Assembly: GCF_036785885.1 (NCBI RefSeq)
Contig: NC_092320.1
Location: forward strand, 15,253,557-15,317,556
Origin: Coffea arabica
Taxonomy: Eukaryota; Streptophyta; Magnoliopsida; Gentianales; Rubiaceae
Direction: 5' to 3'
Length of the DNA stretch: 64,000 nt
Below the pieces are notes generated by a model, which worked only from the letters and a program-made list of their open reading frames with translations, was not told the origin of the DNA and did not search any database. The translations under genes and the position numbers were made by a program. This document shows, one piece after another, positions 1-64,000 of this stretch (position 1 is the stretch's first letter; each line of letters starts with the position of its first letter).

Positions 1-1321
1 GCAACTTTTGATTAATTATGCTAACTGAACATGAGATGGTACCCTTCATATATATCGTTTCTATTACTTCTTCTCTAGACATTAATGTTCCATGATGAAG
101 CAGAGTAACTTGTGCTTCAAGCTGTAACAAATTGCTTGTTTTCATTCCAATATGTAGAGCAAGGAGAAACTAAAACACTTGAAAAGTTTTCAAGGCTGCT
201 TTGAAGGACAGGAGAAATTCTTAGCGAGGAGGAGTTTTAGAGTTGTGATCTTCAAATTATACATGCTCACCTTACTTGAAATTTGTGCTAAAGAAAACAC
301 ATAAAATTTGTGCTGACCATCACAGTACTGGATGTCATTGAACTCTGTAGGATACTGACTTTTTCTTGACAAGTTTTTGTTGCATTTTATTGGTTTGTCT
401 TCCGTTAGTCCTTGTTGAGAAAATGTGAGCATTAGCTCCAGTTGTACTTTTTTAAATGTTTTTAGCAGAAACCTCTTCAGCATTTTCAGTCATTTCCAAC
501 ATGCATAATTTGTTCAGCATGGGTGGTTTTCCAGGATCCATGTAGGTGGTAGATTATCGAACCGAACAAATAGATGGGAATGTTAAAAGACTTACTCCTG
601 CATGTTATTGCTTCTGCAGATTATAAATAAAATTAGTGTGAGAAATGCATGGAGTTTCCAATGTTGACTTTTAGATTTGGTGCATACTATGCTAAGAATG
701 TTCGTCATGTGCAAATTTTCATTTGATACGATGTTTTGGTTGGTTTTCTTTTCTATTCTTGTCAATTTTTTTCTTCTGACACTGAATTCTTGCTTTTCAA
801 CTTTTAAATGACTCACTAAGTTTCTTGTTCTTATGATACCCAAGGGACTTTGTGAGATAAACTAAAAGCTGGAAATTTTTGAATCAGGAAGGGAGAAAGA
901 GGAGAAAATACAAATGAAAGGATGAGAAATTATTATTCTCTTTTTATTAATTGCTGGAAGAAAAGAAAAAAGGAAGGAAAGAGTTTTAAGCATTGCTGGA
1001 ACAAAGGATGTCCTTTTACCATGTTAGACTTGGAAGGACAAGAAGTTGCATTCGCAACTCCTCCCCATTTTGCATTTACAATTCCTCCCCATTTTTTCTC
1101 ACTTTTGGCATGGCAAAAGGAAGGATGAGCATGCATTCAATTTCAGCCTTCCACTTATATTTCCACTTAAAGAGAACAGCCTCTCCATTCTTATATTTCC
1201 AGTCACTCTATTCAAGAATAACCTTAGGGAGCTTGTTATAAATTTCCCAGTTCATGGTTAATATTCTCTATAGATGTCTGGTTCACTTGCCATGTTTTCG
1301 TCTTTTCATTCCTGGACACAG
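1..1321. other. Intron or upstream sequence of the hydrolase gene; no exon recognised
   Basis: The sequence runs up to a splice acceptor (AG at 1320-1321) for the hydrolase exon, so at least its 3' part is intron. I found no convincing coding exon here. Short open frames on both strands have no recognisable protein character. An imperfect direct repeat built on CTCCCCATTTT lies at about 1056-1095. The earlier exons of the gene are probably left of the window. Confidence 0.5.
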
Positions 1322-1644
1322 GTGCAGCAATTGCTGGCTCTGCAGTAGATCAAATAAAGGAAGTCATTGGCTTTGTGAGCTTGGGATACCCTTTTGGTTT
1401 AACTGCTTCAATCCTGTTTGGAAGACACCACAAATTTATACTACAATCCTCAAAACCAAAACTTTTTGTAATGGGTACGAAAGACGGTTTCACCAGTGTA
1501 AAACAACTGGAGAATAAGTTGAGAACTGCTGCAGGACAAACCGAAACCCATCTAATTAAAGGTGCTAGTCACTTTCAAATGGAGGGTCCTGATTTTGATG
1601 CTCAGATGGTGAATCTGATAGCTGAATTTATTGTGTCACTCTGA
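1322..1644 (+). CDS. Alpha/beta-hydrolase fold protein, last exon (partial gene)
   Basis: This is the 3'-terminal coding exon of a plant alpha/beta-hydrolase superfamily protein of the KANL3/TEX30-like type. The acceptor AG at 1320-1321 gives a phase in which the exon completes a Gly codon and then reads AAIAGSAVDQIKEVIGF, about 107 residues to the TGA at 1642-1644. Visible motifs are SLGYPFG, FVMGTKDGF (a strand followed by the Asp expected as catalytic acid) and GASHFQMEG (the His expected as catalytic base). The nucleophile elbow (GxSxG) should be in an upstream exon that is not seen. The substrate of this subfamily is not established. The gene converges tail to tail with the EMSY-LIKE gene, with about 550 bp between the two stops. 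The family call is firm; the specific function is unknown. Confidence 0.85.
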
Positions 1645-2191
1645 GAGTATGTAATAGCCTCATTTTGTACAGCAGATGGCTGCTAAACTGAAGACAGGAG
1701 AGAGATGGTGTGATTATTATTCAGTTCAAGATGTGGAAACAATTTACGCGTACAATCTTGCTATAATCAGATTGACGATTTCTGTAGTGATTGTTGTAAA
1801 GTTGAAGATGTAGAAATGATTTATACGTGCAATCTCACTGCAACCGGAAAGATGCTCTCTGTTCCATCACTTAAACTGCCTCAGATTATCATGTTCTAGC
1901 CACCCACGCAGCAAAATTAGCTAGTTAGTTTTATAGGTGCTGCAGTGAGCAAGAATATATCGCAATGCAAGGAAAACCTTATTACTCGCAACATATAAAA
2001 AGGTTAAAAAGGAAAAAGTAACGGGGATGAAATTTAGCAAAGGGATCTCTTTACATCGTCCACATTGCATGAGCCAACAAGCACCTATGCCAAGATCATC
2101 AGGTCAGGTCTTTCATCACGGCCTACAATGCTACAATCTCGACTTCTAGAAAAGTTAAATATTTCAGATGCAGCAAACTAAACACAAGAAG
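1645..2191. other. Convergent intergenic region holding both 3' UTRs
   Basis: The stop codons of the hydrolase (+) and EMSY-LIKE (-) genes face each other across 547 bp. An imperfect direct repeat of about 75 bp starts near 1727 and 1803 (GAAGATGTGGAAACAATTTA, then GAAGATGTAGAAATGATTTA). No other gene is visible. Confidence 0.6.
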
Positions 2192-4640
2192 TTAAATGAC
2201 AACAACATCATCATCTTGTTGGTGATCAAACGGCATCTGGCCCCTAGTAATGTCATAACTGCTGCTACTTCTGCTTCTCATCTCAGATGCCATGTTGGGG
2301 CCACTGTTATTTCTACCATGTAAATGTCCTTGTCCACGCTCCATGCCCACTGATAGTCCATGATGCTCCCCATCTACTACACAAAGATTAACACAACCAC
2401 ATAATTTTGCCAAAATATGAAATCAAGCTGTACGATATTTGAGTGACAGTTTCATATTACAACTGCTCTTTCTTTAATATGATTTTCCATGTACAGTCGT
2501 TTAACAAAAAGTTTGAGCTAATTATACATATTGATCTCACTCTAAAAAAGCTTGTTTCAACCTGTTCATGACAATCGTTCGATTCAGTAGTCTTTTAACA
2601 TCTACAGCCTATGTTTACATTTTGCCAGATGAAATCTTTTTTCCCCATGTGGATATAATTTCCTTCATGCCAAAAATATATTTTCTCTTGTTCACAATTT
2701 CAATGAGAGAGAAGCTGTATTGGTATTTTGTTTTCAACCCAAAGAATCTCCTAGAGGATGCAAAAATTAAATGAAAAAGAAAAATCACTGAAAAACTAAA
2801 AGATGCCAAGAAAATATTGAAACAAATGAATAGGAGAAATCTAACCATCTTACACACTTTATTCAGCACTATCATACAAGTTCTACACAGCCAAGTTACC
2901 AAGGATTTTTTTTTTTTTTTACCAGTTAAACATGGCGTTAGTCTGGGAAATGTAGAACAATATTTCACATAAGAAGCACGTTTTCATTACCGCTTGCATC
3001 GTCACATGCATCTGCAAGCTTCGCAATGACATCAAGCAACGCTTGTTCATGCTCCTGAATCAATGAGAATCATTTTCCAATATCAAGCATGTAAGACAGC
3101 TGATATTACATTTCAGGAATTCTTTGGATTTTTACCTTGAGCATTTTCTTAGCCTTTTCAAGCTCAAGAAGATCAGGATGACTAGCAGCAACTACCTTCT
3201 CCACCTGACAGAAAGCCAGAGGCAGGAAAAAAAAATGTGAATTCTACCTATGACACAAAAAATCTGCACCAAAAGGGTAGCATCAGCTTGAATTTAATTA
3301 TATAGTACCTTCTGAATTAGTGTGTCTGTATGAAGAATTTCAATATCATCAGCAATTTTCTTCACAACCCCATTCTGTGATGGCCTATGGTCATTTTCAA
3401 GTTGATCCCTTGAAAGTCCTCTCCCTCGTCCAGCATTTGGAGTGTTGCCTCCAAAGCCTTGTCCACTACCAACATTTAGTCGAGATATTCCTGGATCATC
3501 ACCTATCCATCGGATATCTTCAGGAGATATCTGCAAAGTGTAGTGTTTGAATGTCATCAAGAAAATTCTTTGCTATCTTAGCTCGCTGAAAGAACAAAAT
3601 GAACATTCAACAACACAATGAGAAGTATAATTATTACAACAATATGCATGTCAGCAGCAATGAAACAAGAAAAATGTCACTTGGACCAAACTATCTTTAA
3701 TTCAGCATTTGAAAGCTGAGTGGCCAGGCAAAAATTATAACAAATTAACCGTGAAAATAAAATTCAGTTGATTAAACTAGAGATCAATCAACTTTAAACA
3801 AGAGTAATTGAAGACAACATAGAAGAACAAATAAGTGAAATTTGCAACCACAATTCAATATCAAAATGAAGCCATGGACTCCATGACAGAACCAGGGGAA
3901 AAATGGAGAAAACGAGAGAAAGAAAAACTATATCTGACCCAATCTTCCCAAGCAAATTACTTCTTAAGTACAAGGTGAAGATCATGCAAGTATACATGCA
4001 AGTGATTGTGCACATCTAGTGTGTGTGTGAAGCAGGGAAACAATAAAGTTAATTTAAACACACCTACTTTATGAAAATAGAACAAATTATTGGAAGACAA
4101 AAGCAGTTGGTAATCTCTACAAAAATAACTAATTTGGGGATGTGGGACATATGGAGAGTCATATAGGATAAGGACTACTTTCTAAACTAATTAAACTTCA
4201 TAAGCTAGAACTAGAATTCTTGACCAAAGGAATTGCTGGAAAGTACAACTCGCTTTCTTGATAAAAGATCAAGTGCATACAAATTCACATAATTTCCACG
4301 TTGTTGATGAAATTTTCAGTTTTCAATCTTGTCTGAAGTCTGACAATAAATACAAGTTTTACATTTTCCAAATAAAGGAAATAAGATTAAGAGTTAACAA
4401 TAGAGCAAGTACCTCTTTGAAATCAACCCATTCCAAACTCTCATTAGGTGTACCTATGTCATAAACCAGAGCATGCCGGCCCTGAAAGAAAAACAAAACA
4501 GACTGGTAAGGTAACTGCAGAATTTTGGTATCCAAATTAATAACCTCATGCCCACTGTAGAGGACTAGAAGATTAAAGACAGACATAAACAGCTAAAGAA
4601 ACAATGAACCAGTTAGCAAAATTTTGCATTTCTCTCTTAC

Positions 4641-4677
<37 letters not shown>

Positions 4678-7600
4678 TGAATTCCAATTTGATTGTAGTC
4701 AAATGTTAAAACTTCTAAAAAGAGACATCTTTTCAATGCTCATCCTATCACTAAATGGATAAGGAAGCAATTTAGCATCACTCTCACAGTGAGATAGAGA
4801 GAGGAATTCCAACGTTTACTTTTGATTGTAGTCAAACAGTAAAAGCTCAATAAACAGAATTCACACGAACAGATTAGGAAGTAATGGAGGTGTAACACAA
4901 ATCATTTTAAGGTTTATTTTGTTTAAAATTACATATCAGCATCATACGACAATGCCAGGAAAAAGTGGGAGCAAAAATGAGTTTCCAAGAGGGTGGACTG
5001 GAAGCCACTCATCTACCAACTTTGACCCCAAATAAAAACAGATATACAGCAGAAACCCCTCAAATTACCTTTTGTGTTTATTGATAACCTCTAACCCTCC
5101 CCAAAACCCCTCCCCCCAAAAAAGGAAAGGAGAAAAAAAAAAGAAAGTGGAAAAAGCCAGAAGAAAAAGGAGAGGAAAAAAAAAGAGAGAAGTGCAGTGG
5201 CTGCATCACATAGAAAGTAAACTTGATGAAAGGAAGAATAAATTTCTACGGTACAAAACAGACACCATCAGGAGGCCACTTCTGAAAATGTTTTACTTAA
5301 ACAGTCCTTAGCGGTGATATGGTAAATATGATAAAATTTACATCAGAAGCTAAGGGAGGGTAATCTTCAAGCAAAACATGGAAAATGGTCACAAAATCAC
5401 CAATCTAATTGGATAAAGTTTTGATAGAAATTATATTGGTCATCGAACTGACTGATTCAAGCTCTTGAATCGAAATGAGCTGTAGCATGTTAACCTACTG
5501 CATGGCCACTACAAACACAATAATTCAAGAAAAATGTAAGCATGTGAACTCTGAGACCCTCAAAGACATGCCTGCTAACTTCTTCAAAATCCCATACTAA
5601 GATGCCATGCAGTAGTCACCCATTAGAACATATCAAGAAAAATTGCAGCAGTAAACTCTCGGATCTTTTATTTGGAAGAGCTGGATATGCAATTTCATTA
5701 AAATTTTCTACCTTTAGCCCTATGAAAAGAAAACCACTAGTTCAAACTCTGATTAGGTCTTTACATAATGAACTAAAAAACTCTGGTGCCAACAGAATCA
5801 CATCTAGGGAAAGAACAATATACTTCTCAGACCTACTTTTACTTTCTTTCAGATCCAGATACTTTGCTAACCATCTCTTTAGCGATGTCCTCTTTTTGAA
5901 ATCCTGTTCATTCCTTGTGTAATTATTCAGGTCAAATATCAAAATCCTTCTCTTTAAGATGTTTCACTAAGCTGATGCAGATAAAAGAAACCACTAAAAT
6001 ATCAGTCTAAAATTGAAATCCACCTCTATTGGATTGTAGTCTGTAATAACTGCCTCATAGAAGTTGCTATCTTCAGGCCATCGCGTCATAACTTTCCTAC
6101 CAATTAGTGGATCAGAGGTTCTCTCAGCAAGCTCATTTGTGAAGCGGCCGCCAGGGCCTTGGTTGCTTTGCTGATACGGTATTGCTGGAGGAGATGATAA
6201 CACTGGCTGACCCTATCAGAAAATTGGAAATCATGCTTCAGCAGTGAAATGAATTATTCAATAAGTAAACTAACAGAATCTTTTCATTCATTCCCAGAGT
6301 AGAAAGGCTAGGCTAAAAGAAGGACAAACAAACACGTTTACTGCACAAAGAAATTTACAGTGCAATAAAAATATGGACATACATGGTGAGGTCTTCTGCC
6401 AACAGTTGCTGAAGTAGGTCCCCATTTTGAAACCAAAGATGGCTGTGGTGTCGCAGCAATTGATTGAGGATGTAACGTCTGAGACTGTGTGCCAAATGGT
6501 ACCGACTGAGATGTTTTTTGCTTTTTACGAGAGGCTGAAATTGTTGGACTCTGTAGTTGATCGTGAACAGGCTGTGGCATGATCTGTGTGGTACTAAGCC
6601 TGCCCCCTGCTTTCCTCCACTCTCTGATTTTATGAATGAGTCCATCAGCATTTACTTGGGTCAGTAGTTCCCTGTGTTCATCATCTGATACTCTCAGTTC
6701 TCTCCGCAGTTCAGTTATCAGACCTTCCTTCTCCTATGAGCATGCATTAACAAGCAGCTTACTAGCTCAGAAGTTAATATAGAGCTTGAGGTCGTAAAAT
6801 AATCAAAAAAGAGGATTGCATACCCATGTAAGGGCATCAGACTGTGCTTTGAAAGCTCTCAGAACTGCACCATATGCTTCTTGCTCAAGTATGTGGATCT
6901 GGGACTCCATATCACTGTTCATGTTCTGGTATGGGGCTGAACCTGTAAAAGATCTTCCAATTCCTGCAAGAAAACCACCAATCAGAACTCTGATATATTG
7001 TGTTCAGGCAAGATCATCATCAATGGCAGCACTAATTTGGAGATATATGATAAGATCAAGTGACTATGACTCAAATGCAATGAACAAATATGCAGCTGCT
7101 TTATGTTGGTGGCAATCTATCAGAGATATCAAAATCTCAATTCAGTCACCTAACATACATGTCCATACTTAAGTTGCCGCATCCAAATGATGGACCACAA
7201 TTTCTAAGATAATTCTATGCCCAGCAAAACATATATCCCTTTAACAGCAATTACCAAGGCACCATGTCATTTTCATGTCATTTGGCTTTCAGATAGATTG
7301 GTCTATGATAATAGCTATCTATGGTAAACTCAATAAAAGGAAAAAAATGAAACTAAAAGTGTTGCATTCTTAGGTGAAAAAAGATGGGAATAATAAGTTA
7401 TGTACCAATAATGACCAAACCAAAACTCTCTTCATAACAAAGATTGACAGCTGGCGGAACAAGTTGCATTATTAAGCATACAAGATGCTTAATGTAGCAC
7501 CTTCCAACCTGTCGGTGGCACTCTCAACAAGACACTAAATAAAGTAAAATCTAAGACAAAGATACGATATCATCAACCTATAGAATTGCTCACTAATTCC

Positions 7601-8872
7601 AAATCTACAAGAAATCAACGCTCTAGAGGCCTTCTACTGAATTGTCAGCAGCACGACTGTTTGACACCTATGGATCGCACTCTGAACAAAACACTGAATA
7701 AGAATTAAAAATCAACGACAAAGAACAACAAAGATATAATAGCAGTAGCATAGCAAGGTGTTCAATAGTCTCAAATCTACAAGAAACAATGTACTAGAGA
7801 CTATGTAGGTAAAGTATCGGACAGAACAGCATTGACAACTGTGGTCGAATCTAAAACAAAAAGAGATGGCAGAAAAACAAAATTATGCATCGAAAGCAAC
7901 ATGCTAATTAAACGTGTTATAGCATCATCACATATGCATCGATCTACATGTCACCATAGTCAGGTAGAAAATTGACAAGAATAACCAGGTACATATCAAT
8001 CCAGAACAGTAATCATAGACCTACAGCTGTTTCCCAACAGTAGTGTCAAACCAAAAAGCGACGCAGAAAACATTTTTATCGCATTTGATCATTTTCACAA
8101 TAACATTTCTCTTCAGAATTGCAGGAATCTTCTCATAGGTAATTGACAAAATTAAAGCTTTAGTCTTCTATTGCTCACAATTAACACCTGACTTTTCTCT
8201 CACCTATCATTTTGATTCCTGAAGTGGAATCTTCAAAAAATTTTGATTGCAGATATAAATTGAATCTTTCCCTTTAATTAAAAGCTAAAAAGTAAATATT
8301 AACTTAAAGACCTAAAATTGAGTTGGTTCTTGGTAGTTTGAGGTTACACAACATTAATAAATCAGTATTCCTTTTTCCTTTTTTTTTCATCCTAATATTA
8401 TGAAACCAATCTATTCACCAAGCTCCAGCTCTCCTCCTCAGAAACCCAGAAATCATGACACTGAAAAACAGGCAAGAAACCCAAAACACGGAACTCCCGA
8501 ATTCACCAAAAGCATATCCATCCCCAATAACTATGGAAGTTTTAAACTAAATTGAAGTAATCAAATCAACGTACCCAATTTCGCAACAAAAGCACCAAAG
8601 AGACAAAAAGAAGCTTCACCGGAATGAAAAAAACGACAAAAGAGACCAACTTTATGAAATCCTAACCTAATCTTATAAAACCCACTAACAAAAAATCAAC
8701 AATCTTGCAAAAATCCAAGGCAAAATAAAGTTCAATAGAATTATACCAAAACAACAAAAAGCCCAAGAAAAACACAGAACCCTAAACCCAAAAGAAACAA
8801 ATTATCGACAAGCTTAGATAATTTTGAAGACTATGGAGACTTACCGCTGCTGTCGTGTACTTGGAAGTCCAT
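2192..8872 (-). CDS. EML: EMSY-LIKE protein (ENT domain plus Agenet/Tudor), nine exons, 437 aa
   Basis: Plant EMSY-LIKE (EML) proteins are nuclear chromatin readers; in Arabidopsis they bind methylated histone H3 tails and act with EDM2 in immune-gene control and in seed development. The exons, in transcript order, are 8872-8845, 6963-6824, 6733-6383, 6212-6024, 4481-4413, 3530-3309, 3204-3136, 3054-2991 and 2373-2192. All introns are GT-AG and the phases agree, giving 1314 nt with its stop. The protein starts MDFQVHDSSG. The ENT domain covers about residues 28-104 (ESQIHILEQEAYGAVLRAF to REWRKAGG). A linker with ASRKKQKTSQS looks like a nuclear-localisation stretch. The Tudor/Agenet module is at about 207-267 (DPLIGRKVMTRWPED, YEAVITDYNP, ALVYD, LEWVD). 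A coiled-coil-like tail (HTDTLIQKVEKV to LDVIAKLADA) lies at about 318-378. The length is close to Arabidopsis EML3/EML4 by recollection. No break is seen. Which EML paralogue it is cannot be settled from this window. Confidence 0.95.
4641..4677. repeat. (GA)n microsatellite in an EML intron
   Basis: A 37-bp run of AG dinucleotides with one interrupting A lies in the intron between EML exons 4 and 5. It is likely to vary in length between individuals. Confidence 0.9.
6964..8844 (-). other. Large first intron of the EML gene
   Basis: This 1.88-kb intron separates a 28-nt first coding exon from the exon that begins the ENT domain. The donor GTAAG (8844 downward) and the TGCAG acceptor (ending 6964) are canonical. 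It is AT-rich and I see no gene or transposon boundary in it. A long first intron next to a tiny first exon often carries regulatory sequence in plant genes, but no specific element is recognised here. Confidence 0.75.
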
Positions 8873-9120
8873 AAACAGTTTAGGAAAACGAAGAGAAGTT
8901 GAAAGTTTCAGTTTTCACAAGCAATTTTTTGTGCAGTTTCTGCGAACAATTCTTTGAAAATGGGAAAGAATTGAATTGATTTGAATTGAATAATGGAGAA
9001 TTTAAAAGAAGTGTCGTTTGATGAAGCCCTGAGGATGAGAGTCCGATAAAAAAAGATCGGGTTTCCGATATAAAGCTTGGACTTTCCGGGTTCCGGCAGT
9101 CCGCACTTCGATAGAACCTT
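8873..9120 (-). promoter_or_regulatory. 5' UTR and proximal promoter region of EML
   Basis: The sequence immediately upstream of the EML start is expected to hold the leader and core promoter. A pyrimidine/purine-biased leader is visible, but there is no clear TATA box at a convincing distance, so the transcription start is not placed. Confidence 0.45.
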
Positions 9121-9229
9121 TTAATTAATTGTGTTTTTCTCCCTGCAGTTTGGATAAATCGCGGCTAGTCCCTTTCGAGTTCAATTGGAGGTCTGGACTG
9201 GCTTGTTTTTATCACTAACCTTTTAGGTT

Positions 9230-9388
9230 GGCTCAGAATTTTTAGAAAAATAATTTCAGCTTTGATTAAGATGTGCATTACCACTAATTTGAGTGTCCAA
9301 GCAATTGTTGGATTTTGGATCTTTAGAATAATAATTTGAACTTTGATTAAAATGCCCATGACTCGTCATTCGAATGTCCATACAATTG
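9230..9388. repeat. Imperfect tandem duplication, about 79-bp period
   Basis: Two diverged copies lie side by side. Both contain a segment like AATAATTTSARCTTTGATTAA, followed by TTTGAGTGTCCAAGCAATTG in the first and TTCGAATGTCCATACAATTG in the second. It lies just upstream of the EML promoter and has no coding potential. Confidence 0.7.
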
Positions 9389-10750
9389 CTTCTTTTTTCG
9401 GCCATAAAGTTGAACGGATTAAATTGAGTTGAAAATTAAAACGGGTAAATAGGTTGGAAGATTTATCAGAAGAAATTTTGCAATTGTTAATCTTATTTTT
9501 TCCCCCATTCTCCTATTGCCTCAAATACATCTTATGAAATCTCTCAAGTACATAAGCGGTCCATTTTATGCCTAAATGGCTACCCCAACGAACCCTTCTC
9601 ACGCTATTATTCTCTTAAATATATATTAGTTATTGGGAAAAATCAATTTTTCAATTAAGATTTCAATTTTGATTTGGTTGTATGATAGGTTTCTTTCTAC
9701 GCGATATGCGATAAGAGATGCTCCAAAGGTAATTTTTGCCAACTTAAGTAAGTAATTGCATGCTATTATCTTTCACTCAAAATGTTTAATCAACTTATGC
9801 TGGTAATTTTAGTTCGTGTGATTATTCACTTAGCTTCTTAAAGTATATATAGTTCTCCCTAAGCAAATATGCTCCCTTTGCTGGTCTCAAACTCTCGGGC
9901 ATCCTTACATCGCCTTGTTTGCAAGCTGGGAGTTTTTGCATGATCTTCATCAGCAATACCTAAAATTCAGTTCTCGAGAACAAGAACTGTTTTTACTTTT
10001 TAGGGGGGGAAGGAGTCATCCGATGCATTTTGGCTGGTTGTCATTAGTTAGTTGATTTTGACTTGTTTGTTAATTCTATTTAAAGTAGTAATTGCAAATT
10101 AGTCACTGAGAATAATTAGCTTTAAAAGAGAGAATCGTGGAAAGAAGGAGATTATATGGGAAATCATTTTCGTAAAGCTCATTTGTAGTTAATTTCGTTA
10201 TCATTTTCTTTCCTCTACTCTGCAATAAAATGTTTTCCAATCATTCGAGTTGTATTCTCCCGTCTTTATTACCGTTCTGGAAAAGGGAATTTAGGATTTT
10301 TACTGCTTATTGCATCGCATATGTAGGCTGGTGCTAGTCTGACTGTCTGATAAGAAAAGATCTCATAACAAGCACGTTGGCCACGTTTCACGAACTCATC
10401 ATGCAAATTATTTAAAGAATAATCACCTACACCACCAGACCCGTTTCGAAGTTAGAGTTCCTCAACGGTTCGATATGCGCTCCTTTTAGAGTTAATGATG
10501 CTAAAAAGTTAGGCATGAGAAAACTTGTTGATTTTCTAATTTGTCAAGATCATTAATTTTCAGCGAAAATCAAATATCCCAGTCTTTATTTCTTTGTTTC
10601 GAATGATTGAGTTATGTTAATTCGATGATAAGATCAGAATCGAAAATACCATTAGACAATCTCACTCAAATAGCTTCAGGTATTCTATAAATTTCATTAA
10701 ACTTTCTCAATGGCTTTCTTGTCTTTATTTTTTTCATTTGATTATTTTTT
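9389..10750. other. Intergenic sequence with no recognised feature
   Basis: AT-rich intergenic DNA. The only thing worth recording is that about 10650-10740 (CAATCTCACTCAAATAGCTT and onward) is closely matched at about 62565-62760, a sign of old local duplication around the gene family that occurs at both ends of the window. Confidence 0.5.
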
Positions 10751-11220
10751 GGATAAATTATTTATAACCCCCTGTGATTTTACATAATGTCAGATGACCT
10801 TTTTAAGGTTTCGAAATAGCCACATAACCTCCCTATAATTTTATGTGAAATAAAAAATGGGCTAAATGCACAATCAGCTATAGTGTTTATACCAATGTAC
10901 TCTAGAAACACGTGTGATAAAATTTTAATCTTTATGTAATCTCCTTATGGTTTATATACATGTCTAATTTACCCCGTGTGATTTTTGCATTTATCCATAT
11001 AATTCTCCTATACTTTTATACAAGATAATTAAACCCTCAATTGATTTAGCATTTAAGTAAGGCACTATTGATATTTCAATTAATGATGTAAGATAGAATA
11101 TTTTTTTATCAAGTTTTTACTTTATATAAAATCATAACGGAATGAAATGGATATTTTGAAACATTAGAAAGGCCATGTAATAATAGATGAAATTACAGGG
11201 GGATTATATGTAATTTATCC
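10751..11220. mobile_element. Non-autonomous terminal-inverted-repeat element (MITE)
   Basis: The ends are inverted copies: GGATAAATTATTTATAACCC at the left, and at the right a sequence whose reverse complement is GGATAAATTACATATAATCC. Element length is 470 bp and there is no coding capacity. Both flanks are T-rich (ten Ts follow the right end), so a target duplication cannot be read with certainty. The TIR type resembles small MULE- or hAT-related MITEs common in dicots; the superfamily is inference. Confidence 0.7.
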
Positions 11221-11410
11221 TTTTTTTTTTTTGAAAGGACCGGTAATAACCCAAGCGGTCCAACCCCAGGGCAAATAAGGTGGAAACTTGGCTTGAATGG
11301 ATATATTTTATCTCAAAGAATGGTACAAAACATAGAACTTACCCTCGTAACACCGATTACAAAACATAGAACTTACCCTTGGACGGGGACTACATATTCA
11401 TATCTGATAT
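11221..11410 (-). mobile_element. Possible retroposon/LINE 3' end with poly(A) on the minus strand
   Basis: A run of about 12 T begins at 11221, directly against the MITE. Read on the minus strand this is a poly(A) tail that follows GGACCGCTTGGGTTATTACC and a short GC-richer stretch. A 20-bp sequence (CAAAACATAGAACTTACCCT) is directly repeated at about 11327 and 11363. The tail context (CCTTTCAAAAAAA) is like that of the clearer LINE end near 48.63 kb. Confidence 0.35.
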
Positions 11411-11464
11411 AATAGAGGTGGTAGCCATCAAGGACCACAAAAACCCATGCTGAGCGCCTTGGTT

Positions 11465-11830
11465 CCATGTTTTTGTCAAGGGCATGTATGGAACTTGTGT
11501 TTGCTTTCCTCCTTCACGTTATCTTGGTCAAGATGGTCGATCTATGTTGCTTGAAGACCCTAATGCATTTCTGCTCGTGCCAATTGCTCCTTTAAATATG
11601 CTACGCTTTGGTCTCCTGATGTCAATTAGGATCAAGAGAAAGAGAAATTCTGTGTCGTTAGGTTGTCTGTGTTCACTGTTTCTCTTCTCCTCTTCCTCTC
11701 CAAAGCACCATTTTGCGTGCTAGCCTTGAGGTATCAGATGAGCATCTTGCACTGGGGTTGCCAGCGAACGTCAGCATTTTAGCAACTGTTGCAATGTGAG
11801 CTTCTTGTATACGCCATAGATAAATTCAGC
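11465..11830 (+). pseudogene. Broken copy (P3) of a local unrecognised gene family
   Basis: Translated pieces in shifting frames match the 3' portions of the copies at 43-44 kb and 46.6-48 kb: WFHVFVKGMYGTCVCF here against PWFHGSVERMFCTCDCL, then LLVPIAPLNMLRF against SLLRIAPFKYATL, then SDEHLALGLPANV against LDEHLALGLEVNV. Frame changes and stops separate the pieces, so it is not translatable as one protein. Only the 3' end of the gene is present, and it is on the opposite strand from its two relatives. The family is not identified; a plant F-box/kelch-like beta-propeller protein is a guess. Confidence 0.55.
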
Positions 11831-12339
11831 TCGGGAGTGACTTCTTGTGGACAAGTTGGTTCCAATCCCGAATGAATTTGCTCCTTAAGTCACATTGTTG
11901 GAATAAAAGAATCACAACTTGTTCTTTTTCCCTCTTCTTTAACTACACTTTCTTTCTGAATTTCAATTTTCTCTATTACATGCTGAGAAACACAATCGTA
12001 GCCATTAGAACTTGTAAATTGACCTGGTCTTTTTCATTTAAAAAAATAATCCAATTTCTATAATGATTCTTTGATGTACTTATTTTTTATAATGGAAGGT
12101 ATGGCCATATTGCCATTGGTACAATTTGAGCTTTATCCACGTTGGCAGTTGGCACAGTTTGGTATTCATATTTTTGACCATATAATTTACTAATTTTATA
12201 TTATTACTTTTTCTGATTGATGAGGAAACTAAATGCCCTATGGCATATTCATGATCTTATTAATTTGCACAGTTAGATGGAGCCAAGATGAAAATGTAAC
12301 ATTTTGAGCGAAAAAGATTACTTGAATTAAACATTTTTT

Positions 12340-12460
12340 TAGCCCCTAGTAAGTAGCTCAACTAGTGTCCACATGCAGTGGTATCCAATAGGTCACAAAT
12401 TCGAACCTATTATTTTTTATTCTATTATTTTGCTTTTCTTTGCTTTATCATCTCCTTTCT
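12340..12460 (+). mobile_element. tRNA-derived SINE-like sequence
   Basis: AGTAGCTCAACTAG resembles a pol III A box and AAATTCGAACCTA resembles a B box, about 45 bp apart. The stretch is followed by T-rich DNA, as in plant SINE heads. It cannot fold as a normal tRNA and no flanking duplication was found, so this is a probable SINE relic. Confidence 0.4.
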
Positions 12461-12724
12461 TTCTCCACCACTTCCATTACTCTCCCCTTTTACCCTTGTT
12501 ACCCTCCCTCTCCTAGGTTAAGCAACAGTGATATGAAAGGAAAGAAAATATGAAAGTCATATGAAAATTTTAACACCAAGAAGAAAAGAAAAAAAAATGT
12601 TATATAGCATTTATAAATGATGCACAGTTTGCAAGTCTAATTCCATATCAATTTTAAGTATCTGAGAATTATGTGGATATTTTGAAATCACAGGCTGACA
12701 AGAGGGTTTTAGTGTTTTGCCCAA

Positions 12725-14100
12725 AACATAGGTATAGAGCCATGCATTGACTCCTTTTTATTGCTTTTAGTTATCAAACTGCACCTATGAACATAGGCCC
12801 TAACTAGGAGCTGCAAGATTATGACACTAAACTAACAAGGGAAAAGAGCAAAGTTGTAATAAGATTAATATTGATGCATAATGTTCTAGACCATAAAACG
12901 TTACATTATATAGCATTCATGAATACAAAAATCAATTTGCTCACTAGTGAACCACAAATAAGCATCTCAACTTATTAGGACCATCAGGGAAGCTACATAC
13001 AGCAAATGGGCTAGGTGAAAGACAAAGGTTATCATAAAATAAATTACAAATTAATTTATGCATCAATCTTTTGTGATAATAATAAGAAGATAACCTTTGC
13101 AAAAAAATTATTACATAATTAAATTTCTGTAGCAGATAGTCTAATTTTCATACATTTGCCACCTAATGTAAAGAGGCAATTAAGAGATATTTCAATTTTC
13201 AAGCATATTCCAATTCTGAAATATAGTTACAAAAATAAGGGATGAAACCTAGCGCAACGTGCGGGTGTTGGGTGCCTATTTTAAAAATTTTTTACTTGAT
13301 TTTTAAGAAAAATACAATAAGATTGAGAAAACAAAAAGTATTTGCAGGTATAAGTTATTAAAAAAATATGTATATAAAGTAAGTATCATATCAGTTGAAG
13401 TAGAATTACCTATAAACACATCTTTTCATGCCCCATACAAAAATAAAATTAATTTTTAAGTGCACATAGTATTTTTTCCTACATATGTTAATCAAGAACA
13501 CAGAAAGAATTGTCAAAAAAATAATTACTGAATAACAGAATCAGAAAACATCTGTAGCAGATAGTCTAATTTTCATACATTTGCCACCTAATGTAAAGAG
13601 GCAATTAAGAGATATTTCAATTTTCAAGCATATTCTAATTCTGAAATATAGTTACAAAAATAGGGGATGAAATCCAGTGCAACGTGCGGGTGTTGGATGC
13701 CTTTTTTTAAAAATTTTTTTACTTGATTTTTAAGAAAAATACAATAAGATTGAGAAAGCAAAAAGTATTTGCAGATATAAGTTATTAAAAAAATATGTAT
13801 ATAAAGTAAGTGCACATAGTATTTTTTTCTACATATGTTAATCAAGAACACCGAAAGAATTGTCAAAAAAATAATTATTGAATAACAGAATCAGAAGACA
13901 TCCAAAGTTGAAGTCATAATATGTTAAATTTTATTATTCAACATGAACATAACAAATGAGAGCAAAAACTTGTTTTTTAATGTCAAATAAATAATTCCCA
14001 TCCTTATACTACATCTCGTTACAAGATTAAAAAAGCTTAACACTTAATTTTGTTCTTAACTAGTTTTATCTCATCCACATCAATTTTGACATACCTGACA
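12725..14100 (+). repeat. Dispersed repeat, copy A, with an internal tandem duplication
   Basis: This long repeat recurs at 15.18-15.90 kb and 41.34-42.40 kb. It opens with TATAGAGCCATGCATTGACT, passes through CTCACTAGTGAACCACAAAT, then TAGTCTAATTTTCATA, a GC-richer hairpin beginning GATGAAACC, and ends with a segment ending near GTTCTTAACTAGTTTTATCT. Here the hairpin half is present twice in tandem (13129-13552 and 13553 to about 13895, offset 424 bp); the second copy lacks about 75 bp. There are no open frames of interest. The hairpin half is the part that became joined into the 2.32-kb array. Confidence 0.8.
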
Positions 14101-14763
14101 CTCAAAAAGAAAAAAAAATAGAGTCAACCTTGTAAATATATTATGGAAAACTCAAAAGCATCACACAAATAATTTGTAAGTATCGGACAATCCATCTTAA
14201 CCAAGATCAAGGAAGTCCCAAAGTTTTTGTGCACATAGAATCCAAAATCCAAGAAAGTTGATGCCTAATATATTTTGGTCTTGTCAAACAGAAGTTCAAT
14301 CTAGATTACAAATTCTGGGCTTATAATGTCCAAATAGGTTAACATAAAATCTAGTTCAAAGTATACAAATTTGTATGATTTCAAAACAAATAAAATTGAC
14401 TTAAATGGAACATTAGAATTAGTTTAGTGTAGCAATATTATCACAAAATTTCGAGCTGAAACCCACATAGTTATTTAAACTGTTGTTTTGAAGGCGCAAA
14501 ATATTAAATAGATCACACTCCTCAAACGGACTTCATGTTTGTCTCTTGAACTCTTTAGTTTGAAAGATCAATGCAAAAGCAAGCCTAGCAACCACACCTT
14601 TATATGTAAGCCTTTTTGGCCGACTTATAGAGCAAATTCTAGTTGAATTGTACACTAGCAAGTTTGAGATTGATATTGGTTTATTCTTTAAGTATGAGTT
14701 TAGTTCTATCTTTTTTGTTCAATTGATTTTCAATTCCGTTTTCTATTTTGCTGGCGGTTGGGA

Positions 14764-14857
14764 AGCGATATGCAAAAAAATCAATGTAATAGTTAGCATC
14801 AGACACTAAGATGTCTGACGTTAACTATTGTATCAATTTTTTTGCATATTGCTTGGA
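14764..14857. repeat. Near-perfect inverted repeat (hairpin), arms about 43 bp, loop about 6 nt
   Basis: The left arm AAGCGATATGCAAAAAAATC and onward to CATCAGACA pairs with the right arm across a loop of about CTAAGA; the arms differ at only a few positions. Transcribed on either strand it would give a long stem. It may be a tiny foldback MITE or a young small-RNA precursor. No target duplication is apparent. Confidence 0.8.
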
Positions 14858-15177
14858 AGTGTAGGCACCAGTCTTTTTATTTGATTTGTTAAATGCATTG
14901 TTGACTTTTACTACTAGTAAATGGAAGATATAGATGATATTATCATAACTATAGATTCTACAAGTTCGAAGAACATGGTCTATAAGAAAACAAAATTTCA
15001 CTGTTTACCTACCATTCTCAGAAAGAAAGAGAATTGACTTTTTTTTGACATGTGAGGAATATGAAATGTTTGAGTTTTGAAAAAACATAGCAAAGATTAC
15101 CTTGTTAATCCCTATCTTCTAAACATGATACATAACAAAACTGGTGTTGATATTCACATGCTTGTTGAGGATGCTCA
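14858..15177. other. Intergenic, with a degenerate piece of the array gene fragment
   Basis: Around 14980-15180 the sequence (CACTGTTTACCTACC, AGAAAGAGAATTGACTTTTT, CCTTGTTAATCCCTATCTTC) is a diverged copy of the first exon piece found in every unit of the 16-41 kb array. It contains insertions and stops and is non-coding. Confidence 0.55.
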
Positions 15178-15900
15178 CTAGTGAACCGCAAATAAGCATC
15201 TCAACTTATTAGGACCACCAGGGAAGCTGCATATATCAAATGGGCTAAGTGAATGACAAAGGTCAACATAAAATAAATTACAAATTAATTTATGCATCAA
15301 TCTTTTGTGATAATAAGAAGAAGATAAACATTCACAAAAAATTTATTACATAATTAAATTTCTGTAGTGGATAGTCTAATTTTCATATATATGCCACCTA
15401 ATGTAAATAGGCAATCAAGAGATATTTCAATTCCAAACATATTCTAATTCTGCAATATAGTTACAAAAATAGGGGATGAAACCCCGCGCAATGCGTGGGT
15501 ATTGGGTGCCTTTTTTTAAAATTTTTTACATGATTTTAAAGAAAAATACAATAAGATTGAGAAGCAGAAAGTATTGCAGATATAAGTTATTAAAAAAAGA
15601 CAAGTATATAAGTATTATATCAGTTGAAGTAGAATTACTCATAAACAAATCCTTTCACGCCCTACACAAAAATAAGTTAATTTTTAAGTGCACATAGTAT
15701 TTTTTTTCTACATATATTAATCAAGAACACAGAAGTAAATGTCGAAAAAATGCTAACTGAATAACATAATAAGAAAACATCGAAAGTTGAAGTTATAATA
15801 TGTTACATTTTATTATTCAATATCAACATAACAAATGAGAGCAAAAACTTTTTTTTAATGTCAAATAAATAATTCTCATCCTTATACTACATCTCTACAT
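15178..15900 (+). repeat. Dispersed repeat, copy B (hairpin half)
   Basis: Same repeat as at 12.7-14.1 kb, from CTCACTAGTGAACCGCAAAT through the hairpin at 15475 to the TTATTATTCAATATCAACAT segment. It breaks off at about 15892, where the sequence jumps directly into LINE-derived sequence (ACATGCCTCAAATTATGTTG), an old recombination junction at the left edge of the array. Confidence 0.75.
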
Positions 15901-16177
15901 GCCTCAAATTATGTTGTTACCATTTAATTGGAATTTCTATGCGACAACTTCACTATATATCTTAGACTAATGCAACTTTGCTGTTGCCTTGCTGATTGAC
16001 TCCTACAAAGTGAAACTGATCGGGCTATGGACTGTTCTTATTTTTGGGAGTTTTCAAGGAAAGCTGACTTCATCTGTCTAATTTTCATATATATGTCACA
16101 TAACGTAAAGAGGCAATTAAGAGATATTTCAATATCCAAGCATATTCTAATTCTGAAATATAGTTAAAAAAAAAGGG

Positions 16178-17942
16178 ATGAAACCCAACGTGACGCGCGG
16201 GTGTTTGATGCCTTTTTAAAAATTTTTTACATGATTTTTAAGAAAAATACAATAAGATTGAGAAAGTAAAAAGTATTGCAGATATAAATTATTAAAAAAA
16301 ACAATATATAAAGTAAGTATCATATCAGTTGAAGTAGAATTGCACATACACTAATCCCTTCTCACCCTACACAAAAATAAAGTTAATTTTAAGTGCACAT
16401 AATTTTTTTTCTTCATATGTTAATCAAGAACAGAAACAAAATTGTCTATGAAAGCAGTCTATAAGAAGGCAGAGACTTCACTATTTACCTACCCCTCACA
16501 AAAAGAAAGAGAATTGACCATTTTGGCATGCAAGGAATATGAGATGTTTGACTTTTAGAAAAAACACAGTTTGGATTACCTTGTTAATCCCTATCTTCTA
16601 AATACGATACCTAACTGGTGTTGATATTCACATGCTTGTTGAGGATGCCATGCCTTATAATGCTTGGTTTGAGTTATTCAAGGGCAAAATGAAATATCAT
16701 AAGGAAAATGTATGGGAAAAGGCCAAAATATATCTTGGGGCATTATTTAGGTCAGTTTTAAAATTGTCATTGCAATTATCTTAGTTATGTCTTTTGATTT
16801 TTTTTATTGCTTTAATCTGAAAATTTTGTTAAAAATTTGTAGTGAGCTTATGGAATCAATGTTGAAAGCTCATGAAAACGGCTTCAAAGTTCATGATAGA
16901 ATTGGTATCGTTGTATATGTGGAGAAGAAAAGGGACCATGATCATATTGTGAAAAAATGCAAGTTCACTTACTTGGATATTGCTAATGGTATTCTTAGCA
17001 AACTGACTGTCCTTGTATCTTTTTGATATCATCCACCAAAGCTCATCATCAAAATGTTTATCAAAAGTACTCTATTTTAATCCTTTGAACAAGATAAAGC
17101 TTCTCTCTAGTTGTTCGCACTTTACTAGATATATCCCTGTAATTTCACTTATTTAATTTCTTAAGTCATGTCCTCAATATTCTAAGTTTATTACATAAAA
17201 CTTCTAATGGGTTGCCCACTACATCTGGTTTTCAAGCATTTCATAAGACTTCTTGGAACCTAGAACTTTTCATCTGGATTTTGTGAAATTTGAATGGCTT
17301 AGGTCCAACATCTCAATCTTTTATTATACAAATAAATGATGGCGTGCAACCAGCTATTTCAGGATCCAAAACTTCTGTGTGTAACGGTTTCCCAACCTAG
17401 CTTGCTAATTTTTTTAGTCCTCTAGTAGTATAATAATGCAACTTGAGTCCTGGAAGGCAGATAGGCACAGCCTCCAAGCATCCTTATATCCAAATTAGGA
17501 TTCCATGGCTTGAAGAACAACGTGCGACTATCAAAGGGCCAAGGAGACTGCTCCAATATATTGCTCTTAACATCCTCAGAACTACAATCGAGCACAGACA
17601 CACCATTTTTCAGCATAGTACACTCTACATGCCTCAAATTATTTTGTTACCATTTAATTGAAATTTCTATGCGACAACTACACTATATGTCTTAAAGTAA
17701 TGCAACTTTGCTGCTGCCTTGCTGGTTGACTCCTATAAAGTGAAACAGATCGGACTATAGACTGTTCTTATTTTTGGAAGTCTTCAAGGAAAGCTGACTT
17801 CATCTGTTTAATTTTCATAATTAAATTTCTATAGTGGATAGTCTAATTTTCATAAATATGCCACCTAATGTAAAGAGGCAATTAAGAGATATTTTAATAT
17901 CGAAGCATATTCTAATTTTGAAATATAGTTACAAAAATAGGG
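16178..17942. repeat. Array unit 1 (shortened)
   Basis: It contains the gene fragment at about 16442-17015 (second exon reading SELMESMLKAHENGF) and LINE sequence at about 17035-17820 on the minus strand. It is 1765 bp long because about 560 bp is missing: the sequence jumps from the end of the gene fragment straight into CATCCACCAAAGCTCATCAT, deleting the LINE zinc-binding/RNase H piece and its poly(A) tail. The LINE DUF4283-like piece (EQSPWPFDSRTLFFKPWNP) is best preserved here. Confidence 0.85.
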
Positions 17943-20405
17943 GATAAAATCCAATGCGACTGTAGGTGTTGGATGCCTTTTTTTAAAAAAAATTTTACAT
18001 AATTTTTAAGAAAAATATAATAAGATTGAGAAAGTAAAAAGTATTGCAGATATAAATTGTTTAAAAAAATGTAGATAAAGTAAGTATCATATCAGTTGAA
18101 ATAGAATTACACGTACACTAATCCCTTCTCGCCCTACACAAAAATAAAGTTAATTTCTAATTGCACATAATATTTTTTTGTACATAATTTAATCAAGAAC
18201 CGGACGAAATTGTCCATGAAAGCAGTCTATAAGAAGGCAGAGACTTCACTATTTACCTACCCCTCACAAAAAGAAAGACAATTGACCATTTTGCCATGTG
18301 AGGAATATGTGATATTTGACTTTTTGAAAAAACACAGTATCCATTACCTTGTTAATCCCGATCTTCTAAATACAATACCTAATTGGTGTTGATATTCACA
18401 TGCTTGTTGAGAATGCCATGCCTTATGATGCCTAGTTTGAGTTAGTCAATGGCAAAATGAAATATCAAACGAAAACGTTAGGGAAAAGGCCAAAATATAT
18501 CTTGGGGCCAAAATATCAAATAAAGTTAATTTCTAATTGCACATAATATTTTTTTGTACATAATTTAATCAAGAACCGGACGAAATTGTCCATGAAAGCA
18601 GTCTATAAGAAGGCAGAGACTTCACTATTTACCTACCCCTCACAAAAAGAAAGACAATTGACCATTTTGCCATGTGAGGAATATGTGATATTTGACTTTT
18701 TGAAAAAACACAGTATCCATTACCTTGTTAATCCCGATCTTCTAAATACAATACCTAATTGGTGTTGATATTCACATGCTTGTTGAGAATGCCATGCCTT
18801 ATGATGCCTAGTTTGAGTTAGTCAATGGCAAAATGAAATATCAAACGAAAACGTTAGGGAAAAGGCCAAAATATATCTTGGGGCCAAAATATCAAATGAA
18901 ATCAATGAAAGTGTCCTTGTATCTTTTTGATATTGTCTAAACTATTTATTTTCTCCTAATCTACTATTGGTATGAGTGCAAGGGGGTCCTTACGTAGCCA
19001 ACATGAAATGATTTTGGGAAAAGGTGGATACATTCCATAAGGGATGCCGATGTTTTAGTGCAGCACCACAGCATCTCAAAGATTTCATTGCTGCACCATC
19101 GCATAATTTGTAAGCATTGATTTCATTTTTTGTTAAAATTGTGTTTTTTTTAGTAAGTTATACCTTGCATTGATGTGGCAATAAGAGTACACAAGGGAGG
19201 GGATCTCCTAAACAACTTTACAACAGAAAGAAAACTAACATTTTAAAATAAAATACACCATACAAATATTAGACTAAGCAAATATAAATTTGGGAAGATT
19301 CATCTCAAAACACAACAGCAGTGTTTCAGAACTTGCTTTAAATTGCTTGCAGCCCGCTGTCATGCCTTGAATGGCGTAGACATGTTGCTTAAATACACTG
19401 ATATTCCAGTAGATCCAAACCTTATAGAATGTTGCAGCAAAAACTATCCTTCTTACTATAGGGACAAAGGAAACCAGAGAACAGTTCAATATCATCCACC
19501 AAAGCTCATCATCAAAATTTTTATCAAAAGCACTCTATTTTAATCCTTTGAACAAGATAAAGCTCCTCTCTAGTTGTCCGCACTTTTCTAGATATATCCT
19601 TGTAATTCCGCTTATTCAATTCCATAAGCCCTGTTCTCAATTTTTTAAGTTTACTGCATAAAACTTCTAATGGGTTGCCCTCAACATCTGGTTTCCAAGC
19701 ATTTCATAAGACTTCCTGGAATCCAAAACTTTTCATCCGGATTTTGTGAAATTTGAATGGCTTAGGTCCAGCATCTCAATCTTCCATTATACAAATAAAT
19801 GAGAGTGTGCAACCGGCTATCTCAGGATCCAACACTTCTGTGTATAACGATTTCCCAACCTAGCTTGCTAATTTTTTTAGTCCTCTAGTAGTATAATAAT
19901 GCAACTTGAGTCCTGGAAGGCTGATGGGCACAGGCTCCAATCATTCTTATATCCAAATTAGGATTCCATGGCTTTAAAAACAACGTACGATGATCAAAGG
20001 GCCAAGGAGACTGCTTCGATATATTGTTCTTAACATCCTCAAAACTACAATCGAACACAGACACACCATTTTTTAGCATAGTACACTCCACATGCCTCAA
20101 ATTATGTTGTTACCATTTAATTGAAATTTCTATGCGACAATTTCACTATATATCGTTGACCAATGCAACTTTGTTGTTGCCTTGCTGGTTGACTCCTATA
20201 AAGTGAAGCTAATCGGACTATCGACTGTTCTTATTTTTGGAAGTCTTCAAGGAAAGCTAACTTCATCTGTCTAATTTTCATAATTAAATTTCTATAGTGG
20301 ATAGTCTAATTTTCATATATATGCCACCTAATGTAAAGAGGCAATTAAGAGATATTTCAATTTCCAAACATTTTTTAATTCTGAAAGATAGTTATAAAAA
20401 TAGGG
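17943..20405. repeat. Array unit 2 (internal duplication, second gene exon deleted)
   Basis: It carries the first gene-fragment exon twice and lacks the second exon entirely; sequence jumps from CCAAAATATCAAAT to the downstream GTGTCCTTGTATCTTTTTGA. LINE sequence on the minus strand occupies about 19150-20270. The hairpin at 17943 has a changed stem (ATCCAA...TTGGAT) in which both sides changed together. Confidence 0.85.
18146..18897 (+). repeat. Apparently identical 376-bp tandem duplication in unit 2
   Basis: Copies at about 18146-18521 and 18522-18897 look identical base for base by eye. Each contains the same 60-codon open frame (18210-18392 and 18586-18768, opening MSMKAVYKKAETSLFTYPSQ). 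These frames keep a Leu codon (TTG, in FDFLKKH) where most other units have TAG. The identity implies a very recent event or an assembly artefact. Confidence 0.85.
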
Positions 20406-23400
20406 GATGAAACCCAACGTGACGCGCCGGTGTTGGGTGCCTTTTTTAAAAATTTTTTACATGATTTTTAAGAAAAATACAATAAGATTGAGAATGTAAA
20501 AAGTGTTGTAGATATAAATTGTTAAAAAACGTGTATATAAAGTAAGTATCATATCAGTTGAAATAGAATTACACGTACACTAATCCCTTCTCGCCCTACA
20601 CAAAAATAAAGTTAATTTTGAGTGCACATAATGTTTTTTTCTATATATGTTAATCAAGAACAGAATCGAAATTGTCTATGAAAACAGTCTATAAGAAGGC
20701 AGAGACTTCACTATTTACCTACCCCTCACAAAAAGAAAGAGAATTGACCATTTTGCCATGCAAAGAATATGAGATGTTTGACTTTTAGAAAAAACACAGT
20801 TTGGATTACCTTGTTAATCCCTATCTTCTAAATACGATACCTAACTGGTGTTGATATCCACATGCTTGTTGAGGATGCCATGCCTTACGATACTTGGTTT
20901 GAGTTATTCAAGGGAAAATGAAATATCAGAAGGAAAACATGTGGGAAAGGGTCAAAATATATCTTGGAGCATTATTTAGGTCAGTTTTAAATTGTCGTTG
21001 CAATTATCTTAGTTATGTCTTTTGATTGTTTTTATTGCTTTAATCTGAAAATTTTGTTAAAAATTTGTAGTGAGCTTATGGAATCAATGTTGAAAGCTCA
21101 TGAAAACGGCTTCAAAGTTCATGATAGAATTGGTATCGTTGTATATGTGGAGAAGGAAAGGGACCATGATCATATTGTGAAAAAATGCAAGTTCACTTAC
21201 TTGGATATTGCTAATGGTATTCTTAGCAAACTGAGTGTCCTTATATTTTTTTGATATTATCTAAACTATTTATTCTCTCCTAATCTACTATTGGTGTGAG
21301 TACAAGGGGTTCTTTACGTAGACGACATGAAATGGTTTTGAAAAAAGATTGATATATTCTATAAGGGATGCTGATGTTTTAGTGCAGCACCACAGCATCT
21401 CAAAGATTTCATTGCTGCGCCAGCACATAATTTGTAAGCATTGATTTCATGTTTTGTTAAAATTGTATTTTTTTAGTAAGTTATACCTTGTATTGATGTC
21501 GCAATAAGAGTACACCAGGGATGGAATCTCCTAAACAACTTTGCAATCGAAAAAAAACTAACATCTTAAAATAAAATACACTATACAAATGTTAGGCTAA
21601 GCAAATATAGAATTGAAAAGATTCATCTCAAAACACAACTGCACTGTTTCTAAACTAGATTTAAATTGCTTCCAGCCCACTGCCATTCCTCGAATGGCGT
21701 AGACATATAGTTTAAAAACACTGACATTCCTGTAGATCCAAACCTTGTAGAATGTTGCAGCAAAAACTATACTTCTCACTATAGGAACAAAGGAAACCAG
21801 AGAACAGTTCAATATGTGACGGCCCCACCTCCCCCTAAGGCGAACCAGAGGGTTCGGCGGGCCGCCTGCCCAACTCTCGCCGGAACTCAGTCGATCACTA
21901 CAATCCTCAAATGAATTACAATATAAATCTCAAATATACATCACATGGTCCACAAACATACATCCAAGTCTCCAATAATTACATGTCACAAATGCAGCGG
22001 AAACTGATTCCAATCGTGGAATGTATACTTACATCCATATCAATTTCAAATATTTATACAAGACCAACTCGTACATAAAATAGATCCAAACTTAAACTGT
22101 ACACGATATAAGCCATCCAGTCACGTGAATAAGCACAACAAGCCCTTCCTTCGCCTTGAGCCCTGTGGGGGGGAAATAAAACATTTTTGGGGTGAGCTAA
22201 AAGCCCAGTGAGTAACCAGTAAAATCAGTAATCAAATAGTTTTCACAAAAATTCATTTCATTGATGTCATGGTTCAGAAATCAGATGTACGTATTTTTGC
22301 TCTCGTGAGCCAGTGAAATCATTGTAATGTTTTAGAAGTTCAATAAGTAACCGGGGGTAAAAATGTAATTTTGTTACAGGTCAACATTTGCACAGTGAGA
22401 GTAAAACAAAAGCAGAAAATGACACCACATGGTAATTCCACAAAGCTCAATGAGCTAAAATCTCAATAAGGTTCCGAACATGAAATTTCATAACAAAGCC
22501 AACACATTAACCATCAATAATCAATAATTCAAGAAACAATTACAATGGAAAGCGATAGTAACATATTCATTAAAAGGATACCGCTCACATGGAGCTATTC
22601 ATTTGTTCGTTCCCCTGACATTTCCCCTTATTCCTCCAATTATTTGAAAATTTCATTTTTATAAATAAACCCTCGTTCATCTTTTTATTCGTTCATCCCC
22701 TTTTCCGGACGTTGACCGGACTCCACCCATCCGACGTTGGCCGGACTCCACCCATACGGACGTAGCCGGACTACAAGGTAATACTCGAGTATACCAAATT
22801 CACCCAGGGTCACCATATCGCCCGACCGAGTCCGCTTCTGGCTCGAGTCGATCGGTAACGTAGGGCAGTGGCCAGTTCAGCCAAAAGGCTTACATCATGC
22901 GCAACTAGCATTTAATCATTAATCATTGAAAATTTCATATTTATTTAGGTCGAGTGCGATAAAGTACACACTCGCCTAGAAAACTCGTTTTAACAATCAT
23001 CGAAAGCACTTAACACATTATCAATCACTAATAACAAGCCAATAAGTCAAGAATTACAGCAAACAAGGAACACCCATATGCAAGCACGCATGATATGCAA
23101 GAAAACAGTTCAAAAGTAACTTTGGAAATAGTTTAAAAGTAAATAATGCAAGAAAACGGTACAAAAGTAACTTCAGAAATAGTTTGAGGTCACTCACCTC
23201 AATGGCTCAGAAATCATCCATCATGTATCATTGCCTTGCTCAAACCCAAGTCTTAGATCACAAACTCAATGCAAACAAATCCTTTAAAAGTTCGGACAGC
23301 ACTTCCCCTACATTTGCTAACTTTTCCAGCCATCATGGCTTCATTATTTCCTCAGCCAGTCCCAAAGGTACACACACAACAACAAGTTCATCCATAGTCA

Positions 23401-25885
23401 TTCAGCAAGCTCCAAGTAATACTAGTGCAAGTCAAGTTAGGGGGAAAAAAAATCCGGAAATGAAACTTAAGCTCAAAACCAGAAAAACAGTTTTGACGTC
23501 ATTTTGCGGTAATGGTACCAAAGGCGTTATGATTGTCGGAAGAAGGTACAAGACCCACCGTTGCAAAGATAAGAGATAGGTCTACAACAATGTAGAAGGC
23601 CACTCAGTCCAAATCCTAGCACAACTAGGTCAAATGTGCCAAATACTCAACCGGAAACACCAAAAACAGGTTTACAAATCACATAATGCTGTAATTACTA
23701 TAACTCAGTCTATACAGGTCCAAATACCGAAATTCCAAAGGCATATGCTAGCTAAGACATCCAGATACATTTCATCAGAAGACACCAACACCTAAATCCA
23801 AAGCAATTCCAGTCAAAATGGCCAATTACAAGTGCGGTTTTTGCATTCTGATCAACCCAGAACAGCAACAGTAAAATCGGCATATCTCACTCTACACTAA
23901 TCCAAATGACCTGAAATTTTACAGGCACTTCAAACTCATCAATACCTACAACTTTCATGTTTTGAGCAAAGTCCAACTCGGCCTCTAACATGGTGCAATA
24001 AATTCGGGCAGAATGAAGAACTACAAAACCTAATTTTCTGAAATTTCTTCCAAAACAGAAATTGATTGCACTTAATCACTTTTTCCACCTCCTAGAGTCA
24101 TTAAACATCATTTCCAATCATCATACATGACCACCCAATCATATCCCTATGAAAACAGAAAAATCCCCAAAAATAATAAAACTTCACCAATTCAACCAAA
24201 CTCAAGAAATAATCCATGAAATTGCATCTTATAACACCATTAATCATGAATTGAACATCATTAGAGGAAGGAGAGGTGTTCATCCACCACTTACCTTAGC
24301 AAAACAAGAGGGAGAGCTACTTGTCACCTTAAGCTTCCAAACAACTTCACCAAACAACTCACTATCCTAAAAGAAGAGGTTTTATGGAGTAGAAACTAGA
24401 TCAAGCAAGTGTTTTGGAGGATTTGAGCTAGATAATTGCCAAACTTTGAAGAGGTTTTTTCTTCCTTCTTTGCTAGAGAGAGAATCAGCCAAGAGGTTGA
24501 AGACAAGAATGAATTTTGTGTGATTTTTAAGATATTTAAGCAATTGGTCAAAAAGTCAAGAAAATGAATAGTAAGTCATAAGCTATTTCCAATACAATGG
24601 TGACACTTGTCACCTCCATAAATGCAATCTTATCTTTTCTTTTTCCTCTCACATCAATCAATTCACATCCTCTATTTATCCCTTAACACCCGATAAATTT
24701 TACACAGTATCCGGAATTTAACCTAATTGGCCAAATTTTTCCGAACTTTTCGCACTTGTGGGTCCCACGTCCGTTATATATTCTTAATTTTCTAAAAACT
24801 CTCCAATACTAGGAAAATCATTTTAAAACTATTTTTGCTCATAAACTTTATCTGGGGAATTTTTCTAATCAAGAAAATGTAGAAAAACGGGCGATTAAAA
24901 AAATAAACCCTCGAAAATTACAAAATTTTCGGGTTCTCAAACTCATTTTTTTTGGGGGCGTCACACAATATCATCCATCAAAGCTCATCATCAAAATGTT
25001 TATCAAAAGCACTCTATTTTAATCCTTTGAGCACGATAAAGCTCCTCTCTAGTTGTTCGCACTTTGCTAGATATATCCCTGTAATTTCACTTATTTAATT
25101 CCTTAAGTCTTGTCCTCAATATTCTAAGTTTATTGCATAAAACTTCTAATGGGTTGCCCACTACATCTGGTTTTCAAGCATTTCATAAGACTTCTTGGAA
25201 CCTAGAACTTTTCATCTGGATTTTGTGAAATTTGAATGACTTAGGTCCAGCATCTCAATCTTCTATTATACAAATAAATGAGGGCGTGCAACCGGCTATC
25301 TCAGTATCCAAATCTTCCGTCTATAACGGTTTCCCAACCTAGCTTGCTAATTTTTTTAATCCTCTAGTATTATAATAATGCAACTTGAGTCCTGGAAGGC
25401 TGATAGGAACTAGTTTCAAGCATCTTTATATCCAAATTAGGATTCCATGGCTTGAACAACAACGTGCGACTATCAAAGGGCCAACGAGACTGCTCTGATA
25501 TACTGTTCTTAACATCCTTATAATTACAATCGAACACAAACACACAATTTTTTAGCATAGTACACTCCACATGCCTCAAATTATGTTGTTACTATTTAAT
25601 TGAAATTTCTATTCGACAATTTCACTATATATCTTTGACCAATGCAACTTTGCTGTTGCCTTGCTGGTTGACTCCTATAAAGTGAAACTAATCGGACTAT
25701 CGACTGTTCTTATTTTTAGAAGTCTTCAAGGAAAGCTAACTTCATCTGTCTAATTTTCATAATTAAATTACAAATAGTGGATAGTCTAATTTTCATATAT
25801 ATGCCACCTAATGTAAAGAGGCAATTAAGAGATATTTCAATTTCCAAACATTTTCTAATTCTGAAAGATAGTTATAAAAATAGGG
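20406..25885. repeat. Array unit 3 (split by a solo LTR)
   Basis: A full-length unit once the LTR at 21815-24965 and one target copy are removed (2324 bp). The gene fragment lies at about 20672-21243. The LINE (minus) is interrupted within its zinc-binding/RNase H-like part and resumes at 24971 with TCATCCATCAAAGCTCATC. Confidence 0.85.
21815..24965 (-). mobile_element. Solo LTR, 3151 bp, with 5-bp target duplication
   Basis: The element begins TGTGACGGCCCCACC and ends GGGGGCGTCACA, giving TG...CA termini, and is flanked by CAATA on both sides (21810-21814 and 24966-24970). No second internal copy of the ends, no primer-binding site and no gag/pol coding was seen, so it is one LTR left after recombination between two. 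Its minus strand reads like the plus strand of the 35.66-39.24 kb element (start TGTGACGCCCC..., then AACCCGAAAATTTT), which gives the orientation. A Ty3/gypsy Tekay/Del-type chromovirus origin is inferred from the large LTR and its start motif. A 131-codon frame on the plus strand (23184-23579) is antisense and not supported. Confidence 0.8.
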
Positions 25886-28207
25886 GATGAAACCCAACGT
25901 GAGGCGCGTGTGTTGGGTGCCTTTTTTTAAAATTTTTTATATGATTTTTAAGAAAAATAAAATAAGATTGAGAACGTAAAAAGTGTTGTAGATATAAATT
26001 ATTAAAAAACGTGTATATAAAGTAAGTATCATATCAGTTGAAATAGAATTACACGTACACTAATCCCTTCTCGCCCTACACAAAAATAAAGTTAATTTTG
26101 AGTGCACATAATGTTTTTTTCTACATATGTTAATCAAGAACAGAAACGAAATTGTCTATGAAAACAGTCTATAAGAAAGCAGAGATTTCACTATTTACCT
26201 ACCCCTCACAAAAAGAAAGAGAATTGACCATTTTGGCATGCAAGGAATACGAGATATTTGACTTTTAGAAAAAACACAGTTTGGATTACCTTGTTAATCC
26301 CTATCTTCTAAATACGATACCTAACTGGTGTTGATATTCACATGCTTGTTAAGGATGCCATGCCTTATGATGCTTGGTTTGAGTTATTCAAGGGCAAAAT
26401 GAAATATCAGAAGGAAAACATGTGGGAAAGGGCCACAATATATCTTGGAGCATTATTTAGGTCAGTTTTAAAATTGTCATTGCAATTATCTTAGTTATGT
26501 CTTTTGATTTTTTTTAGTGCTTTAATCTGAAAATTTTGTTAAAAATTTGTAGTGAGCTTATGGAATCAATGTTGAAAGCTCATGAAAACGGCTTCAAAGT
26601 TTATGATAGAATTGGTATCGTTGTATATGTGGAGAAGGAAAGGGACCATGATCATATTGTGAAAAAATGCAAGTTCACTTACTTGGATATTGCTAATGGT
26701 ATTCTTAGCAAACTGAGTGTCCTTATATTTTTTTAATATTATCTAAACAATTTATTCTCTCCTAATCTACTATTGGTGTGAGTACAAGGGGGTCCTTACG
26801 TAGACGACATGAAATGGTTTTGAAAAAAGATTGATATATTCCATAAGGGATGCTGATGTTTTAGTGCAGCACCACAGCATCTCAAAGATTTCATTGCTGC
26901 GCCATCGCATAATTTGTAAGCATTGATTTCATGTTTTGTTAAAATTGTATTTTTTTAGTAAGTTATACCTTGTATTGATGTCGCAATAAGAGTACACCAG
27001 GGATGGAAACCCCTAAACAACTTTGCAATCGAAAGAAAACTAACATCTTAAAATAAAATACACTATAAAAATGTTAGACTAAGCAAATATAGAATTGAAA
27101 GATTCATCTCAAAACACAACTGCACTGTTTCTAAACTAGCTTTAAATTGCTTCTAGCCCACTGCCATGCCTCGAATGGCATAGACATATTGCTTAAAAAT
27201 ACTGACATTCCAGTAGATCCAAACCTTGTAGAATGTTGCAGCAAAAACTATCCTTATCACTATAGGAACAAAGGAAACCAGAGAACAGTTCAATATCATC
27301 CACCAAAGCTCATCATCAAAATGTTTATCAAAAGCACTCTATTTTAATCCTTTGAACAAAATAAAGCTCCTCTTTAGTTGTTCGCACTTTGCTAGATATA
27401 TCCCTGTAATTTCACTTATTCAATTTCTTAAGTCTTGTCCTCAATTTTCTAAGTTTATTGCATAAAATTTCTAATGGGTTGCCCACTACATCTGGTTTTC
27501 ACGCATTTCATAAGACTTCTTGGAATCTAGAATTTTTCATCTGGATTTTGTGAAATTTGAATGGCTTAGGTCCAGCATCTCAATCTTCTATTATACAAAT
27601 AAATGAGGGCGTGCAACCGGCTATCTCAGGATTCAAAACTTCTGCGTATAACGGTTTCCCAACCTAGATTGCTAATTTTTTTAATCATCTAGTATTATAA
27701 TAATGCAACTTGAGTCCTGGAAGGCTGATAGGAACTAGTTTCAAGCATCCTTATATCCAAATTAGGATTCCATGGCTTGAAGAACAACGTGCGACTATCA
27801 AAGGGCCAACGAGACTGCTCTGATATACTGTTCTTAAATCCTTATAATTACAATCGAACACAAACACACAATTTTTTAGCATAGTACACTCCACATGCCT
27901 CAAATTATGTTGTTACCATTTAATTGAAATTTCTATTCGACAATTTCACTATATATTTTTGACCAATGCAACTTTGCTGTTGCCTTGCTGGTTGACTCCT
28001 ATAAAGTGAAACTAATCGGACTATCGACTGTTCTTATTTTTGGAAGTCTTCAAGGAAAGCTAACTTCATCTGTCTAATTTTCATAATTAAATTTCTGTAG
28101 TGGATAGTCTAATTTTCATATATATGCCACCTAATGTAAAGAGGCAATTAAGAGATATTTCAATTTCCAAATATTTTCTAATTCTGAAAATAGTTATAAA
28201 AATAGGG
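25886..28207. repeat. Array unit 4 (complete, reference unit)
   Basis: The best unit for describing the structure (2322 bp). The gene fragment first exon runs from about 26153 to 26460 and contains VEDAMPYDAWFELFKGKM-like sequence in its later part. A GT-AG intron follows at 26461-26552, then a second exon from 26553 (SELMESMLKAHENGF, later IVVYVEKERDHDHIVKKC). The LINE (minus) runs from about 28075 down to a short poly(A) seen as TTTTTTTAGTAAG at 26951. In 5'-3' order it has a DUF4283-like piece, an endonuclease-RT linker piece (PKPFKFHKI, NPLEVLFNKLRIL, REELYVVQ) and a C-terminal piece (AATFYKVWIYWNVSVFKQYV). Confidence 0.88.
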
Positions 28208-30531
28208 GATGAAACCCAACGTGACGCGCCGGTGTTGGGTGCCTTTTTTTAAAATTTTTTATATGATTTTTAAGAAAAATACAATAAGATTGAAAACGTA
28301 AAAAGTGTTTTAGATATAAATTGTTAAAAAACGTGTATATAAAGTAAGTATCATATCAATTGAAATAGAATTACACGTACACTAATTCCTTCTCGCCCTA
28401 CACAAAAATAAAGTTAATTTTGAGTGCACATAATGTTTTTTTCTACATATGTTAATCAAGAACAGAAGCGAAATTGTGTATGAAAGCAGTCTATAAGAAG
28501 GCAGAGACTTCACTATTTACCTACCCCTCACAAAAAGAAAGAGAATTGACCATTTTGGCATGCAAGGAATATGAGATGTTTGACTTTTAGAAAAAACACA
28601 TTTGGATTACCTTGTTAATCCCTATCTTCTAAATACGATACCTAACTGGTGTTGATATTCACATGCTTGTAGAGGATGCCATGCCTTATGATGCTTGGTT
28701 TGAGTTATTCAAGGGCAAAATGAAATATCAGAAGGAAAACATGTGGGAAAGGGTCAAAATATATCTTGGAGCATTATTTACGTCAGTTTTAAAATTGTCA
28801 TTGCAATTATCTTAGTTATGTCTTTTGATTTTTTTTATTGCTTTAATCTGAAAATTTTGTTAAAAATTTGTAGTGAGCTTATGGAATCAATGTTGAAAGC
28901 TCATGAAAACGGCTTCAAAATTCATGATAGAATTGGTAACGTTGTATATATAGAGAAGGAAAGGGACCATGATCATATTGTGAAAAAATGCAAGTTCACT
29001 TACTTGGATATTGCTAATGGTATTCTTAGCAAACTGAGTGTCCTTATATTTTTTTGATATTATCTAAACTATTTATTCTCTCCTAATCTACTATTGGTGT
29101 GAGTACAAGGGGGTCCTTACGTAGACGACATGAAATGGTTTTGAAAAAAGATTGATATATTCCATAAGGGATGCTGATGTTTTAGTGCAACACCACAGCA
29201 TCTCAAAGATTTCATTGCTGCGCCATCACATAATTTGTAAGCATTGATTTCATGTTTTGTTAAAATTGTATTTTTTTAGTAAGTTATACCTTGTATTGAT
29301 GTCCCAATAAGAGTACACCAGGGATGGAATCCCCTAAATAACTTTGCAATCGAAAGAAAACTAACATCTTAAAATAAAATACACTATAAAAATGTTAGAC
29401 TAAGCAAATATAGAATTGAAAAGATTCATCTCAAAACACAATTGCACTGTTTCTAAACTGGCTTTAAATTGCTTCTAGCCCACTGCCATGCCTCGAATGG
29501 CGTAGACATATTGTTTAAAAATACTGACATTCCAGTAGATCCAAACCTTGTAGAATGTTGCAGCAAAAACTATCATTATCACTATAGGAACAAAGGAAAC
29601 CAGAGAACAGTTCAATATCATCCACCAAAGCTCATCATCAAAATGTTTATCAAAAGCACTCTATTTTAATCCTTTGAACAAGATAAAGCTCATCTTTAGT
29701 TGTTCGCACTTTGCTAAATATATCCCTGTAATTTCACTTATTTAATTCCTTAAGTCTTGTTCTCAATATTCTAAGTTTAATGCATAAAACTTCTAATGGG
29801 TTGCCCACTACATCTGGTTTTCAAGCATTTCATAAGACTTCTTGGAACCTAGAACTTTTCATCTGGATTTTGTGAAATTTAAATGGCTTAGGTCCAGCAT
29901 CTCAATCTTCTATTATACAAATAAATGAGGGCGTGCAACCGGCTATCTCAGGATCCAAAACTTCTGCGTATAACGGTTTCCCAACCTAGCTTGCTAATTT
30001 TTTTAGTCCTCTAGTATTATAATAATGCAACTTGAGTTCTGGAAGGCTGATAGGCACTAGCTTCAAGCATCCTTATATCCAAATTAGGATTTCATGGCTT
30101 GAAGAACAACGTGCGACTATCAAAGGGTCAAGGAGACTGCTCTGATATACTGTTCTTAACATCCTTATAACTACAATCGAACACAAACACACAATTTTTT
30201 AGCATAGCACACTCCACATGCCTCAAATTATGTTGTTACCATTTAATTGAAATTTCTATGCGACAATTTCACTATATATCTTTGACCAATGCAACTTTTC
30301 TGTTGCCTTGATGGTTGACTCCTATAAAGTGAAACTAATCGGACTATCGACTGTTCTTATTTTTGAAAGTCTTGAAGGAAAGCTAATTTCATCTCTCTAA
30401 TTTTCATAATTAAATTTCTGTAGTGGATAGTCTAATTTTCATATATATGCCACCTAATGTAAAGAGGCAATTAAGAGATATTTCAATTTCCAAACATTTT
30501 CTAATTCTGAAAGATAGTTACAAAAATAGAG
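28208..30531. repeat. Array unit 5
   Basis: Full unit of 2324 bp. The gene-fragment second exon has diverged slightly (IGNVVYIEKERDHD). The LINE zinc-binding piece shows scattered substitutions. There are no indels large enough to change the layout. Confidence 0.87.
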
Positions 30532-32861
30532 GATGAAACCCAACATGAGGCGCGGGTGTTGGGTGCCTTTTTTTAAAATTTTTTACATGATTTTTAAGAA
30601 AAATACAATAAGATTGAGAACGTAAAAAGTGTTGTAGATATAAATTGTTAAAAAACGTGTATATAAAGTAAGTATCATATCATTTGAAATAGAATTACAC
30701 GTACACTAATCCCTTCTCGCTCTACACAAAAATAAAGTTAATTTCTAAGTGCACATAATGTTTTTTTTTTTTTACATATTTTAATCAAGAACACAGACGA
30801 AATTGTCTATGAAAGCAGTCTATAAGAAGACAGAAACTTCACTATTTACCTACCCCTCACAAAAAGAAAGAGAATTGACTATTTTGGCATGCAAGGAATA
30901 TGAGATGTTTGACTTTAAGAAAAAACACAGTTTGGATTACCTTGTTAATCCCTATCTTCTAAATACGATACCTAACTGGTGTTGATATTCACATGCTTGT
31001 TGAGGATGCCATGCCTTATGATGCTTGGTTTGAGTTATTCAAGGGCAAAATGAAATATCAGAAGGAAAACATGTGGGAAAGGACCAAAATATATCTTGGA
31101 GCATTATTTAGGTCAGTTTTAAAATTGTCATTGCAATTATCTTAGTTATGTCTTTTGATTTTTTTTATTGCTTTAATCTGAAAATTTTATTAAAAATTTG
31201 TAGTGAGCTTATGGAATCAATGTTGAAAGCTCATGTAAACGGCTTCAAAGTTTATGATAGAATTGGTATCGTTGTATATATGGAGAAGGAAAGGGACCAT
31301 GATCAGATTGTGAAATAATGCAAGTTCCCTTACTTGGATATTGCTAATGGTATTCTTAGCTAACTGAGTGTCCTTATATCTTTTTGATATTATCTAAACT
31401 TTTTATTCTCTCCTAATATACTATTGGTGTGAGTACAAGGGGATCCTTACATAGACGACATGAAATGATTTTGGGAAAAGGTTGATATATTCCATAAGGG
31501 ATGCTGATGTTTTAGTGCGGCACCACAGCATCTCAAAGATTTCATTGCTGCACCATCATATAATTTGCAAGCATTGATTTCATTTTTTGTTAAAATTGTA
31601 TTTTTTTAGTAAGTTATACCTTGTATTGATGTCGCAATAAGAGTACACCAGGGATGGAATCCCCTAAACAACTTTGCAATCGAAAGAAAACTAACATCTT
31701 AAAATAAAATACACTATTCAAATGTTAGACTAAGCAAATATAGAATTGAAAAGATTCATCTCAAAACACAACTGCACTGTTTCTAAACTAGCTTTAAATT
31801 GCTTCCAGCCCACTGCCATGCCTCGAATGGCGTAGACATATTGCTTAAAAACACTGACATTCCAGTAGATCCAAACCTTGTAGAATGTTGCAGCAAAAAC
31901 TATCCTTCTCACTATAGGAACAAAGGAAACCAGAGAACAGTTCAATATCATCCACCAAAGCTCATCATCAAAATGTTTATCAAAAGCATTCTATTTTAAT
32001 CATTTGAACAACATAAAGCTCCTCTCTAGTTGTTCGCACTTTGCTAGATATATCCCTGTAATTTCACTTATTTAATTCCTTAAGTCTTGTCGTCAATATT
32101 CTAAGTTTATTGAATAAAACTTCTAATGGGTTGCCCACTACATCTGATTTTCAAGCATTTCATAAGACTTCTTGGAACCTAGAACTTTTCATCTGGATTT
32201 TGTGAAATTTGAATGGCTTAGGTCCAGCATCTCAATCTTCTATTATACAAATAAATGAGGGTGTGCAACCGGCTATCTCAGGATCCAAAACTTCTGCGTA
32301 TAACGGTTTCCCAACCTAGCTTGCTAATTTTTTTAGTCCTCTAGTATTATAATAATGCAACTTGAGTTCTGGAAGGCTGATAGGCACTAGCTTCAAGCAT
32401 CCTTATATCCAAATTAGGATTCCATGGCTTGAAGAACAACGTGCGACTATCAAAGAGTCAAGGAGACTGCTCCGATATACTGTTCTTAACATCCTTATAA
32501 CTACAATCGAACACAAACACACAATTTTTTAGCATAGCACACTCCACATGCCTCAAATTATGTTGTTACCATTTAATTGAAATTTCTATGCGACAATGTC
32601 ACTATATATCTTTGACCAATGCAACTTTTCTGTTGCCTTGCTGGTTGACTCCTATAAAGTGAAGCTAATCGGACTATCGACTGTTCTTATTTTTAGAAGT
32701 CTTCAAGAAAAGCTAATTTCATCTCTCTAATTTTCATAATTAAATTTCTGTAGTGGATAGTCTAATTTTCATATATATGCCACCTAATGTAAAGAGGCAA
32801 TTAAGAGATATTTCAATTTTCAAACATTTTCTAATTCTGAAAGATAGTTACAAAAATAGAG
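30532..32861. repeat. Array unit 6
   Basis: Full unit of 2330 bp. In the first gene-fragment exon the in-frame stop after FDF is changed (TTTAAG), so a 60-codon frame is open at 30803-30985. The second exon instead gains a stop near 31316. An expanded T-run lies at about 30758-30773. Confidence 0.87.
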
Positions 32862-35181
32862 GATGAAACCCAACATGAGGCGCGGGTGTTGGGTGCCTTT
32901 ATTTAAAATTTTTTACATGATTTTTAAGAAAATACAATAAGATTGAGAACGTAAAAAGTGATGTAGATATAAATTGTTAAAAACGTGTATATAAAGTAAG
33001 TATTATATCAGTTGAAATAGAATTACACGTACACTAATCCCTTCTCGCCCTACACAAAAATAAAGTTAATTTCTAAGTGCACATAATGTTTTGTTTTTAC
33101 ATATTTTAATCAAGAACACAGACGAAATTGTCTATGAAAGCAGTCTATAAGAAGGCAGAGACTTCACTATTTACCTACCCCTCACAAAAAGAAAGAGAAT
33201 TGACCATTTTGGCATGTAAGGAATATGAGATGTTTGACTTTTAGAAAAAACACAGTTTGGATTACCTTGTTAATCCCTATCTTTTAAATACGATACCTAA
33301 CTGGTGTTGATATTCACATGCTTGTTGAGGATGCCATGCCTTATGATGCTTGGTTTGAGTTATTCAAGGCAAAATGAAATATCAGAAGGAAAACATGTGG
33401 GAAAGGGCCAAAATATATATTGGAGCATTATTTAGGTCAGTTTTAAAATTGTCATTGCAATTATCTTAGTTATGTCTTTTGATTTTTTTTATTGCTTTAA
33501 TCTAAAAATTTTGTTAAAAATTTGTAGTGAGCTTATGGAATCAATGTTGAAAGCTCATGAAAACGGCTTCAAAGTTTATGATAGAATTGGTATCGTTGTA
33601 TATGTGGAGAAGGAAAGGGACCATGATCAGATTGTGAAAAAATGCAAGTTCACTTACTTAGATATTGCTAATGGTATTCTTAGCTAACTGAGTGTCCTTA
33701 TATCTTTTTGATATTATCTAAACTTTTTATTCTCTCCTAATATACTATTGGTGTGAGTACAAGGGGGTCCTTACGTAGATGACATGAAATGGTTTTGGGA
33801 AAAGGTTGATATATTCCATAAGGGATGCTGATGTTTTAGTGCGGCACCACAGCATCTCAAAGATTTCATTGCTGCACCATCATATAATTTGTAAGCATTG
33901 ATTTCATTTTTTGTTAAAATTGTATTTTTTTAGTATGTTATACCTTGTATTGATGTCGCAATAAGAGTACACCAGGGATGGAATCCCCTAAACAACTTTG
34001 CAATCGAAAGAAAACTAACATCTTAAAATAAAATACACTATTCAAATGTTAGACTAAGCAAATATAGAATTGAAAAGATTCATCTCAAAACACAACTGCA
34101 CTGTTTCTAAACTAGCTTTAAATTGCTTCCAGCCCACTGCCATGCCTCGAATGGCGTAGACATATTGCTTAAAAACACTGACATTCCAGTAGATCCAAAC
34201 CTTGTAGAATGTTGCAGCAAAAACTATCATTCTCACTATAGGAACAAAGGAAACCAGAGAACAGTTCAATATCATCCACCAAAGCTCATCATCAAAATGT
34301 TTATCAAAAGCACTATATTTTAATCCTTTGAACAAGATAAAGTTCCTCTCTAGTTGTTCGCAATTTGCTAGATATATCCCTGTAATTTCACTTATTTAAT
34401 TCCTTAAGTCCTGTCCTCAATATTCTAAGTTTATTGCATAAAACTTCTAATGGGTTGCCCACTACATCTGGTTTTCTAGCATTTCATAAGACTTCTTGGA
34501 ACCTAGAACTTTTCATCTGGATTTTGTGAAATTTGAATAGCTTAGGTCCAGCATCTCAATCTTCTATTATACAAATAAATGAGGGCGTGCAACCGGCTAT
34601 CTCAAGATCCAAAACTTCTGCGTATAACGGTTTCCCAACCTAACTTGCTAATTTTTTTAGTCCTCTAGTATTGTAATAATGCAACTTGAGTCCTGGAAGG
34701 CTGATAGGCACTAGCTTCAAGCATCCTTATATCCTAGGATTCCATGGCTTGAAGAACAACGTGCGACTATCAAAGGGCCAAGGAGACTGCTCCGATATAC
34801 TGTTCTTAACATCCTTATAACTACAATCGAATACAAACACACAATTTTTTAGCATAGCACACTCCACATGCCTCAAATTATGTTGTTACCATTTAATTGA
34901 AATTTCTATGCGACAATTTCACTATATATCTTTGACCAATGCAAATTTTCTGTTGCCTTGCTGGTTGACTCCTATAAAGTGAAGCTAATCGGACTATCGA
35001 CTGTTCTTATTTTTGGAAGTCTTCAAGGAAAGCTAACTTCATCTGTCTAATTTTCATAATTAAATTTCTGTAGTGGATAGTCTAATTTTCATATATATGC
35101 CACCTAATGTAAAGAGGCAATTAAGAGATATTTCAATTTCCAAACATTTTCTAATTCTGAAAGATAGTTACAAAAATAGAG
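32862..35181. repeat. Array unit 7
   Basis: Full unit of 2320 bp. It has the longest surviving LINE C-terminal frame (34054-34335, minus), which shows FDDELWWMILNCSLVSFVP before the common AATFYKVWIYW piece. The second gene-fragment exon ends in a stop at ILS (TAA at about 33685). Confidence 0.87.
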
Positions 35182-38100
35182 GATGAAACCCAACGTGAGG
35201 CGCGGGTGTTGGGTGCCTTTTTTTAAAATTGTTTACATGATTTTTAAGAAAAATACAATAAGATTGAGAACGTAAAAAGTGTTGTAGATATAAATTGTTA
35301 AAAAACGTGTATATAAAGTAAGTATCATATCAGTTGAAATAGAATTACACGTACACTAATCCCTTCTCGCCCTACACAAAAATAAAGTTAATTTCTAAGT
35401 GCACATGATATTTTTTTTTACATATTTTAATCAAAAATACAGACGAAATTGTCTATGAAAGCAGGCTATAAGAAGGCAGAGACTTCACTATTTACCTACC
35501 CCTCACAAAAAGAAAGAGAATTGACCATTTTGCCTTGTGAGGAATATGAGATGTTTGACTTTTAGAAAAAACACAGTTTGGATTACCTTGTTAATCCCTA
35601 TCTTCTAAATACGATACCTAACTGGTGTTGATATTCACATGCTTGTTGATGATGCCATGTGAGACCGCAAAATTTTACTTGTTTTTATAACTTTTATTTG
35701 AATTTATTTGCCTTAGATTCTTGATTGTTTTAATGGTTAAATTTGAGTCAAGGGAGTGAATTTTGTTAAGAAAAATTTCATAATCTCAAATTGCTGGAAA
35801 ATTTAGAAATTTTCGCAGAAGGCTATGCGCAGCTTTGAAAAATTGGCTAAAACTTCGTATTGGAAAGTCGGAATTGAGTTCCGTTTGTTGCGTTTGAAAC
35901 TAGACTCATAGGGTTTCCTACAGTGAAAAATTTAGACTTTGATTCAATCTCTATAAATTCCAGAAAATTGGCAAAATTGACTGAAAATTCTGCCTTGCAC
36001 AAGTAAACATAAGAATGTTGTAATAATTTATGATTCAATTTGGACTAACTTATGAGTTGAATTTCTTTGAGATGTCTTCTAAAGATTATTAGTGTTTAGG
36101 TCTAGTTTTTAACAGGTCAAGTTGTATGAATGTTTGACATTTATAACTCAAGTTACGATTTTTCTAAAGGAATGGCATAAGTTAGGGTTTTTTTGTGTAT
36201 TATAGGGTTTTTGGTGTGTTTTTGGTGCATTTTGATAGTGTGATCATTTGGTGAGGTGTGTGTACTAAATTTGGTGGTTAAAAGTGAGTTTTAAATAAGA
36301 GAAAGTGTGTGATTAGAAGTGCTAATAATAAGTTAGTGAATCATAAGTGAAAACACTAGTACGCACGAGTTAAGAAAAATAGGTTTGAATCGACGTGCAC
36401 CGGTTGTTACTGATTGAGTGTACCAATTGAACACTATTTTATTACCTTAATCTCCTTGTTATTAATTGAGCAAAATCAGCCCTAAATATCTCCTTATACC
36501 AGCTGAAATTTTGGACTAAAAAACAAGAGTGAAAAGAAAAAATTTGACCTCAAATCAAAGCGTGACACTTGTTGGAAATTTAGTAAACTTTGACTAAACA
36601 AATTTTCTACTTTCTTATCTTTCTTTTTGGCTCAATTTCATTCATTTTTGCTTCATGTTGGCCGAAATTAAGAGAGGGAAAAAGAGAGAAAAACAGCTTC
36701 AACTCCAACCTTAATTCTTCCATGTTGAATTGAAATCTCAAAAACTAAACCAATTAAACTTACCTATTGGTGTTTGAAAAGTTTGGTGTGGTGAAATTTT
36801 TGGAAGAGAGTGATTTGATTTTCACTTGCAAGCAGCTTTTGGAGGGTATAAGGCTTGACTTTCCTTTTCTCTTGCTTAATCTTGTTGAATTTGGGATAGA
36901 AGCTTATATTCTTGGTTTGCTATGGCTACTTGTTTAGTTTTGATAGAGTAGTGGCATGTTTAGTTAGGATTTGCATCTTTTCAGTTTTGATTAGTATTGT
37001 TTAACTAGTAAATGATGTTATTGATGTTGAAAATAGAACTTGTGAAGTGATTTTGGGCTTGAGTGTAACTTTGTTAGAGTAAAAATTGAATTCCAGCATT
37101 TGGTAGAGATTCTGCCCTGTTTTTGGAATCAATCTGACCTGTATATTCGTCTATGATAAAACCAAATAAGTTCTTACTCAAAACATGAAAGTTGTAGGGA
37201 ATTGATTTAACTATCTACATACAAAATTTTAACTCAATCGGAGTACTGTTTCACAGGCAGCTTTCTGTTTTCTCTGAGATTTCAAATTTTGACCCTGGAA
37301 ATGAGAGAAATGGGTGTTGATGTCTCATAAAAAATGTAGGTCTATGCCTTAGATTCGAAACGCCATAACATTTGCCTCAATCCAATAAGTGTAGGTTCAG
37401 TTGTGACCAAAATGCCGAAAGATGACAAATCTGCCACTTAGACATTCTTCTTTAATACTTGTTTTCAGTTTTGGTCTTGGTGGTTTTATTGTTAAAATTG
37501 ACTTGTATTTGGATGATATTGAACCTAGTTGAAGAGTTATTGTGTTAGGATTGCTTATGTGTTTAATTTGGGCTGAATTGAGAAAAATAATGAAGCCATA
37601 AAAGGCTGAAAAATAGCTAAATACAAAGGGCGTGTTGATCAAATTTTCACTTGAGGGTTAGGCGTATGTACTCGCGACTTGAGCGACGATTTGAGGTCGA
37701 ATTGGATTTAGATTGTCTAGGGTGTTCGAGTTTTCTTTCGTAGAGGTATATAAGTTGAAATTTTGCTGAAACTCGTACCCTTGAAAAAGTGAAAGTAGCG
37801 ACAACTCGAAATATATTTTCCTCGTCTTTTAGACTCAAACACGAATTTCAAAGTTTTATTTGTTTCTGTAGCAATACCAAAAGAGCGAGCATGAATACTA
37901 CCTAAATGAGTTTCAGTTATTTGATTTTCTTTAAGCAAAACCGTTAAGTTTCGAACTCTAGTTGATTTCAAACTTTTAAATGATGTTTTACCGCAGATTT
38001 GAACTCCAACCAAGGAGTTGTACCTGAGCGTAATTTTGGCAAGCACTAAATCTTTGGTGAGTGCTTTCAATTACATGATTGAAATTGATACTTGATTTAA

Positions 38101-40774
38101 ATTCTTTACCAACGTGATCGGATAAGATTTGCTTGGTTTGATAGGGCAAGTGTGTACTTTATCGCACTTGATCTAACTTAACTAATCACTTGATATCTCA
38201 TTCATGCTTGTACAAGTAATTTGATTTGCATTGACTTGTACTTGTATTTGTACTTGTGTTTGACTTGTAAATACCGAGCGGCAGCATGTACCACACTCGA
38301 TCCGAGTGGGAAATGTCTCTTATTCCCGTCTCCGTAGTTTTTCTCTTGACTAAGTCGATTGGTCTTCGACTATGTTGACTACTTGGAAACCCAAACCCCA
38401 CTGGCTAGTTAATCGAGTCGAGTCGGCAAGGGTTTGGTCGATTAGATAACGAACCATAGGTCTCTTGTTTTGTCGAGTGGATTGATACCTTCTCGATTAA
38501 TCGATATACTCGAGTATTACCACACGTGTTTATTTTAGCGTTCGAGTCTGGTAAAGGGGTTGAATGGTGGACGGAAATTGATGTTTAGTGGGGCACTACT
38601 GGATTTGTTACTTTACTCGAAAGTTGACGGAGTATCAACTACTACTTTATTAAATTCTGGTAAAGCAACGGAAATTTGGCTCCTGAGAGCCATTTGTATT
38701 TTTATATTTTGAAATGATTATTACTTATCGTGTTATTGTTTCTTTTTTACAAAAAACTTTACACTTGCTCATTTTTTATATTTGCTATTTGAAGTGTTAT
38801 TACTCATTTTCTTGATTTGTTATACTCGCTACTTTGATACTTGCACTTTGAATAATGGTCAACTTGCTATTTGAAATCTCATTGAGGTTTAGCTCACCCA
38901 ATTCCGTTAAATTTATTTTCCTTACAGGGGGAACGAGCTAGGCGTGAGAATGGTACATGCTAGTATAGTCTAGTTTTGAACTTTTGCGATTGTACTCGCA
39001 TTAGTGCTTGATTAGGGTTGAATGTATCTGGAACTCAAATCTTTTGTTATATTTGGAATGGTCTAAATGTTTGAGATAGAAATGAATGTACATGTACGTT
39101 CCACACTTGAGAACTATTAGTCCATTTACGCTTGAGATTGTGAACTGTTTTATTTGGAGTGAGTAAGTGAGTCTTGACGAGAGTTGGACAGGCGGTTTGC
39201 TAAACCCCGAAGTACATCTTAAGGGGAGGTGGGGTCATCACATGCCATGCCTTATAATGTCTGGTTTGAGCTATTCAAGGGCAAAATGAAATATCAGAAG
39301 AAAAACGTATGGGAAAAGGCCAAAATATATCTTGGGGCATTCTTTAGGTCAGTTTTAAAATTATCATTGTAATTATCTTGGTCATGTCTTTTGATTTTTT
39401 TTCTTTTTTTTTATTGCTTTAATCTGAAAATTTTGTCAAAAATTTATAGTGAGCTTATGTAATCAATGTTGAAAGCTCATGAAAACGGCTTCAAAGTTCA
39501 TTATAGAATTGGTATCGTTGTATATGTGGAGAAGGAAGGGGACCATGATCATATTGTGAAAAAATGCAAGTTCACATACTTGGATATTGCTAATGGTATT
39601 CTTAGCAAATTGAGCGTCCTTGTATCTTTTTTATATTGTCTAAACTATTTATTCTCTCCTAATCTACTATTGGTATGAGTGCAAAGGGGTTTTTACGCAG
39701 ACAACATGAAATGGTTTTGGGAAAAGGTGGATACATTCCATATGGGATGCTGATGTTTTAGTGCAGCACCACAGCATCTCAAAGATTTCATTGCTACACC
39801 ATCACATAATTTTTAAGCATTGATTTCATTTTTTGTTAAAATTGTGATTTTTTTAGTAAGTTATACCTTGCATTGATGTGGTAATAAGAGTACACAAGGG
39901 AGGGGATCCCCTAAACAACTTTACAATAGAAAGAAAACTAACATCTTAAAATAAAATACACTATACAAATATTAGACTAAGCAAATATAAATTTGGGAAG
40001 ATTCATCTCAAAACACAACAGCAGTGTTTCAGAACTTGCTTTAAATTGCTTGCAGCCCACTGCCATGCCTCGAATGACGTAGACATATTGCTTAAAAACA
40101 CTGACATTCCAGTAGATCCAAACCTTGTAGAATGTTGCAGAAAAAACTATCCTTCTTACTATAGGGACAAAGGAAACCAGAGAATAGTTCAATATAATCC
40201 ATGATCATATTGTGAAAAAATGCAAGTTCATTTATTTGGAAATTGCTAATGATATTCTTAGCAAACTGAGTGTCCTTCTATCTTTTTGATATTGCCTTAA
40301 CTATTTATTCTCTCTTAATCTACTATTGGTGTGAGTGGAAGGGGATCCTTACGTAGACGACATGAAATGGTTTTGGGAAAATGTGGATACATTCCTTAAG
40401 GGGTGCAGATGTTTTAGTACAGCACCACAACATCTCAAAGAGCCCAGCAGATGTTTTATTGCTGATGTTTTAGTCCTGGAAGGTAGATAGACACAGACTC
40501 CAAGCATCCTTAGATCTAAATTAGTATTCCATGGCAACTTTGCTGTTGCCTTGCTGGTTGACTCCTATAAAGTGAAACTGATCGGGCTATGGACTGTTCT
40601 TATTTTTGGAAGTCTTCAAGGAAAGCTGACTTCATCTATCTAATTTTCGTAATTAAATTTCTGTAGTGGATAGTCTAATTTTCATATATATGTCACCTAA
40701 TGTAAAGAGGCAATTAAGAGATATTTCAATTTCCAAGCATATTCTAATTCTAAAATATAGTTACAAAAATAGGG
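35182..40774. repeat. Array unit 8 (split by a solo LTR and rearranged at its end)
   Basis: The LTR at 35658-39242 splits the first gene-fragment exon. After the second exon (about 39450-39620) and the LINE C-terminal piece (39977-40192, minus), the sequence re-enters a second partial copy of the second exon at about 40197-40262 (CATGATCATATTGTG). It then skips most of the LINE linker before a fragment of the DUF4283 piece. The junctions at about 40196 and 40440-40535 look like old illegitimate recombination. Confidence 0.82.
35658..39242 (+). mobile_element. Solo LTR, 3585 bp, with 5-bp target duplication
   Basis: The element begins TGTGAGACCGCAAAATTTTA and ends GGGGTCATCACA, with TGCCA repeated on both flanks (35653-35657 and 39243-39247). 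The reverse complement of its end (TGTGATGACCCCACCTCCCC) matches the beginning of the LTR at 21815, so the two are diverged members of one family in opposite orientation. Both share an internal stretch around the GTGTACTTTATCGCACT region. Minus-strand frames within it (for example 37717-38070) show no retroviral domain and are not called. Confidence 0.8.
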
Positions 40775-41339
40775 GATGAAACCCAACGCGACGCGCGGGT
40801 GTTGGGTGTCTTTTTTAAAAATTTTTTACATGACTTTTTAGAAAAAAATACAATAAGATTGAGAAAGCAAAAAGTATTGCAGATATAATTTATTAAAAAA
40901 AACATGTATATAATGTATGTATTATATCAGTTGAAGTAGAATTACCCATAAAGAAATTCTTTCACGCCCTACACAGAAATAAAGTTAATTTTTAAGTGTA
41001 CATAGTATTTTTTTCTACATATGTTAATCAACAGCACAGAAGGAAATGTCAAAAAAATGCTAACTAAATAACATAATAAGAAAACATCCAAAGTTAAAGT
41101 TCTAATATGTTACATTTATTATTCAACATCAACATAATAAATGAGAGCAAATTTTTTTTTTAATGTCAAATAGATAATTCCCATCCTTATACTACATCTC
41201 ATTTCAAGATTAAAAATGTTTAACATTTACCTTTGTTCTTAACTAGTTTTATCTCATCCACATCAATTTTGACAAGTCTGACACTCGAAAAGAAAGAGTG
41301 AACCTTATAAATATATTATGGAAAGCTCAAAACATCACA

Positions 41340-42400
41340 CAAATATTTTGCAGATATAGAGCCGTGAATTGACTTTCTTTTATAGCTTTTAGTTATCACA
41401 CTGCACCTATGAACATGAGCCCTAACTAGGAGCCGCAAGATAATGACACTAAACCAACAAGTGAATAGAGCAAAGTTGTAATAAGATTAATATTGATGCA
41501 TAATGTTCTAGAAGCATAATACGTTACATTATATAGCATTCATGAATACAAAAATCAATTTGCTCACTAGTGAACCACAAATGAGCATCTCAACTTATTA
41601 GGACCACCAGGGAAGGTGCATACAACAAATTGGTGAAGTGAAGGACAAATGTCATCATAAAATAAATTACAAATTAATTTATGCATCAATTTTTGTGATA
41701 ATAATAAGAAGATAACATTCGCAAAAAATGTATTACATAATTAAATTTCTGTAGTGGATAGTCTAATTTTCATATATATGCCACCTAACTTAAAGAGGAA
41801 ATTAAGAGATATTTCAATTTTCAAACATATTCTAATTTTGAAATATAGTTACAAAAATAGGGGATGAAACCCCGTGCAACGTGTGGGTGTTGGGTGCCTT
41901 TTTTCTAAAATTTTTTACATGATTTCAAGAAAAATACAATAAGATTGAGAAAACAGAAAGTATTTTAGATATAAGTTATTAAAAAAAAAACGTGTATATA
42001 AAGTAAGTATCATATCAGTTGAAGTAGAATTACCCATAAACAAATCCTTTCATACCCTGCACAAAAATAAAGTTAATTTTTAAGTGCACATAATATATTT
42101 TTTCTACATATGTTAATCAAGAACACAGAAGGAATTGTCAAAAAAATGCTAACTGAATAACATAATCAGAAGACATCCAGAGTTGAAGTTATAATATGTT
42201 ACGTTTTATTATTCAATATCAACATAACAAATGAGAGCAAAAACTTGTTTTTTAATGTCAAATAAATAATTCCACCCTTATACTACATCTCATTACAAGA
42301 TTAAAAAAGCTTAACACTTAACTTTGTTCTTAACTAGTTTTATCTTATCCACGTTAATTTTGACAAACCTGACACTCGAAAAGAAAACACAAGAAAGATA
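41340..42400 (+). repeat. Dispersed repeat, copy C
   Basis: The same repeat as at 12.7-14.1 kb, nearly end to end: TATAGAGCCGTGAATTGACT at about 41357, CTCACTAGTGAACCACAAAT at 41562, the hairpin at 41863 and the GTTCTTAACTAGTTTTATCT end at about 42327. Together with the array's last hairpin at 40775 it forms the right border of the repeat block. It is non-coding. Confidence 0.8.
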
Positions 42401-43139
42401 ATATAGTCAAGTTAACAAAATTTCATGCTTCCATTATTTGTACTCCAAGTTTCACCACATATCAATACCCACTTTAAAAGACGAAGATAACCCTTAATGC
42501 AGTTGAAATTCAAAGATGAGTTTGACAAAAACTCATTCTTATATAGTATAAGGAATTAATTGCACAATAAAAATCATACTTCAATTAAATGTGTCTATAA
42601 CACCATTTCAGTAATTATGCCAACACATAAACTTATATGAGTTGTACTTGATGCAAAAAACGATTGTAAAATAATCCTATATTCCAGGAATACCCAAATA
42701 TCTCAATAAATTAAAGCTTTAAATGTACAAATATGAGGACATTTCCGTAAACGTACTCAAAAGCATGCTGCCGTCAATTGTACCGAAAGTTTTAAAAAAA
42801 TTATACATCATTGCATATTTCCAAAATGCCCCTATTCATACGGTTGAAATTCAAAACCCTTCTTTGACCACAACTCATTCTTATATAGTATGAGCATATA
42901 TGTATGACTAAGACAAAACACAAGGAACCAATAGGGTGATGTTGTGGCAAAAAACTAGAATATAGAAGAAGTGGTAGGCTGGTTTTAGTCAAATAAACTA
43001 GTTAATCGAATAGGAAAAGATTTTGCAAAGGATTCCGGAATAAAATGTCTAGCTATCGATTATCTCGATCAACTTATATAGCTGAGAGAAATTGATTAGA
43101 TTGTAATAGTTGCTATGATGCATACATTTACATACTCCT
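42401..43139. other. Intergenic, with two related promoter-like pieces
   Basis: A motif containing ACTCATTCTTATATAGTATA occurs at about 42528 and again, slightly changed, at about 42865, each after GTTGAAATTCAAA. This looks like a short local duplication. No gene is seen. Confidence 0.4.
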
Positions 43140-44335
43140 TTAGAGCGATATGTTCATCTAATGCATCAATTCTAGCGTACAATAGAAGTTTATCATCTTC
43201 TTCCTTGCTTATGCACGGAGGAGAAGAAGCAGGAGAAATAGTGAAAATAGACAATGTAAAAACATTCAGTTCCTCTTTCTGTTTCTCCTGATCATCCCTA
43301 TCAACACAAGGGGACTAAAGGGTAGCATATTTAAAGGAAGCAATCCATAAGAGTGAAAATTCACTAGGCTTTTCGGGTAACAAAGATTCATCATTCGTCA
43401 ATATAATAACGTGGACAAGAAAGGCAACCACATGTGTGAAACATACCCTCAACAGCACCATTGAACCAAGATGGTGAGCGTTTGCCAAATACCTCGATCT
43501 GGGACACCTTTGTCACGTTAGGGGCGAATATGTAGTCACTGTCCACAATCAGGGTATGCCCCTTATGAGAGCTTAGTGTATCTGAATCAAAAACTTTGCA
43601 GAATAATCTTCTATGGACATCATAGCATGAAACAGTTAGATGAGATGGCCAGCCTATCTTAGTCAAGATGTGACACTAGGGAACAAATTTATCCTTTATG
43701 ACAGGCAGGTCAGTAAATCCATAGGATGCCATTGCCAAGACCGGATTGGATCGTGAGACAATTTCAAATCCAAATACTTGCCCCATGCATAAAAAGGTTG
43801 TTCCAGAATTTCATTCTTAGATAGGGCTATGCCTCTAAGCATATAAAGTTTGTAGTCAACTACTTGGTAACAAAGAAGGCTCAAGTTTGGTTGCAATCAT
43901 ATCAGGACCTACAAACCACCTTCTTGCAGGATGTGCTATATCGTAAAAGAACATGGACCACAAAATTTTGTGGCACAAAACTGTAGGATACAATAGGTCA
44001 GACTCCCAGATTTCGCCTCCCAAACTGTAATCAAGGTTCCATATGAACCGAAAGTAAGACGCCGATGTCTTCTACTGGATATTGCATATCTAGTTTCATA
44101 GCACAAAGACTAGTACCACTAACTGCACCCTTACCCACATTTTTTTTGTTAGCATTATTTCAATCAATTGCATACCAATACTTTTTTGGTGAAGAGAATC
44201 ATCAGCAATTAGCTCCTTAACAAGAAAATAGAAGGAAGATTTCTCTCCTACTACTTCTTTCGAGTCAAAAACCCTTGCCTTCTTTTTCTCCTGCCTCTCC
44301 ATCTTTCCAAAAGATCTAGTATTTGCTTTGGTCAT
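43140..44335 (-). pseudogene. Broken copy (P1) of a local unrecognised gene family
   Basis: It begins at an ATG at 44335 (MTKANTRSFGK, then KKKARVFDSKEVV, SSFYFLVKELIADD) and can be followed to about 43140 through several frames. Identifiable pieces are WNLDYSLGGEIWESDLLYPTV, FFYDIAHPARRWFVGPDMIA, GQVFGFE/YLDLKLSHDP, FDSDTLSSHKGHTLIVDSDY, FAPNVTKVSQIEVFGK, SWFNGAVEGMFHTCGC and LDEHIAL. Stops and frameshifts occur about every 60-90 codons, so it is dead. The strand-rich, Trp/Gly-dotted pieces would fit a plant F-box/kelch-type beta-propeller, but I do not recognise a named family. Confidence 0.6.
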
Positions 44336-44547
44336 GGAAACCCTGGTTAGGATTATTTCTTCTTGAGAAAGTTTCTGTCTTTCTTATTTATAAAGTGAAA
44401 ATCTAAAATATCTCTCTTTGTATCAAGTAATTAATAGCTCTTTCTGAACTATTCCCTATCTTTCATTGAATTCCTGAATTTTATCCTGACTTCTATGCCA
44501 TATTTTGGGCTGATGAATTTGGGGTTTATATTAGAGTACTGATATTA

Positions 44548-44950
44548 CTTCCTCTATCCCATTTTGATAGTTTTAGTTTTTTTTAACACAGTTTAAGAAA
44601 AAATAGTTAATTTTGTTGGAAAAACAAATTTAGATTGCTATTTTTCTAAAATACTCTTACATTAAATAGAGTACAACTTTATATTAATTATTCATGAAAA
44701 CTTGAATTGATGGTTTATAAGAATTTGAATTGATGGTCAAGAAAAAATCAATCCTCATTTTACATTAAATGGGATAGGTTATATTCAATAATTATCTATA
44801 TTAAATAAGATAGTTTATACTAATAGCAACCTACATTGAATAAGAGTATTTTAGAGAAATTAAAAGATAACTACATTCTTTAGTTGGAAAGTGGACTACA
44901 ATTTAGAACAGACGAACAAGAAAAACAGGACTATCAAAATGGGACAGAAG
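44548..44950. mobile_element. Stowaway-like (Tc1/mariner-type) MITE
   Basis: Inverted ends: CTTCCTCTATCCCATTTTGA at the left and, in reverse complement, CTTCTGTCCCATTTTGATAG at the right. A TA dinucleotide flanks both sides (44546-44547 and 44951-44952), as expected for Tc1/mariner targets. The 403-bp interior is AT-rich with short internal repeats (ACATTAAAT-type). It sits just upstream of the P1 start, possibly in its old promoter. Confidence 0.7.
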
Positions 44951-46600
44951 TAGTATTTGGAATTAAATTTAGGGTCAAATTAGTAATTTTGGGCCCACGA
45001 AAGAAGTTAAAATACCAGATCTATCTAACGGGCCAATGGGCTCTTGTTAAGATTTACTTAAGATGTTAAATTTTTTTAAAAAGTAAAATTAATTAGAGAA
45101 GTGTATAAATGCAAGAAAAGATGATAATTGCTGCTGTATGCATAACATGATAGGTTGGATATGATTTAGATGCGCAATTGAGTGCCCATTATACATCTAT
45201 TTAACATTTCTAAAAATACTAATAAAATTCATCAATCTAATTTGAATAGTCTAATTTTCATGTATACAGTATACTGAATACGGCAGCCAATGGAGCAATT
45301 CAAAGATATTCCCTACCTAATTTGAATACCATTAAAAAAAAAAAACGATTTGACTTTTAGGTATTAGGTTATTGAAAAAATATATTAATTCGTGAAAGAA
45401 GTCACAATTCAGGGTATGTAAGAAATGTGAGTATCTATTAATATGATAACTTAAATGTGACTTAGGTGTCTTAACGAATACCCGATGAATACCCAATGAG
45501 AACTAATTAAGAAAATCTATCAAATAAATAAATAGGTATTTAAGCTGAATCTGACATTTATGATGTAGACAAGATATATAGGAGAGATCAAGGTGGGGGG
45601 TAGGCGGTAGATTATGGCCAAAAACAGATTGAAAATGAATACTGGAAGTCAATTCGGCTACTTTAATTAGCAAACGTTCTACTAAAGGTCCTAGAGCTAG
45701 ACATTTCATCATCTATATAATGAGGGATTTGATAGCTACGTGCAATCCACATGATTTTGATTAGTAATGAAAATTGCAACGAAGTCAAGGCCGATTGTCC
45801 TAATCATCATGGTCTACAAAGCGGGTTAATACTTAGGACACAGATTAAGCTTTGTCACAATTCACGATTCAGAAGAAAGATCAGGCACGAAAGACTTCCA
45901 TCCATGTTGCTGGCGCTGCTACATATTAGCTAGAAATTTGCTTGAAATCTCAATTGTTGATCCATGCTCAATAGAATTTGACCTAAAACCATCCTACTTT
46001 CCATGCTAAAATTAACAATATCTTCTCAAGCCAAATCTAAGTTTTACCCGGGTAGACTATGAACGCAAATTATATTTTCGTTACTCCTCAGTATTTTTAT
46101 CTCAGTTGAATGGTATATCGAGATTTTATGTACATATCAGAGTGTCGAAGTGACAAAATTAAGCTTAAGACATACCCTAGTATAGATGAATTATTTACTC
46201 ACACAGTTGATAGGTTCATTTATCAATATTGATTTGTCATTTTAAAGTGCTTTAAAATGGGACACAAAATTGAAAGCAAGGGGTTATCTTCCGAAGAGAG
46301 TTGAGGAGTATGAGGGATCAAAGAATAGGGATAATAAGGAGGATTTTGTTTTTCAAATAGATTGAGAAGTGAGTTTTTCCCTAAATTAAACAATATAGAT
46401 TTACGAAGAAAATATCGTAAATTTGCAATTTACGGATACGCAGGATTTCCACTTTAGACAGAATTTAATTATTTTGTCTTCCAGAAGCTATTTTGGTCAT
46501 CAAGAAAAGAGCAGTTTGCCGTTTAGTCTAAGTTTGCGGAAAGATTAGAAAGAAATTTGTTTTTGGTATGAAAATTCTACTCAAATGAGCCAGATAAGTT
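44951..46600. other. Intergenic, with relics of the dispersed repeat and of a duplicated promoter
   Basis: About 45245-45325 (TAGTCTAATTTTCATGTATA, then GGAGCAATTCAAAGATATTC) is an old diverged piece of the hairpin repeat. About 45545-45720 (CTGAATCTGACATTTATGAT onward) matches about 62245-62430, and about 46050-46075 (GGGTAGACTATGAACGCAAA) matches 48138-48165. These are signs of segmental duplication around the local gene family. No intact gene is seen. Confidence 0.5.
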
Positions 46601-47123
46601 TCTATGCCTCACCTTCGGAACAATGGCAGAGCAGAGGGAGGAATTTCAGGACTGAAAATAAAAAGTGTATTTTAGGCTTGCTAGTGACTGAAAATAAAAG
46701 TGAAGAAACTCCCACTGCAAGGGCTGCTACAACGTCTACGTTTACTTCCAACCCTAGCGCAAGATGTTCATCTAATCCATACATCAATTCAAGCATACAG
46801 TAGAGGTATGCCATGCTCCATGGTCGTCGGGGAAGCAGGAGAAACCGTGAAAACAGACAACCTAACAACACTTGATCCCTCTTCATCATCCCAATCAACA
46901 AAAGGGACCAAAGGGTAGCATATTTAAAGGGAGCAATCCGCAGGAGTGAAAATACAGTAGGGTCTTCAGGGGACAAAGATTCACCATAAATCATCAATAT
47001 AACCACTTGGACGAGAAAGGCAATCACAAGTGCAAAACATACGCTCAACAGAACCATGGAACCAAGGTGGTGAGCAGCGGTTACCAAATACCCCGTCTGC
47101 TAACACATTTGTTGCGTTAGGGA

Positions 47124-47708
47124 TAGAGCTGTAAACGAGTCGAATCGAACCGATTATCTCATGTTTGAGCTCTGTTCATTAAACAATTCGAACAACGTTC
47201 GTGTTCGTTCGTTAATTTTCGAACTCCAAACCTGTATTCGTGTACGGCTCGTTAAGCAAAATTCATGTTCGAGTTCGAGTTCGACTCGTTTAACATAAAC
47301 GAGCCGTTCGCGAACATACTCGAAATGCTCGAATCCAAATTATTTTAAGCCTTGAATATGCCATACAAATCATTAATCATTCTAAAAAATAATTAAAGCA
47401 CTAAGTGATTTAATTCTATTATTCATTAACTATATAACTAACATTAACATAAAAATAACAAATAAAACCCTCCAAATATAAAAGTCTAGCCATAAAATTA
47501 ACCCTAAAATTTGTCAAATGATAATTATGTCCATGTTCGCGAACATTCGTTAAAACTCGCGAACATACTCATGTTCGCTTGATTATTAATTGAACAAAAA
47601 AATTCGTTCGAACTCGATTCATTTAAGGTTTCGAACGAGTCTTTCACGAACACGAACGTGTCGAAATGAACCGAATTACTGAACTATTCGGTTCGTTTAA
47701 CAGCTCTA
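47124..47708. mobile_element. Non-autonomous hAT-like element, 585 bp, 8-bp target duplication
   Basis: The left end TAGAGCTGTAAACGAGTCGA and the right end TTCGTTTAACAGCTCTA are inverted copies. GTTAGGGA flanks both sides (47116-47123 and 47709-47716). The 8-bp duplication and the TAGAGCTGT-type termini are those of hAT elements. The interior is rich in TTCGAACG-like subterminal motifs (CGAACACGAACGTG, TCGTGTTCGTTCG) and has no transposase. Its removal restores co-linearity of P2 with P1. Confidence 0.85.
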
Positions 47709-47847
47709 GTTAGGGACGAACATGTAGTCCTCATCCACAACCAGGGTGTGTGCATCGTAAAAGCTCAGTACATCAGAATCAGAAACTCCGCGAAATAATT
47801 TTTTGCGGAAATCATATATAGCATACAACAATTTTTTGAGGATAGCC

Positions 47848-47930
47848 TATCCTAACCAAGATGTGGCGGTGAGGGTCAAATTTTCCTATCCTAACCTAAC
47901 CAAGATGTGGCGGTGAGGGTCAAATTTTCC
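47848..47930. repeat. Short tandem duplication (about 40 bp) within P2
   Basis: TATCCTAACCAAGATGTGGC and the following GGTGAGGGTCAAATTTTCC occur twice in direct succession; the second copy has an extra CTAAC. The duplication shifts the frame, further evidence that P2 is not functional. Confidence 0.85.
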
Positions 47931-48110
47931 TCTCATAATAGGCAGTTCAAAGGCTGAGGGAGAATTCCCTACAGAAAAAGGGGCCGGGTGGTAAATCCAG
48001 TGAATGCCATTGTCCAATCAAGGGAGGATGGTGTTGAGATAAACCAGCCAAATACGGCGATAGATCCAAACACTCGCCCCATGGATTTGCTGTCTCGTAA
48101 AAGAAGATGA

Positions 48111-48627
48111 ACTCAAGCCAAACGGAACTTTTGTTCGGGTAGACTATGAACTCAAATTATATTTTCTTTAATTTGATCTATAGTTTGTTGTAGGCGCCCT
48201 CATCATGTATCCAGTGAATGATATTGACTCGATTTTGTAATGAAGCACATTCGCTTTTAAACCGCTTTACAATTTTGACAGTTTTCGTGTATACAAACAT
48301 AATTTTAACTCATGATTCTTTATTAGTAATCTAATTCTTAATAAAATAGTTTGGTTATAATTCGTGGGTAAAATCCTCCATCTAATAAGTTTTCATGTAT
48401 CCATCAGATTTCTAGTTGTTTAAGGTGATATTCAGTGGTCAAAATATCTTGCGGGCTAAATATTGGGCTGATATATTTCAGCTCTTAACAAATTCTGGAG
48501 CAGTTGTTTTTTTTTTTTCCTTCCCAAAAATTAAAAAACTTTGTAATCTCTGCCCCTACTCCACTAGCTATACCATGCCCTGCTTTGGAATCGAACCCGT
48601 TAGCATTTGGTCCAAATTCTTCTTTTT
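48111..48627. other. Intergenic; no gene recognised
   Basis: AT-rich sequence between the P2 relic and the LINE tail. A stretch near 48138 duplicates one at about 46050. A T-run lies at about 48507-48519. Nothing else is supported. Confidence 0.4.
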
Positions 48628-49370
48628 TTTTTGAAGGCATAATTGTAAACCTTTATTGATGTCAAAAAATGTAGCTTTATAAGAAAAATAAGAATCTCAA
48701 ATACAAGAACCTATAACATGTACAATAGGAATTAGGAGAAACATTTATTAGGGGATGAGCCCCATTCCAAGCCAACTTCCAGGTTTCTTGAGTTCTTGGA
48801 ATTTTTCCCCAGGCAAGCATCACATGTTGGATTTCATCCACAATTTCCATCATAATGCCCATATTTGTCACTGATTTAGATTGGAACAAAGCAACATTCC
48901 GGGCTCTCCAAATATGATAAACCATGAAAACAAATGCTAGCCTTTTGAATCTGGATAGAAAGGAATCTCCAACCCACTGGTGAGCAATCTAAAATAACTC
49001 ATCTTCTAACGAGTAATGATCTCTATAGGTAAAACAAAGGTGTTGCACTTTTTGCTAAACTGATTTAGTCACCTAGCATTCAAAAAAGAGATGATCAGTG
49101 CTCTCGTCCTGCTCTTTGCAAAGAACACACATTTCAGGGTTTACCGGCACTCTCTGTCGCCTTAATCTGTCAAGAGTAGCTAGCTTGCGCTCACATAGGA
49201 GCCAGAGAATGAATGAAAAGCGTGGAATATTGCCTTTACCCCAGACCAACTTGTGCTAGTAAACAACAATTGTCTACTGTCGCAAAGCTACCAATGCAGA
49301 TTTCACAATAAAAACTCCAGTTTTATCGGGCAATCAATGAACTTGATTTTCATAGTCTAGTCCAAATTCT
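48628..49370 (-). pseudogene. 5'-truncated LINE (non-LTR retrotransposon) ORF2 C-terminus with poly(A)
   Basis: On the minus strand the translated pieces form the zinc-binding (zf-RVT) region typical of plant L1-type LINE ORF2: WGKGNIPRFSFILWLLCERK, LRRQRVPVNPEMCVLCKEQD, STDHLFFEC, then AFVFMVYHIWRARNVALFQS. The Cys/His spacing CxxC...HxxxxC is visible. Several stops interrupt it, so it is dead. A tail of nine As (seen as Ts at about 48626-48634) ends it. It is a different LINE family from the one in the array. Confidence 0.75.
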
Positions 49371-49980
49371 GGTGAATTTTAAAAGGGAAAGTCGATCAAA
49401 TGTCTCTCATATTTTACCAAATGAATTTTTTCGTCATTCACTTTTATGATGATAACTTTACATCCCTTTCAAAATCAAATTAGTAAAAGTTTGGTCCCAA
49501 CCTAGATTTTCAACCACTTTTGACCCTGAATTTATTATGTAACTCACATAAGATCATTATGTTAGGGGCAAAAACGTAAGATCATGTTTGTAGTTAAACA
49601 AATGATTTGATTCATATTTATTTCTGTCTCTAAAACAAAGTAAGATCTAATCCGAATCACATTCATTTTTCTTTTAAAAAAGTAAGATCGGATCCAATTA
49701 TATTCATTTTTGCCACTGAAAAAGTGAGATCTGACCCTTTTGTACCTAAAAAAAAATGAATGAATTTGGGTTAATGGTGATTTTAAATTAAAAGTGGTCG
49801 AAAACTTAAACTCAGATCAATTTTGTTAAATTAAATTTATAGGGAATGTAAAATTAATATTTTAAAAATAAAGAATAAAAAAATTCATTTGAGAAAATAT
49901 GAGAACATTTTGAATGATTTTCCCATTCTAAAAGCAAGCTAGGTAGCATTCCAAGGATTCACAGTTAACACCACTTTACA
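49371..49980. other. Intergenic; nothing recognised
   Basis: Low-complexity AT-rich DNA with short imperfect direct repeats (AAGTAAGATCTRATCC-type at about 49638 and 49681). No gene or element boundary was found before the target duplication at 49981. Confidence 0.4.
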
Positions 49981-50313
49981 CCTCGGAAAGGGAAACCTTT
50001 ATGGTAGGAAGGCGTTCTACCGTAGGTAGAGGGGCAGAGCAGAGCATGACACGTGTATTTGGAAATAAAGGTGCTAACGGACCGGTTATGCTGTAGTCCT
50101 AACGCGCGTGGAGAATGTCAACCATATAGAAGCATTGTATGTGATTTGGTATATTTTAATACTCTATCATTTTCAAGACATTGATCAAACATGATCAGTT
50201 CAATTTCTTTCATTTTCTCCAAAAGCTCTCATTTTTTCTTTTTGTATCTTTTTCGTTTTCAATACATCAATTGGACCAAAAAAATAAAATAAAATTGAAA
50301 ATATGTAAAAGAA

Positions 50314-50573
50314 TTTTTAGAATTTAAGAATTATTTGAGATATTTTATAAAAATTTCAACCACCCACCACCACCCACAGGGACCACGGGCTAGTGATTTT
50401 ATGTATTTTACACACCGACCCATAAAGAGCGGGTGCTTTGTTCATATGTTGGAGGAGTGGTTTATGGGTCGATGTGCAAAATACATAAAATCGCTAGCCC
50501 GTGGTCCCAGTGGGTGGTGGTGGGTGGTTGAAGTTTTTATAAAATATCTCAAATAATTCTTAAATTCTAAAAA
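50314..50573. repeat. Nested foldback element (arms about 112 bp, spacer about 35 bp)
   Basis: The left arm runs TTTTTAGAATTTAAGAATTA to about GACCCATAAA; the right arm is its near-perfect reverse complement and ends TTAAATTCTAAAAA. The arms include a striking CCACCCACCACCACCCAC tract. An open frame of 73 codons here is an accident of the palindrome. No clear target duplication was found. Confidence 0.85.
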
Positions 50574-50679
50574 TATCCCAAAATACAACCATAAAAACAC
50601 CCCTAAAAACAATCTCATTATTTAAAATACCAAATCTGTGAGTGTGTTTTAACTGTTATCCATTGGTATCCTAAAGTAT

Positions 50680-51010
50680 CATTTTCCCATCAAATATCAG
50701 CTCTTTATGGCTTTCTTCCATTATAAGAACAGAGTACCTATGTTCCAGAATACCTGTTTTCCCATACACAAATTTATTTATCGAATAAAATAAAAATAAA
50801 TCCGTTTTCCAATAAAACACCAGTTCTTTATGGCTTTCCTCCATTATAAGAACAGAGTACCCATTTTTTCATAAACAAATTTATTTATCGGATAAAATAA
50901 AAATAAACTCATTTTCCAATAAAATACTAACTCTTTATGGCTTTCCTCCATAACTTATCCATTTACCCATTTTTCCATAAGCTAATTTATTAATTGGATA
51001 AAATCAGAAT
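50680..51010. repeat. Three-copy tandem repeat, period about 107-122 bp
   Basis: CTCTTTATGGCTTTC-type landmarks occur at 50701, about 50824 and 50931. Each copy also has an AAATTTATTTATCGRATAAA segment and TTTTCCAATAAAAYACYA. The last copy is degraded. Confidence 0.8.
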
Positions 51011-52019
51011 AAAATTAGGTTGAATGGCAAATTACCCTTTAGGATACAATTGAAAACAAGAAACTAACCTATAGCAAGTTTAAACTCCGTTTCCACTAGC
51101 TATAGATATGCAAGAAATTGTTTTTGCAAACTCAAGACACCTAATTTATAAAGTCTCAAGCAACCTTTAGAACCGTTATAAAAGGTAACTTATTCATTCT
51201 AAATTTTTGTTTGGGATAATTTCATAAACCTCCCCGGAGGTTTCTAACAATTTTACTTGGCACTCACAAATATTGAAAAATCTCACTTGCCTCTCTCTTT
51301 TTTTTTTTTTTTTTTGGGTGTGAAACTCACTTGCCTCCCTTACTTTAAACTATTTGTTTATTTACAGCTCATTTTAAAATATAATATTTAAAAAATTCAT
51401 TTTGAGTACATTAATAAATGTAATTCTAAATTTACCCTTTTGTTGTCTTAAAAAATGTAATTCTAAATATACCCTTTTGTTGTCTTACTTTTTATTACCA
51501 AAACTTGAGTATATTAAAAACAAATAAAAATAAAAAAGTATAAGGATTTATTCTGATTTTATAAAATATAGTGCATTTTTTAAATACCAATAGTTAGTAT
51601 TTGAATGTTTATTTGAAGTTTTTGCAAGTTACAAAGATAATGTTTTGGGTAGTCTATAAAGTGTTTTTCAATTAATTTATGAACCTTTTACATATTTTCA
51701 ATTTTATTTTATTTTTTTGGTCCAAACTGATGTATTGAAAACGAAAAAGATACAAGAAGAAAAAATGAGAGTTTTTGGAGAAAATAAAAGAAATTGAACT
51801 GATCATGCTTGATTAATGTCTTGAAAATGGTAGAGTATTAAAATATACCAAATCACATACAATGCTTCTATATGGCTGACATTCTCCACGCGCGTTAGAA
51901 CTACAACATAACTGGTCTGTTAGCACCTTTATTTCCAAATACACGTGTCATGCTCTGCTCCTCTACCTACGGTAGGACAGTCAATGCCCTTCCTACCATA
52001 AAGGTATCCCCTCGGAAAG

Positions 52020-52953
52020 TTGTACACCTTAATGCGTGTCTAACATCCCATCTTAGTCCAATCACTCTCAATTTTTTTGATAAACGAAAATTTAGCACAT
52101 GTAAATTCAATTTTCTTAGGCGTTTAAAACTTCTTTAGTCCTAAAGTTGCATCCTTTGGATCAGCCAATTATCAGTACACCATGTTAAAAAAAAAGGACT
52201 CCACGTCTATCAGAAGTGCATAACTCGCAAAATCTTTATTAAATGAATTCTATGATATGTCGATTCAGGGGCTCTTCAGTTGATTTCTGTCTATTGAGTC
52301 TGGTTGATATAACTCCTAAAATATTTAGTACAAATTTATATAATTTTAGGGTGATTTCTGTCCAACCCATGATGCCAGCAGCTCTTTTCATTAACTACTG
52401 TATCTTGCTGCACTCCCACTCTACTTGTATTGGCAACATAGAAAGCCCAAAAAAATCGCTTCATAGCTCAATTTTATAGTTTTATAAGTGTATAGAGCCA
52501 TGAATTGACTCTTTTTAACAGCTTAAATTGTTCTACTTGTCTCACTTTATGTACCTACATAAATCACAGCGCCCTGACTACGAGGCATAAGATTATGACA
52601 CAAAAATGAAGGAGTGAATAGAGCAAAGCCTGTAAAATTTTTTGTTTTTTTTATTGAACACCGATTCATAATGTTCTTGATGCATAATTGATTATACACA
52701 AGAATGCCCTGCTTCCAAAATTGAATTTTGCTTACTAGCTAGCAGACCACAATGTAATGAACTTGACGGAAGGATTGACAAGAAGATTCAGCTTAATTAG
52801 CTGCTGAATCTGCAATTGATAACTAGATAGAAGAATTTTTGGACAGTAGAGTAGAGAAAAGAAGAAGGAGAAGGAGAAATTGGTAGAGTAATAGAGAGAT
52901 GAATTCATTCACAACAAAATTGTTTACAATCTGGAAATCGTCCCTACATTTAT
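52020..52953. other. Intergenic, with an old copy of the dispersed-repeat head
   Basis: About 52487-52740 matches, with many differences, the start of the dispersed repeat (TATAGAGCCATGAATTGACT, then ATTATGACACAAAAATGAAG, GAGTGAATAGAGCAAAG). An AGAAGAAGGAGAAGGAG run lies near 52858. No gene is seen. Confidence 0.5.
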
Positions 52954-52963
52954 ACAATTTGCT

Positions 52964-53245
52964 GAGTAAATTCCCAAAAAGTGTGACTTTTTAAACTAAC
53001 TTCCCAAAGGGTGGTGTTTTTTTAGTATCTTCCCAAAGGATGAAAAACGCATCCAGGGAATGCGTTTTTATAAATAAAAATGCAATTGTCAAATGCGTTA
53101 TTTTATTTTTCATCAATTTATTTTAATATGAAAAAATTGGTCAAATAACGCATTATTAGAATGCGTTTTTTGATCTCACCATAAAACGCATTTCGGAAAT
53201 GCGTTATTTTATAATAAAACGCATTAGATGAATGCGTTGTTTGTT
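52964..53245. repeat. Left TIR of the PMD-MULE
   Basis: About 282 bp pairs with 61493-61798. The outer 100 bp is nearly identical between the two TIRs. The inner part carries about nine copies of ATGCGT/ACGCAT in alternating orientation (for example GGAATGCGTTTTT, AAATAACGCATTATTAG, CGGAAATGCGTTATT). Being at the 3' side of both genes, this TIR would act as downstream region or terminator. Confidence 0.88.
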
Positions 53246-54236
53246 TACAATATGTACCACTTTTTTTCATTTCTTCATTCTGGACTTCGATTATGTAAGG
53301 TTTTTGTTTTAAATATTATCTTATTATTTTATCGAAGTTATTATTAATTTAGCTCACTAATGGAAGTCAAGATCCAAAAAAATTGTTATTTCATAGTTGT
53401 TATTAATTTAGTTGGTAGAGATTTCATTTCAGGTTTGCAAAAGGCTTAAAGGTTTTGAACTTTGGATTTTACATATGTATACACTAATTTTGTATCTCAA
53501 ATGTTGGTAGTAAAATTCAAAAAGTATTATAATAATATTATTACGAAAGGAAAACTAGTAGGTTTTGTATTTAATATAAATTAAATACGTGAAAGTAAAA
53601 AAAAGAAATTACCCACTTTTTACCAACTCTTTATGGGTTTCTTCGATTAGTTGAATAAAGTACTAGCTATGGGGGCAGGCATTTTACTCTGAATCATATA
53701 ATTTATGTTAAATATATAAATGTTTGTAAGTAAAATTTAAAAAGTGTTATACTAATATTTTTATGAAAGGAAAACTAGTATGTTTTGTATTTAACATAAA
53801 TTAAATATTTGAAAGTTAAAACAAAATTAAATTGCCCATGACATACCAGTTCTTTATGAAAAACTTGTAGGTTTTATATTTAACGTAAATTAATTGCGCG
53901 AAAGTAACACTCGTAGGTAATTTAATTAGTTTAATCAGTTACTTAATTTGTTGACAAGAAACAAGTTTCTTTTGCAAAATTTGGCCATTAGGTTTCTCCA
54001 AATAATTAGGGTATAAAGGTAAATTTTCACAATCTTTTGTTAGCAATGAGCTCCAATTTCCTTCTAAGGGAGGGCAGTGCTTAATTTATATCACCTGTTA
54101 AGCAAACACTTGCATATTCAAATATGTCATAAGATGATATAATATCACATCTAATTTCATATACTAAATTTACTTGGTTTTCAATCCAAATTCTCTTATA
54201 CAATAAGAATTCTTATAACAAGACAAGTACAATAAA
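53246..54236. repeat. 3' region of the PMD gene with diverged tandem repeats
   Basis: A segment containing GAAAGGAAAACTAGTAGGTT and TTTGTATTTAATATAAATTA occurs at about 53545, again at about 53765, and in shortened form at about 53860. ACTCTTTATGGGTTTC and CAGTTCTTTATG within it recall the tandem repeat of the 50-kb element. There is no coding sequence. The PMD 3' UTR should lie at the right edge. Confidence 0.65.
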
Positions 54237-56691
54237 TCATTTGAGAATGCCTCCAGAGTAACACAACTTTTGCCTTCTGACTCTTTTAGATGGTGGCCGC
54301 AAGGGTAGATGCTGATTTTTACCACGACCTTTACAAGTGTCACGCTTATTTCGATCAACATGTTCTTGTGTTTGATGTTGCAAATCAAACTCCAGATGTG
54401 TCTGATCATGCTTATCACTTTGCACATGCGTCAGATCATGTTCACCAGCTTGTGCATGTGTTGTATCAGCTTCTGTATGTTCATCCCCTTGACCTTGATC
54501 GAGATTGATTTCAGAAGTCCGATCACATGTCTGATTGAACTCATTAGCTGTTTCCTCATTTCCCACGTCTCTAGTCTCTTGATTCAACATATGATCTCCT
54601 ACAAACTCATCCTGACTTAAAATCTGATTTTGTACACTGTTTTGATCAGTTTGGATGTGTTTTCGCCTTCGTCCCCCTCTATGGATTCTTTGTGAACCTT
54701 CTTGTGTGGCTCTTCGAACACGTGCCCGTGGAACTACATGTTGCAACTCTTCATCCATTGAGAGCGGCATTATTGGATTCAATGGTAGGAGTTTCAATCT
54801 CATCTCACATCCAATGGCACGCATAGTTGATTGGCACATATCCCGAATATCAGTGAGAGCAGGAACAGAGATGGCCTCAGCATGTGGTAATGCTTCAAGT
54901 GATCTATAATAGACACGATGCAATGTATCTACCTGAAATGTTATCAAAATAAATTCTAATGCTGCCAATACAAAACTTTAAACAAAGTAGTCAATTAAAA
55001 ATATCTAAATAATGGTTACCATCATCTCATTAGCTGGTGCAATACCCTGATAACCAGCTGGTAATAGTGGTCTCAATGATGGGTTGCCAATAAGCAATCT
55101 TGTACGCTGCTTATACCAAGTCATATACTCTAAGCTAGCCTCACCAGGAACCTCCTCGAGTTCACCTTCTTGTATACTTGAAGCTCGATCCATCCACATT
55201 TGGATGTGGCGGTAGTGTTTAAGGGTCCAATCTGTATTTCGTCTACCTCGACGATCCACTTGATGCAAACTCCAATCCGTGTCACATGGTGCCGGAATAT
55301 GCTGAACAAATCCAAATTGTCGCATACACCTATCTGGTAGGTGTAGCTCTACTATATCCCAACAAATAAGTGCAGTTCGACTACGCCACAATTCAGAACT
55401 AGCCAAACAACACTGAGGCAATGTCTCTAAAATGTGTTGAGGATATGGTTGCCATACAAACTATGAATAACAAAATGGAAAATTACAAAATAAACTAAAA
55501 AAATTTGGTTGTAACTTGCAATTTACCATGATACATGAAATATGCATGAAATAAATACTTACATGATCATCTCTCAAGCTATCTAGTTGATCTCGATATA
55601 CAACTAATACATGCATTGCTACTCTAGAAAGGTTAAAATCGACATTCCACCTACAGAATAATCAACAATACACCGTCATTGTTACGGTAATGTATCTAAA
55701 TTATATACCTAATATATCCTAACACTAATAGGCAGATACAAACTAACCTTGCACCATAAGGACTCTCAGCTGGCAACTCCATTTTAGGCACTGGCCTATC
55801 TGGACATAAGGTAGGAAATCGTTCCCATGTCCAAAGCTAAAACAAAAATTAGGATATTTAACAAGAATAGGTCATAATTGTTAGAAACCAAAAAAAAAAT
55901 TCAAAGAGTTTTAGTGAAAATACCTGTAAAAGAACCAATGGTCCAGCAATCTCTTGTGAGGTACAAAGAGTAGCTCTACATAGTCCACGATATAAAAAAG
56001 CAAGAACTGCACTCCCCCAACTATATGTTCGAGTAACAGTAAAATCTCTTAGAAATGACAAATACATTAGGCTGACCATGTTGCCAGATTTATCTGAAAA
56101 CAGGTGACCACCAATAAGCTGTAAAATACGCATCCTAGCATGACATCTAATATCATCATCTGATGCATCACTAGGAAGTCTGACAGCTAAGGGAGCATCT
56201 AAACAACCCAATAATAGTTTCCCTCCCTTAATATCATCTGTTTTAGGTCGAAATCCTAACAAGTCCTCACAAATCGGCAACCAATCCTCTGATTTTCGAT
56301 GTGTGTCCACACCTATAACAGGCTGTCCGTCAATAGGAAGCCCCCATAATATCCCTATATCTTGTAAAGTGACGGTAGCTTCACCAATAGGAAGATGAAA
56401 TGAGTGAGTTTCAGTTCGCCAACGCTCAACCAAAGCTGTGACAAGTGCGTGGTCGAGTTGTATTTGACCTGTGCGCACAACACCACCAAAGCCAGCTTCA
56501 TCAATATACCTTTGCACCCTAGGATCGAATGGAATTCCTCTCCAAAATTCACCGTCATGTCTCCGAACTTGTAATGGCCTATAGTGTCCAGCACCTATCC
56601 AAATATCTGTGGATCGATGGTGGGGTTGGCGCGTCAATACATCTCCAATAATAGGACCAGGAACAAATGCAACTAATTGTTCATTATCCAT
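54237..56691 (-). CDS. Plant Mobile Domain (PMD) protein, five exons, 693 aa
   Basis: The PMD family (Pfam PF10536) includes the Arabidopsis nuclear proteins MAIN/MAIL1, which act in heterochromatin silencing and genome stability with PP7-like phosphatase; many other members sit in transposons. The exons, in transcript order, are 56691-55924, 55836-55748, 55650-55563, 55460-55020 and 54932-54237. All introns are short and GT-AG, with matching phases. The start MDNEQLVAFVPGP was preferred over an upstream in-frame ATG at 56739 whose extension is Phe/Ile-rich and unlike the family. Diagnostic pieces are ALVTALVERWRTETHSFHLP, GEATVTLQDIGILWGLPIDG (residues about 93-132), WLPICEDLLGF and HLPDRCMRQFGFVQHIPAPC. 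The PMD core covers roughly residues 20-430. The C-terminal 200 residues are polar, with Gln/His/Asp-rich repeats and basic NLS-like patches (RGGRRRKH, SKRVRRQK). The stop of the transposase lies only 150 bp upstream. The family call is strong; a role in transposition is inference. Confidence 0.92.
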
Positions 56692-56841
56692 ATGTCCTAA
56701 AATCCAAAAAAAAAAGATAATATTATTAGAAAATAACACTTGAAGGATTTAATTTCAAACATACAAATCAATGATTGATTAGAAATCAATGTTAGACCCT
56801 CTAATGAAAGAATACCAAAATCCAATTATGACTCTGTAGAA

Positions 56842-59724
56842 CTATGATTGATTATAAGATAGCCTTGACTGATTAGAAGACAACCTTGGACAATTTTTCC
56901 TATTATGACCCGGAAGGTGGCAGGTTCGACATCTAGGAGCATCATCTTCTCGCTCATCCATCTCATTGTGAATACGTGCTGTAGATGTGCGTCCTTGATG
57001 TGGTGGACGCATACGAGTCATATCTCCTACTAATGAAAATGGTTGACCAGGCCAATAATCCTCATGTTGTATAGGATGAAATTGCCCACTATACGTCTTT
57101 AAATACAAGTTCTTGTGGTACTCCTGGCCCACAAGTGTAATAGGATTAATGCTCATCATACGACATGCAAGCATAGCATGGGAGCATGGGATGCGAGTGA
57201 TCATCCATTTACCACACGTGCACGATCTTTCTTTCATACATACCGTTTGTGTGTTTCCTCCTTTTCCAGATTCATCTATGTGTGTCAATATATTGAAAAT
57301 GCCATCACTTAAAGAGAATTGCACAGCACTATGTTTTCTGCCTTTAATTTCAGCCTCTCGATATATCTTCCATGGCCTTTTTGGAAGTGGATGTTGACAA
57401 TGTAGAGCATCCTCCTTCTTATCTTGAAACATCTTAACTATTCGAGTGAATACTAGTTCAACGGCAGCTCTAATAGGCAGATTACGAACACCTTTGATTG
57501 CATTGTTGAAACTCTCAGAAATATTAGTTGTCAACATTCCATGTCGGTACCCCCCATCATAAGCTAAGGTCCATAGCTCTTCTTTCCCTATTTCTCTTAG
57601 ATATTTAGCAGCTTTTGCATCAATCCTCTCAATTTCTGCCATTATCTTGGTGAACTTGCGCTTTTGAGGGGTAGAACCAGCATCCCAACACAATTTCTTT
57701 AGATGCGTGTTATGAAACTTTGTGTTAAAGTTACTCCTAACATGTCGCAAGCAAAGTCGATGAACTGCATATGGCGGTTGCCAAAGCCTCTGCAATCTAA
57801 TTGCATTTAATATTCCTTTATGACGATCAGAAATCAAGCAAACTTGTCTTTCTTTAAGAACATGTTGACGAAGAAGACGCAAGAACCAATTCCAGCTTTC
57901 ATTGGTCTCTTCATCCACATAAGCATATGCCAAAGGAAAAATTTGATTGTTTGCATCTTGTCCGACTGCAAGTAGCAACTTAGCCTTGTATGGAGTGTGA
58001 AGAAATGTTCCATCCACACTAATTACAGATCGGCATGACAAAAAACCATCAATTGCTGGCTTGAAAGCCCAGAACATATAGCCAAATGTCTTCAAAATTT
58101 CTGAACTGCACGGGTGGTGTTCCCAAACAACAATAGTACCAGGATTATAATATACCATAGCTGCCATGAACCTAGGTAGTTTTGTGAATGAGGTTGGCCA
58201 ATCACCAAAGACCATTTCAATAGCTTTACATCGAGCAATCCATGCCTTCTTGTATGACACATCATAATGCAAAGTTTTTTTAACATGAGTTTGAACTTGC
58301 TTGACACTAGCAAGTGCATTTTCTTTAATAAAATGCACAATTCTGCGAGCAATGATCCTCGATTGAAGATGCCTATGATCATTTGTTGATGCCGTTGAAG
58401 TACAAGTATGGTCTGGAATCAACTTAGTAACTTCCCAAGTTTTATGTGTAGCTTTCAAACAAGCTCTAAGTTGCCATTTGCAGCCTTCATCAGATTTTAA
58501 ACATTTTACTTTCCATGCTGTACTTCGACTCTCTTGAACTTGAAACTCGCGGCATTGCTCCATAGACCAAAGTCGGACTGCCATCATCAATTGCTCTTTG
58601 TCACTGAATCGCATATGCTTGCGAATACCAGCACTATTTTCACTCCAAAAGTCTATCCTTGTAGGAGATCCCCTACCAGTGACAACAAATTTGTCAAGAT
58701 CTCCAATATCTAAATAAAAAGGCATTCCGGGTGGATTGTAAGCAGGTAATTCAGGACTAAAAGTAACATTATTACTAGTATGACCATTATCCTCCCCAAA
58801 AGTGCATTGTTCATTTTCAACCTCGACATTGCAATCACTGTCTTCATCAGACTGCCCTTGTTCAGCATCAATGAAAGCATCATCTCTAGACGGCAAAGAT
58901 GCTTCATTCTGGACTAAGTTATGAATCACATCAGTTATCCCAAGTGCATTTCCAATTTCAGCCCCAACAATAGGTTCTTCAGCTGCTAAAATGGTTCTCA
59001 TAGTTCCAATTTCTTCTCTATTATGATCCAATTGAAATAAACTAGAACAGCCAACATCATCTTCTAGTACATGCACCTGTCTTTGTTGGTTAGCACTCGC
59101 AGTTTCATTATGTTCTGTATATTCGAGTGCATTCCGTGACACTAAAGGAGTAGGTAATGATGATTGGATGGGTTTCAATGAAGGTGACATACTACTCATT
59201 GCACGAAAAATGGTATCATTATTTGAAGATGGCAACCATTGTGCACCATGCTTATCTTTAAGAAAAGATTGAGTGCATGAAGTTGTAGGTGCAGGTAATA
59301 TCGGAGATTCAACATCTTGTGTCAGCAAATTTACATATGGAGCCATTTCCTTACTGGTGAAGATGTTATTGCCCTCCTGACAATTGACAACTGATTCTCG
59401 TACAATGTATAGATGAACCATAGTATTTGGGTACTCAGCTGCTAAAGAAAATATCAAATCCATTCCCTCTTCGTTCATTATTAGTAATGGGCAAAATTTG
59501 AAACCCCACGGTCCATGATCAGGATATTTGCAGATGAGCTTCAAATCTATAGTTATTGTATCCACTCCAATATATGAGTGTATATTACTTAGTAAGTCTC
59601 CAAATCTTATCCTGTGGTTGATTGTAACTATCTTGCCAATTGGGCCTATAAATCCCAAATCAGGATAATATTGGATATGACCATCCCAATATAAAGCAAG
59701 TTTCAATGGATGTTGAAGATCCAT
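56842..59724 (-). CDS. MuDR-type (MULE) transposase, 960 aa, intact
   Basis: Predicted transposase of the Mutator superfamily, which cuts and pastes the element through its TIRs. The start at 59724 (MDLQHPLKLALYWDG) is preferred; the frame extends 35 codons further up, but that stretch looks like intron and follows a TTTATAG acceptor-like sequence. The N-terminal 110 residues resemble the PB1/ubiquitin-like head of plant MULE transposases. A MuDR DNA-binding region lies at about 370-440 (WKVKCLKSDEGCKW, IPDHTC). The DDE core shows Asp 571 (SVDGTF), Asp 633 (LISDRHKG) and a Glu candidate at 737 (NISESFNNAI), with the usual CLRH motif shortly after the second Asp. A SWIM zinc finger (CTCGKWMITRIPCSH) is at 835-849, and a CCHC knuckle (CRTCHLPGHNRKNC) at 932-945. 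There are no internal stops. The length suits a full-size MULE transposase. Confidence 0.93.
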   Translation of the reverse strand: MDLQHPLKLALYWDGHIQYYPDLGFIGPIGKIVTINHRIRFGDLLSNIHSYIGVDTITIDLKLICKYPDHGPWGFKFCPLLIMNEEGMDLIFSLAAEYPNTMVHLYIVRESVVNCQEGNNIFTSKEMAPYVNLLTQDVESPILPAPTTSCTQSFLKDKHGAQWLPSSNNDTIFRAMSSMSPSLKPIQSSLPTPLVSRNALEYTEHNETASANQQRQVHVLEDDVGCSSLFQLDHNREEIGTMRTILAAEEPIVGAEIGNALGITDVIHNLVQNEASLPSRDDAFIDAEQGQSDEDSDCNVEVENEQCTFGEDNGHTSNNVTFSPELPAYNPPGMPFYLDIGDLDKFVVTGRGSPTRIDFWSENSAGIRKHMRFSDKEQLMMAVRLWSMEQCREFQVQESRSTAWKVKCLKSDEGCKWQLRACLKATHKTWEVTKLIPDHTCTSTASTNDHRHLQSRIIARRIVHFIKENALASVKQVQTHVKKTLHYDVSYKKAWIARCKAIEMVFGDWPTSFTKLPRFMAAMVYYNPGTIVVWEHHPCSSEILKTFGYMFWAFKPAIDGFLSCRSVISVDGTFLHTPYKAKLLLAVGQDANNQIFPLAYAYVDEETNESWNWFLRLLRQHVLKERQVCLISDRHKGILNAIRLQRLWQPPYAVHRLCLRHVRSNFNTKFHNTHLKKLCWDAGSTPQKRKFTKIMAEIERIDAKAAKYLREIGKEELWTLAYDGGYRHGMLTTNISESFNNAIKGVRNLPIRAAVELVFTRIVKMFQDKKEDALHCQHPLPKRPWKIYREAEIKGRKHSAVQFSLSDGIFNILTHIDESGKGGNTQTVCMKERSCTCGKWMITRIPCSHAMLACRMMSINPITLVGQEYHKNLYLKTYSGQFHPIQHEDYWPGQPFSLVGDMTRMRPPHQGRTSTARIHNEMDEREDDAPRCRTCHLPGHNRKNCPRLSSNQSRLSYNQS

Positions 59725-61492
59725 TAAAACATATGCTAACAAGCCTTCAAATGCAATGTAAACTACAGTCAATTCATCTCGAATGTTGAAAAATACTATA
59801 AATAAAAAGTATATTTTAAAACCAGTCATATCTTGTAAATGTAGGTAACTCCTAAACTTCTAAACTGTCCACAGGTATTACGTTCTATACTGTGAAAGAA
59901 TCTTTCAAAAATAAAAGTCTATAGTAGTCTCTTATTTCTTTTCATTTTGACATGACCACACATTAATTTAGATTAATATCTATAGTGCCAACATTCATAT
60001 TCGCCAATAACCAATAAAGAATAAGAAAATATTTCAAGAACGACCTAACAATAACTGAAAGAGAGTAGACATACATGTATCAAAAGTGTTGAATGTAATA
60101 TGCTGCTACGTTTTGTATCTAAACTCTTGCATGTATCTAAGTCTTGAGAATTTAAAAAAAGCACACAAGAACGCACACAACACATGCAGTGGGTGGCTCA
60201 GAAGGCAAGTTGTTGGACTGATTAACAAAATCCCCTGCTCCTCTTCTAACAAAATCATGGTTCAGACCAGTTAAATTGACATTAAGTACATTCTTACAAG
60301 TAAACTGAGAGAAAGTTAGATATCTTCAAATAAATTAACTGAATGCTAACTACACTGACATGTAAAAAAAAAAAAAAGAAAATTCGAAAACAAGGTGAAA
60401 AATATATCTCCTGCTTCAGTTTTGAAGTAATCTCCAGCAAAGTGTACAAGGTGTGGAGTCTAATTTAGCATCTTGACATAATCATCTCATATTATGGTCT
60501 GTTGGGGATATCTTTTCCCAAATCTTTTACTTTTTGTCTGCTGGGGTTTGCTGGATTGCTTAATTCCTTTGTATTCTATAATTCATTATTGTGCAAGAGA
60601 TTATGGATCAATACATTTTTGAATCTAAGTGATGCATTACTGGGTGATGTAAAAAATTTATGAATTCAAGTAGTAATAGATCCGGATTTTAGAAGTTTAA
60701 TTCATGATGCATTAGTTGATGGCACGTACTTTGTCTTTTTCTATAAATGTACGGGATGCATATTGCTCTATACTATTTTGATTGCTTCACCCTTCTTATT
60801 GGTTTCAAGAACAACAGGAAGCAAAAATTCCAACCTTGGAAGCTCAACATATAAAAGTATACTAGTAGAAGAAATGTCATAAACACACGGAAGCCATTTA
60901 TATTTCAACCAAAAATAGTGTATGAAAAAAAAAGAAAAAGAAATTCAGCACTCACTTTGAAGAGAATGAATACTCTGGCAACAATTTATCCTTTGAATCT
61001 GCAAAAAAATAAACTTACTTTAAGTTTGAGGGAAAAAAAAAATTTCAGCACTTACTTGAGAGGGAAAAAGAAAGAAAGAAAGAAACCTGAGAGTAGATGA
61101 TCTGTAGAATTTGAGAAAATTCCAGAATCTCTTTGTCTAATACTCTCGCCCTTTGTAGGGTATCTTCCTCTGTCAATAAACCCCAAAGAATCATCTCAGG
61201 TTTGCTTTTTGCTCTTTAAAATAATTAAATGCATCCATTACATAAACCCTAAATTTGGGATTTTAAGTATTACCTGATAATATGCCTAATTAGCTCAGCA
61301 GTCTCCCAATCACCACCCTTGCTCTTACGTTGGCTGCGAATGTGGGATAAGATGTAAGAAAAAATTGAATGGGTGGTGCGTTTTGTTTGGCGCCTGAAGA
61401 AGTTAGGGTAGAAAAAGAGAGGGATTGAGGGGAAATTAGTTTTTAGACCCCTTATGAAGTACCGGGGAGTAGAACAGGCTTCTTAGATATGC
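59725..61492 (-). promoter_or_regulatory. Transposase 5' leader region with candidate non-coding or short coding exons
   Basis: About 1.7 kb lies between the transposase start and the right TIR. Two stretches look exonic on the minus strand: one ends at 61274 with donor GTAATACTT, and one runs 61169-61087 between a TTGACAG acceptor and donor GTTTCTT. Joined, they stay open in one frame (KGGDWETAELIRHII, then GRYPTKGESIRQRDSG) but have no ATG, so they are most simply leader exons of the transposase and perhaps also the PMD transcript. The promoter should be in or near the TIR; a pyrimidine-rich CTCAATCCCTCTCTTTTTCT stretch at about 61408-61427 suits a transcription-start area. Confidence 0.4.
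60182..60262 (+). other. Weak tRNA/SINE-like piece inside the MULE leader
   Basis: GTGGCTCAGAAGGCAAGTTG resembles a pol III A box and TGGTTCAGACC a degenerate B box about 50 bp on. It cannot fold into a proper cloverleaf, so it is not called a tRNA gene. It may be a SINE relic or chance. Confidence 0.2.
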
Positions 61493-61798
61493 TAAACAAC
61501 TCATTTAGCAAATGCGTTTTTTTATTAATAAACGTATTTCAGAAATGGGTTTTAAGGACCAAAAACGCATTCATCCTATGAGACTTTTTAAAATAAGGCA
61601 TTCTAATAATGCGTTATTTAACCAATTTTTTTATATTAAAATAAATTGATGAAAATTGAAATAACGCATTTGACAATTGCGATTTTATTTATAAAAACGC
61701 ATTTCCTGGATGCGTTTTTCATCCTTTGGGAAGATACTAAAAAATCACCACCCTTTGGGAAGTTAGTTTAAAAAGTCACACTTTTTGGGAATTTACTC
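61493..61798. repeat. Right TIR of the PMD-MULE (promoter side)
   Basis: Inverted copy of 52964-53245. The outer part (61690-61798) is almost identical to the left TIR; the inner part is more diverged, and several ATGCGT/ACGCAT motifs are changed by one base (for example ACGTATTT, ATGGGTTT, AAGGCATT). This is the upstream end for both genes. Confidence 0.88.
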
Positions 61799-61808
61799 AC
61801 AATTTGCT

Positions 61809-62860
61809 AGCAGAAGATTCCAGACAAGAAGATACAGTTTTAGTAGATATGCTGCTTAACAGAATTTGTAACAGAAATGTAACTAACTTCCTCCGGCTAC
61901 TAACCGCCTCTCTCTGACACGTCAGCCATGCAGTTACTCATTTGATCAATCATGATTTCACATCATCATGATCATGACACAAAACCATCTCAATTTGTCA
62001 GAGAAGCAAAAATGCTCAGTATAAAACTTCACAAGTTTGATGAATTTCATGGTAAGTACTCAATGCAACAATAATCTTTCTTGGGAAACAAGAAACATAT
62101 CCTTTACAACAAATTACTACCATCACAGAATGTGTGTAGCGGAATCTTTCGAATTGTCTAGTTTTTCATGGATATTATTACCAGCTAATAGAGCAATTCG
62201 GAGGCATTCTTGGCCTACTTTGAAGATAGTCAAAGATGAGTTTTTAGGATGAATCTGATATCTATGACGTGGATAAGACAGGAGGAATAATCAAAGGGCT
62301 AAATTTTGTCCAGAAAACCAGATCTGAAAATGAGTGGAGGCTGGCATTTTCTGGACAAGTGATAGGCTGGTTTTGGTCCATTAATCTAATTTAGTAGGAA
62401 TTTTTTTTTACTAAATGCCCTCCTAGAGTTGGAAATCTGAATCGTATATATGGATTCTACGCGCCAGGCACATGACTATGATCATTGTTTAATCTCAGTT
62501 GTGATTAGACAACAATTCCACAATCAATTTTCCTAATCTATTTTAATTCCTCTGGCCGTTGGACAATCTCACTCAAATAGCTTCGGGTATTCTATAAATT
62601 AAATTTCATTGAAATCATCAATTGCTTTCTCGTTTTTATGTTTTTCTGTAGTATTTGATTAGAGAAAACTCAAATCGCTTTAGGTATTCTATAAATTAAA
62701 TTTCATTAAACTTTCTCAATTGCTTTCTCATTTTTATGTTTTTTTGTATTTGATTATTTTTTCTCTAGTAGGTACACATACTTATCTTCTTTGAATTTTT
62801 TTTTTCACTGTAAGTAAGATTCAAAGCCGACTTACATGTTAAAAAGGGACTTACCATGAA
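61809..62860. other. Intergenic with duplicated pieces; no intact gene
   Basis: The sequence resumes after the target duplication as if uninterrupted from 52953. About 62245-62430 matches 45545-45720. About 62565-62760 holds two tandem copies of a segment with AGGTATTCTATAAATTAAAT, matching one copy at about 10675. This is probably relict upstream sequence of the local gene family. Confidence 0.5.
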
Positions 62861-63622
62861 TAGGGATGGCAATGGGGCGCGGGGGCTCACGGGGCGGGGG
62901 CTGGGGCGGGGGGAATTTTTCCCCTCGCTTAGAAACGGGGCGGGGGGCGGGGGAGTATACCCCCGCCCCGCCACCCGCAAAACAAAAAAAATTGTATATA
63001 TATAAATATATATAAATGACTATATATTATATGTAAGTTAATTAGTTATAAACTTATGATAATGATATTATTAGTTAGATGTATTATATAATGTATATTA
63101 GTTTATGTAATATAATTGATATTATCAATTATATGAATAATTATACATGTCTACTAATAGAATTTATTAATTAGTTATACTAAATTTACTAATACATTTA
63201 TACTAAATTTCTAATTACACTTAATAGAATAACACTTTTTTCTCAAAAAAAAAGCACAAACACAATGATGAATTAGTGATTGCATTTGTACTAAAAGTGA
63301 AAATTTGACTATTTTAGTTATATTTATTTCATCATATTGGATTGTATTCAAATAACTTCTGTTTGATTGTTTTTATGAGTTTCAATTGTAAAATTACAAT
63401 GAATAATAATTTGGTGATGTGTTGATATTTTAGTACTTGATTATTTATTAAAATTTAATTATAATAAAATTATATAATAAAATTTTATTAACCCCGCGGG
63501 GCACCCGCAGGGGAAGCGGGGGAAGGCGGGGCGGGGCGGGGCGGGGGGAGCAAGAGGCGGGGGACGGGACGGGGGACGGGGGAGGAGTCCCCCGCCCCAA
63601 CCCCGCCCCGTTGCCATCCCTG
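62861..63622. mobile_element. Non-autonomous hAT-like element with very GC-rich ends, 762 bp
   Basis: The ends are TAGGGATGGCAATGGGG (left) and CCCCGTTGCCATCCCTG (right), inverted copies. ACCATGAA is repeated on both flanks (62853-62860 and 63623-63630), an 8-bp duplication as for hAT. The subterminal 100 bp on each side are runs of GGGGCGGGG (left plus strand about 62871-62950; right about 63500-63600), while the roughly 480-bp core is extremely AT-rich. There is no coding. The TAGGGATGGCAA terminus is a type seen in many plants. Confidence 0.85.
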
Positions 63623-63625
63623 ACC

Positions 63626-63725
63626 ATGAACATATAAAAACAGAGACCCGACTCTCGCAACCCCTGACCTATAGTCAAAGATTTACTTACTATGAACATA
63701 TAAAAACAGAGACCCGACTCTCGCA
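63626..63725. repeat. Direct duplication, 66-bp period
   Basis: ATGAACATATAAAAACAGAG with the following ACCCGACTCTCGCA occurs at 63626 and again at 63692. The hAT-like element inserted into the first copy, so the duplication is probably older than the insertion. Confidence 0.85.
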
Positions 63726-63839
63726 GCACCTATCAGAGGTTTTGGTGTCAAACGCAGTAAAAGTGGTTAAACCCTAAAAGTTTTACGCCGTCTATAGATA
63801 GGGAGAGACATTTCCCCAGTTGCACCTCACTATGGTTTG

Positions 63840-64000
63840 ATGACCACGATGGGGAGGAGCAGGTCACCACCAGCCGGTAAGCTGAGGAACAAACGGCAGA
63901 CGAAGAAAGCAAGCGTTGCTGATCCCTTGGTAGAAGAGAGATCATGCATCTATTTTCTTGCGGAGGAGGAATGTGATTATCCTCACCAAAAAGAGTTTTG
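63840..64000 (+). CDS. 5' end of a fourth local-family gene (P4), continues beyond the window
   Basis: An open frame begins at ATG 63840 (MTTMGRSRSPPAGKLRNKRQ; a second in-frame ATG is at 63849) and is still open at the window end, 53 codons later. An in-frame TAG lies upstream at 63795. Its residues align with the start of P1: KKASVADPLVEERSCIYFLA here against KKARVFDSKEVVGEKSSFYF there, followed in both by an acidic stretch and HQK. So it is a member of the same family on the opposite strand, and this one has an undamaged start. The family is unrecognised; an F-box/kelch-type plant protein is possible. Confidence 0.55.
   Translation, partial: MTTMGRSRSPPAGKLRNKRQTKKASVADPLVEERSCIYFLAEEECDYPHQKEF

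What the first reader, a model, noticed from the sequence alone, without database searches (positions are those of the whole stretch)
52954..61808. Structurally complete MULE that carries its own Plant Mobile Domain gene
Seen directly: a perfect 10-bp direct repeat (ACAATTTGCT) flanks an 8835-bp segment whose ends are about 0.3-kb inverted repeats, and inside are an unbroken 960-codon MuDR-type transposase and an unbroken five-exon PMD gene. Established: PMD proteins exist as host genes (MAIN/MAIL, silencing and genome stability) and in transposons. Inference: here the PMD protein is element cargo under selection with the transposase, possibly to counter or redirect host silencing, which would make this a two-protein transposition system. 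Clean flanks and open frames suggest recent activity.
Basis: partly seen in the sequence, partly recalled or inferred. Interest (0 to 1): 0.87.

Follow-up and report, generated by a model that had tools for sequence, protein, structure and literature searches.

The report
Young coffee transposon with VANC-like protein
A complete, recently moved Mutator-like transposon in what is most likely Arabica coffee carries, beside its transposase, a 'plant mobile domain' protein that many related coffee transposons also carry and whose relatives have a predicted fold like VANC21, the Arabidopsis transposon protein that lifts silencing from its own family, which suggests a testable anti-silencing role.

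The parts
52954..52963 (.). left target-site duplication ACAATTTGCT
   Evidence: empty homeologous site
52964..53242 (+). left TIR region; 9 AACGCAT motifs (either strand), 9 of its 10 CpGs lie in the motif
54237..54932 (-). PMD gene exon 5 (C-terminal tail, outside the PMD match)
55020..55460 (-). PMD gene exon 4 (C-terminal part of PMD)
55563..55650 (-). PMD gene exon 3
55748..55836 (-). PMD gene exon 2
55924..56691 (-). PMD gene exon 1 (N-terminal part of PMD); an AG ends 5 nt before its ATG
56842..59724 (-). transposase, 960 aa: N-terminal stretch similar to that of P0013 (PB1-like in the model), MuDR DNA-binding domain (sub-threshold), MULE domain, SWIM zinc finger, weak C-terminal zinc knuckle
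61494..61798 (-). right TIR region; 6 AACGCAT motifs (either strand), 6 of its 8 CpGs lie in the motif
61799..61808 (.). right target-site duplication ACAATTTGCT
   Evidence: empty homeologous site

Best explanation
This is a young, structurally autonomous Mutator-like element of Coffea arabica. Shown: it sits between 10-bp duplications where the homeologous chromosome has one copy of the target and no element, most simply an insertion after the two subgenomes parted; its family includes deletion derivatives with the same ends; and PMD is a frequent neighbour of MULE transposases in this genome. Inferred: the transposase cuts and pastes the element by its TIRs, and the PMD protein is a VANC-like sequence-specific DNA-binding protein that recognises short motifs clustered in the element's ends (best candidate AACGCATT/AATGCGTT), keeps those CpG-rich ends and the promoters in or near them unmethylated, and so lets the transposase gene be transcribed. 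Host MAIN/MAIL proteins, which act in silencing, would be relatives on the host side.
Against: No binding, methylation or expression data. The window protein itself was not modelled; the models are of Cinchona P0013 and Oldenlandia P0010, the latter read as a host gene. DUF1985 matches are weak (window protein E 0.25, 11.8 bits against a cut-off of 35.1). PDB sequence searches did not find VANC21. The motif array could be the transposase's binding site; the one end read of the diverged C1 relative has only 3 AACGCAT. Host PMD proteins act in silencing, the opposite direction. The CpG excess of the ends is not unique (37 of 3186 sliding windows, those over the ends included, equal or exceed the left TIR).
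Confidence: 0.5

Rival explanations
1. PMD is a transposition cofactor (a mudrB-like second protein): it binds the ends with the transposase and helps excision or integration, without touching silencing.
For: Tight same-strand pairing with the transposase; the motif array lies in the ends, where a transposition complex would assemble; mudrB is described as apparently required for integration (PMC6446971, introduction).
Against: The VANC21 fold match points to anti-silencing; in Hiun the anti-silencing function sits in a separate ORF, vanC (PMC6446971, introduction).
Confidence: 0.17
2. PMD is a decoy or dominant-negative copy of the host MAIN/MAIL proteins: it titrates PP7L or displaces MAIN/MAIL1, releasing silencing widely rather than by a motif.
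For: Shared domain and host-like introns; [quoted passage not shown] counter-silencing by TE-encoded PMDs already proposed (PMC8616336, passages; PMC5418596, passages).
Against: Does not explain the motif array or the closeness to a sequence-specific DNA-binding protein; PP7L binding was not tested.
Confidence: 0.18
3. PMD is carried passively: an old capture that persists without function.
For: In the window's own family selection on PMD is not demonstrable (WIN-C19 dN/dS 0.49, P 0.23), and the six deletion copies read have each lost parts of both genes.
Against: PMD dN/dS 0.12-0.23 in a related family with P 4e-5 to 6e-17; a PMD match beside 39 of 48 transposase loci; open PMD frame in both full copies.
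Confidence: 0.06
4. The AACGCATT arrays are transposase-binding sites and have nothing to do with PMD (compatible with either role of PMD).
For: They are restricted to the two ends and kept in deletion copies that lack one or both genes, as expected for cis sites needed for mobilisation.
Against: None decisive; the CpG in each motif and the VANC precedent favour a methylation-linked reader, but this is inference.
Confidence: 0.4

Closest known systems
PMD-carrying plant MULEs (Ikeda 2017 PMC5418596; MULE groups 45-50 in Table 1 of Dupeyron 2019 PMC6446971)
   Same: MULE with SWIM transposase and a PMD gene; Table 1 gives PMD 'in most' for groups 47-49 and 'in antisense for most' in group 50, TSD 9-10 bp where stated, TIR up to about 450 bp
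   Different: Those PMDs are described as fused to the transposase (grasses, Amborella) or often antisense; here it is a separate five-exon gene on the same strand just downstream, in coffee
VANDAL21 / Hiun with VANC21 (Arabidopsis)
   Same: MULE with an extra gene whose product has the fold that the PMD models match; short motifs clustered in non-coding parts of the element. Table 1 of Dupeyron 2019 lists 'PMD and/or DUF in half the members' for the VANDAL group
   Different: PMD over Pfam's cut-off, DUF1985 not; 9-10% identity in the structural alignments; motif in the TIRs as facing pairs, not YAGTATTAY tandem repeats; no activity shown
Host PMD-C genes (MAIN, MAIL1, MAIL2)
   Same: Same domain; coffee host-like PMD genes L020/L021 have tblastn breaks at the three intron positions of the window gene inside the domain, L030/L031 at two of them plus an insertion near the third
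   Different: The window gene lies inside a mobile element and groups with MULE-linked PMDs, apart from the L030/L031 clade
maize MuDR (mudrA + mudrB)
   Same: Two-gene Mutator element (PMC6446971, introduction)
   Different: mudrB is not a PMD protein and the two genes are convergent (both recalled); tandem here

Membership tests
Autonomous TIR-MULE (Mutator superfamily) | 8-11 bp target-site duplication | tested here: met
   10 bp, perfect, at 7 of 8 copies examined, read from printed flanks; empty site with one copy. Copy C5:36387815 shows none.
Autonomous TIR-MULE (Mutator superfamily) | long terminal inverted repeats | tested here: met
   209 nt 95% plus 64 nt 81%; similar ends at other places in the genome
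Autonomous TIR-MULE (Mutator superfamily) | intact MULE transposase | tested here: met
   PF10551 over cut-off, open 960 codons; also open in the C5 copy. Catalytic residues were not checked one by one.
Autonomous TIR-MULE (Mutator superfamily) | transposes | not testable with these tools
   past mobility shown by copies and the empty site only; no assay
Plant mobile domain family (PF10536) | full-length domain over Pfam's cut-off | tested here: met
   313 bits against 34.9, 1-347 of 347
Clade of MULE-linked PMDs | groups with PMDs next to MULE transposases rather than with host-like genes | tested here: met
   30-tip clade with support 0.953 that excludes L030/L031 relatives; branching inside is unresolved (0.093) and several tips have unknown context or no transposase found
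VANC (VANDAL anti-silencing proteins) | same fold as VANC21 | tested here: met
VANC (VANDAL anti-silencing proteins) | DUF1985 over Pfam's cut-off | tested here: not met
   window protein 11.8 bits against 35.1; 24 of 50 PMD proteins match at E <= 1, best 2.8e-5. So: may work like, not filed as, VANC
VANC (VANDAL anti-silencing proteins) | binds short motifs of its own element and removes methylation there | not testable with these tools
   a candidate motif array exists; no binding or methylation data

The most novel reading that the evidence does not exclude
PMD proteins and VANC proteins are one ancient superfamily of DNA-binding regulators of silencing: MULEs that carry PMD use it as a sequence-specific anti-silencing factor on family-specific motif arrays in their own non-coding DNA (AACGCATT here, AAACCCTA arrays in the L025 family), and the host silencing proteins MAIN/MAIL belong to the same superfamily, so host silencer and transposon anti-silencer are two sides of one protein family.
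Probability: 0.45. Interest if true: 0.87.

Novelty: new member of a known kind. Interest (0 to 1): 0.62.

Why it matters
The function of the plant mobile domain is called unknown or undetermined in the passages I read (PMC5418596; PMC8616336), both for host silencing proteins and for transposons. A fold shared with VANC21, solved with its target DNA, gives a concrete hypothesis, and this coffee element is a clean test object: two near-identical complete copies, deletion derivatives that keep the ends, an empty site, and a compact candidate target motif. If true, sequence-specific anti-silencing would not be a peculiarity of Arabidopsis VANDALs but common among plant MULEs.

Tried and rejected
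Single chance capture of PMD: rejected. Fusion of transposase and PMD into one frame in the window: not seen; 150 bp with stops lie between the transposase stop and the PMD ATG. An AG ends 5 nt before the PMD ATG in the window and 8 nt before it in L025, and Cinchona P0013 joins a transposase-like N-terminus (27% over 102 aa, E 1e-7) to PMD, so splicing to PMD from an upstream exon is possible but untested. The C19 deletion copy is not an in-frame fusion by the coordinates. PDB sequence searches: P0013 none at E <= 1; profiles of the two alignments hit three and two chains, designed helical bundles and others I take as unrelated. Dating by TIR divergence was not used, since the two ends differ by about 5% in the near-identical copies too. 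The C1 relative (transposase 84%) looks decayed (dN/dS 0.49 with 3 stops); its PMD matches lie 14-16 kb downstream and were not read. The 13-kb TIR pair at C11:58675171-58688155 was not read. Co-phylogeny of PMD and transposase was not run: only three deep lineages were in hand. Whether the VANC21 structure paper already notes PMD could not be checked: I did not find it in the held library. Babu 2006, cited for the first MULE-linked PMD, is not held. The left-flank genome search did not complete and was not repeated.

Rows dropped: from the list I fetched the first 20 rows after L001-L008, leaving out C69 (short contig). In one search only the 117 N-terminal PMD rows of the list were used, not its C-terminal pieces. 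In the tree C5, L034, L035, L036 and 74 of the 122 proteins in hand were left out (P0001 and P0002 are transposases); itself listed 120 of 566 hits. Codons with stops were skipped in dN/dS.

Full report
OBSERVATION. ACAATTTGCT is found only at 52954 and 61799 in the window. Between the copies lie 8835 bp ending in inverted repeats of 209 nt at 95% and, further in, 64 nt at 81%. On the minus strand are an open transposase (960 codons from the second ATG) and, 150 bp after its stop, a PMD gene of five exons with GT-AG introns and 693 codons. Pfam: MULE 1.7e-20, SWIM, sub-threshold MuDR DNA-binding domain for the transposase; PMD full length at 3e-93 for the spliced protein.

SPECIES. I take it to be C. 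arabica, described as an allotetraploid in the abstract of PMC11018527 (search listing).

MOBILITY. The right-flank search found the homeologous place on C12; there the two flanks run on without interruption around one copy of the target, ACAATTTGCC. A second complete copy at C5:36387815 differs at 11 alignment columns in 8835, with both genes open; it shows no target duplication. Six further copies were read: C19 (deletion of window 56511-58867), C20, C10, C5:26.17 Mb, C5:41.33 Mb and C16, each with internal deletions that reach both genes, their main aligned pieces 98-100% identical (one 448-nt piece of C20 93.8%), and each with a perfect 10-bp duplication (ACTTAGTCAC, CAAGAAGCCA, ACAATTATTA, GTATTTTATT, CATCTCGGCC, CACAAATGTT). 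So 7 of 8 copies examined have perfect duplications. The TIR search listed 48 matches (40 of 291 candidates scored), so the family is larger than what I read. This is the usual picture of an autonomous element with non-autonomous derivatives.

IS PMD A STANDING PART? Of 48 scored transposase loci (of 3118 candidates), 34 have a PMD match 0.35-0.9 kb downstream, 34 of 34 on the same strand and in the same order, against 0.06 expected for uniform placement. The exon-1 search (148 of 1193 candidates scored) adds five, read off by eye: C4:25.37, C14:28.83, C17:5.82, C17:5.06 and C10:14.55 Mb (0.28-0.65 kb beyond the transposase match), making 39 of 48. The 48 include the window's element, its twin and other near-identical copies, so they are not 48 independent cases. 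Of the other nine, C20 and C10 are family copies with partial PMD (109 and 408 codons), C1 has PMD matches 14-16 kb further on, and six (C12:12.65, C2:11.76, C3:12.46, C12:13.40, C10:32.06, C12:52.68 Mb) are unresolved; a missing row is no proof of absence. From the other side, 10 of 20 PMD loci fetched have a recognisable transposase on the same strand upstream of PMD.

SELECTION. In the related family L025/L029/L032/L033, PMD dN/dS is 0.12 (L025-L029), 0.23 (L025-L032) and 0.21 (L025-L033), with P against neutrality 4e-7, 4e-5 and 6e-17; the transposase gives 0.25, 0.79 (P 0.19) and 0.15. In the L024/L018/L014 group PMD gives 0.49 and 0.37, transposase 0.49 and 0.28. For the window's own family the data are too few: WIN against C5 has no PMD difference in the first 462 codons and three non-synonymous transposase differences; WIN against C19 PMD has 5.5 synonymous and 9.5 non-synonymous (0.49, P 0.23); transposase of WIN against C20, C10 and the decayed C1 gives 0.35, 0.48 and 0.49. 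These are simple Nei-Gojobori counts on tblastn-projected codons, and the comparisons share sequences, so they are not independent.

ORIGIN. In a FastTree of 78 PMDs the window PMD falls in a 30-tip clade (support 0.953) with the ten other transposase-linked PMD loci of the tree, apart from the intact homeologous gene pair L030/L031 and its short-branched relatives in Oldenlandia, Rehmannia, Penstemon and Genlisea, which I read as host genes; order inside the clade is unresolved (0.093), and the clade also holds loci without a transposase found and proteins of unknown context. The window gene has introns after residues about 256, 286 and 315; tblastn breaks lie at those places in L020/L021 and at the first two in L030/L031, which have an insertion near the third, while the L025 family breaks only at the last. 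So the window gene has kept a host-like structure.

CIS MOTIF. All 15 AACGCAT of the window lie in the two ends of the element. AACGCATT is its most over-represented 8-mer, 13 against 0.31 expected, none between the ends; five of five deletion copies counted hold 15-16 AACGCAT; the one end read of the C1 relative holds 3; 200 kb of other coffee loci have 0.095 per kb. The CpG ratio of the ends is 1.64 and 1.3-1.4 against 0.48 inside and 0.51 in the rest; 15 of 18 CpGs of the ends are in the motif. The window has still higher spots (near 47.2 kb), so this alone is weak. In the L025 family another array, AAACCCTA, stands about 1.5-1.9 kb downstream of PMD in 6 of 6 loci; L024 has a GCACGTCC array that L028, identical to it in PMD, lacks, so that one may not belong to the element. 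Whether PMD or transposase reads these arrays is unknown.

KNOWN OR NEW. PMD in MULEs is in print: Ikeda 2017 (passages) reports PMD-C fused to MULE transposases in grasses and Amborella, captured twice, and speculates on anti-silencing; Dupeyron 2019 (introduction, first part of one section, and Table 1 rows) lists PMD in most members of plant MULE groups 47-50, often antisense, and 'PMD and/or DUF in half the members' of the VANDAL group; Nicolau 2021 (passages) names VANC21 and TE-encoded PMDs side by side as counter-silencing strategies. MuDR-like transcripts were reported in C. arabica (PMC3823963, passages). In the listings of searches and the passages I read I saw no statement that VANC and PMD share a fold or ancestry; the paper of the VANC21 structure was not found in the held library and may say so.

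VERDICT. The element is of an ordinary kind, unusually well preserved. The interest lies in PMD as a VANC-like fold. I put 0.5 on VANC-like anti-silencing as the PMD's job here, and about 0.95 on the element being a genuine, recently mobile two-gene MULE.

Noticed in passing
window 16400-36000: Tandem array of units about 2.32 kb long, about 7-9 copies, many 90-98% alike.
   Followed up: no
window 50037-51960: A 265-nt inverted repeat (91%) with 1394 nt between its arms, possibly a second, short TIR element or foldback; the ends were printed but no duplication was established.
   Followed up: partly
window about 47140-47700: CpG observed/expected up to 2.8 in 280-bp windows, the highest of the window, beside an ORF at 46602-47099 on the minus strand.
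   Followed up: no
L023, L025, L026, L027, L029, L032: A PMD-carrying MULE family with an array of the 8-mer AAACCCTA (plant telomere-like, recalled) about 1.5-1.9 kb downstream of PMD.
   Followed up: partly
P0013 (Cinchona): A predicted protein that joins a transposase-like, PB1-like N-terminus to PMD; could be a splice form or a deletion derivative of a PMD MULE.
   Followed up: partly
G000:C5:36387815-36396647: The near-identical full copy has no recognisable target duplication, which suggests a rearrangement or loss at one side.
   Followed up: no
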